64,000 nt of DNA from NCBI RefSeq assembly GCF_003226535.1, contig NZ_QKOB01000010.1, positions 1 to 64,000 on the forward strand, in the 5' to 3' direction. The position numbers and the translations under genes were made by a program. The stretch is from Meiothermus sp. Pnk-1. GTDB taxonomy: Bacteria; Deinococcota; Deinococci; Deinococcales; Thermaceae. The notes under the pieces were generated by a model, which searched no databases, was not told the origin of the DNA, and saw only the letters and a program-made list of their open reading frames with translations. Below, piece after piece: positions 1 through 64,000 of this stretch (positions are counted from its first letter, which is position 1; each line of letters begins with the position of its first letter).

Positions 1-128
1 ATCATCAGCCGCTGGATCTGTTTGCCAAACTCAATCACCAGCAACTCCTGCTCGGCTATATTCTTCCCCTCTCCCAGCCGCTCGTACTCATCCACCAACT
101 GATGCATCCGTTCCCGTATTTCGCTCAT
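1..128 (-). CDS. Partial hypothetical protein (N-terminal 42 residues)
   Basis: The first 42 codons of a minus-strand gene that leaves the window at its left edge. Translation starts at an ATG at 126-128 and begins MSEIRERMHQLVDEYERLGE; the visible part is charged and predicted helical, with a heptad-like spacing of hydrophobic residues. No family recognised. It is divergent from recO, with about 53 bp between the two starts, so both promoters must lie in that gap. Confidence 0.55.
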   Translation of the reverse strand, partial: MSEIRERMHQLVDEYERLGEGKNIAEQELLVIEFGKQIQRLM

Positions 129-171
129 TCCAACAGTTTAGGCTGTTTGCCTATTTTCAGGACACACCCGA

Positions 172-177
172 TACAAT
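172..177 (+). promoter_or_regulatory. -10 box of recO, leaderless type
   Basis: TACAAT lies 4 bp before the ATG of recO, so transcription should start on or within a base or two of the start codon. No Shine-Dalgarno sequence precedes the ATG, which fits a leaderless message. The -35 region (TTGCCT about 19 bp upstream) is weak. Confidence 0.4.
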
Positions 178-181
178 ACCG

Positions 182-853
182 ATGATGGACCGCTATCGCA
201 CGCTCGAGGGTCTTCTCGTAGGACGCAAGCCGCTGCCTGGCGGGGACGTGATCCTCTCTTTTGTGACCCCCGAAGGGGCCATGCAGGCCGTGGCCCGCAA
301 GGCCATGCGGCCTACCGGGCGCAGCGGGCGGCTCTCCCTATTCCATCACCTGCGTTTTCAGGTTTACCAGAAACCCGGCAATGACCTGCCCACGCTCACT
401 CAAGCCGAGCTGGTGGGGCGGTTGGAGGGCTTGGAGCTTCCGCCTCGTTTCGCTTACGCCTCATACCTGGGCGAGTTGGCTTTCCGGCTGGCTTCGCCGG
501 AGGTGGCGAGCCGGATCTGGCCAATCCTCGTCTCGGGTTTGCGCGGTATCGCCAAACACCCCAACTCCAAGATCGCCCTGGTCTGGGCAGGGTGGCGGGT
601 GCTGCGAGCGGCTGGGTTGCAGCCCAACCTGACCGGAGGAGGCGCCAGCCTCGAGGAAGGTTCTCTCACCGAGGAAGACCGGGGGGTGTTTCTGGGGCCT
701 GAGGGCGTGCAGGCCTTGCGGGCGGTTCTGTTTCTGCCGGGTTCGGAAGCGGTAGAGGCGCTCGAGGGGGCCCCTCTCGAGCGGCTACTCCGAGCCCTCC
801 GGGTGCATGCCGACCACACCGTGGGGACGCTGAACTCAGCGGCACTGCTCTGA
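182..853 (+). CDS. recO: DNA repair protein RecO
   Basis: Recombination mediator that, with RecR and RecF, loads RecA onto SSB-coated single-stranded DNA. The 223-residue product has the RecO layout: an N-terminal OB-like domain (about residues 1-80, opening with YRTLEGLLVGRKPLPGGD) and a helical C-terminal domain. No cysteines are visible, so the C-terminal zinc site of some RecO proteins (e.g. Deinococcus) is absent. Start chosen at the first of two adjacent ATGs (182 or 185), just after a -10 box. It is a single gene; the next gene has its own promoter. Recognition is by overall sequence pattern. Confidence 0.8.
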   Translation: MMDRYRTLEGLLVGRKPLPGGDVILSFVTPEGAMQAVARKAMRPTGRSGRLSLFHHLRFQVYQKPGNDLPTLTQAELVGRLEGLELPPRFAYASYLGELAFRLASPEVASRIWPILVSGLRGIAKHPNSKIALVWAGWRVLRAAGLQPNLTGGGASLEEGSLTEEDRGVFLGPEGVQALRAVLFLPGSEAVEALEGAPLERLLRALRVHADHTVGTLNSAALL

Positions 854-995
854 GAGCATGATCCACCGCGTTTTGCGCGCGGCGTGTCGAGTTGCCAGCG
901 CCCGGCCATCCAACTGGCCTCTCGGCCACGTATGGCCATATAGCCAATGGATCCGGTGGGTTCTTATTTTCCTCACTATTATCTAAACCTTTTGG

Positions 996-1024
996 TTTAC
1001 AAAATGGCCGAATTGTGATATCTT
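996..1024 (+). promoter_or_regulatory. Promoter of the Crp/Fnr regulator gene
   Basis: TTTACA (996-1001), a 17-bp spacer and TATCTT (1019-1024), followed by a strong ribosome-binding site TAGGAGGGA about 6 nt before the ATG at 1044. This stretch is AT-rich compared with its surroundings. Confidence 0.65.
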
Positions 1025-1043
1025 TTACCTAGGAGGGATAAGC

Positions 1044-1652
1044 ATGTCTACCAGCGTCCTAGACACCATGAGCTACCGTGCGGGTGAGATCATCCTGTAC
1101 CCGGGCGTACCCGGTCCCAAGGATCAACTCTACCGGGTACGCTCGGGGCTGGTGCGCCTCCAGAGCGTGGATGAAGAAGGCAACGCGCTCACCCTACGCT
1201 TTGTGCGTCCTGGCGAGTTTTTCGGAGAGGAGGTCCTCTCCGGCACCGAGCGGGCCTACTTTGCCGAAGCCGCCACCGACACCCGAATCGACGCCCTCTC
1301 TCCTGCACTTCTCACCTCCGAGGAAACCCAGCAGCTCACCGTACACCTGGTCATGGCCCTAGCCCAAACCTACAAGACCATCCAGCGCCTGACCGGTCAG
1401 CGCCTTAAGAACCGCATCGCCGCGGCTTTGCTCGAGCTTTCCCAGACCCCCGCTGCCTTCAAAGAGCCGGGCGGCCGCATGGGAGTACGCGCCACCCACG
1501 ATGAGATCGCCTCGGCAGTCGGCTCAGTGCGCGAGACCGTTACCAAGGTCATCGGGGAGCTTTCCCGCGAGGGGTACATTCGCAGCGGCTATGGCAAATT
1601 GGTGCTCCAAGACCTGGAAGGCCTAGAGGATCTGGCGGGGCAGGCTGCCTGA
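1044..1652 (+). CDS. Crp/Fnr-family transcriptional regulator
   Basis: A 202-residue DNA-binding regulator. The N-terminal half (about residues 10-110, with GEIILYPG, FVRPGEFFGEEVLSG) is a cyclic-nucleotide-binding-like beta barrel, followed by a dimer helix (about 95-130). A C-terminal winged helix with the recognition segment ATHDEIASAVGSVRETVTKV occupies about 150-185. No N-terminal cysteine cluster is present, so it is not an iron-sulphur FNR; the ligand cannot be told from sequence. Monocistronic: own promoter, and a terminator hairpin about 65 bp after the stop. Confidence 0.85.
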   Translation: MSTSVLDTMSYRAGEIILYPGVPGPKDQLYRVRSGLVRLQSVDEEGNALTLRFVRPGEFFGEEVLSGTERAYFAEAATDTRIDALSPALLTSEETQQLTVHLVMALAQTYKTIQRLTGQRLKNRIAAALLELSQTPAAFKEPGGRMGVRATHDEIASAVGSVRETVTKVIGELSREGYIRSGYGKLVLQDLEGLEDLAGQAA

Positions 1653-1657
1653 ACGGG

Positions 1658-1705
1658 CAAGGCTCGCTTTAGCAACCGCCACAAGGCTCGCTTTAGCGAC
1701 CGCCA
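1658..1705 (+). repeat. Two tandem copies of a 24-bp dispersed repeat
   Basis: Two copies of a 24-bp unit (CAAGGCTCGCTT ... CCGCCA) lie end to end, 1658-1681 and 1682-1705, differing at one base. A third copy with one further change is at 6577-6600. All lie in spacers just downstream of genes. Confidence 0.75.
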
Positions 1706-1718
1706 CGTGGCTTTCAGC

Positions 1719-1745
1719 CCCTCGAGCTAGCGCTCGAGGGTTTTT
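1719..1745 (+). terminator. Intrinsic terminator after the Crp/Fnr gene
   Basis: An 8-bp stem CCCTCGAG / CTCGAGGG with a 6-nt loop, followed by TTTTT at 1741-1745. Confidence 0.8.
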
Positions 1746-1871
1746 GTATGTATCCACATGGCCGGATGGGAGCCCGTCCAGTCGGCTCTTGCGCGAGATG
1801 GGCATGGCGCGGCGCTTACGCCCGGCTTCCGGCTAAAAGGGCAGGGCGGCGGTTGGCTTTATATTGGCGGT

Positions 1872-3458
1872 ATGAACCTTGACCATTATCCCTACTCCTC
1901 GCGCCGTCACGTGATCCTGGGCAAGCGCGGTGCGGTCGCGACCAGCCAGAACTTGGCGGCGATGGCGGGTATGGAGATGCTCCTGGCGGGAGGCAATGCG
2001 GCAGATGCCGCCATCGCGATGGCAATTGCGCTCACGGTGGTCGAACCCACCTCCAACGGCATTGGCTCGGACGCCTTTGCCCTGATCTGGGACGGTAAGC
2101 TGCACGGGCTAAACGCCTCGGGAAAGAGCGCTTTGCATCAGCCCCTGGCGGTGTTTGCCGGAATGAGCGCGGTGCCCGCCCGGGGCTGGCTGCCGGTGAC
2201 GGTCTCTGGGGCCCCTGCGGCCTGGCGAGTGGTGCACGATAGGTTTGGCAAGCTGCCTTTTGAAAGACTTTTTGCCCCGGCGATTCGTTACGCGGAGGAG
2301 GGCTTCCCGGTTTCGAGCGAGACCGCCAGGGGTTGGAGCCGTGCGGCAGACGTATTTTTGGCGTTGGAGGGGCCAGCCCACCGGGCTTTCAAGGAGACGT
2401 TCTTTCCCGGGAACAAAGCCCCAAAAACCGGCGAGATCTTCCGTAGCCCGGCCCATGCCGCCACTTTGCGCGAGCTGGCCGAGACCGGCTGTGAGAGCTT
2501 CTACACCGGCCGCTTGGCGGGGCTCATCGCCGACTTCGCTGGCGACACCGGGGGCTACCTAACCCGTGAAGATTACGCCGCGTATCACCCTGAGTGGGTG
2601 GAACCCATCGGGGTGGAGTACAAGGGCACCACCCTTTGGGAGATTCCCCCCAACACCCAGGGCATCGCCGCGCTGATGGCCCTGAAAATCCTCGAGCCCA
2701 TGGACCTAGCCCGTCATCCCCGCGAGTCTGCCGAGTCCTTCCACCTTCAGCTCGAGGCGATGAAGCTGGCCTTTGTGGAGGTGCAAAAGCACGTAGGCGA
2801 TCCCCGGTATATGCGGCTCTCAAGCGCCGATTTGCTGGATCCAAACTACCTGGCCTCCCGCCGAAACCTAATCCTTGAAACTGCCTCCACCCCTGAAGCC
2901 AGCCTTCCTAGGGGCGGCACGGTCTATCTGTGCGCCAATGACGGGGAGCTGATGGTGAGCTTTATCCAGTCTAACTACATGGGTTTCGGGGCCGGGGTGG
3001 TAGTCCCGGGCACTGGCATCTCGCTGCAAAACCGGGGGGCGGGATTTACCCTCGAGCCGGGGCACCCCAACCAGTATGCCCCCGCTAAGCGGCCCTTCCA
3101 CACCATCATTCCGGGCTTCTTAACCCAAGGCGGCAGACCTTTGGGTCCTTTCGGGGTGATGGGCGGGCACATGCAGCCGCAGGGCCACCTGCAAATGGTG
3201 GTGAACCTGGTCGACTACGGCCTCAACCCGCAGGCCGCGCTCGATGCCCCCCGCTGGCAATGGGTGAAGGGGAGGCAAGTAGACGTAGAGCAGGGGGTCC
3301 CCGAGCACGTGGTGCAGGGGTTGCTGGCCAGAGGGCACCAGGTCAGCGTAAGCCCCCACGCCGGGTACTTTGGACGGGGGCAGATGGCGCTCAAGGTAGG
3401 GGAGACGCTGGTGGCCGCGACCGAACCCCGGGCGGACGGGTTGGCGCTGGCCTGGTGA
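1872..3458 (+). CDS. ggt: Gamma-glutamyltransferase family protein
   Basis: A 528-residue N-terminal-nucleophile hydrolase of the gamma-glutamyltranspeptidase family, which cleaves or transfers the gamma-glutamyl group of glutathione and related compounds. Family marks are AAMAGMEMLLAGGNAADAA near the N terminus, TSNGIGSDAF, and the GGTVYLCANDGELMVSF stretch, whose Thr is the expected self-cleavage site and nucleophile; the small subunit would follow it. I chose the ATG at 1872 because homology-like sequence begins there; the frame is open upstream to 1758 but that part looks non-coding. No convincing signal peptide, so the enzyme may be cytoplasmic. Confidence 0.85.
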   Translation: MNLDHYPYSSRRHVILGKRGAVATSQNLAAMAGMEMLLAGGNAADAAIAMAIALTVVEPTSNGIGSDAFALIWDGKLHGLNASGKSALHQPLAVFAGMSAVPARGWLPVTVSGAPAAWRVVHDRFGKLPFERLFAPAIRYAEEGFPVSSETARGWSRAADVFLALEGPAHRAFKETFFPGNKAPKTGEIFRSPAHAATLRELAETGCESFYTGRLAGLIADFAGDTGGYLTREDYAAYHPEWVEPIGVEYKGTTLWEIPPNTQGIAALMALKILEPMDLARHPRESAESFHLQLEAMKLAFVEVQKHVGDPRYMRLSSADLLDPNYLASRRNLILETASTPEASLPRGGTVYLCANDGELMVSFIQSNYMGFGAGVVVPGTGISLQNRGAGFTLEPGHPNQYAPAKRPFHTIIPGFLTQGGRPLGPFGVMGGHMQPQGHLQMVVNLVDYGLNPQAALDAPRWQWVKGRQVDVEQGVPEHVVQGLLARGHQVSVSPHAGYFGRGQMALKVGETLVAATEPRADGLALAW

Positions 3459-3551
3459 GGCGTCGCGAATCCTTGGTCCCGAACCAGTCGAGGTTGGAGC
3501 GAGCGCGGCGCTGCTATGTACGCAAAATGCTATTAAGTCCCAGACGGTCGT

Positions 3552-4505
3552 CTAGAGAAGGTAATGGACCATCCCCTCGCTTTCTTGGGTATGGATGTCG
3601 CCTTGCAAATGAAGGTACTCCAGGTGGGCCAGGGTCTCGGCCCAGGCGAAGCGGCGCTGGGCCACGCTGAGCTCTCCGGGGAAGAGCTTTAGGGAGAGCT
3701 CCCAGCAGGTTTGAGGCCGCCCGTTCATCAGCTTCAGCAGCTGGTCCAGGCGCTCTTGGTGATGGGCGGCCAGCTCCTCGATGCGGCCCCTGAAGTTTTT
3801 CAGGGGGCGGTAGTGGCCGGGCAGGGCCAGCGAGACCTCGAGCCCCTTGGCCCGCTCCAGCGACTCGAGGTAGAGCCCCAGCGGGTTGGGGTAGGAGTAG
3901 GCCCATCGGCCGATGTTGGGAGAGATGCGCTCGAGCACGTGGTCTCCGGCCAGCAGCACCCCGTCGCTCTCGCGCAGCAGCATGGCGTGCCCGTCGGCGT
4001 GTCCGGGGGTCCAGACCGCCCGCCAGCGCTCGCCGGCGAGCTCGAGCACCTCCCCATCGCGGAAGGTTTGGGGGGTTCGGGGTGGATGCACCCGGCGGTG
4101 GGTCTTCTCCATCTCGCGTCCCAGGTCGCTCAGGGTCTCCTCGGGGACGCCGTGCCGACGGAACAGCTCCAGGCCCTCGGGGGCCATCCTCTCGGGTTCG
4201 CTCCAGAAGGGGTGGCCGCGCTCGAGCTCCACGTCCAGCAGATACACCGGCACCCCCTCGGCCTCGATTAGCCCGGCCAGGCCGTAGTGGTCGGGGTGGT
4301 GGTGGGTCAGCACCAGACGGTCCAGGTCGGCGAACTTCAGCCCATGCCGGGCTAAGCCGGCCTCGAGGGCGCCCCTGGCCTCGGGGGTATCGAGCGCGCA
4401 GTCTACCAGCACCGCGCCGTCGCCCAGCAGCAAGTAGCAGTTGACGTATTGGAAGGGATAGGGGATAGGAACCGGGACAACCTCGATGCCGGAGGCGGTA
4501 CTCAT
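3552..4505 (-). CDS. Metallo-beta-lactamase-fold hydrolase
   Basis: 317 residues with the metal-binding signature THHHPDHYGLAG (about residues 66-77) and further fold ligands in TPGHADGH (about 167-174) and LPGHYRPL (about 228). This is the glyoxalase-II/ribonuclease-Z type of fold that hydrolyses esters or thioesters with two metal ions. A C-terminal helical extension (about 240-317, KNFRGRIEELAAHHQERLDQL) is typical of MBL proteins with an added dimerisation or substrate domain. The substrate cannot be named. It stands alone, convergent with the ggt-like gene and divergent from pyrG. Confidence 0.8.
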   Translation of the reverse strand: MSTASGIEVVPVPIPYPFQYVNCYLLLGDGAVLVDCALDTPEARGALEAGLARHGLKFADLDRLVLTHHHPDHYGLAGLIEAEGVPVYLLDVELERGHPFWSEPERMAPEGLELFRRHGVPEETLSDLGREMEKTHRRVHPPRTPQTFRDGEVLELAGERWRAVWTPGHADGHAMLLRESDGVLLAGDHVLERISPNIGRWAYSYPNPLGLYLESLERAKGLEVSLALPGHYRPLKNFRGRIEELAAHHQERLDQLLKLMNGRPQTCWELSLKLFPGELSVAQRRFAWAETLAHLEYLHLQGDIHTQESEGMVHYLL

Positions 4506-4751
4506 GGCCTCACTATACTCCTGGTTTGACTCGGTACAGAAATATGGCTCGAGGTCGTATGGGTTGGGTCGTACGCCTTGACCCTCGACGAACTACGGGC
4601 CACGAGCTGGCGGCTGGCCCCCTACCGCCGCATCCTCATCCACGGCGGGCCCGAAGGATGGTATGCTGGAGTCCCGTGAAAAGATGGCTGTTCGGCCTCA
4701 GCGCCGCCGGGAGGCGCGAGGCGGCTCAGCTTTTGTTTGGAGGAGAGCAGG

Positions 4752-6419
<1,668 letters not shown>

Positions 6420-6576
6420 TAGCACAGCGATCCGGATGGGCTAGCGGGAATGCCCCGATGCCGGGGAAGCGGTTGCTTTGCCTGAGGCGCTTCTTTCGCC
6501 GCGAAGCGGGGTGCGGTGTATGCCGCCGGGCGATGCCCGTACCAAGCCTGACACGGCCCCACCTGGCGCCGCGCCA

Positions 6577-6600
6577 CAAGGCTCGCTTCAGCGACCGCCA
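6577..6600 (+). repeat. Third copy of the 24-bp dispersed repeat, inside a hairpin
   Basis: Same unit as at 1658-1705. Here it is enclosed by a perfect 9-bp inverted repeat, CGCCGCGCC (6567-6575) and GGCGCGGCG (6602-6610), so the unit would form most of the loop of a hairpin. It lies in the spacer between pyrG and the convergent ATPase gene; nothing else is visible in 6420-6626. Confidence 0.65.
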
Positions 6601-6626
6601 CGGCGCGGCGACGGGGAGGATGTCAG

Positions 6627-7700
6627 TCAGATGTACCAGTTGACAAAGGCGCGGGCGGTGCGGCCGGAGAAGCCCCGGCCCTCCTGGGCGAAGCGCAGGG
6701 CGGCCTGGGTGTCTTCTTCCTCGAGCGCTCTCCCCAGCAGATGGGCGACCGCTTCGAGATAGAGTTTTTTGTCGAAAGGGGGAAAGGTCAGCACCAAGCC
6801 GAAGCGGTCGGCTAGGGCTAGCTTGTCCTGCAAGGTGTCCCAGGCTGAGGGCTCGGAGCCGGGTTCAGGGCGGTCGGCCCATCCCTCGGCCACCAGGTTG
6901 CGCCGGTTGGAGGTGGCGATCACCAATACGTTAGGCGGCTTGGCATACACGGCTCCCTCCAAAAGCGCCTTGAGTCGGTGAAAGCGGTGATCCTCGGCGG
7001 GGAAGGCCAAGTCGTCGAGGTAGAGCACGAACTTTTGTGGCAACACCCGCAGTTGCTCGAGCAACTCTGGCAAGCGCTCGAGCCCCTCGGCCAGCACCTC
7101 CACCAGCCGCAGCCCTTGCGCAGCATAGTGGGTGCGCAAGGCCTTCACCGAGGTGGACTTGCCGCTGCCCCGCGCCCCGTAAAGCAGCGTCGGGAGCGCC
7201 GGCTCACCGCGCAGGAAGCGCTCCACGTTACGGCGCAAGAGCCCTAGCTGTCGTTCGAAGCCCACCAGTTCCTCAAAGCCGACCGGGTCAGGGTGGGCGA
7301 CCGGCTGTAGCTGGGTGTCGTAGAAGAAGGCGGTGTGGTTGGCGAAAGGGGCGTAGCCGTGGATCTGGTACAGCCGCTGTAGGGCATTGGGATCGAGGCT
7401 TTCCAGCGCCTCGAGGGCGGATTGTTCGGCAGGGTGAGGGGCTCGAGTCCCTAAGTCGGCGATGGGATGCTGCGCCCGCAGCCGATTGCGTTCGATGTCA
7501 AGGGCATAGAGGGCTTGCCGGGCGAGTTCGGTCAGCCCAGGGGTCAGCTCGGGGCCTCCCTGGAGGATTTTCCGCGCCAGGGTATCGGCTTCTAACAACC
7601 ATTGAGCCATCAGCCAGCCCCAGGGCTCACCCGCTGGGAGGTCACGATAGAGGAGGGCCTGATAAGGGAGGGTTGGCAGGGCTGGGAATAGATCGCGCAT
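6627..7700 (-). CDS. DUF815-family AAA ATPase
   Basis: A 357-residue ATPase with Walker A GARGSGKST (about residues 195-203), Walker B LYLDDLAF (about 243-250) and a sensor-1-like IATSNRRNL. The N-terminal ~190 residues are helical and specific to this family. DUF815 proteins resemble DnaA/IstB-type AAA+ domains; their cellular role is not established, and neighbours here give no clue. The start ATG at 7700 gives MRDLFPALPTLPYQ. Not part of an operon. Confidence 0.85.
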   Translation of the reverse strand: MRDLFPALPTLPYQALLYRDLPAGEPWGWLMAQWLLEADTLARKILQGGPELTPGLTELARQALYALDIERNRLRAQHPIADLGTRAPHPAEQSALEALESLDPNALQRLYQIHGYAPFANHTAFFYDTQLQPVAHPDPVGFEELVGFERQLGLLRRNVERFLRGEPALPTLLYGARGSGKSTSVKALRTHYAAQGLRLVEVLAEGLERLPELLEQLRVLPQKFVLYLDDLAFPAEDHRFHRLKALLEGAVYAKPPNVLVIATSNRRNLVAEGWADRPEPGSEPSAWDTLQDKLALADRFGLVLTFPPFDKKLYLEAVAHLLGRALEEEDTQAALRFAQEGRGFSGRTARAFVNWYI

Positions 7701-8064
7701 AACCTCAGTCTAAGCGTCAGGCCAAGGAGGCTGGATTTTCAGAGAATCTATCCCTGGTCTGGCACCAGGCCTGACCTACCGCGCTTGGCGTTTTGGGTGC
7801 GATGTCTGGCTTGCCTCCCACAAGCTTGATCGGGGCCTTCGGGCCACCGGGATAAAGCACCGACGCTTTGGGGGAGAGGTTAGGCGCTTATCCGTCCAGC
7901 AGAAAAACCTCACCCAAAATTGTAAGGGCTCCCATGTGCGCGCCAGCTTTCTGACCCACCCCCGTAACCACTTTTGGACTTGGTTAAACCACCTGACTGT
8001 GTGCACCTGACGCCTTTTTGGTGGGGTGGGCCACATTTGGGGCGAAGCCGGATTTTTGCGATAA
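7701..8064. other. Intergenic stretch with no gene called
   Basis: Between the ATPase gene and the tRNA-Lys terminator. Contains a small hairpin (CCTGGT / ACCAGG near 7752-7768) and one open frame on the minus strand (7776-8036) rich in Arg, Trp and Pro that does not look like a protein. I see no RNA family or promoter I can defend. Confidence 0.4.
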
Positions 8065-8065
8065 G

Positions 8066-8092
8066 AAAGCCCCCGGACCTTCCCCGGGGGTA
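8066..8092 (-). terminator. Terminator of tRNA-Lys
   Basis: Read on the minus strand, a stem CCCCCGG / CCGGGGG with a short loop, followed by CTTTCTT, starting 3-5 nt after the CCA end of the tRNA. Confidence 0.7.
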
Positions 8093-8094
8093 TT

Positions 8095-8170
8095 TGGTGG
8101 CCCCTGTAGGGCTCGAACCTACAACCTACCGATTAAGAGTCGGGAGCTCTACCAATTGAGCTAAGGGGCC
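8095..8170 (-). tRNA. tRNA-Lys (anticodon CTT), CCA encoded
   Basis: 76 nt including an encoded CCA. The acceptor stem GGCCCCT pairs with AGGGGCC; the D arm is GCTC...GAGC, the T arm carries GGTTCGAGCC, and the anticodon loop CTCTTAA gives CTT. A TTGACA-17-TACCCT promoter lies upstream and a terminator directly downstream, so it is a single-gene transcript. Confidence 0.95.
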
Positions 8171-8208
8171 TTCTTCAAGCCTGCGCTAGGGCACAGACAG
8201 CAACCGTT

Positions 8209-8237
8209 AGGGTAGCGCTAAGCGATGAGGTTGTCAA
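8209..8237 (-). promoter_or_regulatory. Promoter of tRNA-Lys
   Basis: On the minus strand TTGACA (8237-8232), 17-bp spacer, TACCCT (8214-8209). Transcription would start about 30 nt before the mature 5' end. Confidence 0.6.
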
Positions 8238-8339
8238 GGGCTTGTACCCGCTAACCGGTTTTGGAGGGCGGCTCCTCGCCTAGTTTCCGGGAGCGATAAA
8301 ATATACCTGCCGGTCTTGTACTCATCTGCGGAAGTGTGT

Positions 8340-8368
8340 TTGACAGAGCCATCCAGGCTCCGTATACT
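8340..8368 (+). promoter_or_regulatory. Strong promoter with internal palindrome for the liv operon
   Basis: TTGACA (8340-8345), 17-bp spacer, TATACT (8363-8368): nearly the sigma-A consensus. The spacer holds a perfect inverted repeat GAGCC-ATCCA-GGCTC (8346-8360) filling the gap between the two boxes, a classic position for a repressor operator. A 64-nt leader follows before the TTG start of livG. Confidence 0.75.
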
Positions 8369-8432
8369 CCGGCAAACACCCCCGGTTTTGGCATGAACGC
8401 TTCTTGGAGTACAGGCTTTTCAGGAGGGCGGA

Positions 8433-9200
8433 TTGGCACAACTCGCGGTAGAGAACGTCACCCTGAGCTTTGGCGGCCTCAACGCCTTGAGTGGGGTCTC
8501 GCTCGAGGTGAGCCCAGGAGAATTGGTCTCGATAATCGGGCCCAACGGAGCGGGGAAGACCAGCCTGCTTAACTGTATCTCGGGGTTTTATCATCCCTCT
8601 CGGGGCCGCATCGAGTTCGAGGGCCACGACCTCACCCACGCCGCTCCCCATACCGTCGCCCGGTATGGGGTAGCTCGGGCTTTCCAAAACATCGAACTGT
8701 TCACCGGCCTGACCGTGCTGGAAAACCTCATGCTGGCCCGCCACATCTACACCCGCTATGGCTTATTGGCCAACCTCTGGGTTTACGGCAAGGCGCTCAA
8801 GGTCGCGGTAGAAAACCGCAAAGTCGTCGAGGAAGTGATCGACTTCATGGAGCTCGAGCCCTACCGCAAAGCCTTGGTGGGAGACCTTCCCTACGGGGTG
8901 AGGAAGCGGGTAGAGGTGGCGCGGGCGCTTTCGCTTTCGCCCAAACTCCTGCTTTTGGATGAGCCGATGGCCGGGATGACCCTCGAGGAGAAGGAGGACA
9001 TGGTGCGTTTCATCCTCGACATCCGGGCAGAGCGGGGCACCACCGTCATCCTCATCGAGCATGATCTGGGCGTGGTGATGGATATCTCCGACCGGGTATA
9101 TGTGCTCGATTTTGGCCAGGTGATCGCGGCGGGAACCCCTGGGGAGGTAGCCCGAAACCCCCGGGTGCAGGAGGCCTACGTGGGGGTAGAGCATGCGTAA
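8433..9200 (+). CDS. livG: Branched-chain-type ABC transporter ATPase (LivG)
   Basis: 255-residue ATP-binding subunit of a LIV/HAAT-family importer. Walker A is GPNGAGKTS (about residues 37-45), the signature segment is LPYGVRKRVEVARAL (the divergent form seen in LivG proteins), and Walker B is LLLLDEPMAG. The FYHPSRGRIEFEGHDLT and C-terminal AYVGVE segments are also LivG-like. Starts with TTG at 8433, fixed by an AGGAGGG site 4-5 nt upstream. First gene of a six-gene operon; it overlaps the next gene by 8 bp. Confidence 0.9.
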   Translation: MAQLAVENVTLSFGGLNALSGVSLEVSPGELVSIIGPNGAGKTSLLNCISGFYHPSRGRIEFEGHDLTHAAPHTVARYGVARAFQNIELFTGLTVLENLMLARHIYTRYGLLANLWVYGKALKVAVENRKVVEEVIDFMELEPYRKALVGDLPYGVRKRVEVARALSLSPKLLLLDEPMAGMTLEEKEDMVRFILDIRAERGTTVILIEHDLGVVMDISDRVYVLDFGQVIAAGTPGEVARNPRVQEAYVGVEHA

Positions 9201-11163
9201 GCCAAGCCTAAAGCCCTCTGCGATCATCCGACCCACCCCAGAGCTCAAGCGCTACACGCTGCCGCAGTTGCTTCGCGCCAGGGCGCGGCACGAGGGGGAT
9301 CGTGTGGCGCTGCGGCAGAAAGACTACGGCATCTGGAATGAGATCACCTACGCCCAGTACTATCAGAAAGTTTTGGGGTTTGCCCATGGGCTGTTGGCCT
9401 TGGGGTTCCAGCCGGGGGAGCGGTTGGCGATCATCGCCGATAACATCCCGGAGTGGCTGTACGCCGAGCTGGGGACCCAGGCGGTAGGCGGCATCTCGGC
9501 GGGGGTGTACCAGTCCTCGTTGCCTGCGGAAATCGCCTATGTACTGGACTATACCGGGGCGGCCTTCGTGTTGGCCGAGGACCAGGAGCAAGTAGACAAG
9601 CTGCTGGAGATCCGCTCGGAGATCCCTGGGGTGCGCAAGGTAATCTATGAAGACCCCAGGGGCATGCGCGCCTACGCGGGTGACCCCTGGATACTTTCGT
9701 TCGCCGAGGTGTTGCGTTTGGGGGAAGAGCACGCCCGCGCCCATCCGGGTGCGGTGGAAGCGCTGATCGAGCGGGGAAAACCCGAGGATATCTGTCACCT
9801 CTCGCTTACCTCCGGCACCACCGGCAGACCCAAAGCCGCCATGCTGATGCACAAGAACCTGATCCACATGGGCGTGGCGTTACAACAGATCGACCCCCTC
9901 GAGCCCAGCGACGATTACCTCTCCTTTCTTCCCTTCGCCTGGATCGGCGAGCAGATGATGTCGGTGGGAATGGCCCTGGCTGGGGGCTTCGCGGTGAACT
10001 TCCCGGAATCGGTAGACACCGCCATGGCGGACCTCAAGGAGATCGGGCCACACGTGATGTTTAGCCCACCCAGGGTGTGGGAGGGAATCCAGAGCAGCAT
10101 CTGGGTGCGCATCTCCGAGACCTATGCTTTCAACCGCTGGGTTTACCGAAAGCTGCTCGAGGTGGGTTACCGGGCTGCCGAGTACCGCATGCGCGGCAAA
10201 GCCATGCCCTTGGGGCTGCGGCTGACCTACTGGCTGGCTGATCAGGCCCTCTTCAAGCCCCTGCGCGATCAGCTCGGCTTCTTACGCCTGCGCCGGGCTT
10301 ACACCGGAGGGGCGGCCTTAGGCCCGGACGTGTTTCGCTTCTATCACGCCATCGGGGTCAACCTCAAGCAGATCTACGGCCAGACCGAGATCATCGGCAT
10401 CGCTTTCGTACATCGAGACGGAGATATACGTGCGGACACCGTGGGCAAGCCCATCCCCGGCGGCGAGGTCAAAATCAGCCCATCGGGCGAGATCCTGGCC
10501 CGCTCCGACGCCGTGGTAGCGGGATATTGGAAGAGGCCGGAGGCAACCGCCGAAACCTTCGCAGATGGTTGGTTGCACACCGGGGATGCCGGTTACCTCA
10601 CCGAGGACGGTCACCTGGTGGTGATCGACCGGGTGTCGGATGTGATGCATACCGCTGCGGGGCAGATGTTCAGCCCGCAGTTTATCGAGAACAAGCTCAA
10701 GTTCTCGCCCTTCATCAAGGAGGCGGTGGTCTTCGGGGACCAGAAGCCCTACCTGACCGCCTTCATCAACGTGGACCCACAAACCGTGGGTAAGTGGGCC
10801 GAGGACCGGGGCATCGCCTATACCACCTACATGGACCTTTCGCAAAAGCCCGAGGTGGCCGAGCTGATTCGTAAGGAAGTCAAGGCGGTCAACGAGACGT
10901 TGCCCGAGACCTTGCGCATCCAACGCTTCGTGCTCCTCTACAAGCTTCTAGACGCCGACGACGACGAGCTCACCCGCACCGGCAAGGTGCGCCGCAAGCT
11001 CATCCAGCAGCGCTACGAACCCATCGTTGCTGGGTTGTACAGCGGGGCCGACAGGGTGCGGGTAGAGGCCCTTTTCAAGTACCAGGACGGCTCGCTGCAG
11101 CGGCTCGAGACCGAGGTGGCGGTGTTGCAGGCTGAGCTTTCCCAAGAACTGGTGACGGGTTGA
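9193..11163 (+). CDS. AMP-forming acyl-CoA synthetase (long-chain type)
   Basis: 656-residue member of the ANL superfamily, which activates a carboxylic acid to acyl-AMP and then acyl-CoA. Motifs are LTSGTTGRPKAAML (P-loop, about residues 203-216), YGQTE (adenine site), LHTGDAGYLTEDGHL (ribose and hinge) and the C-terminal lysine region RTGKVRRKLIQQRY. The length and the 'YAELGTQAVGGISAGVYQS' type of N-terminal domain fit long-chain fatty-acid or aromatic-acid CoA ligases. It lies inside the liv operon, overlapping livG by 8 bp and livH by 4 bp, which suggests that the transporter's cargo is a carboxylic acid to be trapped as a CoA ester. Confidence 0.88.
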   Translation: MRKPSLKPSAIIRPTPELKRYTLPQLLRARARHEGDRVALRQKDYGIWNEITYAQYYQKVLGFAHGLLALGFQPGERLAIIADNIPEWLYAELGTQAVGGISAGVYQSSLPAEIAYVLDYTGAAFVLAEDQEQVDKLLEIRSEIPGVRKVIYEDPRGMRAYAGDPWILSFAEVLRLGEEHARAHPGAVEALIERGKPEDICHLSLTSGTTGRPKAAMLMHKNLIHMGVALQQIDPLEPSDDYLSFLPFAWIGEQMMSVGMALAGGFAVNFPESVDTAMADLKEIGPHVMFSPPRVWEGIQSSIWVRISETYAFNRWVYRKLLEVGYRAAEYRMRGKAMPLGLRLTYWLADQALFKPLRDQLGFLRLRRAYTGGAALGPDVFRFYHAIGVNLKQIYGQTEIIGIAFVHRDGDIRADTVGKPIPGGEVKISPSGEILARSDAVVAGYWKRPEATAETFADGWLHTGDAGYLTEDGHLVVIDRVSDVMHTAAGQMFSPQFIENKLKFSPFIKEAVVFGDQKPYLTAFINVDPQTVGKWAEDRGIAYTTYMDLSQKPEVAELIRKEVKAVNETLPETLRIQRFVLLYKLLDADDDELTRTGKVRRKLIQQRYEPIVAGLYSGADRVRVEALFKYQDGSLQRLETEVAVLQAELSQELVTG

Positions 11164-12062
11164 TCGATATGAGGGACTTTCTGCAGCTTTTGGTCTCAGG
11201 GGTCGCGGTGGGCTCGATCTACGCCCTGGCGGCTTTAGGATTCGTGCTCATCTACAAATCCAGCCGGGTGATTAACTTCGCCCATGGCCAGTTCATCGCC
11301 ATAGGGGCCTTCGCAGCCTATGCCTTGGCGACTTGGGCCAGGTTGCCCTTCTGGCTGGCGGCCCTGCTGGCGATTCTGGTCACGGCTGGGTTGGGGTTCG
11401 CGGTCGAGAGGGTTTTTCTCAAGCGCATGGTAGGTCAGCCGATCATCTCGGTGATCATGGTGACGATCGGCCTAGCCTCGGTGTTGGACGGGCTGATGTA
11501 CCTGACCCCCTTCGGCTCGGGCAACTTCAGCTATCCGCCCTTTCTGCCTTCGGGCGGGATTTCCCTAGGGGGAGTGAGCCTCCCTTACACCCAGCTGCTG
11601 GCGATCGGATTCGCCGCCGCCTTTTTGTTGTTGTTCACCTGGTTCTTTCAGCGCTCGATCCTGGGGGTTTCGATGCGGGCCGTGGCCGACGACCAGATGG
11701 CCTCGATGAGCTTGGGCGTCTCGGTGGAGCGGGTCTTCGCGTTGGCCTGGGCCGTAGCGGGGCTCACCGCGGCGGCGGCAGGCATCGTGGTGGGAACGGT
11801 CTCCGGGCTCAACCAGGGGGGATTGATCGGGATCGGCTTGGCGGTGTTCCCGGCGGCGATTCTGGGCGGTCTGGACTCCGTCCCAGGGGCAGTGGTGGGG
11901 GGAGTGGTCATCGGCGTGTTGCAACAGCTCGCCGCGGGATACCTCAACCGGTTTGTCCCTGGAGGTGGAACCGAGTACGTGCTGCCCTTTGTAGTGCTGT
12001 TGGTGATGCTTTGGTTCAGGCCCTATGGGCTTTTTGGCCTCGAGGAGATCGAGCGGGTATGA
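11160..12062 (+). CDS. livH: Branched-chain-type ABC permease (LivH)
   Basis: 300-residue membrane permease of the LIV family with about eight hydrophobic segments. It opens FLQLLVSGVAVGSIYALAAL and carries the family stretch VINFAHGQF and the cytoplasmic AILGGLDSVPGAVVGG loop that contacts the ATPase. Start is uncertain: TTG at 11160 (overlapping the upstream stop) or ATG at 11169; neither has a clear ribosome-binding site, as expected for coupled translation. A spacer of 195 bp separates it from livM. Confidence 0.9.
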   Translation: MIDMRDFLQLLVSGVAVGSIYALAALGFVLIYKSSRVINFAHGQFIAIGAFAAYALATWARLPFWLAALLAILVTAGLGFAVERVFLKRMVGQPIISVIMVTIGLASVLDGLMYLTPFGSGNFSYPPFLPSGGISLGGVSLPYTQLLAIGFAAAFLLLFTWFFQRSILGVSMRAVADDQMASMSLGVSVERVFALAWAVAGLTAAAAGIVVGTVSGLNQGGLIGIGLAVFPAAILGGLDSVPGAVVGGVVIGVLQQLAAGYLNRFVPGGGTEYVLPFVVLLVMLWFRPYGLFGLEEIERV

Positions 12063-12257
12063 AGACGCTGAATGCGGCACGCGGTATGAAAAGCGCAAGT
12101 CGTACGCCCTACGTTTTACGTCGCACGCTGATGACCGAACGCCGAACGCAAAAAGCCACGGTCTATAGCCTACGAGCTTTCGACATTAAGCGCTGTGCGC
12201 GGGGTGCTGTGCGCGGCTGGCCTTTAGCCTTGAGCCTTCGGCGCCCCGGAGGTGCCT
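12063..12257. other. Unusual 195-bp spacer inside the liv operon
   Basis: All other junctions of this operon are tight or under 65 bp. The spacer is rich in short ACG/CG-containing repeats (CGTACGCCCTACGTTTTACG; ACGCCGAACGC) and shows no terminator, promoter or gene I can defend. It could be a degraded small mobile repeat or an RNA element. Confidence 0.35.
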
Positions 12258-13334
12258 ATGCGTAACCCCTGGGCCCAGACCGGCAACTACCGCACCCGCT
12301 ACGAGCAGGACGTCACGATCTTCGCTACCTACCGAGAGATCGTTTCGGTGGTGGTGTTGTTGGCCGCCCTTTGCCTGTTGCCGCTATGGCTCGAGCGCTC
12401 TCAGGTGCTGGTGCTCGATTTTATCTTCATTTACGCCATCGCGGTCTTGGGGCTCAACATCACCACCGGTTATGCGGGGCTCATCAACGTGGGCCAAGCT
12501 GCCTTCGTGGGAGTGGGAGCGTACACGGCGGCCCTGACTGCCCCCTACTTGCCTTTTTGGCTGAGCGTGCCTTTGGGGGGGGTGATCGCAGCGGGCTTTG
12601 GCTGGGTGGTTGGGCTTCCTAGCCTGCGGGTCAAACACCTCTACTTGGCCTTGGCCACCCTAGCGTTTCAGGAAATTTTCGTCTGGTCAGTCGGGCGCAT
12701 CCCGGCCCTGGCTCAGGGAGCGGCCATCCCGGTGGAGATGCGTAACTTCCTGGGCTACGAGATCAGTTTTCGCAACCACAATTTCTTCTGGTATTACGTG
12801 ATCCTCTTGGTGTTAGTGCTCCTGGTGATCGCCTGGCGCAACCTCCTGCGAGGGAAGTACGGGCGGGCTTTGATTGCGGTGCGCGACAACGACCGCGCGG
12901 CCGACGCGATGGGTATGGACCCAGGGCGCACCAAGCTGTTTGCTTTCGCCCTGGGGGCTTTGTATGGGGGGGTCGCCGGGGGGCTTTTGGCGTACCTCCA
13001 ACGGGCGGTAGTGATCGAGGAATTCACCCTAGCCAAATCGGTGACCTTCCTGGCGATGGCCATCGTGGGAGGATTGGGAACCGTGGTGGGGAGCCTTCTT
13101 GGTCCGGCGTTCATCGAGTACCTGCGGCTTGGGGTGGAGCGGCTTTCCGAGGCCATCAAAAACAATCCCTCCGTCCAGCAGGTGATCCCGGCGGGGGTGG
13201 ACCTGGCTTCGGCTTTGCTCCCGCTGACCTTTGGCCTGGTGATTGTGCTCTTTCTGGTCTTCGAGCCTAGGGGGCTTTACAACTGGTGGCGGCTCATCCG
13301 CAGCTACTTCCGCACCTGGCCGTTCAAGTACTAG
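12258..13334 (+). CDS. livM: Branched-chain-type ABC permease (LivM)
   Basis: 358-residue second permease subunit with about nine hydrophobic segments. Family signs are AVLGLNITTGYAGLINVGQAAFVGVGAYTAAL (first half only given in outline), GRALIAVRDNDRAADAMG in the coupling region and AIVGGLGTVVGSLLGPAF. The ATG at 12258 follows GGAGGT at 4 nt; a GTG at 12252 is the alternative. It pairs with LivH to make the channel. C-terminal FEPRGLYNWWRLIR is typical of the family. Confidence 0.92.
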   Translation: MRNPWAQTGNYRTRYEQDVTIFATYREIVSVVVLLAALCLLPLWLERSQVLVLDFIFIYAIAVLGLNITTGYAGLINVGQAAFVGVGAYTAALTAPYLPFWLSVPLGGVIAAGFGWVVGLPSLRVKHLYLALATLAFQEIFVWSVGRIPALAQGAAIPVEMRNFLGYEISFRNHNFFWYYVILLVLVLLVIAWRNLLRGKYGRALIAVRDNDRAADAMGMDPGRTKLFAFALGALYGGVAGGLLAYLQRAVVIEEFTLAKSVTFLAMAIVGGLGTVVGSLLGPAFIEYLRLGVERLSEAIKNNPSVQQVIPAGVDLASALLPLTFGLVIVLFLVFEPRGLYNWWRLIRSYFRTWPFKY

Positions 13335-13378
13335 GGGGTTTAGGCAACATCGCGCTCTGCGCGTTGCGAGGAGGGACT

Positions 13379-14593
13379 ATGAAACGAGTGCTGATGCTGG
13401 CGACGGTGGTGACCTTAGGCTTGGTGAGCGCGCAGCAGACCAAGACCGTGAACCTGCTGTGGTCGGGGGCCATCACCGGCCCGACCTCTGACGTGGGGGG
13501 GCCTTACGGGGCTGGGGTGGAGGACTATTGCAAGTACGCCAACGAGCAAAAGCTGATTCCCGGCTTCACCATCAACTGCACGGTGCGCGACGACCAGTAC
13601 CAAAACCCCATCACCCAGCGCATCTTCGAGGAAGCCCTAGACCGGGCTAAACCGGCTATATATCTGGGGTACGGCACGGGGGCGATGCTCCAGCTCAAGC
13701 CGCTCATCCAGGAGGTCAAGATGCCGACCATTCCGGCCTCGGCGCATATCGGCCTCATCGATCCTCCCAACAACACCTATATGTTCCTGCCGGTGAGCAG
13801 CTATTCCGAGCAGATCGTGGCGCTGATGGAGTACATCAACCGCGAGCTCAAGAAAAACGCCCGCATCGCCTTGATCGTAAACCCCAGCCCCTTCGGCCGG
13901 GCGGTGGTGGACCACGCCAGGCGGGCGGCGCAGCGTTTGGGGCAGACCATCGTCTCGGTACAGGAAGTAGGGGCGAATAACCTCGATAACACCGCTTTGC
14001 TACGCAACCTCGAGGCGCAGAACGTGGAGTTCATCCTGCACCAAAACGTAGCGGGGCCGGTAGCCAACATCCTCAAAGACGCCAAGCGCTTGGGGCTCGA
14101 CAAGAAGATCCGCCAGATGGGTGCGGTATACACTGGTGGCTCGGACTTGATTCGGCTGGCTGGGGACGCTGCCGAAGGCTACTTGTGGGCCTCGAGCTAC
14201 TACACCCTCGACGAGAACGCCCCCGGTATCACCTTGCAAAAGCAGCTCGCCCAGAAGTACGGGCGCAGCGCGGATATCCTCAACAGCACCAACTACACCG
14301 CCGGGATGCTGGCCGCGGCCATCGCGGTAGAGGCCATGAAGCGGGCTGCCCAACGCTTCAATGGTCGCATCGATAACGAGACGGTCTACCAGGCGATCAT
14401 CGGCATGAACGGTCCTAACGCTTTCAAGCCGGGCTTTGCGGTCTCCACCAAGGCCGGAATCGAGATTGACTTCACCAAGAGCGAACAGACCGGAGCAGAG
14501 GGCTTGCGGGTGCTCGAGGCCAAAGGTGGCAAGTTCGTACCCATCACCGAGCCCTTCACCTCGGCGCTTTTCCGGCAAGTAAGGAATCCCTGA
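13379..14593 (+). CDS. Branched-chain-type ABC substrate-binding protein (LivJ-like)
   Basis: 404-residue periplasmic binding protein, type-I fold. A signal peptide is visible (MKRVLMLATVVTLGLVSA, then QQTK), without a lipobox cysteine. The mature part opens VNLLWSGAITGPTSDVGGPYG, the usual ligand-binding strand of HAAT receptors. The ATG at 13379 follows GAGGAGGG. The ligand cannot be read from the sequence; the acyl-CoA synthetase in the operon argues for an organic acid rather than an amino acid. Confidence 0.88.
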   Translation: MKRVLMLATVVTLGLVSAQQTKTVNLLWSGAITGPTSDVGGPYGAGVEDYCKYANEQKLIPGFTINCTVRDDQYQNPITQRIFEEALDRAKPAIYLGYGTGAMLQLKPLIQEVKMPTIPASAHIGLIDPPNNTYMFLPVSSYSEQIVALMEYINRELKKNARIALIVNPSPFGRAVVDHARRAAQRLGQTIVSVQEVGANNLDNTALLRNLEAQNVEFILHQNVAGPVANILKDAKRLGLDKKIRQMGAVYTGGSDLIRLAGDAAEGYLWASSYYTLDENAPGITLQKQLAQKYGRSADILNSTNYTAGMLAAAIAVEAMKRAAQRFNGRIDNETVYQAIIGMNGPNAFKPGFAVSTKAGIEIDFTKSEQTGAEGLRVLEAKGGKFVPITEPFTSALFRQVRNP

Positions 14594-14656
14594 GATGTCC
14601 AGGGGGGCGAGGGCTGAGCGCTTGCCCTTCGCCCCCCACCCCTTCCAAAGAACCCC

Positions 14657-15487
14657 ATGTCTACCCTTTCCGCCCGCCCCGAAGACCTGGGCCCCATACT
14701 GCTCGAGGTCAACAACATCGAGGTCGTCTATAAAGACATCATTCAAGTGCTGCGGGGGGTCTCGCTCAAGGTTCCCGAGGGATCTATCACCGCGCTGTTA
14801 GGCCCTAACGGAGCCGGGAAGACCACCACCCTCAGGGCCATCAGCGGCCTCTTGGTGCCCGAGGACGGTGAGGTGGTATCGGGAACGATCACCTATCAGG
14901 GCCACAACATCGCCAACCAGCCCCCAGAAGCTATCGTGCTCAAAGGCATCGTCCAGGTTCCCGAGGGGCGGCGGGTGTTCAAACACCTCACCGTGGAGGA
15001 GAACCTGCGGGTGGGGGCCGCAACCCGGCGCGACAGCAAGGTCCAGGAGGACTTGGAGCGCATCTATCACTACTTTCCCAAGCTGGCCATGCTCAAAAAC
15101 CGCCTAGCCGGTTACTGCTCAGGGGGAGAGCAGCAGATGTTGGCCATTGGGCGAGCCCTACTGGCCAAACCTAAGCTCCTGCTCCTCGACGAGCCCAGCC
15201 TGGGGTTAGCCCCCCTATTGGTGCGGGAAATTTTCGAGATCGTCCACCGCATCAACGCTGAGGAGGGCACCACCGTGTTGGTGGTCGAGCAGAACGCCCG
15301 GGTGGCCCTTTCGGTGGCCCACTACGGCTACATCATGGAGTCGGGAAAGATCGTGCTCGAGGGCTCTCGCGAGTACCTCGAGCAGAACCCTGACGTGAAG
15401 GAGTTCTATCTAGGGGTGGCCAAGTCGGGGGGGCGCAAATCCTTCCGCGAGGTGAAATCCTACCGGCGGCGCAAGCGCTTCATGTAA
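14657..15487 (+). CDS. livF: Branched-chain-type ABC transporter ATPase (LivF)
   Basis: 276-residue second ATPase. Walker A is GPNGAGKTTT, the signature CSGGEQQMLAIGRAL and Walker B LLLLDEPSLGLAP. The N-terminal ~20 residues and the basic C-terminal tail SGGRKSFREVKSYRRRKRFM extend beyond the usual 235-240 residues of LivF. The ATG at 14657 has no good ribosome-binding site, and the first homology-like residues begin near LLEVNNIEVVY (about residue 16), so a shorter product is possible. Last gene of the operon, 6 bp from the convergent gene. Confidence 0.9.
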   Translation: MSTLSARPEDLGPILLEVNNIEVVYKDIIQVLRGVSLKVPEGSITALLGPNGAGKTTTLRAISGLLVPEDGEVVSGTITYQGHNIANQPPEAIVLKGIVQVPEGRRVFKHLTVEENLRVGAATRRDSKVQEDLERIYHYFPKLAMLKNRLAGYCSGGEQQMLAIGRALLAKPKLLLLDEPSLGLAPLLVREIFEIVHRINAEEGTTVLVVEQNARVALSVAHYGYIMESGKIVLEGSREYLEQNPDVKEFYLGVAKSGGRKSFREVKSYRRRKRFM

Positions 15488-15493
15488 CGATAG

Positions 15494-15931
15494 TCACAAA
15501 AACCCGCATCCCGTGGGCGGGCGTGGGGCTTCGGCCAAGAACCAGGTGCCGGATCGGGTCTGGCCGGCAGTGAAGAAGATGTGGCCGTAGTCCTTGGTAT
15601 TTTTGCCGCTGGCCAGGGTGATCTCGAGACCCTGGCACTCCTTCGCATGGCCATAGAGAGTATAGGTGGCCTGGGCGCGGGGCATGTCGCTCAGGCTGAA
15701 GCCGGGAGAGAGCGAGACCCAGTTGTAGAGCTTGAGGCTGAGCTTGCAGCGCCCCTGGGGCAGCCCTTCTACCGCGTTCACATAGCCAAAGCCGCTGTAG
15801 CTACGGGTATAGATTTGGGGCTCGTTGCTCCGCAAGAGGTCGAGCGCGTAGCTTGCCCCCAAGGTGCCGCCTATCCCAAGCAGAGCGGCTATGGCTACTC
15901 CTAGCCCGACCCTTAACACCCGCCGTCTCAT
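15494..15931 (-). CDS. Small exported or membrane-anchored hypothetical protein
   Basis: 145 residues. A basic N terminus (MRRRVLR) and a hydrophobic stretch (VGLGVAIAALLGIGGTLGAS, about residues 8-27) form a signal anchor or signal peptide without a lipobox. The rest is a predicted beta-rich domain with two or three cysteines (RCKLSL, KECQGLE, TGCGFL at the C terminus) that could form a disulphide outside the membrane. No family recognised. Single gene, tail to tail with livF. Confidence 0.6.
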   Translation of the reverse strand: MRRRVLRVGLGVAIAALLGIGGTLGASYALDLLRSNEPQIYTRSYSGFGYVNAVEGLPQGRCKLSLKLYNWVSLSPGFSLSDMPRAQATYTLYGHAKECQGLEITLASGKNTKDYGHIFFTAGQTRSGTWFLAEAPRPPTGCGFL

Positions 15932-16104
15932 CCTTCCGATGATAAAAGATATGCCCGGTTGGAAAGGGGAAGCGTAGACGAAGCGAGCTTTCCTAAAGGC
16001 TAGCTAAAGGTGGTACAGGGCAGGTGGCCCCTGAGCCAGCGCTCAGACTTTTCCTCACAAGACGCTAAATGCAGGGGATCGTCCTCAAATGTGTAACCGG
16101 ACCG

Positions 16105-17658
16105 CTAGTACCCTGGCTGATACTCCCCCCACTCCTCGCGCAGCACCCCGCAGACCTCGCCCAAGGTAGCCCGGCGGCGGAAGGCCTCGAGCACGTACGG
16201 AAAGAGGTTTTCCGTCCCCTTGGCGGCTTTTCGCAGGGCCTCGAGCGCTACTCCCACACCCTGCCCGTCACGGGCTTCGCGGAAGCGGCGAACTTCTTCC
16301 TGGCGCTTCCGGTTGATGGTATCGTCGATGCGTTGGATAGGGGTGGCTTCCTCCAGGGGGCTATTGGGGCTGGTGAACTTGTTGACCCCTACGATGACGC
16401 GCTGGCCCGCTTCGACCTCGCGCTGGAACTGCCAGGCCGCCTCCTCGATCTCCCGCTGGAAGAATCCGGCCTCCACCGCCGCCACTGCCCCGCCTAGCCG
16501 CTCCACCTGTTCAAGGTAATCCTGGGCTTGGGCCTCGAGCATGTCGGTGAGATGCTCGACGTAGAAGCTCCCCCCTAGTGGATCGACCGCTCGGGTTATC
16601 CCGGATTCGTAGGCCAAGATCTGCTGTGTGCGCAAGGCCAGCAAGGCGCTTTTCTCCGTGGGAAGCCCTAGAGCTTCGTCGTAGGCGTTGGTGTGGAGGC
16701 TCTGGGTTCCCCCCAACACCGCCGCCAGGGCTTCGAAGGCCGTGCGTACGACGTTGTTGAGGGGTTCTTGGGCAGTGAGGGTGGAGCCCCCGGTCTGGGT
16801 GTGGAAGCGCAGCATCCAGCTTTTGGGGTCTTGGGCCCCGAACTCCTCCTTCATGATCCGCGCCCACATGCGCCGCGCGGCGCGGAACTTAGCGGCCTCC
16901 TCCAGGATGTCCGAGTGGGCGGCGAAGAAAAAGGATAGCCGGGGGGCGATCAGGTCCACGGGAAGCCCGGCCTCGAGGGCGGCCCGCACATAGGCTTTGC
17001 CGTCGGCCAAGGTGAAGGCGATTTCCTGGGCCGCCGTGCTACCGGCCTCGCGGATGTGATAGCCGGAGATGCTGATGGTGTTCCACTTGGGCACCTTTTC
17101 CGCGCAGAAGGCGAAGATGTCGGTGATGAGGCGCATCGAGGGCTGAGGGGGATAGATATAGGTGCCCCGCGCGATGTACTCCTTGAGGATGTCGTTTTGG
17201 ATAGTGCCGCCCACCTTGTCCCAGGGAACCCCCTGCTCCTCGGCGGTGAGCAGGTAAAAAGCCAACAGCATCATGGCCGGGGCGTTGATGGTCATGCTGG
17301 TGGTGACCTTATCCAGCGGGATCCCGGCGAAGAGGGTTTTCATGTCCTCCAGCGTGGCGATCGAAACCCCCACCTTGCCGACTTCTCCCACTGCCAACGG
17401 GTGATCGGGGTCCAGACCGAGTTGGGTGGGGAGGTCAAACGCCACCGAGAGCCCGGTCTGACCCTGAGAGAGCAGGTATCGGTAGCGGGCGTTGGATTCC
17501 TGGGCGGTGCTGAACCCGGCGTACTGGCGCATGGTCCAGGGGCGGTCGAGGTACATCCGGGGGTAGATCCCCCGGGTAAAGGGATACTCGCCCGGACGGC
17601 CTAGGCGTTCCTTGTAACCTTCGGGGAGCGATTCGAAAAGGGGCAGGGTTTCGACCAT
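16105..17658 (-). CDS. Methylmalonyl-CoA mutase, catalytic (N-terminal) subunit
   Basis: 517-residue substrate-binding TIM-barrel subunit of a B12-dependent acyl-CoA mutase (methylmalonyl-CoA to succinyl-CoA, or a relative such as ethylmalonyl- or isobutyryl-CoA mutase). Diagnostic parts are [41 protein letters not shown] and the [15 protein letters not shown] region. The B12-binding domain is absent and must come from a separate subunit not found in this window. The start is ATG 17658, behind GGAGG. It is translated just after a 48-residue membrane peptide. Confidence 0.93.
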
Positions 17659-17669
17659 AGAAACCTCCG

Positions 17670-17816
17670 TTAGCGGAATGCCCAGCTGAAGATCAGCATC
17701 ACCAGCCCAATCGACCCGAATATCAGCAGCACCGGTAACAGCAACACCTGATAGGCCGCGATCACCAAGGCCAAGAAGTCCTTCCAATCCGGCTTGATCT
17801 CGGGTTCGGGGTTCAT
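17670..17816 (-). CDS. 48-residue single-pass membrane peptide upstream of mutase
   Basis: ATG 17816 opens [20 protein letters not shown], followed by a long hydrophobic run (about residues 16-45, [18 protein letters not shown] and onward) that can cross the membrane once or fold as a hairpin, ending WAFR. It stops 11 bp before the mutase start and is co-directional, so the two are probably co-transcribed. No family recognised. An acidic N terminus followed by a hydrophobic helix, in a codon-biased frame, is the evidence that it is real. Confidence 0.6.
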
Positions 17817-17924
17817 GGCTTTAGTGTACCGCTAAGCCCTCGAGAACGTTCTCTGGCAGAGAGCGATCCACGGCGTTTTGCGTACGGCGTAAGCGCCGGA
17901 AATCAGTTATCGGCGCGCTTAGCT

Positions 17925-17980
17925 TTATAGTGTTAGTCATATTACCGCAAAAGTTTATAGTAACATGATAGGCTTATAGT
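17925..17980 (+). promoter_or_regulatory. Triple TTATAGT repeat upstream of hxlR-type gene
   Basis: TTATAGT occurs at 17925-17931, 17955-17961 and 17974-17980, in an AT-rich pocket just before the ATG at 17985. The last copy also serves as a -10 box 4 bp from the start codon. The other two copies, 30 and 49 bp upstream, may be binding sites for the regulator itself. Confidence 0.5.
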
Positions 17981-17984
17981 AGTT

Positions 17985-18329
17985 ATGGACCACGATACTC
18001 TTACACGCGCGATCTTGCGGGCGGTTTCCCGTCAAGCGGGCTGGGAAATCCTGCTGGCTTTACGCCAAGGTCCCACCCGCTTTAGCGAGCTCGAGGAAGG
18101 CACCCAGGTGAGCCCCCGCACGCTTTCGGAGCGGTTGCGCGAGCTGGTGGAGCTGGGGCTGGTTGGACGAAGAGCTTTCGCCGAGGTTCCGCCTCGGGTC
18201 GAATACACCCTCACCCCGCTAGGGCTCAAGTTGCTGGAGGCCTTAGAGAGTCTTGAAGGTCTCCTCTTGGATTTGGATGCAGATGGGTCACTCCCTAAAC
18301 CTAACCTTAAGTCAAGCGAGGATCAATAA
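17985..18329 (+). CDS. HxlR-family winged-helix regulator
   Basis: 114-residue one-domain regulator. The fold is visible as GWEILLALRQGPTRFSELEE (helices 1-2), VSPRTLSERLRELVELGLV (recognition helix) and a wing RVEYTLTPLGLKLLEALESL. No cysteine is present, so it is not the redox-sensing type. Three upstream TTATAGT repeats may be its operator. It is followed by minD in the same direction after 38 bp, but minD has its own -10 box. Confidence 0.8.
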   Translation: MDHDTLTRAILRAVSRQAGWEILLALRQGPTRFSELEEGTQVSPRTLSERLRELVELGLVGRRAFAEVPPRVEYTLTPLGLKLLEALESLEGLLLDLDADGSLPKPNLKSSEDQ

Positions 18330-18367
18330 TGTGCTTATACTAGGGCAAGCGTGATGCAGGAGGCATT

Positions 18368-19171
18368 GTGAACGCACGGGCCATTGTGGTGACTTCCGGT
18401 AAGGGCGGGGTGGGTAAGACCACCACTACCGCCAACGTGGGGGCGGCCCTCGCCAAACTCGGCGAGAAGGTCGTAGTAATCGACGTGGACGTGGGGCTTC
18501 GCAACCTCGACGTGGTGATGGGGTTAGAGGGGCGGGTGGTGTTTGACTTGATCGACGTGCTCGAGGGGCGCTGTAAGTTGCGCCAGGCCATCATCAAGGA
18601 CAAGCGCATCGAGTCCTTACACCTGCTGCCCGCTTCCCAGACCAAGGACAAGGAGTCGCTCGACCCGGCCCGCTTCAAAGAGACCGTCAGGCTGCTGCTT
18701 GAAGAAGAAGGCTTCGACCGGGTGCTCATCGACTCCCCGGCGGGCATCGAAAAGGGTTTTCAGACCGCCGCTGCCCCAGCGGAGGGGGCTTTGGTGGTGG
18801 TCAACCCGGAGGTCTCGAGCGTGCGGGACGCCGACCGTATCGTGGGGCTCCTGGAGGCCCGGGAGGTGCGGGAGAATCGGCTGGTGATCAACCGCTTGCG
18901 GCCCAAGATGGTACAGCGCGGGGACATGCTGAGCGTGGACGACGTGGTGGAGATCCTGGGGCTCAAACCCATCGGCATCGTCCCGGAAGACGAGCAGGTA
19001 TTGGTTTCCACCAACGTAGGAGACCCTCTCGTCATGCGCAACGGTTCGCAGGCCGGATTGGCTTTCATGGATATCGCCCGGCGCATCCGTGGGGAAGAGG
19101 TTCCCTTCCCTAACTTCGAAGAAAGGGCCGGATTTTTCGGCGCCTTGCGCAAGCTCTTTGGGGGTAGCTGA
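18368..19171 (+). CDS. minD: Septum-site ATPase MinD
   Basis: 267-residue membrane-cycling ATPase that, with MinE, places the division septum. It has the deviant Walker A KGGVGKTT near the N terminus, switch-like DVDVGLRNLD and SPAGIEKGF, and a C-terminal amphipathic helix (FFGALRKLFGGS) that binds the membrane. Starts with GTG at 18368, set by AGGAGG 5 nt upstream. A TATACT box lies at about 18336. It overlaps minE by one base. No minC is present in this window. Confidence 0.95.
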   Translation: MNARAIVVTSGKGGVGKTTTTANVGAALAKLGEKVVVIDVDVGLRNLDVVMGLEGRVVFDLIDVLEGRCKLRQAIIKDKRIESLHLLPASQTKDKESLDPARFKETVRLLLEEEGFDRVLIDSPAGIEKGFQTAAAPAEGALVVVNPEVSSVRDADRIVGLLEAREVRENRLVINRLRPKMVQRGDMLSVDDVVEILGLKPIGIVPEDEQVLVSTNVGDPLVMRNGSQAGLAFMDIARRIRGEEVPFPNFEERAGFFGALRKLFGGS

Positions 19172-19395
19172 TGTTTTGGTTCCGCAAAAAGAGCAAGGAC
19201 ACCCTCAAGGAGCGGCTCAAGCTGACCCTGGCCTACGACCGCGCCCAACTGCCCCCCGGCAAAGTCGAGCAGCTCAAGAACGATCTGATTGAGGTGCTCC
19301 AGCGCCACTTTCCCGCTGAGCAGGAGGACCTCGAGGTCGAGCTAGAGCAGCGCGGCGAAAAGATGGTGCTGGTCGCAAATATTCCCTTGCGCTAA
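19171..19395 (+). CDS. minE: Cell-division topological specificity factor MinE
   Basis: 74 residues, slightly short for the family. The N terminus MFWFRKKSKDTLKERLKLTL has the membrane-targeting aromatic/basic start, followed by the MinD-binding strand/helix (LAYDRAQLPPGKVEQLKNDL) and the dimerisation strands ending MVLVANIPLR. It stimulates MinD's ATPase and drives pole-to-pole cycling. The start codon overlaps the stop of minD. Confidence 0.93.
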   Translation: MFWFRKKSKDTLKERLKLTLAYDRAQLPPGKVEQLKNDLIEVLQRHFPAEQEDLEVELEQRGEKMVLVANIPLR

Positions 19396-19462
19396 TAGCC
19401 GATTGCGCGAGCGGTTATACTTTCCCACCTCAGCTTCACCCTTTTGAACTAGGCTGGCGTTG

Positions 19463-20536
19463 ATGGTTCGCCGGGTTTCTCTTCTCGCTTATGACTGGAC
19501 GCTCATTGTGTTGGCGTTGACCATCAATATGGTGGGCTTGATCACCTTGCGCAGTGCTTCCCCAGCAAATTTCGGACAGCAGGTCTTCTTCTCGGTAGCC
19601 GCCATCAGTGCGGCGGTGCTTTTGCAGCTCTTGAGCCGCCGGCAGATCGTCTCCTGGGCTTTTTTGCTCTACGGGCTGGCGATCGTGCTGCTGGGGCTAG
19701 TGCTAGTGGTGGGCCGGGAGGTGAACGGGGCCAAGGCATGGTTCGTGCTCGGCCCGGTACGCTTCCAGCCCAGCGAGCTAGCCAAGCTGGCCCTGATCCT
19801 GACTTTGACCCGATTGTTGGCGGTGCGTCCTTTGCAAGGCTTGCTCGACTACATCTTGCCGGGGATGCTGCTTCTGCCTTTGATAGGCCTCATCGTGATC
19901 CAGCCCGACTTGGGGGGTACGTTGGTGTTGCTCGCCATCTGGGGGGGGATCCTTTTTGTGCGGGGGCTACCTTGGAAGCACCTCCTGGTGGGGGTAGCGC
20001 TGGCTGTACCTGCCGCTTACTTCATAGTCTGGCCCAACCTCAAGCCCTATCAGCAAGAGCGGATCCTGGCGGGTTTTGATCCTGAGCGCGATCCGCTGGG
20101 TTCGGGCTTCCAGGTCACTCAGTCCAAGATCGCCATCGGCTCGGGAGGACTCTTTGGCAAGGGGTATGGGGAGGGCACCCAGACCCAACTGGGATTTGTA
20201 CCCGAGCGCCAGACCGACTTCATCTACTCGGTGCTCTCGGAAGAGTGGGGTTTCGTGGGGGCGGTGGGGCTTTTGGCGCTGTATGCCCTTTTGTTTTGGC
20301 GGTTGGCCGCGATGGCCCTCGAGTGCAGCCGGCTCGAGGACCGCCTGATCATCGCGGGGGTGCTGGCTATGCTGTCATTTCAGGTCATGGTGAATATTGG
20401 GGTCACTTTGGGGCTGGCCCCGGTGACCGGCTTGACCCTCCCCTTGGTTTCCTATGGAGGCAGTAGCTTGCTCACCACCTATATCGCCCTCGGGCTGGCG
20501 CTCCTGGTCCACAGGGATCGCCACCGGGATATATAG
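19463..20536 (+). CDS. rodA: RodA/FtsW-type peptidoglycan polymerase
   Basis: 357-residue SEDS-family glycosyltransferase, most like RodA: about ten membrane segments, KAWFVLGPVRFQPSELAKLALIL (the conserved E/K loop), QPDLGGTLVLL with its catalytic-type Asp, and GFVPERQTDFIYSVLSEEWG. It works in cell-wall elongation with a class B PBP. The ATG at 19463 is preferred to the TTG three bases upstream. Its place after minDE puts shape and division genes together. Confidence 0.92.
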   Translation: MVRRVSLLAYDWTLIVLALTINMVGLITLRSASPANFGQQVFFSVAAISAAVLLQLLSRRQIVSWAFLLYGLAIVLLGLVLVVGREVNGAKAWFVLGPVRFQPSELAKLALILTLTRLLAVRPLQGLLDYILPGMLLLPLIGLIVIQPDLGGTLVLLAIWGGILFVRGLPWKHLLVGVALAVPAAYFIVWPNLKPYQQERILAGFDPERDPLGSGFQVTQSKIAIGSGGLFGKGYGEGTQTQLGFVPERQTDFIYSVLSEEWGFVGAVGLLALYALLFWRLAAMALECSRLEDRLIIAGVLAMLSFQVMVNIGVTLGLAPVTGLTLPLVSYGGSSLLTTYIALGLALLVHRDRHRDI

Positions 20537-20601
20537 GGATTGCGAGCCTTGCCAGAAAAAGCTCAGGCTTTGGCGCTATACTCAGAAGCAGGAGGCGCAG
20601 C

Positions 20602-20778
20602 ATGAACCTAGGGCCGGTTGAGCTGATCTTGATCTTGGTAGTGATTTTGCTGTTATTTGGGGCGCGTAAACTCCCTGAACTAGCGCGCGGGCTGGGCCAG
20701 TCGGCCCGCGAGTTTAAGAAGGGTCTCGCTGAAGACAAGGATACCCTCGAGGCGCCCAAGGAAAACAAGCCGAGCTGA
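20602..20778 (+). CDS. tatA: Twin-arginine translocase subunit TatA
   Basis: 58 residues: N-terminal LGPVELILILVVILLLFGARK (membrane helix with the polar start), then the amphipathic helix KLPELARGLGQSAREFKKGL and a short charged tail. This is the standard TatA/E plan of the pore-forming subunit for folded-protein export. The ATG follows GGAGG at 6 nt. No tatC is next to it. Possible Tat cargo in this window is the DUF1501 protein. Confidence 0.92.
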   Translation: MNLGPVELILILVVILLLFGARKLPELARGLGQSAREFKKGLAEDKDTLEAPKENKPS

Positions 20779-20779
20779 G

Positions 20780-21805
20780 CTACTCCTGGGGCATCAGGTG
20801 GAGGTAGCGTGGCTTGAGCGCTACCTCTAAGGTTTGCCCGACCTCGAGCCCCAGCCGCTCTTGAACGTGGCGGGGAATAAGCAAGTCCAGCTCGAGCCCC
20901 CCTCTAAATCTTCCTCTAAGCCCTAACCCCTCGGGTTTGAGCGAGACCAGGCACCCCTGGAGCCGGTTGTCCTCCAAGGACAGGGTATGGCGCCGGTCCG
21001 GACGCACCACGATGACTTCGTCCGAGCGCACGCCCACCACCACCGCCTGACCTGGCCGGGCCCAGGGAGTATCGGCGCAGCGCAGCCGTACTTGGCCCAG
21101 GCACACCCAAACCCAAGGTGGCTCCAGGCCCTCGATGCGGCCTGGGAGCAGGTTGCGATACCCGAACAGCCGAGCGATGCTAGGCTTGGCCGGTTGGGCC
21201 AGCACCGCGCTGCTAGGCCCCTGCTGCGCTAGGCCGCCCGGCTCGAGCACGGCCAGCCAGTCGGCTTGGTGGGCTAACCAGGGGTCGTGGGAGGCGGCCA
21301 GGGTGGGAAGCTCCAGCTGCCGCAAGCGCTCGAGCACCCCTCCAAACACCTCCTCGCGGGTAGCGGCGTCGAGGGCGCTGGTGGGCTCATCGAGCAGCAG
21401 CAGTTGGGGTTCGCGGGCCAGGGCTCGAGCCAGCGCTACCCGCTGGGCCTGTCCCCCCGAGAGTTCCCTTGGGTACCGCTCGGCCAGGTCGGCGATGCCC
21501 ATGGCTTCCAGAAACTCCAGGCTGCGTTTGCGGTGGCGCGGGTGTACCTGCCCCAGGGCAAACGCCACGTTCTGCCAGGCTTTGAGGTGGGGGAACAGCG
21601 CATAGTGCTGGGGGAGATACCCCACCGGACGGCGCTGGGGAGGGAGGTGGGCAAAGGGCTCACCCTGAGCTGGGATGAGCCCGGCTAACGCCTTGAGCAG
21701 GCTGGTCTTTCCCACCCCACTCGGGCCCAGCAGAACGGTGAAGCCCTGCACCTCGAGGTCTACCTGGAGGGGAAGGGGATAGTGAAGCGTGTAACGGATC
21801 TCCAC
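20780..21805 (-). CDS. modC: Molybdate ABC transporter ATPase ModC
   Basis: 341 residues. Walker A is GPSGVGKTS (about 28-36), signature LSGGQAQR, Walker B LLLLDEPTSALD. The C-terminal third (about 230-341) is a MOP/TOBE-like regulatory domain (LPGRIEGLEPPWVWV; RLQGCLVSLKPEGLG). Last gene of the molybdate operon; its start overlaps the end of modB by 46 bp, longer than usual, so an internal start is possible, though the N-terminal IRYTLHYPLPLQVDLEV looks genuine. Confidence 0.9.
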   Translation of the reverse strand: MEIRYTLHYPLPLQVDLEVQGFTVLLGPSGVGKTSLLKALAGLIPAQGEPFAHLPPQRRPVGYLPQHYALFPHLKAWQNVAFALGQVHPRHRKRSLEFLEAMGIADLAERYPRELSGGQAQRVALARALAREPQLLLLDEPTSALDAATREEVFGGVLERLRQLELPTLAASHDPWLAHQADWLAVLEPGGLAQQGPSSAVLAQPAKPSIARLFGYRNLLPGRIEGLEPPWVWVCLGQVRLRCADTPWARPGQAVVVGVRSDEVIVVRPDRRHTLSLEDNRLQGCLVSLKPEGLGLRGRFRGGLELDLLIPRHVQERLGLEVGQTLEVALKPRYLHLMPQE

Positions 21806-22437
21806 CGAGCCTCCAGGAAGCGTACAGAGAGCAACAGTACGAAAGAGAGGATGACCAGGAGCAAGGCTACCCGGTTGGCCTCCTGCAAGTGTAGGGCTTG
21901 GGTCAGCTCGAAGAGGTAGATGCTCACCACCCGGGTCTCCCCCGGTAGGCTTCCTCCGATCATGATGACTACCCCGAACTCTCCTAAGCTGTGGGCGAAA
22001 GCCAGGAGGGTGCCAGAGAGCAGCCCGGGAAGCGATAGAGGTAAAATCACCTCGCGCCAGACCCGCCCAGGTCCGGCGCCTAGGGTGTACGCGGTTTGTA
22101 ACAGCTCTTCATCAAGACTACGGAAGGCTTCGCGGTAGGCGGATAGGGCTAGAGGAAGGTTGAAGATCACGGAGCCCAGCAGAATCCCCTTGAAGGTGAA
22201 GGCCCAGTGGAGCCCCAGGTAGCGGGCCAGCGGGCCGCTTTCTCCTACCAGCAGGAGAATATAAAACCCCAGTACCGTCGGCGGGAGCACCAACGGCAGG
22301 AGCAAGAGGGTCTCCAGGGCCTCTTGGCCAAAGAAGCGGCGACGGGCCAGCAGCCAGGCCAGGGGAGTGCCTACGGCAAGCAGGATCACCGCGGTCCAGA
22401 AGGCCAGCCGTAGGGTGACGATGAGGGATTCGCTCAC
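21760..22437 (-). CDS. modB: Molybdate ABC transporter permease ModB
   Basis: 225 residues, about five membrane segments. It opens SLIVTLRLAFWTAVILLAVGTPLAWLLA in the usual ModB way and contains LPPTVLGFYILL and the coupling EAFRSLDEELLQTAYTLGAGPGRVWREV, the EAA loop that docks on ModC. The start codon overlaps the modA stop (ATGA), so the two are translationally coupled. Confidence 0.93.
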   Translation of the reverse strand: MSESLIVTLRLAFWTAVILLAVGTPLAWLLARRRFFGQEALETLLLLPLVLPPTVLGFYILLLVGESGPLARYLGLHWAFTFKGILLGSVIFNLPLALSAYREAFRSLDEELLQTAYTLGAGPGRVWREVILPLSLPGLLSGTLLAFAHSLGEFGVVIMIGGSLPGETRVVSIYLFELTQALHLQEANRVALLLVILSFVLLLSVRFLEARWRSVTRFTIPFPSR

Positions 22438-23180
22438 GGGGTCTCGTACCCGTAGCTTTTCAGGATGGTCTTGGCTTTGTCGGAGCTGATGAATTCGTAC
22501 AGGGCGCGCACCTCGGGGCGATCTCTACCTTTCACCATGACGTAGGCCTGGTCCAGGGGGGTGTAGAGGCGCTGGGCGACTACTAGAAACTTCCCTTGGT
22601 TGCGCAGGTCGGGGCTGAAGGTATAGGAGAAGGGGATAAACCCCGCGTCCGCCGCGCTCAGGGTGAGCTGGGCGGCCTGGGCGATGTCCTGGCCGAAGAC
22701 CAGCTTGGATTTGACCTGCTCGTAGATCCCTAGGGCTTGTAGGGTCTGCTGGGCCGCCCGGCCGTAGGGGGCAGTCTCGGGGTTGGCAATGGCGAGGCGG
22801 CGAATCTTGGGGTCCAGGATTATCTTGAGGTCTTTAGGCTCTAGCCCTACCCGGTTGGGGATGAACAGGATCAGCTTACCTCGAGCGTAGACCTTGCGGG
22901 TGTTGGGTTCAGCCCGCCCCTCCTTCTCCACCCTCTCCGGGAAGGAGGTATCGGCGGCCAGAAAGAGGTCGAAGGGGGCGCCTTGAAGGATCTGTTGGGT
23001 GAAGTTGCCGGAGGCGCCGAAAACCGCCGACACCTTAAAGTTGGGGTACTCCTTTTCAAAAACCCGTGCGATCTCCGTGAACGCATCGCGCAAATTGGCG
23101 GCCACCGCGACCCGAACCTCGGCCTGTTGCGCCAAAGCCAGGCCCAACGCTACTGTCAAGCCCACAAGAAGTTTTCGCAT
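22434..23180 (-). CDS. modA: Molybdate-binding periplasmic protein ModA
   Basis: 248 residues. Signal peptide MRKLLVGLTVALGLALAQQ, no lipobox. The mature start VRVAVAANLRDAFTEIARVFEK and the ligand loop FGASGNFTQQILQGAPFDLFLAAD are the ModA signature; the Ser in GASG is a usual oxyanion ligand. The start at 23180 was chosen because an AGGTGAGAGG site precedes it and the signal peptide begins there. Confidence 0.93.
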   Translation of the reverse strand: MRKLLVGLTVALGLALAQQAEVRVAVAANLRDAFTEIARVFEKEYPNFKVSAVFGASGNFTQQILQGAPFDLFLAADTSFPERVEKEGRAEPNTRKVYARGKLILFIPNRVGLEPKDLKIILDPKIRRLAIANPETAPYGRAAQQTLQALGIYEQVKSKLVFGQDIAQAAQLTLSAADAGFIPFSYTFSPDLRNQGKFLVVAQRLYTPLDQAYVMVKGRDRPEVRALYEFISSDKAKTILKSYGYETP

Positions 23181-23184
23181 CCTC

Positions 23185-23676
23185 TCACCTCGCCTGTGCA
23201 TCGCGGACCTCGAGCCGAATCACCCCGCTGACATAACGCCCGCCCCGCTTATCGCCGGGGACCACCAGGCGAAAAGGGCCTCGCTCCCCTTCCAGGGGTT
23301 TTCCGTCCTCCTCCCAAGCCAAAAGCACCGGTTGGGCGCCGAACTCGGGGTCTAGCTCACCCCAGGAGAAGATCACGGCGTAGCCGTCCTTGGCGGTAAC
23401 TAGCACGAATTTGCGCAGCTTGTCGTTTTTTCTCGCCTCGAGCTTGAGCCCTGCGCGCTGGATCACCTCGGCCAGCCGCACCCCTCGGTAGCTGTGCTGC
23501 TCTTGGCCTTGGCCGGACAAAAAGATCACCGTAACGGTTTCCGTTGGCAGCGCCTGAAGGTCGGCTAGGGTGAGCTTGGCAGGTCGCTCGAGCAATCCCG
23601 CCAGCTCTATCTCGCCGCTTTGCGCCAGCGCCAACGCCGAGAGGACCAAAATAACCACCGATAGCAACCGTCGCAT
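23185..23676 (-). CDS. Exported molybdopterin-binding-domain protein
   Basis: 163 residues with a signal peptide (MRRLLSVVILVLSALALAQS) and a short sulphite-oxidase-type molybdopterin domain: LTLADLQALPTETVTVIF, YRGVRLAEVIQRAG and GPFRLVVPGDKRGGRYV. It lacks the conserved Cys ligand of true sulphite oxidases, so it may be a redox partner or binding protein rather than an enzyme. It is 7 bp from the Mop gene and 4 bp from modA, clearly within the operon. Confidence 0.7.
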   Translation of the reverse strand: MRRLLSVVILVLSALALAQSGEIELAGLLERPAKLTLADLQALPTETVTVIFLSGQGQEQHSYRGVRLAEVIQRAGLKLEARKNDKLRKFVLVTAKDGYAVIFSWGELDPEFGAQPVLLAWEEDGKPLEGERGPFRLVVPGDKRGGRYVSGVIRLEVRDAQAR

Positions 23677-23683
23677 AGCTTCC

Positions 23684-23890
23684 TCAGGGGGTAGCGATCA
23701 TCACCTCGGTGGACTTGATCACCACGATCACCGCTTTGCCCGGCTCCAAGCCCAAGGATTCTGCGGCGGTGCGGGTGATGGCCGATACGATCTCGTGTTC
23801 GCCGACCCGTACCGTCACCTCAGCCATCACTTCGCCGTACTTGACCGATTTCACCGTGCCGGGTAGCTGGTTGCGCGCACTGATTTGCAT
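23684..23890 (-). CDS. mop: Molbindin (Mop), single TOBE domain
   Basis: 68-residue molybdate-binding protein. MQISARNQLPGTVKSVKYGE, then EVTVRVGEHEIVSAITRTAAESLGL and a final strand VIVVIKSTEVMI: one complete MOP domain of the kind that assembles into hexamers storing molybdate in the cytoplasm. The start is ATG 23890, with an upstream AGGG. Second gene of the molybdate operon. Confidence 0.9.
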   Translation of the reverse strand: MQISARNQLPGTVKSVKYGEVMAEVTVRVGEHEIVSAITRTAAESLGLEPGKAVIVVIKSTEVMIATP

Positions 23891-23934
23891 AGACCCTCCG
23901 GTATTCACACTGTAACGTAAAAGTAACACCGTGA

Positions 23935-24486
23935 CTACTGCCGCGGGGGTCCTTCGGCCAGGAGGCGCTCGACGAAGCGCAGCCCGGCTTTAGCGTGCTC
24001 GAGCCTCCACAGCAGGACGATCCGGCCCACCCCCTGTTGGTGCGCTTCCTGGGCCTCGAGGGTATGGAGGGTGCGCTGGTAATGGGCGCGCTGGCGCGAG
24101 AGTAGGGGTCCCCAGTCGGCCCCGCTGCGGAGCAAGAAGATAAGCTTCAGCCGCAGTTCGCTACGGCCCAACCGCAGGCGGGTAACGGGGAGGCGAAGCC
24201 ATTCCTCCACGGCCCCGCGCCCCGCTTCGGTGGCTGCAAACACCGTGCGCTGTGGGCCGGCCAGCCCCGGCTCGCGGCGCACGGCGCGGGCCAGCCCAGC
24301 CTGGGTGAGGTGTTCCAGGACGCGGTAGACCTGGGGGCGCTGAATGCTCCAGACGCTCCCCAGCTCACCCCCAGCGGAGAAGAGCGCCGCGAGGTGGAAA
24401 CCGTGGGCTTCACCTTCGGCGAGCGCGGCGAGCACCGCCCAATCGCTGGTGGAGAGCTTGGGCAAGGCGCTTTTGTCGGACATCAC
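23935..24486 (-). CDS. PadR-family transcriptional regulator
   Basis: 183 residues. An N-terminal winged helix (SDWAVLAALAEGEAHGFHLAALF; VYRVLEHLTQAGLARAV) and a helical C-terminal dimerisation arm are the PadR/Vir-type plan. It is the first gene of the molybdate operon, so it may control it, though Mo-operons are more often controlled by ModE. A short motif TACA-C-TGTA lies at 24531-24539, between it and the divergent trmO. Confidence 0.75.
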   Translation of the reverse strand: MMSDKSALPKLSTSDWAVLAALAEGEAHGFHLAALFSAGGELGSVWSIQRPQVYRVLEHLTQAGLARAVRREPGLAGPQRTVFAATEAGRGAVEEWLRLPVTRLRLGRSELRLKLIFLLRSGADWGPLLSRQRAHYQRTLHTLEAQEAHQQGVGRIVLLWRLEHAKAGLRFVERLLAEGPPRQ

Positions 24487-24540
24487 CCACGTAGCCTAGC
24501 AAAAAGCCGTTGCGCAGGGTGGAGAAAGTACACTGTATGT

Positions 24541-25026
24541 ATGCGAGGCACCGTTTTGTACACCCCCATCGGGGTGGTGCGGTCCCCCTTTTCTGAAGAG
24601 GCGGGTATGCCCATTCAGTCCGTGGCTGCACCAGGGGTGCGCGGGCAAGTGGAGGTCTTCGAGGAATTTGCTGCAGGCCTTCAAGACCTCGAGGAGTTTT
24701 CCCACCTGATTCTGCTGTGCCACCTACACCGTATCCGCCAGGGCTCCTTGCGGGTGGTGCCGTTTTTGGACACCCGGCCGCACGGGGTTTTCGCTACCCG
24801 CAGCCCCAAGCGGCCTAACCCCATCGGCCTTACCATCGTTCGTCTGGAGCGCCTCGAGGGGAGGGTGCTGCACATCCTCGAGCACGACCTCTTAGACGGG
24901 ACCCCGGTGCTGGATATCAAGCCCTACGTGCCCCTATTTGACGTGCGCCATACCGAGCAGATCGGCTGGTTTAGGGACCGGCTCTATGAGCTCGATAAGG
25001 TGCGTTCGGATGAGCGCTTCAAATAA
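24541..25026 (+). CDS. trmO: tRNA t6A37 N6-methyltransferase TrmO (TsaA/YaeB family)
   Basis: 161 residues. IGVVRSPFSEEAGMPIQS, DLEEFSHLILLCHLHR and RPHGVFATRSPKRPNPIGLT are the family signature; the last contains the SAM-binding and active-site loop. The enzyme methylates N6-threonylcarbamoyladenosine at position 37 of tRNAs. The ATG at 24541 is the first residue of homology and lies 54 bp from the divergent PadR gene. It is convergent with the cytochrome gene, with no spacer. Confidence 0.85.
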   Translation: MRGTVLYTPIGVVRSPFSEEAGMPIQSVAAPGVRGQVEVFEEFAAGLQDLEEFSHLILLCHLHRIRQGSLRVVPFLDTRPHGVFATRSPKRPNPIGLTIVRLERLEGRVLHILEHDLLDGTPVLDIKPYVPLFDVRHTEQIGWFRDRLYELDKVRSDERFK

Positions 25027-25473
25027 TCACTTCAAGCCCAACGCCTTACGCGCGGCGTTGACCTGCGCGGCGGTGAGGGGTTTAGCCCGCTGGGCTTTTA
25101 CCTCGGCGGCGGTGAAGGCCTTTTGCCCAGCGGGCAGCTTGTTGCCCCAACTGGTGCTGATGTGGTTGAGCACAGCGGCGATCTCTTCGTCTTTGAGAGA
25201 CTGGCCGAAAGCGGGCATGGCGCCGTTGTACTTGGCCTCCTTGACGCTAATCTCTCCGACCAAGCCATAGAGCAGAACGTGGATGATGTACTCGCGGCCC
25301 CCTTTGGCGGCCAGGATCTCGGGGACGTGGCCGGCCAGTGGAGGGAAGACGCCGGAGATTCCCACCCCGGTGGGCTGGTGGCAGCCCTGGCACTGTTGAT
25401 AGACGCTGGCACCGGACTGGGCGGCCGCCAGGCCGCTCAGCGCTAAAAGGCCCGCGAGCAAAAGTCGTTTCAT
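25027..25473 (-). CDS. Exported c-type cytochrome
   Basis: 148 residues. Signal peptide MKRLLLAGLLALSGLAAAQS, one haem site CQGCH (about residues 34-38) and an axial Met in GAMPAFGQ, so a class-I monohaem cytochrome c. A C-terminal extension of about 35 residues (AGQKAFTAAEVKAQRAKPL onward) is rich in Ala and Lys. It probably moves electrons in the periplasm; its partner is not shown by the neighbours. Confidence 0.85.
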   Translation of the reverse strand: MKRLLLAGLLALSGLAAAQSGASVYQQCQGCHQPTGVGISGVFPPLAGHVPEILAAKGGREYIIHVLLYGLVGEISVKEAKYNGAMPAFGQSLKDEEIAAVLNHISTSWGNKLPAGQKAFTAAEVKAQRAKPLTAAQVNAARKALGLK

Positions 25474-25714
25474 GTGCTTCACCTCGAGGGCCATTCTATC
25501 GCTCCATCTCTAGGGATCACAAGCCGTACGTTGTACACAAGACGCCAAAGGCTAGCTGCGGGGGGTAGTGGTTTGATAGCAAGATTTACGGTGAGGACGA
25601 TCCACCGCGCCTAGCGCTTTACGAAGTATACCAACCCTACCCTCAGGGAGTACATAGCTTTCCTGGCCCTCGGCCTGGAGGCTACAGCACAAAGGGGTAT
25701 CTTCTGGCCGGCGG

Positions 25715-26623
25715 CTACCACCAACCTTGTCGCTTCATCCACCAGGCCAGGCTGCCGCCGATAAGGGCCAGCCCGCTCCACAGAAAAATTGCCCCGAAGG
25801 GTTCGGGCCAGTTGTATTCATGCAGCTTGACGTTGGTGCCGTAGATGCCGGTCCAGAGGGTAAGGGGGAGGAACAAAGTCGAGATCACGGTGAGGCGCTG
25901 GACGACCTGGTTGAGCTTGTTGTTCTGCGCCGAGAGGTGGACCTCGAGGGCCCCCGAGAGGCTTTCCCGGGCGGCGTCTAGGCCTTCGTAAACCCGAACC
26001 ATGCGGTCGGTGAGGTCGCGGAAAAGGTAGGCTTCAGGGCCGATTTCGGGGAGGCGCTCGAGGTGGCTCAGGGCTTCTCGGGCCTGCGAGGCCAGGCGCC
26101 GGGTGGCCAGGACCTCGCGCCGTACCTCGAACACGCTACGGGGTAGGGTCGGGGCGTCTCCTGGAAGGGACTCCTCTTCCATCTTCTCGACGCGATCGGA
26201 GAGGTTATCTACGTATTCGAAAAACGTCTCCACCCCTCGGTCCAACAACCGCTGCCACAGCACGATAGGGGAACAAGGGTAAAAGGACCTCCATTCCTGC
26301 TCTAGGTAGTCTACCGGCTCGTTTCGGAAGGTGAGCAGGACTTGGAGCTGCGGGAAGTAGAAGTACGAAACCCGCTCGGTGCGGCTTTTGGGGAGCTGAG
26401 GGGCCTCGAGGGTGCGCAAGATCAAAAACAGATGCTCGGGGTAGCGTTCGAAGCGGCTCCAGTGTCCGATCTCGCGGGCGTCCTCGAGGGCCAGGGGGTT
26501 GAGGGCATAGCGCTCTTTGAGGGTGGCCAGCTCCTGGTCGGTAGGAGCCTCCACGTCCACCCACACCCCCTCGGCCAAGGGGCCACAAGGGGAGCCATCG
26601 GCGAGGCGCTTAACGCGGATCAT
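25715..26623 (-). CDS. corA: CorA-type divalent-metal transporter with a variant GxN motif
   Basis: 302 residues. A long soluble N-terminal funnel domain, a stalk helix (about 195-240) and two C-terminal membrane helices (VISTLFLPLTLWTGIYG; AIFLWSGLALIGGSLAWW), ending in the basic MKRQGWW. The pore motif, normally YGMN, reads YGTN here. It forms a pentameric Mg2+/Co2+ (or other metal) channel. It is last in the operon after cutA. Confidence 0.85.
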   Translation of the reverse strand: MIRVKRLADGSPCGPLAEGVWVDVEAPTDQELATLKERYALNPLALEDAREIGHWSRFERYPEHLFLILRTLEAPQLPKSRTERVSYFYFPQLQVLLTFRNEPVDYLEQEWRSFYPCSPIVLWQRLLDRGVETFFEYVDNLSDRVEKMEEESLPGDAPTLPRSVFEVRREVLATRRLASQAREALSHLERLPEIGPEAYLFRDLTDRMVRVYEGLDAARESLSGALEVHLSAQNNKLNQVVQRLTVISTLFLPLTLWTGIYGTNVKLHEYNWPEPFGAIFLWSGLALIGGSLAWWMKRQGWW

Positions 26624-26644
26624 AAGGGAGAGGCTTGGGGCGAT

Positions 26645-26962
26645 TCATTCCAGCGCGAGGCTCTTTGCGATCCAGCGTAGATAGTCTATCGAGCCGTGCT
26701 GGATTGGTAAGGCGATGATCTCGGGCAGGGTATAGGGGTGGAGTTGCTTGACCCTGCCCTCCAGTTCCTCGTAGCGCTCGGGGCGGGTTTTGAGGAGCAG
26801 CAGCAACTCCGGGTCTTCGTTGATCTCGCCCTCCCAGCGATAGATGGAGACGAGCCCCGGTATGATGTTGGCGCAGGCCGCCAGCTGTTCTTCGACCAAG
26901 GTTCGCCCGATGTGGCGGGCGGTCTCGAGGTCGGGAACGGTGACCAAAACCACCAGGCTCAT
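26645..26962 (-). CDS. cutA: CutA1 trimeric protein
   Basis: 105 residues, standard length. LVVLVTVPDLETARHIGRTL, CANIIPGLVSIYRWEGEI and the C-terminal LPEIIALPIQHGSIDYLRWI are the whole CutA1 signature. It was named for copper tolerance; the biochemical role is unsettled. Its start codon overlaps the stop of pgl (ATGA) and corA follows after 21 bp, a possible metal pair riding on the pentose-phosphate operon. Confidence 0.93.
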   Translation of the reverse strand: MSLVVLVTVPDLETARHIGRTLVEEQLAACANIIPGLVSIYRWEGEINEDPELLLLLKTRPERYEELEGRVKQLHPYTLPEIIALPIQHGSIDYLRWIAKSLALE

Positions 26963-27615
26963 GCTTCTCCCCTTGCGGCTCGATCCGCAAAAACCATGAC
27001 CTCTGCGGCTTGGATGCGGTTGGCGGGGATATCTTCGCCGCGGAGTAGGCTTTGGAGGGCTTTTTGCTTGGCTGCTCCGGTGACCAGGTAGATCACGGTA
27101 GCGCTTTGTGAGAGGGCCGCTAGCCCCAGGCTGACCCGTTCGGGTGGGGCTTTTGGTGCGCCGCGAACCGGGACCACCAAGCGGGTGGAGGCCAGGGCGG
27201 GGTGGTCAGGGAATAAGCTTGCGGTGTGTCCGTCCTCACCCAGGCCCAACAAGGCCAAGTCGAAAGGCAGCAGTTCGCGCACGGTCTGCTCCATTTGCCC
27301 AGCGGCTTCTTCCGGGCCTAGCTCTGCCGGGAAGCGGTGCAGGGTATAGTTTTTCGCGCCTAAAGCTGCGGCGATGGCTCGGTCGTTGCGCTCGGGATGC
27401 TCTGGGGGCAAGCAGCGCTCATCGGAGGGGATGAGCTGCAAGCGGTGCCACAGGAGGTCGGCCTTGCCGAAGAGGGTATAGGCCAGAAGCGGGGTTTGTC
27501 CCCCGGCCAGCACCGCGCGGCCTCCGGCGGATAGGCGTTCGGCTAGCAAACGGGCAGCGGCCCTGGCGGCGGATTCGGGGGTGTCGAAAACCTCCAGCAA
27601 CGGGGGGTGGTTCAT
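26959..27615 (-). CDS. pgl: 6-phosphogluconolactonase
   Basis: 218 residues of the NagB-like lactonase family: GGRAVLAGGQTPLLAYTLF, LQLIPSDERCLPPEHPERN and the signature LLGLGEDGHTASLFP with its catalytic His. It hydrolyses 6-phosphogluconolactone, the product of Zwf encoded 22 bp upstream, so two successive steps are co-expressed. Confidence 0.93.
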   Translation of the reverse strand: MNHPPLLEVFDTPESAARAAARLLAERLSAGGRAVLAGGQTPLLAYTLFGKADLLWHRLQLIPSDERCLPPEHPERNDRAIAAALGAKNYTLHRFPAELGPEEAAGQMEQTVRELLPFDLALLGLGEDGHTASLFPDHPALASTRLVVPVRGAPKAPPERVSLGLAALSQSATVIYLVTGAAKQKALQSLLRGEDIPANRIQAAEVMVFADRAARGEA

Positions 27616-27637
27616 CAGCTAAAGTTTACTGCAAGGG

Positions 27638-29011
27638 CTAACCCAGCCTGCGCCAGCGATGGCCGTCCTCGAGCAAGCTGAACTGATTGTGGGGGCCGAT
27701 GCTGCCGGGGGCGTATAGCTCGGGGGGGTCTACTGGCCGCAACACCGGCTCCAGCACCCGCCAGGCCCATTCCACCTCGTCGAAGCGAAGAAAAAGCGAG
27801 CGGTCACCATTTAGGGCGTCGAGGATCAAAGTGGCGTAAGCTGAAAGCTCTTCCAGGCCCTTCGAACGGTACGAAGCCCTGAGCGAAGTTCTGCGGGAGG
27901 AGAGCTGCAATCCTGGAGTCTTGACTTCCACGTCGATGTGCATGCCCTCCTGGGGCTGAACCTCGAGTACCAGCCAGCCCGGTTCGGGGTTGCAGTCGGT
28001 GTCCTCGAAAAGCCGCTGGGGTGGGCCTTTGAACTGCAGGGCCACCTCGGTGTGCTTTCTGGCCAACCGTTTGCCGGTGCGCAAGTAAAAGGGCACCCCC
28101 TTCCAGCGCCAGTTGTCCAGGTAGAGCTTAAGGGCAGCGAAGGTTTCGGTGGAGGAGGACTCGAGCCCCGCTTCTTCCAGATAGCCCACGTACTGGCCCC
28201 GCACCAAGTTTTCCCGGCTCAAAGGCCGGATCGAACGCAGCACCTTGACCTTTTCGTTGTGCAACAGGTCGGCCTCGATCTTGGGGGGCGGCTCGAGGGC
28301 GGAGAGCGTGAGGAGCTGCATCATGTGGTTTTGCAAAATATCTCGCACCGCCCCCACCTTGTCGTAGAACTCGCCCCGCCCCTCCACCCCGATCTCTTCG
28401 GCCACGGTGATCTGGACCTGGGCGATGTGCAGGTTATTCCACAGCGGCTCGAGCCAAGCGTTGGCGAAGCGGAACACCAGCACGTTCTGCACCGTCTCTT
28501 TACCCAGGTAGTGGTCGATGCGCAGGATCTGGGTTTCGTTCCAGTGTTGAAGGAGCTGGTTTTGCAGCTCGAGGGCGCTGGCGAGGTCGTGTCCGAAAGG
28601 CTTTTCGATCACCAGCCGGCGGAACCCTCCGTTTTCCTTAGAGAGCCCGGCCTGACCCAAATTGGCGGCTACGGTAGGGAAGACGTCGGGGGGCAAGGCC
28701 AAGTAGAACAGCACCGAGGGGGCCAGCCGGTGGCCCATGGCCCGCAGGCTTTCCCCCGAGTAGTCCGAGACCTCGTAACCAATCCGCCCCGAAAGCCGGT
28801 CCCATACCCCCGGATCGACCCTGCCCTCGAACTTCTCCAGGCTCTGCCGAGCTTGTTCGCGGAACAGCCCAGGCTCCACCGGCTTTCGTCCGACCCCGAT
28901 GATCCTTAGGCCCTCGGGGAGTTTTTGGGCGGCCTCGAGCTGATACAAAGCGGGCAACAGCTTGCGCCGGGTAAGGTCCCCGGTCGCGCCAAAGATGACC
29001 AGATCAACCAT
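27638..29011 (-). CDS. zwf: Glucose-6-phosphate 1-dehydrogenase
   Basis: 457 residues. N-terminal NAD(P) site IFGATGDLTRRKLLPALY, substrate signature RIDHYLGKETVQNVLVFRF with the catalytic His/Lys, and the C-terminal beta sheet with GPHNQFSLLEDGHRW. It oxidises glucose-6-phosphate to the lactone with NADP+. Middle gene of gnd-zwf-pgl; the 93-bp gap to gnd could hold a secondary promoter but no clear one is visible. Confidence 0.96.
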   Translation of the reverse strand: MVDLVIFGATGDLTRRKLLPALYQLEAAQKLPEGLRIIGVGRKPVEPGLFREQARQSLEKFEGRVDPGVWDRLSGRIGYEVSDYSGESLRAMGHRLAPSVLFYLALPPDVFPTVAANLGQAGLSKENGGFRRLVIEKPFGHDLASALELQNQLLQHWNETQILRIDHYLGKETVQNVLVFRFANAWLEPLWNNLHIAQVQITVAEEIGVEGRGEFYDKVGAVRDILQNHMMQLLTLSALEPPPKIEADLLHNEKVKVLRSIRPLSRENLVRGQYVGYLEEAGLESSSTETFAALKLYLDNWRWKGVPFYLRTGKRLARKHTEVALQFKGPPQRLFEDTDCNPEPGWLVLEVQPQEGMHIDVEVKTPGLQLSSRRTSLRASYRSKGLEELSAYATLILDALNGDRSLFLRFDEVEWAWRVLEPVLRPVDPPELYAPGSIGPHNQFSLLEDGHRWRRLG

Positions 29012-29104
29012 AAAAGCCCTCCGGACTGCGCAAGGCCTAAAGCCTCAGGGGCTACCCGGTGGAGCATAGCTTGGGCCTTGCGTTCGGCCTTGCTCATACC
29101 GCGC

Positions 29105-30016
29105 TCAGCTTTCTGCTTTTTGTACGGCGTGTCCGCCAAAGCCTTTGCGCATCATGGCGAGGAGTTTATAGGCATAGCCTTCCTGATCCTGGCTGTTGAA
29201 GCGGGCATAGAGGGCTTCGGTGATGACCGGGGCTGGCACGCCCAGTTCGACCGCCTCCATCACCGTCCAGCGGCCTTCTCCCGAATCCGCCACTACCGGG
29301 GCGATCCCCTCCAAATCCTGATCCTCGGCCAGCGCTGCGGCGGTGAGGTCTAGCAACCAGCTACGAATCACCGTGCCGTAACGCCAGGCCTCGGTGAGTT
29401 CTGCCAGATTGGTAGCAAACTCCTTCTTTTTGCGGATGATCGCCAGGCCTTCCGCCAAGGCTTGCATCATCCCGTACTCGATACCGTTGTGCACCATCTT
29501 GGCGAAGTGTCCGGCCCCGGTTGGCCCAGCCCAAACCCAGCCCCTGTCCGGCGCGGGGGCTAGAAGTTTGAGGAAGGGCTCGAGCCGCGTGCGGGCTGCG
29601 GGACTTCCTCCCGCCATCAAGCCGTAGCCGTTCTGGAGCCCCCACACCCCGCCCGAGACCCCCACGTCGGCAAAGAGGAAGCCCTGTTGCTCGAGCCACT
29701 TCCCGCGCCGCTGGGAGTCTTTGTAGTTGGCGTTCCCACCGTCTACGATGAGGTCGCCGGGGGAGAGGAGCTTGGAGAGCTGCTGTAGGGTTTGCTCGGT
29801 TACCTCCCCCGCGGGGAGCATCACCCAGACCAGCCGGGGGGCTTTTAGGAGCGCGGGTAGGGCTTCCAGGCTTTCTGCTGGCACCATGCCCTCCGCGGCA
29901 ATCTCGCGTACTACGTCTTGGCTGCGGTTCCAGCCCACTACCCGCACCCCTGAACGCACCAGACGGCGGGCCATGTTCCCGCCCATTCTGCCCAGACCGA
30001 TGATCGCCAGTTCCAT
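29105..30016 (-). CDS. gnd: 6-phosphogluconate dehydrogenase, short (YqeC/GndA-like) form
   Basis: 303 residues, the short class that is often NAD-linked, against ~470 for the E. coli enzyme. ELAIIGLGRMGGNMARRL is the Rossmann start; DGGNANYKDSQRR, DVGVSGGVWGLQNGYGLM and GHFAKMVHNGIEYGMM are catalytic parts. The ATG at 30016 follows AAGGA; the frame is open far upstream but without protein character. First gene of the pentose-phosphate operon, so its promoter should lie in 30017-30296. Confidence 0.93.
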   Translation of the reverse strand: MELAIIGLGRMGGNMARRLVRSGVRVVGWNRSQDVVREIAAEGMVPAESLEALPALLKAPRLVWVMLPAGEVTEQTLQQLSKLLSPGDLIVDGGNANYKDSQRRGKWLEQQGFLFADVGVSGGVWGLQNGYGLMAGGSPAARTRLEPFLKLLAPAPDRGWVWAGPTGAGHFAKMVHNGIEYGMMQALAEGLAIIRKKKEFATNLAELTEAWRYGTVIRSWLLDLTAAALAEDQDLEGIAPVVADSGEGRWTVMEAVELGVPAPVITEALYARFNSQDQEGYAYKLLAMMRKGFGGHAVQKAES

Positions 30017-30296
30017 CGCTGCTTCCTTCTCCATGCCCTCGAGTCTAAGGCAAAAGCGCAAAAGGCTAAAGAAACGTAACACGCTGTCTATACCCCACCC
30101 AAGCGAAGCGCAGAAGAGCCTTTGGTGTGGAGTATGAACCTCCCCCGAGGTATTTGTTGCGCCGGCCGTAGGGGGGGTAGCGTCCCGCCAAGGGCCAGTT
30201 GAAAGCCCATGTAGGTGCTCTTTCGGGTAGCAGAACCCATCAAGAGGCTTTCTTATGGCGCCACGGACCTGCCGCAAAGGCAGGGGGCTTGGAGAG
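30017..30296. other. 280-bp spacer with a long imperfect inverted repeat
   Basis: Upstream of gnd. ATACCCCACCC (near 30090) and GGTGTGGAGTAT (near 30122) can pair over about 12 bp around a 25-nt loop. A second small hairpin CCTGCC-GCAAA-GGCAGG is at about 30268-30284. No gene or known RNA family recognised; it may be a regulatory leader of the gnd operon or the 3' end of the SDR transcript. Confidence 0.35.
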
Positions 30297-31154
30297 TCAG
30301 GCTCGATCCGCTTTTTTCCGCATAGCCTCGAGCGCATCCCACTGCTCAGGGGTCACCGCATCCAGCACGTTGAACTCACCTGCGTTCCAAGCACTCTCGC
30401 CGCCGTCAATATAGATTAAGTCTCCGGTGATAAAGCCCGCGTAGTCGGAGACCAGGTAGGCAGCGAGGTTGGCTAGCTCGAGGTGATCCCCCATACGCCT
30501 GAGCGGGATCCGTTGCGCGAAGAGGCGTTCGATCTCCGGGGTGGGCATCAGCCGGGTCCAGGCGCCCTCGGTGGGGAAGGGGCCGGGGGCGATGGCGTTG
30601 AGGCGAATCCCGTACTTGCCCCACTCCGCCGCCAGCGAGCGGGTCATGGCGACCACCCCGGCTTTGGCCACCGCCGAGGGTACCACGTAGCCCGAGCCGC
30701 GCTCGGCGTAGGTGGTAGCGATGTTGAGGACGGAGCCCCGCTGCCCTCGGGCGATCCAGCGTTTGCCTAGCTCGAGGGTGCAGTAAAACGTCCCGTGCAG
30801 CACAATCCCCAGCACCGCATCCACCGCCCGGTGGGAGAGGCGTTCGGTGGGGGAGATGAAGTTCCCGGCGGCGTTGTTGACCAGCACGTCCACCCGGCCG
30901 AAGCGCTCTTCCACCGCGTTGATCATGCGCGTGACCCCCTCCGGATCGCGCACGTCCACCGGCGTGGCAAAAACCTCGCCGCCGGTCTCGGCCATCATCT
31001 CCTGGGCCGCTTGCTCGATCACCTCGGATCGGCGGCTGGTGATGGCGACCCGAGCCCCAAGCTGCAAAAACCGGGTGCTCATCGAGCGGCCCAGCCCGGT
31101 GCCGCCGCCCGTCACGAGGATCACCTTATCTTTGAGTAAACCTGGCTCAAACAT
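30297..31154 (-). CDS. Short-chain dehydrogenase, 2,4-dienoyl-CoA-reductase-like
   Basis: 285 residues. Rossmann start DKVILVTGGGTGLGRSMSTRF, NNAAGNFISPTE, and the active-site region YVVPSAVAKAGVVAMTRSLA. The usual YxxxK is replaced by a longer spacing, a feature of 2,4-dienoyl-CoA reductases, which remove double bases of polyunsaturated acyl-CoA during beta-oxidation. The ATG at 31154 is preferred because AGGAGGG lies 6 nt upstream; GTG 31160 is the alternative. Fits with the acyl-CoA synthetase and thiolase genes elsewhere in the window. Confidence 0.85.
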   Translation of the reverse strand: MFEPGLLKDKVILVTGGGTGLGRSMSTRFLQLGARVAITSRRSEVIEQAAQEMMAETGGEVFATPVDVRDPEGVTRMINAVEERFGRVDVLVNNAAGNFISPTERLSHRAVDAVLGIVLHGTFYCTLELGKRWIARGQRGSVLNIATTYAERGSGYVVPSAVAKAGVVAMTRSLAAEWGKYGIRLNAIAPGPFPTEGAWTRLMPTPEIERLFAQRIPLRRMGDHLELANLAAYLVSDYAGFITGDLIYIDGGESAWNAGEFNVLDAVTPEQWDALEAMRKKADRA

Positions 31155-31251
31155 GCGCACCCTCCTAATGTTCGGAGTCCCTCACGCCCTACGGCGTAGG
31201 CCAAACGATACCACTCCCGCATGGCTCGTTCTGTCGTGGCCAGACCGCCGT

Positions 31252-33669
<2,418 letters not shown>

Positions 33670-33732
33670 TCGCTCTCCTGCTGGGATAAGGTTGCTCCGG
33701 TTTGGCTCGAGCGCTCTGCGGGCGCAGAAAAA

Positions 33733-33752
33733 AAGCGCTGGGAAGCGCTTAT
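33733..33752 (-). terminator. Hairpin with T-run between DUF1501 gene and gyrA
   Basis: On the minus strand AAGCGCTT-CC-CAGCGCTT, followed by a run of T. It would stop minus-strand transcripts coming from the DUF1800/DUF1501 operon before gyrA. Confidence 0.6.
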
Positions 33753-33814
33753 TGCCTAACTAAAGCATTATACCGCAGGAGGGGTTTTACGTCAAAAACA
33801 TAATCTGGCGCGGC

Positions 33815-33844
33815 CCGAGGGCGCCGCGGGAGCGCCCTCGGGGT
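33815..33844 (-). terminator. GC-rich hairpin after the DUF1501 gene
   Basis: CCCGAGGGCGC and GCGCCCTCGGGG form a stem of about 11 bp around a short loop, 12 bp after the DUF1501 stop. There is no T-run right after it, so it may protect the 3' end or act with the hairpin at 33733-33752. Confidence 0.5.
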
Positions 33845-33855
33845 GGGGTTGGGTT

Positions 33856-35028
33856 TCAGATCAAGCTCAGGGGTTGGAAATCGGCGCCCAACACCTTCTG
33901 CACATCGGCCTGAATCCAGCGGAGCGAGGCCGCGTAGACGTTGCGGAAGTCGGTTTGGTACTTGAGGGCGTTGAGCTCGAGGTTCTCCAGATCGGGTTCG
34001 GAGCCGTAGAGCCCACCTTTGACCCCCCCGCCCATGACCAGCATCAGCCCGCCCTGCCCGTGGTCGGTGCCGTAGGAAGCGTTTTCCGCCACCTGCCGCC
34101 CAAACTCGCTGAAGACCATGATCATCACGTCCTGATCGCGGCCTAGGGCCCGCATGTCCTGGCGGAAGGCGTTTAGCGTTTGGGCTAGGTAGCCTAGCAG
34201 CGCCTGTTGCCGCACCGGCTGCGCTGCATGGGTGTCCCAACCGCCCAGGGTAGTGTAGTAGACGGAAGAACCCAGCCCCCCGGCGATCATCCGGGCCACG
34301 TCGGCCATGGCCTTGCCAAAGGGGTGGTCGGGGTACTGGGCTTTGTTGCTGTAAGCGCGGATCCTACCGATTTTGTCCAACGCCCCGCGCAGGCTGAGCA
34401 TGGCCTGGCGCACCCCCTCGGCGGGGCCGGAGCGGGGCCGGGCCAGTTCCCGCTCGAGCGCTTCCTCCAAAAGCCCCGGCATGCGCAGGGTAAAGCTGTC
34501 CACCCCGGAGATGGCGGGGGCGGTATGTTTGTGGCCGCTGACCGCTTGGGGCGAGGCGTTGCCGATAAAGGTATCGCAGAAAGGGTCCTCCTGAAGATCC
34601 CCCCAGCGCCCCAGCCAGCCGGTCTCCTCCTTACGGGTGGGGTCGGCGGTGTGCCAGATCGAGGTGGAGATGAAGTGGCTGCGGTTGGGGTTGGGGTAGC
34701 CCACCTGGGGGATGAGGGCCAGATTCCCCTGATCCCACATGCTCATCAAAGGGCGCAGCTCGGGGTGGAGGCCCAGGTTTTGGCCGTTTTGGCCCAGGTC
34801 CAGCACACTCTCGCGCCGGATGGCGATGTTGGGCCGCAGCCGGTAGTAGAGGTCGTTTTTGAAGGGCACCAGGGTGTTGAGCTGGTCGTTGCCGCCAAAG
34901 AGGTTGACCACCACCAGGATCTTGTCCTTGGACTGCGCGGCCAGGGCGCTCTTCGAGAGCAGCGAGGGGGCAGCCTGTCCCAGAGCCAGCGTGAGCAGGG
35001 ATTTTTTGATGAACTCGCGCCTGTCCAT
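33856..35028 (-). CDS. DUF1501-domain protein with Tat signal
   Basis: 390 residues. The N terminus MDRREFIKKSLLTLALGQAA is a twin-arginine signal. The body has the DUF1501 (alkaline-phosphatase-superfamily-like) pattern: KILVVVNLFGGNDQLNTLVPF, LALIPQVGYPNPNRSHF, and GGWDTHAAQP, MVFSEFGRQVAENASYGTDHGQ near the C terminus. DUF1501 and DUF1800 genes occur as pairs in many bacteria; the function of the pair is unknown, exported phosphoesterase or sulphatase activity being possible. It lies 9 bp after the DUF1800 gene. Confidence 0.88.
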   Translation of the reverse strand: MDRREFIKKSLLTLALGQAAPSLLSKSALAAQSKDKILVVVNLFGGNDQLNTLVPFKNDLYYRLRPNIAIRRESVLDLGQNGQNLGLHPELRPLMSMWDQGNLALIPQVGYPNPNRSHFISTSIWHTADPTRKEETGWLGRWGDLQEDPFCDTFIGNASPQAVSGHKHTAPAISGVDSFTLRMPGLLEEALERELARPRSGPAEGVRQAMLSLRGALDKIGRIRAYSNKAQYPDHPFGKAMADVARMIAGGLGSSVYYTTLGGWDTHAAQPVRQQALLGYLAQTLNAFRQDMRALGRDQDVMIMVFSEFGRQVAENASYGTDHGQGGLMLVMGGGVKGGLYGSEPDLENLELNALKYQTDFRNVYAASLRWIQADVQKVLGADFQPLSLI

Positions 35029-35037
35029 ACACCTCTC

Positions 35038-36252
35038 CTACAGCAGTTGCGCCTCGGGTTTTACCAGCGAGAGCGCCCCGGAAGCGCCATCCATGAAGAC
35101 CTCGAGGTCTAACGTCTTCTCGCGACCAGCAAAGGCGCTGATCAGGTTAAGCCGCACCAGAAGCGGCGACTCCGCCAACCAGCTCATCCCCCCCTCCCAG
35201 CCTTTGACGGTAGGTGGGTCGAAGGGGATCTGCCCCATCGCGGCCAGCGCGCCGAACACCCGCGCGAGGGCCTTGTCGTCCTCTTTTTGGCCCAGGGTGG
35301 GCTTGCGCTCTCCCGCCGCGTAGTGCAGCCCCACCAAATATTCGACGGGGCTCTTGACGATGGAGGAGCGGTTTTCGGGGGCGTAGAACTCCTCGCGGGT
35401 GAACAGCCAGCGCAGCATCTCGCGGGTTCCCCCGTCCCGCAAGACCTTGGCGGCCTCCTCCACCAGGGGTTGAGGGGGGTTGGGGTTGAGGTAAAAGGCC
35501 AGCAGCTTGCGCCCTACAAAACGATAGGTCTCGGGGTGGGCGATGAGGATCTCCAGCACCTCGTCGCCGCTGTTGATCTGCCGGCCCAAGAAGGTTTTGC
35601 TCCCCGGGTCGTGCCAGCGGGGGTTGAACACGTACTCGAGCCCCACGTTGGGGTCGCGGTCCCTTCCCTTGGGCGCCCCGGGAGGGATGCGCACCGTCCA
35701 GCCGGTGAAGGCTCGAGCGGATTCGCGGATGTCCTGCTCGGTGTAGTGCCCTGGGCCGATGGTGTAGAGTTCCATCAGCTCTCTGGCCCAGTTTTCGTTG
35801 GGGTGCTCCTTTTTGCTCTCGGCGTTGTTGAGGTACAAAAGCATCGCCGGATTTTTGGCGATCGCCTTGAGCAGTTCGCCATAAGGGCCATAGCCGAACT
35901 GCCGAAAGATGGCGAACTGGTTCCAGAAATCTATGCCCTGGGCCCCTTGGGTCTCGCGAAACTCCGAGGTGAGGTGTCCGTGCCAGAAGAGCACCAGCCG
36001 CTCGGCCGCGGGGGTGGGGGTGGTGAGCCAGTGGGAAAGCCACAGGCCGATCATCTGCCGGTGTTGCAGCCCCTTTTCGTTGGTGGTGGCGGCGGTGCGG
36101 TAGGGAGGGGCGGGCGCGGGGTCTTGCAAAAGCGAGTCCACCGCGGCCTCGAGGCCCATCTCGACGAGCCTTTGCGCCTCCTCTTTGCGCCCGCGGGCCG
36201 CCGCGCGGCGGAGCAGGTGGGTTGCCTCTGGATAGCTGATCGGTCGGGCCAT
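35038..36252 (-). CDS. DUF1800-domain protein
   Basis: 404 residues. SYPEATHLLRRAAARGRKEE near the N terminus, LFWHGHLTSEFRE, LYLNNAESKKEHPNENWARE, LMELYTIGPGHYTEQDIRES and ARAFTGWTV are the DUF1800 signature. No clear signal peptide is visible, although its partner is exported. The start at 36252 follows AGGAG; 21 more bases of open frame upstream are ignored. First gene of the pair. Confidence 0.88.
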   Translation of the reverse strand: MARPISYPEATHLLRRAAARGRKEEAQRLVEMGLEAAVDSLLQDPAPAPPYRTAATTNEKGLQHRQMIGLWLSHWLTTPTPAAERLVLFWHGHLTSEFRETQGAQGIDFWNQFAIFRQFGYGPYGELLKAIAKNPAMLLYLNNAESKKEHPNENWARELMELYTIGPGHYTEQDIRESARAFTGWTVRIPPGAPKGRDRDPNVGLEYVFNPRWHDPGSKTFLGRQINSGDEVLEILIAHPETYRFVGRKLLAFYLNPNPPQPLVEEAAKVLRDGGTREMLRWLFTREEFYAPENRSSIVKSPVEYLVGLHYAAGERKPTLGQKEDDKALARVFGALAAMGQIPFDPPTVKGWEGGMSWLAESPLLVRLNLISAFAGREKTLDLEVFMDGASGALSLVKPEAQLL

Positions 36253-36343
36253 GCCGATACTCCTTTCCGCCAACAGGATCCAGGGAGTTCCTGAACCGGG
36301 TCAGCGCCTTTGGCTTAAGCCAAACTTAAGACGCCGCCCTAGG

Positions 36344-36784
36344 TTAGGGGCCTACCTCGAGCACCTCCGCCAAGTAGCTCAAGGCCATCTTGTAGGAGAG
36401 GGGGCCGAAGCCCGAGACCAGCCCCCGGGCGGCTTGGGCCGTGACCGAGTGCCGTCGGAACTCCTCGCGGGCGTGGATGTTGGAGAGGTGCACCTCGACC
36501 ACCGGGAGGGGCTGGGATCGGATGGCGTCCAGAAGGGCCACCGAGTAGTGGGTGAGGGCTCCCGGATTGAGGAGAATGGCCATGAACCCCTCGGCCTCGG
36601 CTCCCTGGACCCACTCCACGAGCTGGCCTTCGTAGTTGGACTGGCGGTTGACCACCCCTAGTCCCAGCTCCGCCCCCCAGGCTTCGCAGAGCTCCTCTAG
36701 CTCCTCGAGGGTGGTGCGCCCGTAAATCTCCGGCTCGCGGCGGCCCAGCATGTTGAGGTTCGGCCCGTTCAATATCAGCACCAT
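36344..36784 (-). CDS. aroQ: Type II 3-dehydroquinate dehydratase
   Basis: 146 residues. LILNGPNLNMLGRREPEIYG (with the catalytic-loop Arg and Tyr), RQSNYEGQLVEWV, LNPGALTHYSVALLDAI and VEVHLSNIHAREEFRRHS (catalytic His and binding residues) define the type II dodecameric enzyme. It dehydrates 3-dehydroquinate to 3-dehydroshikimate in aromatic amino-acid synthesis. The ATG is at 36784. A palindrome CCTAA-CTGGA-TTAGG lies 21-36 bp upstream. Confidence 0.95.
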   Translation of the reverse strand: MVLILNGPNLNMLGRREPEIYGRTTLEELEELCEAWGAELGLGVVNRQSNYEGQLVEWVQGAEAEGFMAILLNPGALTHYSVALLDAIRSQPLPVVEVHLSNIHAREEFRRHSVTAQAARGLVSGFGPLSYKMALSYLAEVLEVGP

Positions 36785-36805
36785 AGCGTCCTCTTTAGGC
36801 TCTAT

Positions 36806-36820
36806 CCTAACTGGATTAGG
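36806..36820. promoter_or_regulatory. Palindrome in the aroQ / M23-peptidase divergent spacer
   Basis: CCTAA-CTGGA-TTAGG: perfect 5-bp arms around 5 nt, in the 96-bp spacer between two divergent starts. Suggests an operator or a small hairpin in one leader; no regulator can be named. Confidence 0.35.
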
Positions 36821-36880
36821 CGCTGGCGTCGTGGGACTTCTAGCACCTACGTCGCGGGAAGTTCGTAGTATTTTGGCGAT

Positions 36881-37879
36881 GTGCGCCCATCTTTGATCGC
36901 TCTCGCCGGGTGGTTGGCCTTGGCTTTTGCCCAGGGCACCTACACGGTGCAGCGTGGAGACACCCTGTTTTCCATCGCCCAGCGCCATGGCACCACCGTG
37001 GAAGCTTTGCAGGCCCTTAACAACCTAGCCGACCCGAGCCAGATCCGGGTGGGCCAGGTGCTCCGGTTGGGCGGTCAACCCAGCGCCCCCGCGGTGAACC
37101 GCCGTACCGATCTTCCTGCGCCCATCGAGGCGCTCGAGTGGCCCCGCCAGACCGTCCAGGGCAACGTGGCGGTGATTCGCCTGATCGCAGCCCTGCCCGT
37201 GAACGGTCGGGTGCGCTTCCTGGGCGCGGACTACCCGGTCCAGCAGAACCGGGTTCTCCTACCGATCCCGGCCCTACAAGACCCGGGGGTTTACCCGGCC
37301 TCGCTCTCGCTTGAGGGCTATGCCCTGCGCTTAGACATCCGGGTCGTGGCCGGGAGCTTCAGCCGCTACATCTTGCAGCTTCCCCCCGACCGCGCGGCCT
37401 TGCTGCAACCGGAGAAACTGCGGACCGAGCGGGAGAAAGTGGTAGGGTCTTGCGACTGGGATCGCCCCCAGCAGTGGCAAGGCAACTGGCGCAAGCCGGT
37501 GGGCTCCAACCGCGTCACCGATCCTTTCGGTACCCGTCGCAGCTACGACAAAGGAGCAACCTACTCCTTCCACGAAGGGATCGACTACGGGGTTCCGGTG
37601 GGCACGCCGGTGCGCGCCCCCGCTGCCGGGGTGGTGGGGCTGGCCGAACCTTTATTCGTGCGCGGCAACGGGGTGACCATCGATCACGGCGATGGGGTGT
37701 GCAGCGGATTTTGGCATCTCTCGAAGATCCTGGTCAGGCCGGGGCAGGTGGTCAAGGCCGGCGACCTCATCGGACTCTCCGGCAATACCGGCCTTTCCAA
37801 CGGCCCCCATGCCCACTTCGAGATCCGCGTTCGGGGTGTGCCGACCAACCCCGCCCCGTGGTATTGGAGTGCGCCCTAA
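36881..37879 (+). CDS. LysM and M23-peptidase cell-wall protein
   Basis: 332 residues with a signal peptide (RPSLIALAGWLALAFAQ), a LysM peptidoglycan-binding domain (about 20-65, TYTVQRGDTLFSIAQRHGTT), a middle linker domain, and an M23 metallo-endopeptidase (about 215-330) with HEGIDYG and HAHFEIR as zinc-ligand motifs. Both catalytic motifs look intact, so it should cut cell-wall peptides. Starts with GTG at 36881. Confidence 0.9.
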   Translation: MRPSLIALAGWLALAFAQGTYTVQRGDTLFSIAQRHGTTVEALQALNNLADPSQIRVGQVLRLGGQPSAPAVNRRTDLPAPIEALEWPRQTVQGNVAVIRLIAALPVNGRVRFLGADYPVQQNRVLLPIPALQDPGVYPASLSLEGYALRLDIRVVAGSFSRYILQLPPDRAALLQPEKLRTEREKVVGSCDWDRPQQWQGNWRKPVGSNRVTDPFGTRRSYDKGATYSFHEGIDYGVPVGTPVRAPAAGVVGLAEPLFVRGNGVTIDHGDGVCSGFWHLSKILVRPGQVVKAGDLIGLSGNTGLSNGPHAHFEIRVRGVPTNPAPWYWSAP

Positions 37880-37988
37880 AGCGTCGCGGACGCGCCGCCG
37901 CCTCTGGCCGGTGCCCAGAGCATCCCGCCCAGCGCGGCCCAAAAGTACCGGGTTGCGTCGGACGCAAAACTTGAAGCGCACGACGGTT

Positions 37989-39182
37989 TTAGGAGAGCGC
38001 CTCTATAGCCAGGGCCACCGAGCCCCCGGTGCCGTGGCAGATCGCGGCTAAGCCCCGGTGCTTGCGGTGGGTGTGCAGAGCGTGGATCAAGGTGACGAGG
38101 ATGCGTGCCCCGCTGGCTCCGATGGGGTGGCCGATGGCGATGGCCCCGCCATGCACGTTGAGCCGCTCCATCGGCACGCCCAGCAAGCGGTGGAACAGGA
38201 TATTGTTGAGGGCAAAGGCCTCGTTGTTCTCAAAGAAGTCGAAGTCGGCGATCTCCAACTTCAACCTGCTTAGCAGCTTCTTCACCGCCGGGATAGGCGC
38301 TTCAGGGAAGCGCCAGGGCTCGCCCGCCGCCCAGGCCGACCCCAGAAGGCGGGCGATCGGCTTTAGGCCGTGCCGCTCCACGGCTTCGCCGCTGGCCAAG
38401 AGCAAGGCCGCCGCCCCGTCGGAGATTTGTGAGGCGTTGCCGGCCGTGAGCGTTCCGCCCTGCTTGAAAGCCGGTCGCAGGGAGCTCAACGACTCGAGCG
38501 TGGTGTCCGGGCGGACCCCTTCATCCTTGTCCAGCAGCTCTGTTCCCCTACGGGTCTTGATTTCCATGGGGGCGATCTCTGCGCGGAAATGCCCCGCCTC
38601 TTGAGCTCTGGCCGCGCGCCGGTGAGACTCCAAGGCCACCGCGTCGAGCTCGGCGCGGCTCACCCCGAACTCCGCCGCCAGCCGCTCGGCCTGCTCCCCC
38701 ATAGCCTCCGCGGTGAAGGGATCGGAAAGGCCGTCCCGCTGGAGGATGTCTTGGAGTTGCTCCGGGGCCCCGGCCAGGTACTTGTATCCCCAGCGCGCCC
38801 GGTGAGAGAGGTAAAACCCGCTCTGGCTCATGCTCTCCATTCCTCCCACCAACACCAGCTCGGCTTGCCCACTTTGGACCGCCAGGGCCCCATTGGCCAC
38901 GGCTTGCATTCCCGAGGCGCAGACCATGTCCACCGCGTAACCGTCTACGCTGGCTGGGATGCCCGCCTGGAAGGCGGCTTGGCGGGGGGGGAGTTGTCCG
39001 TGCCCGGCCCTTAGCACCTGGCCAAAGATATACAGATCGAGATCAGAGCCCTGGACACGACCTTTTTCTAAGGCCGCCCGCATCGCGTGCGCTCCCAAGT
39101 CCATGGGGGAAAAGTCCTTGAGCGCCCCGCCAAACTTGCCAATCGGGCTGCGAACCGCGGAAACCACGAACACTTCACGCAT
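37989..39182 (-). CDS. Acetyl-CoA acetyltransferase (thiolase)
   Basis: 397 residues. The active Cys is in VCASGMQAVANGAL (about residue 87), the His in GHPIGASGAR and the second Cys in CHGTGGSVAL. It condenses two acetyl-CoA to acetoacetyl-CoA or runs the reverse, last step of beta-oxidation. The start is ATG 39182, with MREVFVVSAVRSPIG. Single gene; it belongs functionally with the SDR, acyl-CoA synthetase and mutase genes. Confidence 0.93.
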   Translation of the reverse strand: MREVFVVSAVRSPIGKFGGALKDFSPMDLGAHAMRAALEKGRVQGSDLDLYIFGQVLRAGHGQLPPRQAAFQAGIPASVDGYAVDMVCASGMQAVANGALAVQSGQAELVLVGGMESMSQSGFYLSHRARWGYKYLAGAPEQLQDILQRDGLSDPFTAEAMGEQAERLAAEFGVSRAELDAVALESHRRAARAQEAGHFRAEIAPMEIKTRRGTELLDKDEGVRPDTTLESLSSLRPAFKQGGTLTAGNASQISDGAAALLLASGEAVERHGLKPIARLLGSAWAAGEPWRFPEAPIPAVKKLLSRLKLEIADFDFFENNEAFALNNILFHRLLGVPMERLNVHGGAIAIGHPIGASGARILVTLIHALHTHRKHRGLAAICHGTGGSVALAIEALS

Positions 39183-39244
39183 GTTGCCTCCTCTGCTGCG
39201 AACCTCAGCGTGACAAGCTAAACCTGATACCTATGCTACGGGAT

Positions 39245-39979
39245 CTAGGAGCCGGGCGGAAGAAACCCCCCCAGGGCAGTTCGTTTTTGGGTTTTGCTCA
39301 GGCTGATTTCCAGCTCGCTGAAATTCCGCTCCTGATATAGCTCTACCTCTCCTTGCCGCTTGGCCTCGAGCAAGGCGGCAAACCCCACGGTCTGCTCGGC
39401 CCAGGTGGTAAGAGGCAACTGGCGGAACACGCTCCGGCGCACCTGCCGCAAGAAGCTTCCTATCCGCTCCCAGGCCTCGCGCAGACCAAAGGTCTCCTGT
39501 TCCAACGCCAGCTCAACCCGCCGGACAAAGGGGCGGGCTGCTTCCAGAAGGCGCTCCAGCGGTAGCTTGCGCAGCCGCCGGTCCTTGGGCAGTGGGGGCG
39601 GTGAAACCGGCAGGACGCGTTCGCGTTCGCGGGCCCTCCGCTCGAGGAAGGCCACCGCCTCTTCCAGAGCCACCAAAGTCTCCAGGAAGCCAGCCTGGGC
39701 CTCGGCTTCCTCCCAGATCTCCTCGGGGGTGGGCTTAGGATGCCGGGTGAACGAGCGCAGCTTGAATAGCAGCAGCTCCGCCAGGATCGGGAGCAGCTCG
39801 CTGCGCTCGAGCAAGGCTCGGGATTCAACCTGGGCCATGGCCTGCTCGACCAGAAGCAGCACCGGCAGCTCCGCGGCCGATAGGCGTCCATTTTTGACGG
39901 CCTGGGTCAGCTCGAGGGCGCTCCCGGCAAAGCCAGGGAACTCCAGGTGGATGAAAGGGGAGCCGGAAAGCGCGTTCAC
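39245..39979 (-). CDS. scpA: Segregation and condensation protein A
   Basis: 244-residue kleisin that bridges the SMC heads with ScpB. The N-terminal IHLEFPGFAGSALELTQAVK, the helical middle with LPILAELLLFKLRSF, and the C-terminal winged helix (SVFRQLPLTTWAEQTVGFAALLEAKRQGEVEL) match the family. A GTG at 39979 (VNALSGSPF) is chosen as the start where homology begins; ATG 40078 is open but unlikely. Follows trpS on the same strand, as seen in Thermus relatives. Confidence 0.85.
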   Translation of the reverse strand: MNALSGSPFIHLEFPGFAGSALELTQAVKNGRLSAAELPVLLLVEQAMAQVESRALLERSELLPILAELLLFKLRSFTRHPKPTPEEIWEEAEAQAGFLETLVALEEAVAFLERRARERERVLPVSPPPLPKDRRLRKLPLERLLEAARPFVRRVELALEQETFGLREAWERIGSFLRQVRRSVFRQLPLTTWAEQTVGFAALLEAKRQGEVELYQERNFSELEISLSKTQKRTALGGFLPPGS

Positions 39980-40127
39980 GCCCAAACCATACCCGATATC
40001 GCTCCTGCCAGGACGCCCCACCCGAGCCCCAGCGAGGCGGCGGCTGTAATACTTTTCTGCCCGGGGCGGATGCTCCACCGCGACGTGAGGACAAGTTGCC
40101 AGTACACCAAGTACCCCGAGCGGGCCA

Positions 40128-41147
40128 TCAAACCCTATTCACCTGCTGTTTAGAGGGAAACCGCAGCAGCCCGATCTTTTCCCGTACCTCCTCCATGGTG
40201 GCTTGGGCGATTTGGCGGGCTCGGCGAGCTCCGTCCTCGAGGCTGTCCAGCACGTAGTCGGGGTTTTGTCTTAGCCACTCGGCTTTTGCGCGGATGGGCT
40301 GGGTAGCCTTCATGTACTGCTCAAAGAGGATCTGCTTGATGGCCAAGGTGCCGATCCCGGCCCGGCGATGTTCTTCCTTGAGCACCTCGACCATCTCTTT
40401 GGGGGCGAAGTAGGGCAAGAACTTGAAGACCACGCTGCGTTCAGGATCGCCGGGGTCGGCCAGGCGGAGGCGGGCGGGGTCGTCGGGCAACAGGCGGATC
40501 TTCTCCCACACCGACTTGGGATCTTCCAAAAGGCCGATGGTGTTCCCCGCTGATTTGCTCATCTTGGCCTTGCCGTCAATCCCAGGAACCCGAGGGGCAT
40601 GGGGGTTCAAATAGGCGTTGGGCTCCGGGAACGTCTCCCCGAAGAGGGCATTGAAGCGGCGGGCGATCTCGCGCGCAAGCTCGAGGTGTTGCAGCTGGTC
40701 TTCGCCCACCGGTACGGTGTCGGCTTTGTAGATCATGATGTCCGCCGCCTGTAACACCGGATACATCAAAAGCCCAGCCCCTACCGATTCGAGCTTGGCG
40801 GCTTTGTCCTTGTACTGGGTCATGCGTTGGAGGTCCCCCACCGGCGTGAGGTTGGTGAAAACCCAGGAGAGCTCGGTATGCTCAGGGACGTGGGACTGGA
40901 CAAATAAGGTGACGTGCTCGGGGTCGAGCCCGGCAGCTATATTGACCAGGGCGGCTTCAAAAGTGCGCTGGGCGAGGAGTTCCTTTTCGTAGGCCAAAGG
41001 GTTGGTCATGGCGTGGTAGTCCACGATGCAGTACAGGGCTTCACGGCCTAGTTTTTTCCCCAAATCGACGTAGTTGACAATCGCCCCCAGCCAGTTGCCG
41101 ATGTGGATCTCTCCGGTGGGTTGAATACCCGAAAGCACGCGTTTCAC
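40128..41147 (-). CDS. trpS: Tryptophanyl-tRNA synthetase
   Basis: 339-residue class Ic synthetase. LSGIQPTGEIHIGNWLGAI holds the HIGH-type motif (HIGN), DYHAMTNP and PVGEDQLQHLELAREIARRF bind tryptophan and dimerise, and KMSKSAGNTI is the KMSKS loop. A GTG at 41147 is preferred since the family begins at MKRVLSG; upstream in-frame ATGs at 41177 and 41231 are possible. No T-box leader seen. Confidence 0.95.
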   Translation of the reverse strand: MKRVLSGIQPTGEIHIGNWLGAIVNYVDLGKKLGREALYCIVDYHAMTNPLAYEKELLAQRTFEAALVNIAAGLDPEHVTLFVQSHVPEHTELSWVFTNLTPVGDLQRMTQYKDKAAKLESVGAGLLMYPVLQAADIMIYKADTVPVGEDQLQHLELAREIARRFNALFGETFPEPNAYLNPHAPRVPGIDGKAKMSKSAGNTIGLLEDPKSVWEKIRLLPDDPARLRLADPGDPERSVVFKFLPYFAPKEMVEVLKEEHRRAGIGTLAIKQILFEQYMKATQPIRAKAEWLRQNPDYVLDSLEDGARRARQIAQATMEEVREKIGLLRFPSKQQVNRV

Positions 41148-41272
41148 CGGATCAAGATACCAAAAGCCGAACTCCATACGCAAAAGATTCGTTTTGCACG
41201 CGCAAGGAATTCCTGTGGCAAAGTGTGCCATAGACCCCGACCCTCAACCCTCCATTCGCTAAAGTGGTCGGT

Positions 41273-42322
41273 ATGCGACGTGGCTTGATGTGGGGGCTGG
41301 TGGCCGTCTACCTGGCGCTGTGGGCGATAGGAATTGAGGCACAGCAACGCGCGCAGATTCCCCTGAGTGCCCAGCAGATTCAAGCCAGCGTGGAGAAGGT
41401 ATACCAGCAAGCCCGCGCCGCCGCGGTACGCATCGAGACCATTCCCGAGGGAATTGGCTCGGGATTTTTTATCACCGGCGACGGTTACGTAATGACCGCC
41501 TATCACGTAGTGGAGGGGGCCGAGCTGCTCAACGTGCGCACCGCCGGAGGTGCGCTACTGCGGGCCGAGGTAGTGGGCTACGACGAACCTCGAGACCTGG
41601 CTATCCTCAAGGTTCAGCCGAACCGACCGGTGACCTTCCTCGAGCTCGAGACCCAGCGGGCCTTGCAGCTGCGCGACCTGGTGCTTTGCATTGGGAATTC
41701 CCGGGGCGATTTTCTGGCCCCCCGACCCGGCGTGGTGACGCAACTGGACCGCAACCTTTCTCCTTTCTTCCCCGCCGGGCTGGTGGCTTCAACCATGCGG
41801 CTGGCGCCGGGAGATTCGGGCGGGCCGATCCTCAACGACCAAGGGAAAGTGGTGGCCGTTGCGGTGGCGATTGGCCGCGACGAGAACGGCTTCTCGAGCT
41901 ACGGGGCTCCCCTGGTCGGCCTCGAAAAACGCATCGGTGAGCTCAAGACTGGGGCCAAACGAAGCTGGCCCTATGTGGGGCTGAATCTGGCCGAGCTAAG
42001 CGCCCAAGACATCCAGGAGTTGGGCCTTGATGTGCCACCCGGGGTAATCTTCTCACGGGTGCTCCCGGGGAGCGCCGCCGAGCGGGCGGGGCTCGAGCCC
42101 ACTACCCTGGCCTTCACGCGCGACGGGCAGGTAGTGGGTAGGGTAGGGGATATCATCCTCGAGGTCGATGGGCATAGGGTCTTTACCGCTAACGAGTTCG
42201 CTGCGCTGGTGCGGGCCAAAGAGGTAGGAGATACGGTCACCCTCACCGTTTGGCGAACCAGCGGCAAGGTAGAACACATTCCGATCGTTCTGGGTCCCAA
42301 TCCAAGCCAGGCCAGCCGATAG
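41273..42322 (+). CDS. HtrA/DegP-like serine protease with one PDZ domain
   Basis: 349 residues. N-terminal signal anchor (MWGLVAVYLALWAIGIEA), trypsin-like domain (about 45-235) with catalytic His78 in TAYHVVEG, Asp108 in EPRDLAIL and Ser182 in APGDSGGPI, then a PDZ domain (about 240-335). The triad is complete, so it should be an active envelope protease that degrades or refolds damaged proteins. It is the last chromosomal gene before the integrated element; its terminator is just downstream. Confidence 0.9.
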   Translation: MRRGLMWGLVAVYLALWAIGIEAQQRAQIPLSAQQIQASVEKVYQQARAAAVRIETIPEGIGSGFFITGDGYVMTAYHVVEGAELLNVRTAGGALLRAEVVGYDEPRDLAILKVQPNRPVTFLELETQRALQLRDLVLCIGNSRGDFLAPRPGVVTQLDRNLSPFFPAGLVASTMRLAPGDSGGPILNDQGKVVAVAVAIGRDENGFSSYGAPLVGLEKRIGELKTGAKRSWPYVGLNLAELSAQDIQELGLDVPPGVIFSRVLPGSAAERAGLEPTTLAFTRDGQVVGRVGDIILEVDGHRVFTANEFAALVRAKEVGDTVTLTVWRTSGKVEHIPIVLGPNPSQASR

Positions 42323-42330
42323 CAAAAACC

Positions 42331-42356
42331 AACTCCCCCGGGTAGGGGGAGTTTTT
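42331..42356 (+). terminator. Terminator of the HtrA-like gene, overlapping the element junction
   Basis: AACTCCCCC and GGGGGAGTT form a 9-bp stem followed by TTT. The right arm is also the first part of the 71-bp direct repeat (42345 onwards), so the element's left junction lies within the stem. Confidence 0.7.
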
Positions 42357-42415
42357 GGTGCCGGGAACAGGACTTGAACCTGCACACCCGTAGGGGTACA
42401 CGACCCTGAATCGTG
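42345..42415. repeat. Left attachment site (attL), 71-bp direct repeat
   Basis: Identical to 60374-60444. From 42356 to 42415 it is the last 60 nt of tRNA-Leu(CAG) with CCA (minus strand), cut off at the anticodon stem, where the sequence changes from ACGCG-type tRNA to ACATG. This is the original chromosomal 3' end left behind by integration. Confidence 0.92.
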
Positions 42416-42511
42416 ACATGAACCCAGCCCCCTACAAGCACCGTGCAGCACAGCATTTCTCCGATAGCTCTTCGCTCAGTGGTTACGCGACCGCCCTCAA
42501 GATAGCGCATT

Positions 42512-42539
42512 TTGCTGTACCGGCGCAGCTCTTTATACA
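42512..42539 (+). promoter_or_regulatory. Promoter of the element clamp gene
   Basis: TTGCTG (42512-42517), 16-bp spacer, TATACA (42534-42539), then a short leader with CGGAGAA before the ATG at 42560. A run of ATG-proximal TATAC boxes is a feature shared by many element genes. Confidence 0.5.
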
Positions 42540-42559
42540 CTAAACATCGGAGAACTACT

Positions 42560-43636
42560 ATGCCGAATGCCAGAATCTCCCTACCCAAAGCCAAACTATC
42601 CGCCGTACTAGGCCACCTGGCCAAAATCCCCGCCTCGCTGTCGATGACCACCATCCAGACGTCCCCCGATGGGCTGTGGCTATACCAGAGCGGGCATGGG
42701 CTGGACGTTCAGCTCTGCTTCCCGGAGGCCCGCACCGAATCGCGGGTGACTACCTCTGTCAACACTGCGGCGCTCGCCCAGATGGTGAGTGTAGCGCCGG
42801 GCGAGGCCGTCGAGGTCGAGGTGGGGCCATCCGGCCTCAAGTTTGGGACTGGCGGGTATCGAGCGAGCCTCAACGGGCTCATCGTCGATTACGATGAGCC
42901 CCCCATTGAAGCCGAGGGCGGCGTCGTGGTCCCCATCGCCGAGCTGGGGCGGGCCATCCGCTGCGTGCGCCATGCCGTGGGCGGTGTGAACCGGCCCCAT
43001 TTCCGGGGGGTGCAGCTAGAGTTCTCCCCCGGCAACCTGCGGGCGGTGGCCTCGGATGGCTACCGCCTGGCCCGCTACGACCTGGGCGTGGATGGCCCGC
43101 TGAACGGGAAAGCCATGCTCCCGCTGAAGCCCCTGGATGCTGCTTTGGGCATCCTATCCACCCAGGATGGGGCGGCCACCCTTCAGCTCCACGGCGGGCG
43201 TCTGGCCGTCATCGGGGAGGCGGTGCGCCTGGCGCTCACCCCGATGGGGCAGGGGCTGCCCAACGTTGAGAACGCCATCCCCAAGAGCTATGTGGCCGAG
43301 GCCATCGTGGACCCCAGGGCGCTGATCCAGGCTATCCGGCGCGTTTCCCTGCTCTCGCCGCAGGACAACCGCCGGATCGATCTGAGCTTTTCCGAGCAGC
43401 GCCTGGAGGTTCGTGGCGCTGGGGACTACGGCGAGGGGCGGGATGAGGTTCCGCTGGACACCTACCGGGGCGAGCCGCTGGCCCTATCGCTGAACGCGGT
43501 GTACCTCTACGATGCCCTCTCCTGCATCGAGGGCATGGCCCGGATCAAAATATCCGACCCGAGGAGCCCGATTGCGGTGGAGGCGCTGGAGGATGCGAGG
43601 TATCTGGGGGTGATAGCCCCAATCCTCAACCCCTGA
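42560..43636 (+). CDS. Element-encoded DNA polymerase III beta clamp homologue
   Basis: 358 residues, a full three-domain sliding clamp. ARISLPKAKLSAVLGHLAKI at the N terminus, RPHFRGVQLEFSPGNLRAVASDGYRLARYDL (given here only as landmark parts FRGVQLEF and ASDGYRLAR) in the middle domain and LSLNAVYLYDALSCIEG near the C terminus match DnaN. It is clearly divergent from normal chromosomal clamps and lacks the common C-terminal MPxR/L ending. It may recruit the host polymerase to element DNA or replace the host clamp. First gene at the left end, closed by a strong hairpin. Confidence 0.82.
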   Translation: MPNARISLPKAKLSAVLGHLAKIPASLSMTTIQTSPDGLWLYQSGHGLDVQLCFPEARTESRVTTSVNTAALAQMVSVAPGEAVEVEVGPSGLKFGTGGYRASLNGLIVDYDEPPIEAEGGVVVPIAELGRAIRCVRHAVGGVNRPHFRGVQLEFSPGNLRAVASDGYRLARYDLGVDGPLNGKAMLPLKPLDAALGILSTQDGAATLQLHGGRLAVIGEAVRLALTPMGQGLPNVENAIPKSYVAEAIVDPRALIQAIRRVSLLSPQDNRRIDLSFSEQRLEVRGAGDYGEGRDEVPLDTYRGEPLALSLNAVYLYDALSCIEGMARIKISDPRSPIAVEALEDARYLGVIAPILNP

Positions 43637-43642
43637 ATAGAA

Positions 43643-43670
43643 GCGCCCCCTAGGTTTCCCTAGGGGGCGC
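43643..43670. terminator. Bidirectional hairpin between clamp gene and convergent regulator gene
   Basis: Perfect 12-bp stem GCGCCCCCTAGG / CCTAGGGGGCGC with a 4-nt loop, 6 bp after the clamp stop and 16 bp before the stop of the opposing gene. Weak T-run on either side. Confidence 0.75.
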
Positions 43671-43686
43671 GCTGGTTTGCCCTCGG

Positions 43687-44100
43687 TCAGCGGGGCTGGG
43701 GCTCCGGCCCCTCCAGCACCGCCTTGATCAGTTCGGCCACGCCGCTGTGCCCGGCGCTTCGGGCCAGTTTGAGCAGGCTGCTGTACCTGGGGATGTTGCT
43801 GTAGCTGCGCCACTGGTAGGGGGTGGCGTAGGCCAGGCCGTGCGATTCGAGGCCGAGGGCGTATTCCGCCAGCCCGGCGAGGAACTGCCTTAGCCCGCGC
43901 CCTTGCCATGTGCACTTGGCCTCAACGGCCCACGCCAGCAGGTCCACCGGCTCCATCCCCCGCGCGCGGGCCATAGCCTCGATGCTCTGCCGAGGCCAGC
44001 GCCGCCCGTTACGGATATAGCTGGACATCGACTCGCTGACAGCCCCAGGGGCGGCCTCCGCCAGGCGGGCGAACATTTGCGCATCGGCCTTTACCATCAT
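43687..44100 (-). CDS. Putative Cro/CI-type regulator of the element
   Basis: 137 residues. About residues 8-60 look like a helix-turn-helix of the XRE type (FARLAEAAPGAVSESMSSYI, RNGRRWPRQSIEAMARARGM, then EPVDLLAW). The C-terminal half is unrecognised and helical. Opposite in direction to the main gene block, in the place where a phage repressor would be expected. Its start overlaps the stop of the upstream gene (ATGA), so the two are coupled. Weakness: the HTH call is from pattern only. Confidence 0.6.
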   Translation of the reverse strand: MMVKADAQMFARLAEAAPGAVSESMSSYIRNGRRWPRQSIEAMARARGMEPVDLLAWAVEAKCTWQGRGLRQFLAGLAEYALGLESHGLAYATPYQWRSYSNIPRYSSLLKLARSAGHSGVAELIKAVLEGPEPQPR

Positions 44101-44450
44101 TTCCCCTCCAGCGCCCTCGCCTCGCCGAGGGCCAGCGCGAACATATCGCGTATCATCGGGGGCCGCAGCCCCTGGCCGATCAGCCGCGTGAACTCCGAGT
44201 AGATGATGGAGCCCCCGTACAGCGCGGCGGCCAGCGCCGCTTTCTCGGCGCGCCCCTGGGGATTGTAGCGCTCCACAATCCCTACCCAGCGCCCCTCTTT
44301 CCAGGCATAGCAGTCGAGCAGCGCCCGGTGGGCCTTTTGCAGGGCTTCCTCCAGGCGGCTATCGTCTCGTTGGACGAGATCACGCACCCATCCCCGCAGC
44401 AATGCTTGCGGGCGAGCGCACAGCTTATCGGCGGCAGTCGCTCTGTCCAT
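44097..44450 (-). CDS. Hypothetical protein coupled to the putative regulator
   Basis: 117 residues, mostly helical and basic in the first third (LCARPQALLRGWVRDLVQRD). No family recognised. A TATACT box on the minus strand (44465-44460) lies 9 bp before its ATG, so the message is probably leaderless. It shares a 60-bp divergent spacer with the zinc-ribbon gene, so the pair it forms with the HTH gene is well placed to control both directions. Confidence 0.6.
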   Translation of the reverse strand: MDRATAADKLCARPQALLRGWVRDLVQRDDSRLEEALQKAHRALLDCYAWKEGRWVGIVERYNPQGRAEKAALAAALYGGSIIYSEFTRLIGQGLRPPMIRDMFALALGEARALEGK

Positions 44451-44474
44451 ACAACTCTTAGTATATCAAAAACT

Positions 44475-44503
44475 TTAGCAGTCAGCCGCTATAGCTCTAT
44501 ACT
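44475..44503 (+). promoter_or_regulatory. Promoter of the rightward element block, leaderless type
   Basis: TTAGCA (44475-44480), 17-bp spacer, TATACT (44498-44503), with the ATG at 44512 only 8 bp further, so transcription should begin at or next to the start codon. Confidence 0.6.
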
Positions 44504-44511
44504 TTGAGCTG

Positions 44512-44742
44512 ATGGAGGCTACGCTGGATAACGAACTGAAGCGTTCGGGGACATTCCCCTGCCCACTCTGCGGCGGGGAACGCACCGTATCCTCTCGCCA
44601 CGCGAAAAAGGTTACGGGGGAGGATGGGATGCCGGGGGTGCTCCGGCGGGGGCGGCGTTGCCTGGAGTGTGGGGCCAGGTGGGCCACGCTGGAGCTGGTG
44701 GTGGTGGGGAGCGTCGTCCGGGATGGGCGCGTCGTCCTCTGA
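44512..44742 (+). CDS. Small zinc-ribbon protein
   Basis: 76 residues with two Cys pairs, CPLCGG (about 17-22) and CLECG (about 50-54), the arrangement of a zinc ribbon like those of NrdR or phage Ogr-type activators. Basic between the pairs. Likely DNA- or RNA-binding, perhaps an activator of the genes that follow. The first gene of the rightward block. Confidence 0.65.
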   Translation: MEATLDNELKRSGTFPCPLCGGERTVSSRHAKKVTGEDGMPGVLRRGRRCLECGARWATLELVVVGSVVRDGRVVL

Positions 44743-44752
44743 GGGGGTAGCG

Positions 44753-45307
44753 GTGCTGGCGTTTTATCTGCTTTCCCCGATGCGGGTCGCGCTATATGCC
44801 TATCCGGCGGGCGATATAGAGGTGTACGCCTCGGAATCGCCCTATGTCCCGGAGGGCCTGGTCGTCCAGATGGCGAAGGCCCTGCTGCGCCCGCCCGCCC
44901 CGCTGGATGAGAACGCCTCAAGCGGCGGAACGCTCCGGGCCAGCGTACAGATGGCGCGGCCCTCGGGCTGGATTTTCCGCTACGCCGAGCGCGATCTGCT
45001 GCTCCCCCAAAGCGGCTACTTGGCGGCGCTGAACGAGATGGCGACCAAGGATCGGATAACGATCCGGGAGTGGTTCGAGCGGAGCAGGCGGGTCGTACTG
45101 GTGCGCCTGGAGGATGGGCGGGAGGTGCCGCTTTCCCAGCTCACCCCAGGAGAGGCGGCCATAGCGACGAACCATCGGGCTCGCTGGCAGCACCCGCCGC
45201 TGTTTTTCTATGGCGGCCCCACCGAGTACGGGCTGTCGTTCATGCGCCTGGCCGCCCGGTTGTTCCCGGAGTACGCCACGCGCAAGACGGTGCGCCGGGT
45301 GGCCTGA
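44753..45307 (+). CDS. Hypothetical protein of the element
   Basis: 184 residues from a GTG at 44753 with GAGGGGG 4-5 nt upstream; ATG 44723 is an alternative that would overlap the previous gene. It opens with a hydrophobic segment (LAFYLLSPMRVALYAYPAGD) and ends basic (FPEYATRKTVRRVA). No family recognised. 11 bp before the first KGREGY-module gene, so probably the same transcript. Confidence 0.55.
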   Translation: MLAFYLLSPMRVALYAYPAGDIEVYASESPYVPEGLVVQMAKALLRPPAPLDENASSGGTLRASVQMARPSGWIFRYAERDLLLPQSGYLAALNEMATKDRITIREWFERSRRVVLVRLEDGREVPLSQLTPGEAAIATNHRARWQHPPLFFYGGPTEYGLSFMRLAARLFPEYATRKTVRRVA

Positions 45308-45318
45308 AAGGAGGCGCG

Positions 45319-47139
45319 ATGCTGGAGGAGCTGGAGAAGCTGCGTTCGTTTGTCCGTCGGATCAAGATCAAAGGGCGCGAGGGCTATGTGCTCAAGCCCT
45401 CGAAGGAAAATCCCAGGGTCAAGCGCTGGATGCGCCTGCCCGAGTCGTCCGGGCAGACTAAGCCGCAAGGGCGGGCTGACGTGGAGCTATTCCCCTCCAA
45501 GCGCTACAACCCCGCCACAGATACCCTGGTGGAGGAGCAGGCGCTGTTCCCGCTCCCCGACCCCACCCCGGAGCAGATGGCGCGCTCCCGGCTCAAGTAT
45601 CTGGGCCTGGACCTGGAGACCGGGCAACTGCCCCCCTTCGACCTCATGGACGGCAAGGAAAAGCGTGAACTGGGGCGCGTTGTCGGGCCGCTGCTTCACC
45701 GTTCCCAGTTTGACCTTGAAAGCCTGGAAGACCTCGACGGGGAAGAGGAGTTCTGGGAGGGCGTGGCCGAGGGGATGGATATAGATGAGCGCTACAGATT
45801 ATTCAATCTGCTAGACGACCAATCCATGCGCGATGCGGCACGGGCGATGCTGGCCGATTTGGACGCCGAGAAAGCCTTCCGCATGGCCTTCGACGATATA
45901 GTTTCCAGGGTGGGAGATAGCCTGTCCGCCGCCGATAAGGCGGCAGAGCTACTCCACCCCTACTACGGGGGCGAACTCGATGCCGTAGTAAACGCTTTAC
46001 TGGAGAAGAATAGCAGCGACGGCGGGCTCGTGGACGATAGCCAGTACGACGAGCGCGCCAGGGCGATGCGCGAGAGCCCGTGGGCGGACGCGGTGCTGGG
46101 GGCAAAGGGCAACTCCAGCGAGGAGCGCATTCAGTCGCTGTCCACGCCCGAGACGTGGGAAAAGGCGGTGGAGGTGTCCCGCACGTCTGCTCGGGGGCGG
46201 GGGCTGTCGCGCGTTCAGGCAATGTATGAAAAGCTGCATCCCGCAGATCAAGCTATGGTGCGGGAAAAACTGGCTACCTACTGGGTGCGCTCCGCCGAGG
46301 AGCCCATGTTTGACGTGGTGCAGCCAGCCAGCCGGGCCGACTCGCTGCTGCTAAAGGACAAATACGAGCCCCGTCCGGCGGACGGCCTTGGGGACCGGCG
46401 CATCGAGATCGAAAACAACCTAGGGATTGGCCGCGTCACCTACGGCGTGCTGGCCTATCCGGGGATGGCCCCCGGCTACCTGGACGGGCGTTCGTCGCCC
46501 GAGTACCTGCTAGATCGCCACACGATGGAGGCGGGCAACTACATTTTTGGCAAGCCAAACGGTCACACCGCGCCAGAACCGCTGCACCTGCGCTTCCGCA
46601 TCCCCGAGCTGGACCGGCGCTCCCTGTCGTACTCGGATGATGACTCGTATTACTATGGCGGGTACTCCCCCTTCGGGGAGGCGAACATCACCGCCTCGCT
46701 GGCCAACCTGTATCGGATGATGGTAGACGGCGATTCGCCGTCTGCGCTCTACGATCTCAACCCCTCGTACCTGGAGCTGCACCATCCGGGGCCGATTGAC
46801 ATGGAGTATTTGCGCGAGGTATGGGTGCCGCTGCTGAGCGAAGGTTCCTTGCGGCGCGGCGAGGTGAACCCGCGCGACCTGATCCGGCAACAGCAGCAAG
46901 AGCTGGGCTTGCTGTACCAAGCCCTGCAACCCATCTCCGAGAGGGACAATCCGCCCGAAATCTATCTCTACAACCCCCAGCTCGGCTTCAGCGATGTGGA
47001 AGGCAAGAGCGCCGATGACAGCCGGGTGCGCGATTTTGCGGCGCGGCTGCGCGACGAGGTTGCCGCCGCGTCGTTTATGCCCAAAAATATCCGGCTGTGG
47101 CTGCCTGCTAGACTCAGGGAGGAGGTGGAAAGGCTGTGA
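45319..47139 (+). CDS. KGREGY-module protein 1, possible ADP-ribosyltransferase-like domain
   Basis: 606 residues. Residues 14-42 are the shared module (IKIKGREGYVLKPSK, then KRWMRLP). The middle is helical and acidic. Residues about 335-510 resemble ADP-ribosyltransferase-like (DUF3626-type) domains found at the ends of some phage head proteins: a strand YGVLAYPGMAPGYLDG, LHLRFRIPELDRRSLSY, and YLELHHPGPIDMEYLREVWV with a Glu near the place of the catalytic one. This resemblance is by eye and moderate. ATG behind AAGGAGG. Followed by a coupled small protein (GTGA overlap). Confidence 0.6.
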   Translation: MLEELEKLRSFVRRIKIKGREGYVLKPSKENPRVKRWMRLPESSGQTKPQGRADVELFPSKRYNPATDTLVEEQALFPLPDPTPEQMARSRLKYLGLDLETGQLPPFDLMDGKEKRELGRVVGPLLHRSQFDLESLEDLDGEEEFWEGVAEGMDIDERYRLFNLLDDQSMRDAARAMLADLDAEKAFRMAFDDIVSRVGDSLSAADKAAELLHPYYGGELDAVVNALLEKNSSDGGLVDDSQYDERARAMRESPWADAVLGAKGNSSEERIQSLSTPETWEKAVEVSRTSARGRGLSRVQAMYEKLHPADQAMVREKLATYWVRSAEEPMFDVVQPASRADSLLLKDKYEPRPADGLGDRRIEIENNLGIGRVTYGVLAYPGMAPGYLDGRSSPEYLLDRHTMEAGNYIFGKPNGHTAPEPLHLRFRIPELDRRSLSYSDDDSYYYGGYSPFGEANITASLANLYRMMVDGDSPSALYDLNPSYLELHHPGPIDMEYLREVWVPLLSEGSLRRGEVNPRDLIRQQQQELGLLYQALQPISERDNPPEIYLYNPQLGFSDVEGKSADDSRVRDFAARLRDEVAAASFMPKNIRLWLPARLREEVERL

Positions 47140-47612
47140 CCTACGATGAATACGTGGAGAAGTACGGGGCCGACGGCTACGTGAAGCCGTTTTCGGCTAG
47201 CGAAGCGGCCAACCCCGAGGAGCTGGCGCGTCAGGTGGCCGCCGGGCGGCTGGCGGCGTTTACCATTCCCAGGCAAGAAGAGGGGAAGCTGATGAGCGGC
47301 GCGCTGATGTGGTGCCCGCACATCGCGGGCTACCCGTGGTGGTTCGCGGGCATAGCCTGGGAGCAGGCCCCCGATCTTCCCCCGCTTGAGGATTTGTACA
47401 AGAACTTGCGGCTCAGCCCCGAGGCCGCCGCCAAGCTGCCCGCCTACCGCGTTGTAGGGGTCGGAATGGGGGCTCAGGCCCCGCTGATAGCCCACTACCT
47501 CCACCGCGCGTACTTACAGAGCTACTACTGGCTGACCGATCCCAAGGTCATCTATACAGCCAGGACGCCCTGGGACCCTACAGAGGGCTTGCGCCGCAAG
47601 AAGGATGGTTAG
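47136..47612 (+). CDS. Small partner protein of KGREGY protein 1
   Basis: 158 residues; starts with GTG overlapping the stop of the upstream gene, so it is translated with it. Aromatic-rich (MWCPHIAGYPWWFAGIAW), no membrane helix, no family recognised. By position it could be an immunity protein, chaperone or second subunit. It overlaps the next gene by 8 bp. Confidence 0.6.
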   Translation: MTYDEYVEKYGADGYVKPFSASEAANPEELARQVAAGRLAAFTIPRQEEGKLMSGALMWCPHIAGYPWWFAGIAWEQAPDLPPLEDLYKNLRLSPEAAAKLPAYRVVGVGMGAQAPLIAHYLHRAYLQSYYWLTDPKVIYTARTPWDPTEGLRRKKDG

Positions 47613-48549
47613 CGTGGCCGACACCCCTCGTACCGTTTCCTACGCTCGCATCCTGATCAAGGGGCGCGAGGGGTACGCCCTGCTGCCCTCCAAGGCCGAC
47701 CCCCGCAAGCGGCGCTGGCAAAAGCTCCCCAAAGCCGATCAGTCAGCCGGGACGACTAAGCCAAAGGGGTTCGGCTCGCTGGCCCTGCCCGGCTGGGAGC
47801 GCCGCCTTCCCGAGCGACTGCCCTTCGAGCGCTTCGGCAACCTGAGCAAGGGGGAGATGGGGCGTAGGGGGCCGGTGCTGCTGGCCGAGGTCGAGGGATC
47901 GCGGGAGGGGGAGCGCTGGGTGCTGAAGCCCTCCAACGAGGGCGCGGCGGCCAACGAGATCATCGCCAGCGTGGTGGGGCGCAGCCTGGGCCTCAACGTG
48001 CCCCCGGCCATCGTGGTCGAAAAGGAGGCTGATCTGCTGGCGGGCTCGCTGTACGTGCCCGAGCTGCGCCACGTGGCCTCCTTCAACGTCCGCAACCAAC
48101 TCATCTTCGGCCCCGATGGCCCCGAGGACATCCCCAACTACTGGCCGCAGGCGGCCCTGGGCAAGATGCTGGGCGACATAGACCGCAAGGGTGGCAACTG
48201 GGGGGTGGCCCCCGACGGCCAGCGCTGGGACTTCGACTTCTCGCTGAGCGAGGGGGCCAGCAAGTTCGTCGCCCCGGATACCCCGGACTGGAACCGCCAG
48301 CGGCTGATCGATTTCCGGGAGGCCATCGAGTGGGGACGCTCAAAACTCAGCCCATCGGCCTTCCGGCGCTACCTCGAACCCTTCCAGGCGATAGCGGATA
48401 CCGACCCGGAAAAGCTCTACGGCTGGGCCGGGAGGGTGGGGGATTTGGGCGGGCTTTTCCTGGGCAAAGGCCCTCTCGGCCCTTCTCTCATCAAGGCCGG
48501 GCACGCCAACCGCAAGGCCGTGCAGGCCGCACTCCAGGAGGCGCGATGA
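47605..48549 (+). CDS. KGREGY-module protein 2, HipA/PI-kinase-like domain
   Basis: 314 residues. The module is at 15-42 (ILIKGREGYALLPSK, RKRRWQKLP). From about 60 the protein looks like a small kinase fold of the HipA/PI3-4-kinase type: K108 in RWVLKPS (nucleotide lysine), E118 in ANEIIASVVGRSLGLNVP, then GDIDRKGGNWGV (189-201, D191/D193 and N198 as catalytic-loop residues) and DFDFSL (209-214, metal-binding Asp). All key residues seem present, so activity is plausible. Substrate unknown. Followed by two coupled small proteins. Confidence 0.65.
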   Translation: MVSVADTPRTVSYARILIKGREGYALLPSKADPRKRRWQKLPKADQSAGTTKPKGFGSLALPGWERRLPERLPFERFGNLSKGEMGRRGPVLLAEVEGSREGERWVLKPSNEGAAANEIIASVVGRSLGLNVPPAIVVEKEADLLAGSLYVPELRHVASFNVRNQLIFGPDGPEDIPNYWPQAALGKMLGDIDRKGGNWGVAPDGQRWDFDFSLSEGASKFVAPDTPDWNRQRLIDFREAIEWGRSKLSPSAFRRYLEPFQAIADTDPEKLYGWAGRVGDLGGLFLGKGPLGPSLIKAGHANRKAVQAALQEAR

Positions 48550-48833
48550 TCCGTTTTGCCCTCAACCTGATCGCCCCCGACCGCATGAACACTCACGGCA
48601 TCGGGGTGTACGGCACCGAGGTGGTGCCGGGCTGGGAGTTCCCCCAGGCGTGGCTGGAAGCTGCAAAAACCTATCGCCCCGATCTCCCTGAGCACCTGAG
48701 CGCGCTGGCCTGGATGCTGGCGGTGCATAGCGGTCAGATCAACGTAGGGGGGTACTATCCGGTGTGGGCGCTGGGCCGGGTGGAAGAGGCCCAGGCCCTG
48801 GTGCAGAAAGGTGGACAGGATGGCGACAAATGA
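48546..48833 (+). CDS. Small partner protein of KGREGY protein 2 (first)
   Basis: 95 residues, ATG overlapping the kinase-like gene's stop (ATGA). No family recognised. One aromatic core (HSGQINVGGYYPVWALGRVE) and an acidic tail. Position fits an immunity protein or chaperone for the kinase-like protein. The end overlaps the next gene by 14 bp. Confidence 0.6.
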   Translation: MIRFALNLIAPDRMNTHGIGVYGTEVVPGWEFPQAWLEAAKTYRPDLPEHLSALAWMLAVHSGQINVGGYYPVWALGRVEEAQALVQKGGQDGDK

Positions 48834-49071
48834 CTTTGATGGGGAGCCGCTTCGCCTGATCCGGTACGGCGGCGACAACTCGGTGTTGGCGGAGATCGAG
48901 TGGCGGGGGCCGGGAGACTACCGGGTGCTCAGCGGGCAGCTCGACGACGACGCCAAAGATGTGCTTGAGGCAGTGGGCGATATGCCTTACTACATCGATG
49001 GCTACGCCAACGTCAGCGATGCCTACGAGGGGAGGCCCTATTTCGGGTGGCCCGAGGAGGACGAAGGCTGA
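48820..49071 (+). CDS. Small acidic partner protein of KGREGY protein 2 (second)
   Basis: 83 residues, strongly acidic (DDDAKDVLEAVGDM; PEEDEG at the end), with a likely beta-rich core. The ATG at 48820 is preferred to a GTG at 48811. High acidity is common in immunity proteins and DNA mimics, but no family is recognised. Last gene of the first rightward block. Confidence 0.6.
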   Translation: MATNDFDGEPLRLIRYGGDNSVLAEIEWRGPGDYRVLSGQLDDDAKDVLEAVGDMPYYIDGYANVSDAYEGRPYFGWPEEDEG

Positions 49072-49097
49072 GCGCCTTCGTCCGGGCTGGTTCTTTG

Positions 49098-49103
49098 TAT
49101 ACA
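49098..49103 (+). promoter_or_regulatory. -10 box before KGREGY protein 3
   Basis: TATACA 15 bp before the ATG at 49119, with GAGGG close to the start. No good -35 box. Suggests a separate promoter for this gene. Confidence 0.4.
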
Positions 49104-49118
49104 GATAGCTGAGGGATT

Positions 49119-50816
49119 ATGTCGAAGCCGAACCGCGCTGTTTCTTACGCCCGCATCCTGATCAAAGGCCGCGAGGGGTACGCCCTGCTGCCCTCGAAGG
49201 AAAATCCCAAGGTCAAGCGCTGGATGAAGCTGGATAACAGCGCAGGTAAGGCCAGCATCAGCCCCTCTCAGCTTGAGAAGGGGTTTATGGCCTACCTGAA
49301 CGACCCGGATGCCTACCGGCAGATGCCCCCGGCCCTCACCGCCGCCCTGTTGCGCGGGGAGGCCCGGCTGCCCTACGACGTGGTGGCCCAGCTATCCCGA
49401 GCCCAGACTGCCGCGTGGCAGGGGTACGGGGGCTACCAGGATTTGATCAAGCTGATTGAGGGCGGCCAGACGGCGGCGGGGCAGTTCGGGCAGGACCACC
49501 TGGCCCTCATGGAGCACCTATCGCGGCAAAAGCGCCCGCTGCTCACCGATACCTACGACGCCTACGGGGGCGAGTTCGAGGGCTGGGCCGGGGAGGTCGA
49601 GAAGGGAGTCGAAAAGCTGGGCGGCAAGGTTTTGGGGGCCATCCCCCGCACCTCCGCGTTCGAGTGGGATTGGAACTGGGGACCGCCCGACCCCCGGCAG
49701 ATTCGCCAGGATGCAGGCGAGCGCACCATCCTGATCAACCCCGAGGCCACCCTGGTGATCGCCCCGCCCGAGGGCCGCGAGGCGGAGTTTGCGCGGGAGT
49801 ATTGGAACGGCATCGTCAAGGACGCCCCCAAGAGCGCGGAAAAGGCCAAGGCGAGCGAGCGGCTGAGCGCGATCATGCCGTCGGTGATCCCGTGGGTGAA
49901 GCGGGGACAGACGCCGCCTGGGAGAAAGGGCGAAAAATATCGAAAGGCCCTCAAAGAGCTGCAAAGTTTGCAGTCGGAAGAGGCCGCTCTGCACCGCGAG
50001 GCGTATGAGCGGGGCGAGAAACTGTCCTCGATGGCCTGGTACGAGCCCGATACCCGTGGCAACTACGCGCCGGGCGAGGGCTGGAACTGGGGCCGCCTCA
50101 CCGCCACCGAGAACGGCATCCACTACATCTCTTCCGACCTGGACGAGCCGGGGCCGCAAATCGTGGTCGGCCCCGCCGTCTCCCAGTGGATCGGCTACTC
50201 CCGCGTCGGGGCGGAAGACATCTACCGGAAGGGGGCGAAACCGAGGAGCTTCGCCCAGCCTGCTAAGCTGGAAGGCATGAACGAGGAACTGAAGCCTTTC
50301 ACCTTCCCCTACTGGGCGACCCTGATCAACTTCACCCTGGCTAACGAAGTGTGGTACGACCTGTATGGCGCTAGCAGCGGCGGCATCGACGAAAACGACG
50401 ACGCCTACGACGTGCCCTTCCGCCTGGCTAACCCCGACGGCGGGGCCTGGGTAGCGGTGTTTGCTTCCGATGCCTTCATCCCGAGCACCCCCGGCCCCTG
50501 GCGCAACGTCAGCTACAACCCCTTCCAGGTGCTGTGGGTCAACGAGCGCGGGCAGTGGGGCTACAGCAGCTACGACGACCTGAGCGCCCTGGGCGGCAGC
50601 TTGCGGAAGCTGCGGGAGGCCATTCGCCCGGTCAGCGAGTTCCCGGAGTTCAAGATGCCCCCGGCGCTGGATGCGGTGCTGCGGGCCAACGCCGAGCACG
50701 GCTGGCCCCTGGAGCGGCTGGTGGCCCTGGCTCGGGGCGAGGTCACGGTGGACAACCCGACCTTGAAGCTGTGGAGCGAGGAGGGGAACCCCGAACTCTT
50801 GAAGCGGAAGAAATAG
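49119..50816 (+). CDS. KGREGY-module protein 3, unknown domain
   Basis: 565 residues. Residues 12-38 are the shared module (RILIKGREGYALLPSK, then VKRWMKL), nearly identical to protein 2 at its start and to protein 1 at its end (ENPxVKRW). The rest is unrecognised: an acidic, Trp-rich middle (FEWDWNWGPPDPRQIRQDAG), a coiled coil at about 265-310 and a soluble C-terminal half ending NPELLKRKK. It has its own -10 box and is closed by a terminator. Confidence 0.6.
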   Translation: MSKPNRAVSYARILIKGREGYALLPSKENPKVKRWMKLDNSAGKASISPSQLEKGFMAYLNDPDAYRQMPPALTAALLRGEARLPYDVVAQLSRAQTAAWQGYGGYQDLIKLIEGGQTAAGQFGQDHLALMEHLSRQKRPLLTDTYDAYGGEFEGWAGEVEKGVEKLGGKVLGAIPRTSAFEWDWNWGPPDPRQIRQDAGERTILINPEATLVIAPPEGREAEFAREYWNGIVKDAPKSAEKAKASERLSAIMPSVIPWVKRGQTPPGRKGEKYRKALKELQSLQSEEAALHREAYERGEKLSSMAWYEPDTRGNYAPGEGWNWGRLTATENGIHYISSDLDEPGPQIVVGPAVSQWIGYSRVGAEDIYRKGAKPRSFAQPAKLEGMNEELKPFTFPYWATLINFTLANEVWYDLYGASSGGIDENDDAYDVPFRLANPDGGAWVAVFASDAFIPSTPGPWRNVSYNPFQVLWVNERGQWGYSSYDDLSALGGSLRKLREAIRPVSEFPEFKMPPALDAVLRANAEHGWPLERLVALARGEVTVDNPTLKLWSEEGNPELLKRKK

Positions 50817-50829
50817 GCCAGACCCTTGT

Positions 50830-50856
50830 CCGGGGGCGCAAACGCCCCCGGATTTT
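50830..50856 (+). terminator. Terminator after KGREGY protein 3
   Basis: CCGGGGGCG-CAAA-CGCCCCCGG (50830-50851), then ATTTT. A strong 9-bp stem. Confidence 0.85.
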
Positions 50857-50876
50857 CGTGCCGCAAAGGAGCGACG

Positions 50877-51224
50877 ATGGACGAGAACGATATTAGCCCG
50901 CTGGCCCTCAAGCTGGCCGAGCTGCTGCTGCTGGCCGCGCAGTTGCCGGATCAAGAAGACCAAGCGGAGCAGGAACAAGACGAGGGCGGAGCAGACGTGG
51001 CCCCGCCCAACACCACGTTTGAGTGCCCCTGCTGCGGAGGGCTGGTGGAGGCCAGCGAGGCCCTGCCCAACCCGGTCACGCCGGTACTGGTAGGCACCTG
51101 CCCGCAGGGGAACGCGGCGCTGGCTATCCCCGCGACCAACTATGCGGTTTGCCGGGATGGGGGCGGGGAGCTGATTGTCTTCGACGCCGGAGGTGACGAT
51201 GCCGCGTCCGATGGTGCGGGATAA
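50877..51224 (+). CDS. Small acidic protein with a Cys cluster
   Basis: 115 residues. N-terminal helix rich in Leu then Asp/Glu/Gln (LLLLAAQLPDQEDQAEQEQD), a CPCCGG motif (about residues 50-55) and two further cysteines (TCPQG, VCRDG) that could complete a zinc site, and an acidic tail. No family recognised. AAAGGAGCG precedes the ATG. It overlaps the next gene by 26 bp. Confidence 0.6.
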   Translation: MDENDISPLALKLAELLLLAAQLPDQEDQAEQEQDEGGADVAPPNTTFECPCCGGLVEASEALPNPVTPVLVGTCPQGNAALAIPATNYAVCRDGGGELIVFDAGGDDAASDGAG

Positions 51225-51708
51225 CGGCGATGGGACGGTGGACGTGCTGGGGCATCCGATCTGGAGTACCGGCACTTTCTTCGGGCATGGCAGCCCCCGA
51301 GAGGGCGACACCTTCAGCGCCGACGACCTGGAACAGATCGCAACGGATATGCGGGAGCTGGAGGACGAGCTGGACCCCAGGCTCTACGCCGGGCACCCCC
51401 TCCACCCCATCCTGAAGTTCCTGGCCCGCCCCAAAGGGCGGGTGCGCAACTTCCGGCGGGAGGGGAACTTCCTGCTGGCCGATTTCCTGGGCGTCCCCCG
51501 CTCGTTCTGGGAGCAGATCAGCCAGGATCAGGCCCGCTTCAGCCCGGACATGATGGTGGGCTACACGTCCCGGCGCACCGGCAAGCGCTACCCCTGGGTG
51601 GTGACCGGGCTCGGGGCGCTGGGGGCGGTGCTCCCGGCCAATACGCTGCTGCCCCCGGCGGGGGCCGAGTACCACTACTACGGGGCCTCGGCCTTCCCCT
51701 CGGTCTGA
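51199..51708 (+). CDS. Mu-I-like head protease or scaffold protein
   Basis: 169 residues resembling the phage Mu gpI-type protease/scaffold family: FSADDLEQIATDMRELEDEL, YAGHPLHPILKFLARPKGRV, FRREGNFLLADFLGVP, FSPDMMVGYTSRRTGK and LGALGAVLPANTLLPP follow that family's order (GHP, R-REG-L-ADF, SP, LGA-PA). In Mu-like phages this protein processes the head. It is the only structural-type gene I see in the element. Start ATG 51199 behind GGAGGTG. It runs 31 bp into the convergent parB-like gene. Confidence 0.6.
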   Translation: MPRPMVRDNGDGTVDVLGHPIWSTGTFFGHGSPREGDTFSADDLEQIATDMRELEDELDPRLYAGHPLHPILKFLARPKGRVRNFRREGNFLLADFLGVPRSFWEQISQDQARFSPDMMVGYTSRRTGKRYPWVVTGLGALGAVLPANTLLPPAGAEYHYYGASAFPSV

Positions 51709-52139
51709 TTGCGGATGCGCCAGTAGATGGCCGCAGCGGCCTTGAGCAGGTCGCCGCCGTGCTCGGCGCGCAAAAAGCCGCGCACCCGCTCCTCCCCCAA
51801 CCGGGCGAGGGTGCGATCCAAAATCGCCCGCGCCAGCTCGGGGGGGGAGAACGCCTTGCGCCCGAGGTTTTCCGCGATCTCGATCTCGCGGGCCTCGTCG
51901 TCCCCCATCGCGCGGGCGATGGCCGGGGCGCTATCCAGCCCGGCGGCTCGGGCGGCCAGGAAGCGGCGGCGGCCCGCCACCACCTCGTAGCCCCTCGCCG
52001 TGGGACGCACGATCAGGGGCACCCGTATCCCCTCGGCGCGCACCGATTCCACCAGTTCCGGCTCCGGCTCGTCCTTGAGCCGGTAGCTGTGGGCGATATA
52101 CAACCGGTCCAGCGGGATTAGCTCGACGTTCGCTAGCAT
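51678..52139 (-). CDS. ParB-like nuclease/partition-domain protein
   Basis: 153 residues, only the N-terminal ParB/Srx domain and a short helical tail. IPLDRLYIAHSYRLKDEPEP, GIRVPLIVRPTARGYEVVAG, RRRFLAARAAG and IEIAENLGRKAFSPPELARA are the CTP-binding/ParB motifs (GRRR, ENxxR). It lacks the long HTH and dimer domains of chromosomal ParB, and no parA is near. It may be a regulator or a single-stranded-DNA-binding protein rather than a segregation factor. Divergent from the initiator gene. Confidence 0.8.
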   Translation of the reverse strand: MLANVELIPLDRLYIAHSYRLKDEPEPELVESVRAEGIRVPLIVRPTARGYEVVAGRRRFLAARAAGLDSAPAIARAMGDDEAREIEIAENLGRKAFSPPELARAILDRTLARLGEERVRGFLRAEHGGDLLKAAAAIYWRIRNQTEGKAEAP

Positions 52140-52145
52140 ACGCCG

Positions 52146-52161
52146 TCAAGTATATTTGACT
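52146..52161. promoter_or_regulatory. Palindromic divergent promoter between parB-like and initiator genes
   Basis: GTCAA-GTATAT-TTGAC: perfect 5-bp arms in which each TTGAC can act as a -35 box, one for each direction. For the initiator gene the matching -10 position is TACTCT (52179-52184), so transcription would begin at the ATG at 52191. A protein that binds the palindrome would silence both genes. Confidence 0.5.
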
Positions 52162-52190
52162 TTGTGCATACCAAGATTTACTCTGTGGGT

Positions 52191-53867
52191 ATGGTTGACT
52201 TGAAAACGATCAGCCCCGCTGAGGCCAAGGTGTGGCTGTACGTCGCCCTGGGCCACGATCCGAGCGTCAAGGCGCACGTGGCCCGCACCCTACGCCTCTC
52301 CCGGCCCACGGTGATCAAGGCCATGAGCAAGCTGTCCGGGCTGCCGGTGGTCGCCCGCCCCCGTCTGTCGCGGCTGCTCCCCTACATGCCCCCCACGGCG
52401 GCCAAGTTGGCCCTGTGGCTGCACTTGGGCGGGCGGATCGATGACCTCAAGGGGGTGGCGGCGGAGGCGGGGATGTGCCACAAGTCTGTGCGCGCCGCTC
52501 TCCGGTGGCTGGTCGAGCAGGGGCTGGTCGAAGAGGAAGGGGCCTCGGGATTTTTTTTGACGGGGGGTGTAAACCCCATTCCCGTGGCGTCAAAAGTTGA
52601 CACCCCCGTCAAACCCATTCCCCTGCCCAATCTCGCCCCTGCCGCTGGTAGCCGGAGCGGCGGCGCGGGCGCGGGGAGGGGGGGAGCGCGGAATGGGGGG
52701 GAGGGGATTGCTGCCTCGCCCGGATTTTACAGGGAGGGCGTCAATCCTATTCCGGTAGCTGTCAACCTTATTCAAGGGGGTGTAAATCCCAATCCCATCG
52801 AGGTGAGAATCGCTGTCCCCGACGCGGTTCTCGGCTACGGGAACCGTTTTGACAGCACCGGAGTGGGGGTTTATCCCGTCTACAACGGCATTTCGGTGGG
52901 ATTTTTGCTCTCACCGGCGCATTGGGATTGGGATTATATATCTAATACCAGTAATACTAATACCAGTAATACAGATTCACCTAGGAGTGTATTAGGGAGA
53001 GATAGGGATAGTGGAGTAAAGGATAGGGGGGTGTGGGGGGAAAGGAATGAGGAGGAAGGGAAAGAGAGGGTTGCCCCCGCCGCCGTGGACCTGCCCTCAG
53101 CGGCGGCCCCTGCTGAAGCTCAGGGGGCCGTTCTCATGAGAGGCGATAAAACGGCTTTTACGCCCTCCGATTGCCCTGACTCGACACTCAGTACACCTGG
53201 AACCTCAGAGGCGCTTCCCGACCGGCTACAGTCGCTTCCAGGGGGTGGCGCTGGGGGGGAGCTGGACATGTGGTGGCTCAGCGCCGAGTCGGCCTCGGTC
53301 AACCCGGTAGAGGCCATCCGGCAGTTGCAGATTTGGCGCTACCGGGAGCTTTGCGGTAAGGAACCGGATGCGGGGCTCCAGGACCGTTACGGGCGGGACG
53401 CTTTCGCCATCTTGCGCTGGCTCAAAATCAAGCGGCGGCGCTACTCCTGGCTGCTGGATTTCGTTTCCTGGAGCAACGAGAACGATTTTTGGAGCGGCAG
53501 GGAGCCCAGCAAGGACGGCAGGCGCTATAAATCCTGGCCCTACCTGCTGCAACTGCTTCACACCCAGGCGGTGGAGCAGTTTGACAGGGCGTCAAGCCAA
53601 GCCCCCGGCCCGGCCATGAGCGAGGCCATGGAGCGTCAACGCGCCCGCCTCAAGGAGCAGGCCCGGAGCTACCAGCCTGGACAGATGTTCCGCACCCCGG
53701 AGGGGCAGTACGCCCGCGTTGATCGCATTGCGGGGCAGTGGATCATCCTCGATGTGGGCTCCCTCGACGAGATCGGCAACCCCATCGGGAAGGGGCACCG
53801 CGAGCGGGCAGTGACCGCCGACGACCTGGCCCGGATGACCCCGGTTGACGGTGTACTTGACCGCTAG
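52191..53867 (+). CDS. Replication initiator-like protein with origin in its gene
   Basis: 558 residues (GTG 52164 would add nine). N-terminal tandem winged-helix-like part (about 1-125: LKTISPAEAKVWLYVALGHD, LRLSRPTVIKAMSKL, MCHKSVRAALRWLVEQGLVEE). A long low-complexity linker (about 130-370, with GVNPIPV repeats), then a C-terminal domain (DMWWLSAESASVNPVEAIR; RDAFAILRWLKIKRRRYSWL) of the DnaD/O-protein kind that could recruit helicase. The linker DNA carries iterons and an AT-rich block. DnaB is encoded two genes downstream. Initiator role is inferred. Confidence 0.7.
   Translation: MVDLKTISPAEAKVWLYVALGHDPSVKAHVARTLRLSRPTVIKAMSKLSGLPVVARPRLSRLLPYMPPTAAKLALWLHLGGRIDDLKGVAAEAGMCHKSVRAALRWLVEQGLVEEEGASGFFLTGGVNPIPVASKVDTPVKPIPLPNLAPAAGSRSGGAGAGRGGARNGGEGIAASPGFYREGVNPIPVAVNLIQGGVNPNPIEVRIAVPDAVLGYGNRFDSTGVGVYPVYNGISVGFLLSPAHWDWDYISNTSNTNTSNTDSPRSVLGRDRDSGVKDRGVWGERNEEEGKERVAPAAVDLPSAAAPAEAQGAVLMRGDKTAFTPSDCPDSTLSTPGTSEALPDRLQSLPGGGAGGELDMWWLSAESASVNPVEAIRQLQIWRYRELCGKEPDAGLQDRYGRDAFAILRWLKIKRRRYSWLLDFVSWSNENDFWSGREPSKDGRRYKSWPYLLQLLHTQAVEQFDRASSQAPGPAMSEAMERQRARLKEQARSYQPGQMFRTPEGQYARVDRIAGQWIILDVGSLDEIGNPIGKGHRERAVTADDLARMTPVDGVLDR
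52567..52796 (+). repeat. Iterons (probable origin) inside the initiator gene
   Basis: Two groups of about three related ~15-17-bp repeats, spaced 19-22 bp apart: near 52567 (GTGTAAACCCCATTCCC), 52589 (GTCAAAAGTTGACAC), 52608 (GTCAAACCCATTCCC), and 52740 (GTCAATCCTATTCCG), 52761 (GTCAACCTTATTCAA), 52780 (GTGTAAATCCCAATCCC). The spacing of two helical turns is typical of initiator-binding iterons. An inverted copy (GGGATTGGGATT) is at 52923. Confidence 0.7.
52921..53000 (+). other. AT-rich block, probable DNA-unwinding element
   Basis: An AT-rich stretch in an otherwise very GC-rich gene, including two perfect tandem 15-bp copies of TAATACCAGTAATAC (52943-52957 and 52958-52972) and GGATTATATATC before them. 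It lies about 125 bp after the last iteron, as expected for the melting region of a lambda-type origin. Confidence 0.65.
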
Positions 53868-53873
53868 TATACT
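53845..53873 (+). promoter_or_regulatory. Promoter at the end of the initiator gene
   Basis: TTGACG (53845-53850), 17-bp spacer, TATACT (53868-53873), starting inside the last codons of the initiator gene. The ATG at 53885 is 11 bp beyond the -10 box, so the leader is very short. Confidence 0.7.
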
Positions 53874-53884
53874 GAGCGCTTGAG

Positions 53885-54514
53885 ATGATTGAGATGCAAA
53901 AAGCTGAGACGGCGGGAACGCTAATCACCGTGGCCTGCGACCACCAGTTTCACCTGTTCCGGCTGAGCCTCGAACCCGAGGCGTTCCGGGCCTGCAAGTG
54001 CCCGGAGCTGGCGCTGCGGGCGGGGGACGCTTACCTCCGCCGGGCGCTCGACCCCCGGCAGTCGATCTTGTCCAGCATCTCCCTGATGCTCGGTGAGCTG
54101 TTGGAGGCCGTGCCCGAGAACAACAGCAAGGAGTTTTGGGTGGCCCCGTACCGCTCAAAAATCGGCCTCGCCCTCTACGACTTGGTGGATGGCGAGGGGA
54201 ACCCCCCCGTTCAGCGGGGCTGGGCAGGGCTGATCCTCCCCCAGGAGGGGCGGCAGCTCCTGGGCGAGGGGGCATATGCCGTCTACCAGGGCGGCGTAGC
54301 CCTGATAGACATCCTCATTTCGCTGGGCCGAGCGATCCTGATCGGGATCATCACGGAGGGGCTCCGGCGGGCGGGGAAGCTGGAGGGCCTGGGCGGCCTC
54401 GATTTTGAGAAAATCAGACTGGAGTCCATTCAGAACGCTGCCGTGGCGATGGTCCTGGGCTACCATGAGGACGCCCTGACGATACTCAGGCTGGGGGATT
54501 TGGAGGTGTCCTGA
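53885..54514 (+). CDS. Hypothetical protein upstream of dnaB
   Basis: 209 residues, mixed alpha/beta start (TLITVACDHQFHLFRLSLEP) with a CKCPE motif and a hydrophobic helix near the middle (GGVALIDILISLGRAILIGI). No family recognised. ATG 53894 is an alternative start. It overlaps the dnaB start by one base, so it is co-translated with the helicase; a helicase loader or regulator is possible on position alone. Confidence 0.55.
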   Translation: MIEMQKAETAGTLITVACDHQFHLFRLSLEPEAFRACKCPELALRAGDAYLRRALDPRQSILSSISLMLGELLEAVPENNSKEFWVAPYRSKIGLALYDLVDGEGNPPVQRGWAGLILPQEGRQLLGEGAYAVYQGGVALIDILISLGRAILIGIITEGLRRAGKLEGLGGLDFEKIRLESIQNAAVAMVLGYHEDALTILRLGDLEVS

Positions 54515-55791
54515 TGCAGGCGCAGCTCTCTTTACCGGCATCCCCAGCCGCCGAGCGCAACCTGGTGGGGGCGGTGCTGCTCGACGCCACGGCGCTGGAT
54601 GCTGCCCTGAGCGCCGGAGTCGTCCCGGACGACTTCAGCGAGGTGCCCCTGCGCCGGGCCTGGGAGGCCATTCTAGCCGCCTTCCACGGCGGTCAACCCC
54701 TCACCCCGGTGGTGCTGGGGGGGCTGGGGGCCGATCCGGCCCTGCTCATGGAGCTGATGGCCGCCACCGCCGGGGCTGCGGCCTGGGCGGATAGCTACGC
54801 CCGGATGGTGCGGGATGCCGCTGAGCGGCGGCGGCTGATTCAGCTAGCCCTCAAGGCCGCCTCGGAGGCGGCCTCGGAGGCCCCCCTGGATGCAGTCTGG
54901 GCAAAGCTGCTCGACGCTCGGGCCAACGCCGGGAGCGCCGGGCAGCTCAAAACCTTCGCCGAGATGGCCGAGGGCCTGCTGGAGGCCCTGATGTCGGGGG
55001 AGTCGGGCGGGATGCCGACCGGCTTCCCCACCCTCGACCGCCTCTCGGGGGCCGGGGGGCTGTACCGCGACCTCAACATCCTGGCCGCCCGGCCTAGCCA
55101 GGGCAAAACCCAGGCCGCCTTGCAGATCATCGAGCACGTGGCCGAGCAGGGGGCGAGCGTGCTGTTCATCAACATGGACACCCCCGAGGAGCAGATACGC
55201 CGCCGACAGGTGGCCTACCGCCTGGGGATGACGGCCAACGATCTGCGCGAGGGTATCCGCAATAACCCGGCGATCCTCCAGCGGGCTAAGGCCGCCATCG
55301 AGGAGCTGAAACGGCTCCCCATCCACTACCGCTGTGGCCCCACCAGCATCCTGGACGTGCGCCTGGCCGCCCGGCAGTTGCGGGCCAGGGGCGACCTGGG
55401 CCTCATCGTGGTGGACTACTTGCAACAGGTATCCACCGGGAACGACCGGCACGACGAGTTTGAGCGAGTGACCATCGTCTCCCGCTCGCTCAAGGATTTG
55501 GCGAGCGAGCTGGAGGTGCCGGTGCTGGCCCTCTCGCAGCTCTCGCGGGGAACCGAGAGCCGCAACGACAAGCGGCCCAAGCTCTCCGACCTCCGGCAGT
55601 CGGGCCAGGTCGAGCAGGACGCGGCGATGGTGATCGCCCTCTACCGCCCTCACTACTACGACCGGGAGGCCAATCCCAACGAGGCGGAGTGGCTGCTACT
55701 CAAGCAAAAAGATGGCCCGGTGGGGACGATCCACATGCGGTACAACCCAGGCACCGGGTTCGGCGATGTGGGCGAGTTTTCCGAGAACTAG
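54514..55791 (+). CDS. dnaB: Replicative DNA helicase DnaB
   Basis: 425-residue hexameric helicase of the DnaB family. A short N-terminal domain (SPAAERNLVGAVLLDATALD; about 1-110) and the RecA-like motor: RDLNILAARPSQGKTQAAL (Walker A), INMDTPEEQIRRRQVA (H1a-type Glu), LIVVDYLQQ (Walker B, H2) and LSQLSRGTESRNDKRPKLSDLRQSG (H3, given only in outline), QDAAMVIALYRP (H4). Start ATG overlaps the previous stop, behind GGAGGTG. Its presence means that the element recruits its own helicase. Confidence 0.93.
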   Translation: MQAQLSLPASPAAERNLVGAVLLDATALDAALSAGVVPDDFSEVPLRRAWEAILAAFHGGQPLTPVVLGGLGADPALLMELMAATAGAAAWADSYARMVRDAAERRRLIQLALKAASEAASEAPLDAVWAKLLDARANAGSAGQLKTFAEMAEGLLEALMSGESGGMPTGFPTLDRLSGAGGLYRDLNILAARPSQGKTQAALQIIEHVAEQGASVLFINMDTPEEQIRRRQVAYRLGMTANDLREGIRNNPAILQRAKAAIEELKRLPIHYRCGPTSILDVRLAARQLRARGDLGLIVVDYLQQVSTGNDRHDEFERVTIVSRSLKDLASELEVPVLALSQLSRGTESRNDKRPKLSDLRQSGQVEQDAAMVIALYRPHYYDREANPNEAEWLLLKQKDGPVGTIHMRYNPGTGFGDVGEFSEN

Positions 55792-55800
55792 GAGGCGGAG

Positions 55801-56019
55801 ATGGTCGTATTTGCGTTGGGGTGGTTGGCGTGCGGGCTCTGGGTGTGGGCGCTGTGCCGCGCGGAGGCGGCGCGGGCGAGGCAGCGGCTGCATTGGGGGT
55901 GGGGGCTCCCGGTGGTGCTGCTCGGCCCCGTGACCCCCTTGCTGGCCCTGGTGGTCGAGGCGGCGCGTACCCCCATTGACAGTTTATTTGACTCTAAGTA
56001 TACCCAGCATTGGAGGTGA
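55801..56019 (+). CDS. Small two-helix membrane protein
   Basis: 72 residues. MVVFALGWLACGLWVWALC and WGLPVVLLGPVTPLLALVV are two membrane helices joined by a basic loop (RAEAARARQRL). AGGAGG precedes the ATG by 5 nt. No family recognised. It has a size and shape seen in phage holins, but there is no lysin gene near, so no function is claimed. Confidence 0.6.
   Translation: MVVFALGWLACGLWVWALCRAEAARARQRLHWGWGLPVVLLGPVTPLLALVVEAARTPIDSLFDSKYTQHWR
55976..56004 (+). promoter_or_regulatory. Promoter inside the end of the membrane-protein gene
   Basis: TTGACA (55976-55981), 17-bp spacer, TATACC (55999-56004), followed by GGAGGTGA and the ATG at 56025. Confidence 0.7.
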
Positions 56020-56024
56020 TTGAG

Positions 56025-56501
56025 ATGTACTGGTTGGCACGCTGGAAGCGCGAAGAAGGTGGAGAGCCCCGCCCCGGAGCCCTTGGGATGGCCTGGCCGG
56101 ACCCGGCAGGAGAAGGGTGGCTGTTCGCCCACGGCGGCTCGGAATACCTCTGCTACCCCTGCTACGAGAGCGAGCTGGAGCTGATTCGCCGCTGGGACCG
56201 CGTGAAGGTGGGGGACCTCGATGGGCGCTACCGGCTCATCTCTGACCCCCAGGACCGGCTGGCGGTGCTGGAGCACCTCGGCCTGGACGGGGAAGCCCCC
56301 GAGTGGCCCCACCTCTTTGTTTGGGAAGAGGACGGGGAGTACGTGGAGGTGTGGGGCTGCCACTTCAGCGGGCTGCTACTGCTCGGCTACCCGGCGGTGA
56401 TGCTGTTCCCCGCCGGGACCCTCCCCGAGCCTGACGACGACCCTGGGGAGTGGACGGAGTGGCGGGACTTCGAGGGGCCGGAGTTGCCCGCTGAGTGGTA
56501 G
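56025..56501 (+). CDS. Hypothetical acidic protein
   Basis: 158 residues, rich in Trp and acidic residues (EYVEVWGCHFSGLLLLGYPA; EPDDDPGEWTEWRDFEGPEL). No family recognised. The ATG at 56025 is set by GGAGGTGA. It is 9 bp before the ssb-like gene, in a dense replication/recombination block. Confidence 0.55.
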   Translation: MYWLARWKREEGGEPRPGALGMAWPDPAGEGWLFAHGGSEYLCYPCYESELELIRRWDRVKVGDLDGRYRLISDPQDRLAVLEHLGLDGEAPEWPHLFVWEEDGEYVEVWGCHFSGLLLLGYPAVMLFPAGTLPEPDDDPGEWTEWRDFEGPELPAEW

Positions 56502-56510
56502 GAGGTAGCG

Positions 56511-56930
56511 ATGAGGGTCGAGGGACTGTTTGACTTGAAGATCAAAGACATCGAGGTCTTACCCTCCGGCAAGGCGGTGGCCAAAGGCACCGCCTCGGCC
56601 AGCTTCAAGGTGGAGGAGGGCAAGTGGCACAGCAAGTACTTCGTTTTCCGCGCCTATGGGACCAAGGATGACCCCGATTGGCCCCTGGGGCTGCCCACCG
56701 GTGACCGGTGGATCAGGGGGGTCAAACTGAGCGGGGAGTACGAGGAGCGCCCCCTGCTCGACAAGCGCACCGGGGAGCAGAGCCCGGTGTCTTTCCTGAC
56801 CGTGTTCGCCCCTGAAGCCGTCAAGGTCAAATCCGGCCAGGAGTGGGTTCCCTTGACCGGCGCAGGGAACGAGCCGGAGCCGGATATTGACGACGGGCTG
56901 GAGATCGACGAGGACGAGCTGCCGTTCTAA
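56511..56930 (+). CDS. ssb: Element single-stranded-DNA-binding protein
   Basis: 139 residues. The body (DIEVLPSGKAVAKGTASASF, KWHSKYFVFRAYGTK, EQSPVSFLTVFAPE) could be an OB fold, and the C terminus DDGLEIDEDELPF is the acidic SSB tail used to dock partner proteins. It coats single strands during element replication and can recruit the Rad52-like protein or host factors. Start behind GGAGGTAGCG. Sequence is far from the two-OB-fold chromosomal Thermus SSB. Confidence 0.72.
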   Translation: MRVEGLFDLKIKDIEVLPSGKAVAKGTASASFKVEEGKWHSKYFVFRAYGTKDDPDWPLGLPTGDRWIRGVKLSGEYEERPLLDKRTGEQSPVSFLTVFAPEAVKVKSGQEWVPLTGAGNEPEPDIDDGLEIDEDELPF

Positions 56931-56941
56931 GGAGGTCACGC

Positions 56942-57616
56942 ATGGGGATTCACGCAAAGGTCCTTGAGTTTGCCAAGCACCTGGCCGTTGCCTTCGGCAA
57001 GGTTTGGCCGGACTACCTGGGTGCAGTGGGTTACGACAACCTGGCGGAAGCGCTGCGCCAGGATGGCTACGGGGAGGGGGAGGCGTTCACCATCGACAAC
57101 AACCCGAATGGAACCACCTACCTGTGCGACCGCGTGGAGTCGGGGCCGCTGGCCCTAGAGTGGCGCATCTGGATGAACGGCGACCAGCCCGAGTTTTGCG
57201 CTTGGGTGACGGAGGCTGGGTTGAGCAGCGACCGTTTGATCCGGGTTTGCTCGTTTTATCTCCGCTACGAACTAAGCGGCGGGCTCACGTTCGACGATGC
57301 CGTTCGCGCGCGGCACGTGAAGCTGATCCGGCGATTCATCGAGGCGGCGGATGCGCACGTTCCGGTCATGGAAAAGCTCAGCTTTGACTGGTGTGAGGAG
57401 GTAGCCCGGCGGAACGAAATCGCGGAGCTACGGGGGGCTATCGTTAGCGCTCCCTTAGAGGAGTTGCATCGCTTGGTGGAGCAGAGTGAGGCCATGAGCC
57501 GCGCAATGGCGCAGGAAGCTGCGGCTGAGTTCAGGGCGTTGCGCAGGGTGGTTGACGATGCCCGGAACCGCTGGGTGGAGTACCTGGACAGTTTGCTGCT
57601 ACCGGCGGAGGCGTAA
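56942..57616 (+). CDS. Hypothetical protein, helical C-terminal half
   Basis: 224 residues. The first half is mixed with several Trp and Tyr (TYLCDRVESGPLALEWRIWM); the second half is helical with a likely coiled coil (LHRLVEQSEAMSRAMAQEAA). No family recognised. ATG behind AAGGAGG; the stop overlaps the next start by one base. No function assigned. Confidence 0.55.
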   Translation: MGIHAKVLEFAKHLAVAFGKVWPDYLGAVGYDNLAEALRQDGYGEGEAFTIDNNPNGTTYLCDRVESGPLALEWRIWMNGDQPEFCAWVTEAGLSSDRLIRVCSFYLRYELSGGLTFDDAVRARHVKLIRRFIEAADAHVPVMEKLSFDWCEEVARRNEIAELRGAIVSAPLEELHRLVEQSEAMSRAMAQEAAAEFRALRRVVDDARNRWVEYLDSLLLPAEA

Positions 57617-58068
57617 TGCGCGACGGCCTGAAGCTCCTGGATGGGCGTTGCACCCCCGAGGACTTTGCCCTGGCCCTCGGGGGGCAGCCCGAACATGGCC
57701 GCTGGTGGCTGCGCTGGCACGGGCTCAAGCCTTACCGGGGGCATCCCGAGGGGGCCTGGGAGGTGGAGGAGATTCGCCGCATTCTGCTGGGCCAGCGGGT
57801 GCGCCCCCACCCCCGCCCGGCCCGGCGGCCCCGCGAGGGGGTGTGGTACGCCTGCGAGATACGCCTGCTCTACGCCTGGCGGGATCGCCCCCTGGCCGAG
57901 ATTGCCCGCCATCTGGGGCGCAGCGAGGGGGCGGTGCGGGGAGCGATGGAGCGCTACGGCGTCTTCGATTATGTGCCCCCAGGCTGGGTGCCCGTTTACG
58001 AGGCCCCCGGCATAGGGGGGGCGGTGCGCCGCTTCTTCGGCGTCCCCCACGTCCTGCTGTCGGGCTAG
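57616..58068 (+). CDS. Basic HTH-type DNA-binding protein
   Basis: 150 residues, very rich in Arg, Trp and Pro. RDRPLAEIARHLGRSEGAVR (about 97-116) is a clear helix-turn-helix of the Myb/SANT-like or GcrA kind, and the first 55 residues hold another possible HTH (TPEDFALALGGQPEHGRWWL). Likely a late regulator of the element. Its end runs into the convergent RHH gene by 4 bp. Confidence 0.6.
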   Translation: MRDGLKLLDGRCTPEDFALALGGQPEHGRWWLRWHGLKPYRGHPEGAWEVEEIRRILLGQRVRPHPRPARRPREGVWYACEIRLLYAWRDRPLAEIARHLGRSEGAVRGAMERYGVFDYVPPGWVPVYEAPGIGGAVRRFFGVPHVLLSG

Positions 58069-58514
58069 ACGAGCGTCTTGGTCCTCTTGCCACGGCCATC
58101 CTCGTCCGGGATGGCCGTGAGCAACTTTTCAAGAAAGCGCTCCCAGAAGCCCTCCTCTTGCCGCTTCGCCTCGAACCAGTCCAGAATGCCTTCCATGATA
58201 TCGGAGAGGTTCTTGCGCTCCCCCTGCCGGGCCTGATGTATCTTCAACTCCAGCAACAGGGCATCGTCCTCGGGGTCGAGGTAAACGCCCAGCCGCCCGT
58301 GATCGCGGCGAGAGGCGCGCCCGATGTAGCGCAGCAGCTCGTCGCGCTCGCCCTTCTTGCCGCCATACACATCGCGGGCAAGGTCTAAAATGGCCCGGAC
58401 AATCTCGCTGTACTGGGCGATATAGCCCATCTTTCTCAGTTCAAGCGCCACCTCCATCAGGCGATGGATGTGCTGCTCACTGGTGTAGTAAGTTCGCTTC
58501 ACTCCGTATGACAT
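58065..58514 (-). CDS. Ribbon-helix-helix-like protein
   Basis: 149 residues. GRLGVYLDPEDDALLLELKI and KNLSDIMEGILDWFEAKRQ look like the strand and helices of an RHH DNA-binding domain; the N-terminal part (YYTSEQHIHRLMEVALELRK) is helical. The start ATG 58514 behind GGAGGG is preferred to a longer frame that would translate the upstream tandem repeats. A likely repressor opposing the rad52-like gene's promoter region. Confidence 0.6.
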   Translation of the reverse strand: MSYGVKRTYYTSEQHIHRLMEVALELRKMGYIAQYSEIVRAILDLARDVYGGKKGERDELLRYIGRASRRDHGRLGVYLDPEDDALLLELKIHQARQGERKNLSDIMEGILDWFEAKRQEEGFWERFLEKLLTAIPDEDGRGKRTKTLV

Positions 58515-58527
58515 ATGCCCTCCTGAT

Positions 58528-58556
58528 CCACCTATCCATCCACCTATCCATCCACC
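58528..58556. repeat. Tandem 12-bp repeat upstream of the RHH gene
   Basis: Two perfect tandem copies of CCACCTATCCAT (58528-58551) plus a partial third (CCACC). They lie 14 bp before the RHH start codon and 30-60 bp from the -35 box of the divergent rad52-like gene, a suitable place for RHH dimers to bind side by side. Confidence 0.6.
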
Positions 58557-58587
58557 CTCACAAGACAAATATATCAAAGGTCATGTG

Positions 58588-58616
58588 TTGACGAATCTTT
58601 TGATCCTCTGTATACT
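58588..58616 (+). promoter_or_regulatory. Promoter of the Rad52-like gene
   Basis: TTGACG (58588-58593), 17-bp spacer, TATACT (58611-58616), then AAAGGAGGA before the ATG at 58637. One of the best promoter matches in the element. Confidence 0.75.
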
Positions 58617-58636
58617 AAGCGTCAAAGGAGGACTCA

Positions 58637-59323
58637 ATGGCAGGGAAAACGCTCAACGAACTGCTCGGCAACCTACAAGCCCCGTTCGCCGAGGTGGACT
58701 GGAAGGTCCAGTCCACCACCAAGGACAAATCGCGGGGCCAGGTGGTGCCCTACATCGACGCCCGCTCGGTGGCGGAGCGGCTTGACGAGGCGGTCGGCCC
58801 CGAGGGCTGGCAGGACAGCTACGACATCCTCCTGGCCCAGGGGGACAGCTTCGTGGTGCGCTGCCGCCTGAGCGTGTTGGGGGTATCCAAGGAAGACGTA
58901 GGCGAGGGCGATAGCCTCAAAGCCGCTTTCTCCGATGCCCTGAAGCGCGCGGCGGTGAAGTTCGGGGTAGGGCGCTACCTGTACCGGATGCCCGACGTCT
59001 GGGTCGAGATCGAGGAGGGGCGCTTCATTCCCCGCTCGACCGTCCGGGCGCTGGACGCCGCCTACCGCCGCTTCATCGAGACGGGGGAGTGGCGGTTGGA
59101 CGCTGCCCCCGCCAAGGCCCCAGCGGCTGAGCCCGCCGTCGCCAAGGCCGCCCCCGCTGCCCCTGCTGCCCCCGCCAAGTCGTCCAACGGCAACGATCTG
59201 GCGCGGCTCAAGGGGGAACTCGCGGCCCTGGCCCGGCAGGGGGCCAAGCTCCCGGCGGGGTGGGAGCGGGTGGCCGACGCGGAGGTGTTGCGGCGCTTAG
59301 TGGAGCGGCACAAGGCCAACTAG
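58637..59323 (+). CDS. Rad52/DdrA-family strand-annealing protein
   Basis: 228 residues. The N-terminal ~150 match the Rad52/Rad22/DdrA fold: FAEVDWKVQSTTKDKSRGQV, YIDARSVAERLDEAVGPEGW, GDSLKAAFSDALKRAAVKFG and VGRYLY. A low-complexity Ala/Pro/Lys linker and a short helical C-terminal domain follow. Proteins of this kind anneal complementary strands and protect ends; phage versions drive recombination-dependent replication. DdrA itself is a Deinococcus repair protein, so a phylum-level link is possible. Strong promoter before and a terminator after. Confidence 0.82.
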   Translation: MAGKTLNELLGNLQAPFAEVDWKVQSTTKDKSRGQVVPYIDARSVAERLDEAVGPEGWQDSYDILLAQGDSFVVRCRLSVLGVSKEDVGEGDSLKAAFSDALKRAAVKFGVGRYLYRMPDVWVEIEEGRFIPRSTVRALDAAYRRFIETGEWRLDAAPAKAPAAEPAVAKAAPAAPAAPAKSSNGNDLARLKGELAALARQGAKLPAGWERVADAEVLRRLVERHKAN

Positions 59324-59345
59324 CCCACCCCCACCCACACGGCGT

Positions 59346-59377
59346 CCACCCCAGGCTCTGAGCCTGGGGTGGCGCTT
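59346..59377. terminator. Bidirectional terminator between rad52-like and integrase genes
   Basis: 12-bp stem CCACCCCAGGCT / AGCCTGGGGTGG with a 3-nt loop (59346-59372), then CGCTTTTAC on the plus strand. The integrase stop is 6 bp away on the other strand. Confidence 0.8.
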
Positions 59378-60295
59378 TTACTCCATCCGGCGGAATCCCG
59401 GAGAGGCGCGGGTATGCACGGCCTTGAGGTTGGGGTCTCTCATCTGGGCGTAGTGCAGGGTCATGTACGGGCTCTCGTGGCCCAGAATGCGCTGGGCCGT
59501 GGCTACGTCCCCGCCCATCGTCAGCAGCTCGACGACAAAGCCCCGGCGGAAGGCGTGGACGCTCAGGCGGGGGAGGTTGGCCCGCTCGCATAGCCTGTGA
59601 ATGAGCCGCAGCACCCCGTGCCGGTCGAGGGGCCGCTTGCCGTCGGCTACGAACACCTGCTCGAAGGGGGCCTCGCGGTATTCGGGGCGCTCGCGGCGCA
59701 AATAGGCGTTGACCATGCGCATCACCTGCGGGTCCACCGGCACCAGCCGCTCCTTCCCACGCTTGCCCCGCACCCGCACATAGCCGGGCTCAACGCGGAA
59801 ATCCTCGAAGCGCAGGGCGCATAGCTCGCTGACCCGGAGCCCGGTGTTGAAGAGCAGGCCGAGGATGGCCTGGTCGCGCAGGGGGTGCCGGGTGAGCAGG
59901 GCAGCCTTCATCAGCGCCTTGAAGTCGTCGTAGCCGACCACCGGCAGGACTGGTTTCTCTCGCGGCGGGAACTTGAAGCTTTTGAAGGGGGTTGCCTCGA
60001 TGAACTCGTTGGCCGCCAGGTGGCCGAAGAAAGCGCGGAGCCCCTTGAGGTTGGCCAGGATGCCATTGCGGCTATAGCGCGGCACGGGGCCGGTTTTGCG
60101 CCGCACCGTCAGGCCCTCCATGTACTCGACGAACAGGCGCAGGTGGTAGGGCTTGACCTGCTCGGGGTCGTGTAGCCCCTGCCCCTGCGCCCACTCGATG
60201 AACAGCCCCGCCGATTGCTGATAGAATCGGCGGGTGTTGGGGTTGCCGGTAGCGCGTAGCCAATCCTCCAGGAGGAACTGCCAGTTTGGACGCAT
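59378..60295 (-). CDS. int: Tyrosine integrase of the element
   Basis: 305 residues. An N-terminal SAM-like core-binding domain (about 1-110, WLRATGNPNTRRFYQQSAGL) and the catalytic domain: Arg in NTGLRVSELCALRFEDF, Lys in VRGKRGKERLVPVD, HxxR in HAFRRGFV, His/Trp position in ILGHES and the nucleophile Tyr in MTLHYAQ. All catalytic residues are present. ATG 60295 follows GGAGGT. It is transcribed away from the intact tRNA-Leu, so tRNA read-through could feed it. It should catalyse integration and excision at the 71-bp sites. Confidence 0.95.
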   Translation of the reverse strand: MRPNWQFLLEDWLRATGNPNTRRFYQQSAGLFIEWAQGQGLHDPEQVKPYHLRLFVEYMEGLTVRRKTGPVPRYSRNGILANLKGLRAFFGHLAANEFIEATPFKSFKFPPREKPVLPVVGYDDFKALMKAALLTRHPLRDQAILGLLFNTGLRVSELCALRFEDFRVEPGYVRVRGKRGKERLVPVDPQVMRMVNAYLRRERPEYREAPFEQVFVADGKRPLDRHGVLRLIHRLCERANLPRLSVHAFRRGFVVELLTMGGDVATAQRILGHESPYMTLHYAQMRDPNLKAVHTRASPGFRRME

Positions 60296-60373
60296 TCCTA
60301 CCTCCAGTGGTCGCGCGACCTGGCGAAGAGTGGTTACCTGACTTTTGCTCACCCCGTTGAGCTTTTGCCGTCT

Positions 60374-60444
60374 GGGGGAGTTTTTGGTGCCGGGAACAGG
60401 ACTTGAACCTGCACACCCGTAGGGGTACACGACCCTGAATCGTG
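60374..60444. repeat. Right attachment site (attR), 71-bp direct repeat
   Basis: Identical to 42345-42415. It supplies the 3' part of the intact tRNA-Leu. The flank on the left (integrase side) lacks the other arm of the HtrA terminator, showing that this side came with the element. Confidence 0.92.
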
Positions 60445-60471
60445 CGCGTCTACCAATTCCGCCATCCCGGC
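60385..60471 (-). tRNA. tRNA-Leu (anticodon CAG), CCA encoded, element target
   Basis: 87 nt with encoded CCA and the long variable arm of a class II tRNA. Acceptor GCCGGGA pairs with TCCCGGC; the anticodon stem is CACGA/TCGTG with loop TTCAGGG. Reconstituted by the element: 5' part chromosomal, 3' part from the attachment repeat. Confidence 0.95.
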
Positions 60472-60484
60472 AGGCGCAAGGAAA

Positions 60485-60513
60485 ATACTAGCGGGACGAG
60501 GCGGCTGCGTCAA
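60485..60513 (-). promoter_or_regulatory. Promoter of tRNA-Leu
   Basis: On the minus strand TTGACG (60513-60508), 17-bp spacer, TAGTAT (60490-60485), ending 13 bp before the tRNA 5' end. Confidence 0.7.
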
Positions 60514-60594
60514 GAGCATGCAATCGGTCAGGTGGGGTTTGTAGGACGTAGGACAACCTCATCGCTGCCGGCCAGGGGACGGTTTCTAGGCCGG

Positions 60595-60921
60595 CTACTG
60601 TGCCCAGAGGGGAACTATGCCCTCCAGGCTTACTTCGTCCACTTTCCAGTTCTCCTCAGCTACCTCGTACTCGGCTTGGGCGGCCAGAAAATCTGCGGCT
60701 TCGCGCAAAATAGTCTCCACCCAGACGATGTCGTAGCCCATGACGGTGAAGCCCACCACCTCCCAGCTATGGTCATCTTGCCCTGCGAGCCGAGCCACCG
60801 AGACCGGAAAACGTGAGCGCAGCCGCTCGACGGCGGGCTTTACCAGCGCCCTCTTCTCTTTAAGGCTACGTACCCAGGGCATCTCCAGGCGGGCGGTGTA
60901 GACACCAAGGTAGGCTTTCAT
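60595..60921 (-). CDS. DUF503 (YlxP-like) protein
   Basis: 108 residues. YLGVYTARLEMPWVRSLKEK, RFPVSVARLAGQDDHSWEVV and the C-terminal AAQAEYEVAEENWKVDEVSL match the DUF503/YlxP family: a small alpha/beta protein often coded near nusA, infB and rbfA and thought to act around translation. Here it stands alone beside the tRNA. The first chromosomal gene to the right of the element. Confidence 0.82.
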   Translation of the reverse strand: MKAYLGVYTARLEMPWVRSLKEKRALVKPAVERLRSRFPVSVARLAGQDDHSWEVVGFTVMGYDIVWVETILREAADFLAAQAEYEVAEENWKVDEVSLEGIVPLWAQ

Positions 60922-61066
60922 GATGGTTCTACCCCTCCTTGCCGGGCGGGATGGCGCCTAGGCGTCAAATGCCATCGCTTTGCCGCGAGGCGGGGGAGGC
61001 CGGACGTAACGAGCGACAAGCTCCGGAGGGTGGGCGGGTAGCGGATAGCTCTTTGGGGCATTGCGT

Positions 61067-61948
61067 CTAGACTAGCAGAATTCGCTCGGGGTGAGCGTAA
61101 ATATTGAAACGTTCTCCACGCAAAAACCCTACCAGGGTCAGGCCAAAGGAGGTCGCCAGGTCCACCGCGAGGTTGCTGGGGGCCGAGACCGAAGCGAAGA
61201 TCGGGATGCCCGCGTTGAGGGCCTTCTGCACCAGCTCGAAGCTGGCCCGCCCGCTCACCACCACGATGCACTGCGCGAGCGGAAGCTTACCCTCCAAAAA
61301 CGCCCAGCCCACCAGCTTGTCCATGGCGTTGTGTCGCCCGATGTCCTCGCGCAGGGCTATCAGGTGACCCTCGAGATCGAACAACCCCGCCGCGTGTAGC
61401 CCGCCGGTCAGGTCGAAGAGCTTCTGGGCATTACGCAGCTTTTCCGGTAGGGTGCGCAGGACCTCTGCCGTGACCGCAGCGTCGCCCAAGAGCGGCTGTA
61501 GCCCCCGTAGGGATAGCGACTCGAGGCTGGCCTTGCCGCATAGTCCGCAGGCGCTGGTGGTGAAGAAGTGGCGCTCGAGGGGGGCCAGCTCGGGCAAGGC
61601 TTCAGCGCGAAGCTCCACGTTGACGATGTTGTAGCGCTGATCTGCCCAGCGATCGGGGCGAAAAAACGCCGCCCCCTCGTCCACACAGTACGCAATTCTC
61701 CTGATCTCGCTCCGCTGCTGGATAACCCCCTCGCCGAACAGGAACCCTGCGGCCAACTCGAAATCGTTGCCGGGGGTGCGCAGCGTCACCGCGACGGTTT
61801 TCCGCTCGTTCCCGGCAACCAGGCGAAGCTCGAGCGGCTCCTCCACCGCCAGGTCGTCCGAGGCCCAGCGGGTTTGCTTTGGCTTGACCTCGAGCCGACG
61901 CACCTTGACTTTGTTGCCGACGCGTGGCCTGGCCGATACCTTGCTCAT
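61067..61948 (-). CDS. fdhD: Formate dehydrogenase accessory sulphurtransferase FdhD
   Basis: 293 residues. EEPLELRLVAGNERKTVAVT, RTPGNDFELAAGFLFGEGVI, TTSACGLCGKASLE with the Cys pair of the sulphur-transfer loop, and DIGRHNAMDKLVGWAF are the FdhD signature. It passes sulphur to the molybdenum cofactor of formate dehydrogenase. Its start overlaps the end of the enzyme gene (ATGA), so the pair is translated together. Confidence 0.95.
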   Translation of the reverse strand: MSKVSARPRVGNKVKVRRLEVKPKQTRWASDDLAVEEPLELRLVAGNERKTVAVTLRTPGNDFELAAGFLFGEGVIQQRSEIRRIAYCVDEGAAFFRPDRWADQRYNIVNVELRAEALPELAPLERHFFTTSACGLCGKASLESLSLRGLQPLLGDAAVTAEVLRTLPEKLRNAQKLFDLTGGLHAAGLFDLEGHLIALREDIGRHNAMDKLVGWAFLEGKLPLAQCIVVVSGRASFELVQKALNAGIPIFASVSAPSNLAVDLATSFGLTLVGFLRGERFNIYAHPERILLV

Positions 61949-64000
61949 AGCGTGGCCTGGAGGCGGGGTTCCTCGGCAGAGGTGAGGGCTCGCGCCGGGC
62001 TGATGAAGACATAAGCGTCCTTATAGCCGGGGATTTTGGCTTTAGGGGAGCGCTTCTCCCCGATGAGTACGTTTCCCTCGGGCCAGTGTACCTGTACGCT
62101 GCCCCGCTTCACCTCCCCGATAAAGACCCGGCAGGTCAGCTTGCCCTTTTCGTTGCTCAGCACGACGTTCTGGCCGGAAGCGAGCCCAAGCTTCGCGACA
62201 TCGCTGGCCGACATCAGCACGGCATCCCTGGGCAGCCCGTTGATGGGGTCGGTAGCTTCGTGCACCATGCTGTTGAACTGCTTCCCCCGCCGGGTGACGA
62301 GCCGCAAGGCCCCGGCGGGGATCCGGCGCTCGGGGAGCGGCACCGCCTTGAAGTGGGCCTTTCCGTCCGGGGTAGGGCAGACCCCGTCCGGGCAGAGGTG
62401 CGGGCCGCCATACTGGAAGGCATCGCCCTTGGCTTTGAGGTGCTGGATGCCGTCATAGAGGGGTACGACCCGGGCGATCTCGGCCCGCACTGCATCCATT
62501 CCCTCGAACTTCAGTTTGTCGGCCAGCCAGGGGCGGGCCCGGGCCGCGACCTCGAGCAGGACCTCCCCTTCGGGCCGGGCCTCCCGGATGCGGGGGCCGG
62601 GGATCTCCGGGCTGAAGATCACCCGGCGCTCGGTGCTGGTCTCGGTGACGCCGCCTTTGATCTCGTAGCGGGTGGTGGCGGGAAGCAGGATCACCTCCTC
62701 GCCCTCTACCAGCATCTGGCTCGAGATGACGATGTCCTGGTGCACCCGCAGGGGAACTTTGCCCAAGGCTTCGCGTACGCTATGGGGGTCCGGCAAGACC
62801 TCGAGGAAGTTCCCGCCTATGCTCCACAGTACCTCTAGCTGGCCTTGCCGGGCGGCCTCGAGCATCTCCGGCGCGGTGAGGCCGGCGCGGTCCGGCACCC
62901 CGAAGCCCCATAGCTCCTCGAACCGCGCCGCGTTTTCCGGGTTGATCGGCCATCCACCGGGGAACACCGTCGCATACGCCCCCATCTCGGCCCCGCCCTG
63001 CACCCCCGAATGCCCACGGATCGGCATCAAGCCGCAGCCCTCGCGGCCCAGGTAGCCCCGCGACAGGGCCAGGTTGATGATCGCCTGTACGGTATCCTCG
63101 CCGAAGGAGTGTTGGGTCACACCCATGCTCCACACCAGCACGGCCCGCTCGGCCTGGGCCAGCAGTTGGGCGAAGGCGCCCATCTCATCTCGGGAGAGAC
63201 CGGCGCCTCCCTCGAGGCTCTCCCAGGGGGTATTGGCCAGCATCTGCTGGAGCTCGTCAAACCCTGCTGTGCGTGCTTCGATGAATTCCCGCTTGATCTG
63301 GCCCTGCTCGATGAGGTGCTTGAGCGTTCCGTGGACGAAGGCGATGTCCCCACCGGGCTCGACCTGGAAAAACCGGTCGGCGATCTTCGTACCGAACAGG
63401 GCGCTCTCGAGGTCGGAGGGCACCCAGTATCGCTCCATGGCCGGTTCGCGGTAGGGGTTGACCACCGCCACCTTGGTCCCGGCCTTTTTGGCGTAGTAGA
63501 GGTACTTCATCATCACCGGCTGGTTGACCGCCACGTTCGAGCCGAAGAACACGATCAGGTCGGTGCCGATGAGGTCACGGTAGCTGCAGGTGGTCGCGGC
63601 TACCCCCAGGGCTTCCTTCAGCGCGACGGTGCTGGGGCTATGGCAGATGCGGGCGGCGTTGTCGATGTTGTTGGTGCCTAGGGCCCGCACCGCTTTCTGG
63701 ACCAGGTAGTAGGTCTCGTTGGGAAGGCCCCGGCTGGTCAGGTAGAAAGCCAGGCGCTCGGGCTGGCTGCGGGAGAGGCGCAGGGCGATGCGGTCCAGCG
63801 CTTCGCTCCAGGAGATGCGGGTGAAGCCTTTTTCCCCGCGCTTGCGCCGCATGGGATAGGGGAGGCGGCCCAGCTCGCGGAGTTCGGCGCTGGTTTTGCC
63901 CTCCAGCCTCGAGACGTCCTCGAGCGCCCCGGCCTCCAGCGGCCCCAGGGTGTTGAGCCGCAGAAGCCTGAGCCGCACGTTGCAAAGGTGAATGCCCCGG
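61945..64000 (-). CDS. Formate-dehydrogenase-like molybdoenzyme (FdhF/YdeP family), partial
   Basis: At least 684 residues; the reading frame is open to the window edge, so the N terminus is missing. It belongs to the bis-MGD molybdoenzymes: ISWSEALDRIALRLSRSQPE, IDNAARICHSPSTVALKEAL (the Cys stands where FdhF has selenocysteine), FFGSNVAVNQPVMMKYL, IRGHSGVQGGAEMGAYA, LWSIGGNFLEVLPDP and a C-terminal MGD domain with TRRGKQFNSMVHEATDP. Coupled to fdhD, so probably a formate dehydrogenase or a close relative; electron acceptor unknown. A GTG at 63978 is in frame but lies within conserved-looking sequence. Confidence 0.88.
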   Translation of the reverse strand, partial: RGIHLCNVRLRLLRLNTLGPLEAGALEDVSRLEGKTSAELRELGRLPYPMRRKRGEKGFTRISWSEALDRIALRLSRSQPERLAFYLTSRGLPNETYYLVQKAVRALGTNNIDNAARICHSPSTVALKEALGVAATTCSYRDLIGTDLIVFFGSNVAVNQPVMMKYLYYAKKAGTKVAVVNPYREPAMERYWVPSDLESALFGTKIADRFFQVEPGGDIAFVHGTLKHLIEQGQIKREFIEARTAGFDELQQMLANTPWESLEGGAGLSRDEMGAFAQLLAQAERAVLVWSMGVTQHSFGEDTVQAIINLALSRGYLGREGCGLMPIRGHSGVQGGAEMGAYATVFPGGWPINPENAARFEELWGFGVPDRAGLTAPEMLEAARQGQLEVLWSIGGNFLEVLPDPHSVREALGKVPLRVHQDIVISSQMLVEGEEVILLPATTRYEIKGGVTETSTERRVIFSPEIPGPRIREARPEGEVLLEVAARARPWLADKLKFEGMDAVRAEIARVVPLYDGIQHLKAKGDAFQYGGPHLCPDGVCPTPDGKAHFKAVPLPERRIPAGALRLVTRRGKQFNSMVHEATDPINGLPRDAVLMSASDVAKLGLASGQNVVLSNEKGKLTCRVFIGEVKRGSVQVHWPEGNVLIGEKRSPKAKIPGYKDAYVFISPARALTSAEEPRLQATL

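What the first reader, a model, noticed from the sequence alone, without database searches (positions are those of the whole stretch)
45319..49071. Three large proteins share a ~30-residue N-terminal module and then diverge: a possible new effector family
The proteins starting at 45319, 47605 and 49119 all open with a segment of the form (K/L)IKGREGY-x-L-x-PSK-x-x-P-x-x-(K/R)RW-x-(K/R)L. They are also very alike at DNA level over that stretch and then lose all likeness. One continues with an ADP-ribosyltransferase-like region, one with a HipA/PI-kinase-like domain, one with nothing recognised. The shared part is too short for an enzyme and fits a sorting or packaging tag. The sharp break between like and unlike DNA suggests domain swapping at the module. 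This is the pattern of polymorphic effectors and does not match a family I know.
Basis: partly seen in the sequence, partly recalled or inferred. Interest (0 to 1): 0.9.

Follow-up and report, generated by a model that had tools for sequence, protein, structure and literature searches.

The report
Shared tag on phage-carried effector proteins
Three unrelated proteins in an 18-kb phage-like element of a hot-spring bacterium begin with the same short tag, and that tag recurs, unrecorded in the protein family libraries searched, on many different enzymes next to the head genes of unrelated phages, so it may be the label that tells a phage which proteins to load into its particle.

Summary
In detail: ORFs 45319-47139, 47605-48549 and 49119-50816 share about 27 N-terminal residues (64-79% DNA identity over 28 codons) and nothing after it. 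They lie in a complete 18-kb integrated element (71-bp att repeats, tRNA-Leu, integrase, replication genes, a fragment of a head protease, but no recognised terminase, portal, capsid or tail gene): satellite-like, or a cut-down prophage. The module is a widespread short motif, G[LY]xLxPSKx[ND]PxV[KR]RW[QM]. I found it in Thermus phage MN1 (twice, in the gene after the portal), 21 IMG/VR contigs of 11 lineages, a TA06 contig and two related Thermaceae genomes. It sits in linkers beside unrelated domains: ADP-ribosyltransferase, inorganic pyrophosphatase, topoisomerase IB, ParB, Zeta, PBECR1, LPD1/LPD3, largely the repertoire of 'polyvalent proteins'. Portal, terminase or capsid/protease genes lie nearby wherever neighbours could be identified. 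A plasmid relative carries the same kinase-like cargo without the module. Pfam, PHROGs and PDB lack the motif. Best reading: a portable virion-loading tag on injected effectors, like the T4 capsid-targeting sequence but unrelated and not always N-terminal. Loading itself is untested. The claimed ADP-ribosyltransferase in the first protein is not supported; the HipA-like kinase is plausible.

The parts
42345..42415 (.). attL: exact 71-bp copy of the tRNA-Leu 3' end and flank
42512..43636 (+). DnaN-like sliding clamp (DNA polymerase processivity factor)
   Evidence: PHROGs E 6e-43; clamps of Thermus phages Lalka are relatives
44624..45307 (+). ORF of unknown function upstream of the tagged genes
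45319..47139 (+). P1: tagged protein, 606 aa, cargo not recognised; its C-terminus has a relative in G003
45358..45438 (+). module copy 1 (RIKIKGREGYVLKPSKENPRVKRWMRL)
47136..47612 (+). P2: 158-aa gene overlapping the end of P1 by 4 bp; possible partner of P1; homologue also follows the P1 remnant in G003
47605..48549 (+). P3: module plus HipA-like kinase cargo, 314 aa
47647..47727 (+). module copy 2 (RILIKGREGYALLPSKADPRKRRWQKL)
48546..48833 (+). P4: 95-aa gene coupled to P3; the same pair is on plasmid pMESIL01 and in G003
48811..49071 (+). P5: small ORF, 86 aa
49119..50816 (+). P6: tagged protein, 565 aa; parts of its C-terminal region (about 319-559) occur alone, without module, in 8 related genomes
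49152..49232 (+). module copy 3 (RILIKGREGYALLPSKENPKVKRWMKL)
50841..51224 (+). P7: small acidic ORF with a CxxC motif
51175..51708 (+). head-protease-like protein, 177 aa, 53% identical to the N-terminal part of Thermus phage MN1_790; rest of MN1_790 absent
51678..52139 (-). ParB-like protein
52164..53867 (+). large protein with weak helix-turn-helix-like hits, placed before the helicase; possible replication initiator
54514..55791 (+). DnaB-like replicative helicase
58637..59323 (+). Rad52/22-family annealing protein
59378..60430 (-). tyrosine integrase (true start probably inside this ORF)
60374..60444 (.). attR: 71-bp repeat in the 3' part of tRNA-Leu (60385-60471, minus strand)

Best explanation
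The module is a portable protein tag of about 25 residues, probably a beta-hairpin, that marks phage-carried effectors for loading into the virion. In productive infection of the element, or of the phage that mobilises it, tagged P1, P3 and P6 would be taken into the prohead through the tag, injected with the DNA, and act in the next host cell. Recombination joins the tag to different cargos. Shown here: the motif and its spread; the unrelated cargos; its place beside head genes; cargo copies without it; the element's anatomy. Inferred: that the tag causes loading, that its receptor is a head component, that the cargos are injected, and that small overlapping genes such as P2 and P4 are partners or immunity proteins.
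For: 1) Module on at least 8 unrelated cargo types, many of them known polyvalent-protein domains: ART-PolyVal, InPase, TopoIB, ddrB-ParB/ParB, Zeta, PBECR1, LPD1/LPD3, HipA-like. 2) Head or packaging genes nearby in MN1 (portal immediately upstream) and in IMG/VR loci L008, L022, L024, L027/L068, L066, L048 (portal), L044 (terminase), L059 (head protease and major head protein). 3) Same kinase-like cargo without module on pMESIL01; homology starts right after the module. P6 C-terminal region alone in 8 genomes. 4) Positions left free in the DNA pattern search are conserved: all 14 open-frame viral hits (8 lineages) have L at -2 and Q/E after W, against 2 of 9 hits, both on one TA06 contig, in the genome collection. 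5) Several proteins of one element carry it: window x3, L030 x3, MN1_750 twice, L008 twice, L059 twice. 6) Precedent: T-even internal proteins are diverse and share only a capsid targeting sequence (PMC3012670); polyvalent proteins are predicted to be packaged and injected (PMC5512222).
Against: No proteomics, structure or binding partner. The window element lacks recognised terminase, portal and capsid genes and could be a dead remnant. The module is internal in several proteins, unlike the T4 sequence. Portals of the module phages are not one family: MN1 is phrog_113, most others phrog_12/11117/2662, so a shared portal receptor is not indicated. AlphaFold2 models were too poor to use.
Confidence: 0.55

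Rival explanations
1. The module is a processing site or spacer: a head-maturation or host protease cuts at or beside it, releasing cargo domains from long polyproteins before or after injection.
For: It lies in linkers, often 16-60 residues before the next domain; L008 has two copies, each just before a separate domain; P1 DdrB and DarA are proteolytically processed (PMC5512222); the window carries a head-protease-like gene.
Against: The conserved stretch is over 15 residues, far longer than prohead-protease sites such as the short AXE-type motif of SPN3US (PMC5694885). In the window the tag is at the very N-terminus, where little is left to separate. Phages of different head types share it.
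Confidence: 0.17
2. The module is a nucleic-acid-binding or DNA-docking handle (basic, aromatic beta-hairpin) that keeps the effector on the packaged or entering DNA rather than a capsid-specific signal.
For: Conserved K/R and W residues; many cargos act on nucleic acids (TopoIB, ParB, PBECR1); some neighbouring proteins carry QLxLFG clamp-like motifs and VKAHxRR tags.
Against: Near-invariant P, S, N, P and W in a fixed order suggest a specific protein partner; kinase, Zeta and ART cargos need no DNA.
Confidence: 0.13
3. The module is the conserved N-terminal start of an ordinary family left at a recombination seam; sharing reflects recent duplication or gene conversion in a decaying prophage and has no function of its own.
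For: The three window copies are very alike in DNA; the G001 copy is frameshifted and the G003 locus is rearranged.
Against: It persists over deep divergence on unrelated cargos in at least 13 other lineages, with free positions conserved. Among window module copies 4-8 codon differences per pair are synonymous.
Confidence: 0.1
4. The whole element is only a remnant of an MN1-like prophage, so the tagged proteins are fossils here whatever the tag once did. This concerns the element and can be true together with the best explanation of the motif.
For: Truncated head protease without its scaffold part; no structural genes recognised; degenerate relatives in G001 and G003.
Against: Perfect 71-bp att repeats, intact integrase, ParB, helicase, Rad52 and clamp reading frames, and 18 kb, which fit a phage satellite (7-20 kb between att repeats, integrase and replication genes, no structural genes: PMC13376191).
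Confidence: 0.4

Closest known systems
Polyvalent proteins of phages and conjugative elements (Iyer et al. 2017, PMC5512222)
   Same: Many of the same cargo domains (ART, InPase, ddrB-ParB, PBECR, LPDs), same location among late or virion genes, same predicted packaging and injection
   Different: No such shared short motif was found in the passages read; the window proteins show one cargo or none recognisable rather than many domains, and sit in an element without structural genes
T4 capsid targeting sequence of internal proteins and Alt (PMC3012670, PMC5694885)
   Same: Short segment shared by otherwise diverse injected proteins
   Different: T4 sequence is 10-20 residues, N-terminal and cleaved off; this motif is different, longer, sometimes internal, and no cleavage is known
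Thermus phage MN1 gene MN1_750 (LC754405)
   Same: Carries the module twice, directly after the portal and before the protease gene whose relative is also in the window
   Different: Its cargo is unrelated and unrecognised
Phage satellites / PICI-like elements (PMC13376191, PMC6092414)
   Same: att repeats at a tRNA, integrase, replication genes, about 18 kb, no structural genes
   Different: No helper known; carries a head-protease fragment and three tagged effectors; induction and packaging untested

Membership tests
Polyvalent proteins (as a class, for the wider module hosts) | Two or more domains of disparate activity in one polypeptide | tested here: met
   L024 TopoIB+InPase, L008 PBECR1+LPD3+WGR, L066 ddrB-ParB+PBECR1+HD
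Polyvalent proteins (window P1, P3, P6) | Two or more domains of disparate activity | tested here: inconclusive
   P3 has one plausible cargo, P1 and P6 none recognised
Polyvalent proteins | Encoded near virion or transfer genes | tested here: met
   Portal, terminase, MCP or protease near the tagged gene in 9 lineages; window: protease-like fragment in the same gene cluster
T4-type capsid targeting sequence | N-terminal position | tested here: not met
   Internal in L027 (residue 1119), L066 (1133), L030 and others; N-terminal in the window
T4-type capsid targeting sequence | Causes incorporation into the prohead and is cleaved by the prohead protease | not testable with these tools
   Needs virion proteomics
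Phage satellite | att repeats, integrase and replication genes, 7-20 kb, no structural genes | tested here: met
   the only head-related gene recognised is a protease-like fragment
Phage satellite | Induced and packaged by a helper phage | not testable with these tools
   Own genome holds one distant portal homologue on C3, 27% identity; helper unknown
HipA-like kinase (P3 cargo) | Catalytic Lys, Asp...Asn and DFD-type metal-binding residues | tested here: met
   Conserved in three homologues; the comparison with HipA itself is from memory
HipA-like kinase (P3 cargo) | Significant profile or fold match | tested here: not met
   Pfam E about 0.3, below cut-off; no PDB match; model pLDDT 34
ADP-ribosyltransferase (P1) | Profile match to an ART family | tested here: not met
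   No Pfam, PHROGs or PDB match

The most novel reading that the evidence does not exclude
The PSKxNPxVxRW hairpin is a general loading code by which unrelated tailed phages choose which effectors enter the virion, and a satellite without structural genes uses it to load its own effectors into a helper phage's heads.
Probability: 0.25. Interest if true: 0.9.

Novelty: new variant of a known kind. Interest (0 to 1): 0.72.

Why it matters
How phages select the proteins they inject is known for few phages. A short motif shared by diverse injected effectors would let one pick out unknown virion-carried effectors by sequence, give a direct test of cargo selection, and offer a tag for loading chosen reporter proteins into phage heads.

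Tried and rejected
ART in P1: no support. Single-sequence AlphaFold2 of P3 and P6: pLDDT 34 and 37; the module appears as two strands in P6 at pLDDT about 50, too weak to use. Portal as the common receptor: not indicated, because MN1's portal is another family. Close relatives of P3 and P6 in IMG/VR: none. Module in plasmids by tblastn: none. Literature for MN1 virion proteins: none held.

Full report
1. Observation. Three ORFs on the plus strand (P1 45319-47139, P3 47605-48549, P6 49119-50816) share a segment of about 27 residues, consensus RILIKGREGYALLPSKENPKVKRWMKL, at residues 12-41. Codon by codon, the stretch from five codons before GREGY to 23 after is 64-79% identical in DNA and the next 110 codons are at background. 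A profile of the three finds nothing else convincing in the host genome.

2. The element. The genes lie in an integrated element with exact 71-bp repeats at 42345-42415 and 60374-60444, the second being in the 3' part of a tRNA-Leu, and a tyrosine integrase at 59378-60430. It encodes a sliding clamp, ParB, DnaB and a Rad52-family protein and a 177-aa protein that is 53% identical to the N-terminal part of MN1_790 of Thermus phage MN1, a head-protease family protein. No terminase, portal, capsid or tail gene was recognised among the proteins tested. This fits the description of phage satellites (PMC13376191), but a cut-down prophage is not excluded. The host is probably a close relative of Allomeiothermus silvanus: G001, of the same genus as the window's genome, carries the pMESIL01 kinase gene at the same plasmid coordinates (inference).

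3. The module elsewhere. A window-only profile found two IMG/VR lineages, and tblastn found MN1. Growing the profile gave 21 IMG/VR contigs that I group by eye into 11 lineages, a TA06 contig with three consecutive tagged genes (L030), and G003 and G001 of the same family. The core is G[LY]xLxPSKx[ND]PxV[KR]RW[QM]. Independent check: a degenerate DNA pattern that fixed only PSKx[ND]Px[VIL][KR..]RW gave 15 hits in viral contigs; 14 are in an open frame and all 14 (8 lineages) have L two residues before P and Q/E after W. In 257 Gb of genomes there were 9 hits, and only the two on the TA06 contig show this.

4. Cargo. Pfam on host proteins shows ART-PolyVal, InPase, topoisomerase IB, ddrB-ParB, ParB, Zeta, PBECR1, LPD1, LPD3 and HD. 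Several of these are named domains of polyvalent proteins (PMC5512222). The module lies between domains, commonly 16-60 residues before the next one, and is not covered by any Pfam, PHROGs or PDB family.

5. Context. In MN1 the tagged gene directly follows the portal. Portals are near the tagged gene in L008, L022, L024, L027/L068, L066 and L048, terminase in L044, and head protease and major head protein in L059, where the tagged gene is also followed by a DarB-like antirestriction protein. For L026, L049/L058 and L043/L051 no neighbour could be assigned.

6. Cargo without tag. Plasmid pMESIL01 encodes the P3 kinase-like cargo at 59% identity, beginning just after the module, followed by the P4 homologue; the genome search gives the same break at residue 54. 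G003 has the tagged form beside an integrase next to tRNA-Arg, also followed by P4. Parts of the P6 C-terminal region occur alone in eight genomes, some broken by stops.

7. Mechanism. Best explanation: a virion-loading tag on injected effectors. T-even phages give the precedent: diverse internal proteins with only a shared capsid targeting sequence (PMC3012670). The steps from tag to loading to injection are inference. Rivals are a processing site, a DNA-docking handle, and a non-functional recombination seam.

8. Verdict. Membership: the wider hosts are polyvalent proteins by domain content and context. The tag is not a T4-type sequence by position and works like one only by analogy. The short motif and its breadth appear not to be recorded in the libraries searched; the kind of system is known. 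Novelty: new variant of a known kind. Interest 0.72.

Noticed in passing
L045:3696-6931, L051:5832-11668, L007, L022, L024: Other short recurring tags in the same polyvalent proteins: VKAHxRRTxxGKxVxVxxH and KRPGxRGGxYWxDxxGxIxYG, often near protein starts; they may be alternative loading tags.
   Followed up: partly
L045:3696-6931, L044:7059-8804, L007, L022: QLxLFG motifs just before those tags resemble the bacterial sliding-clamp binding motif (comparison from memory).
   Followed up: no
window 47136-47612, 48546-48833: Small genes overlap the ends of tagged genes by 4 bp and keep their partner in other genomes, like effector-immunity or toxin-antitoxin pairs.
   Followed up: partly
L014:14761-15849 and 16745-18205 (Thermus phage MN1): Repeated RGYAL/RGFS-like tripeptides at segment borders of MN1_750 and similar ones in the protease-scaffold protein could be maturation cleavage sites.
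   Followed up: no
G000 C3:149466-150446: A second phage region in the same genome encodes a distant portal homologue (27% to MN1) and no module; a possible helper.
   Followed up: no
L015:15257-18168 and onward (G003): A related element beside tRNA-Arg and an integrase carries tagged kinase plus P4, with P1 and P6 relatives rearranged and truncated.
   Followed up: partly
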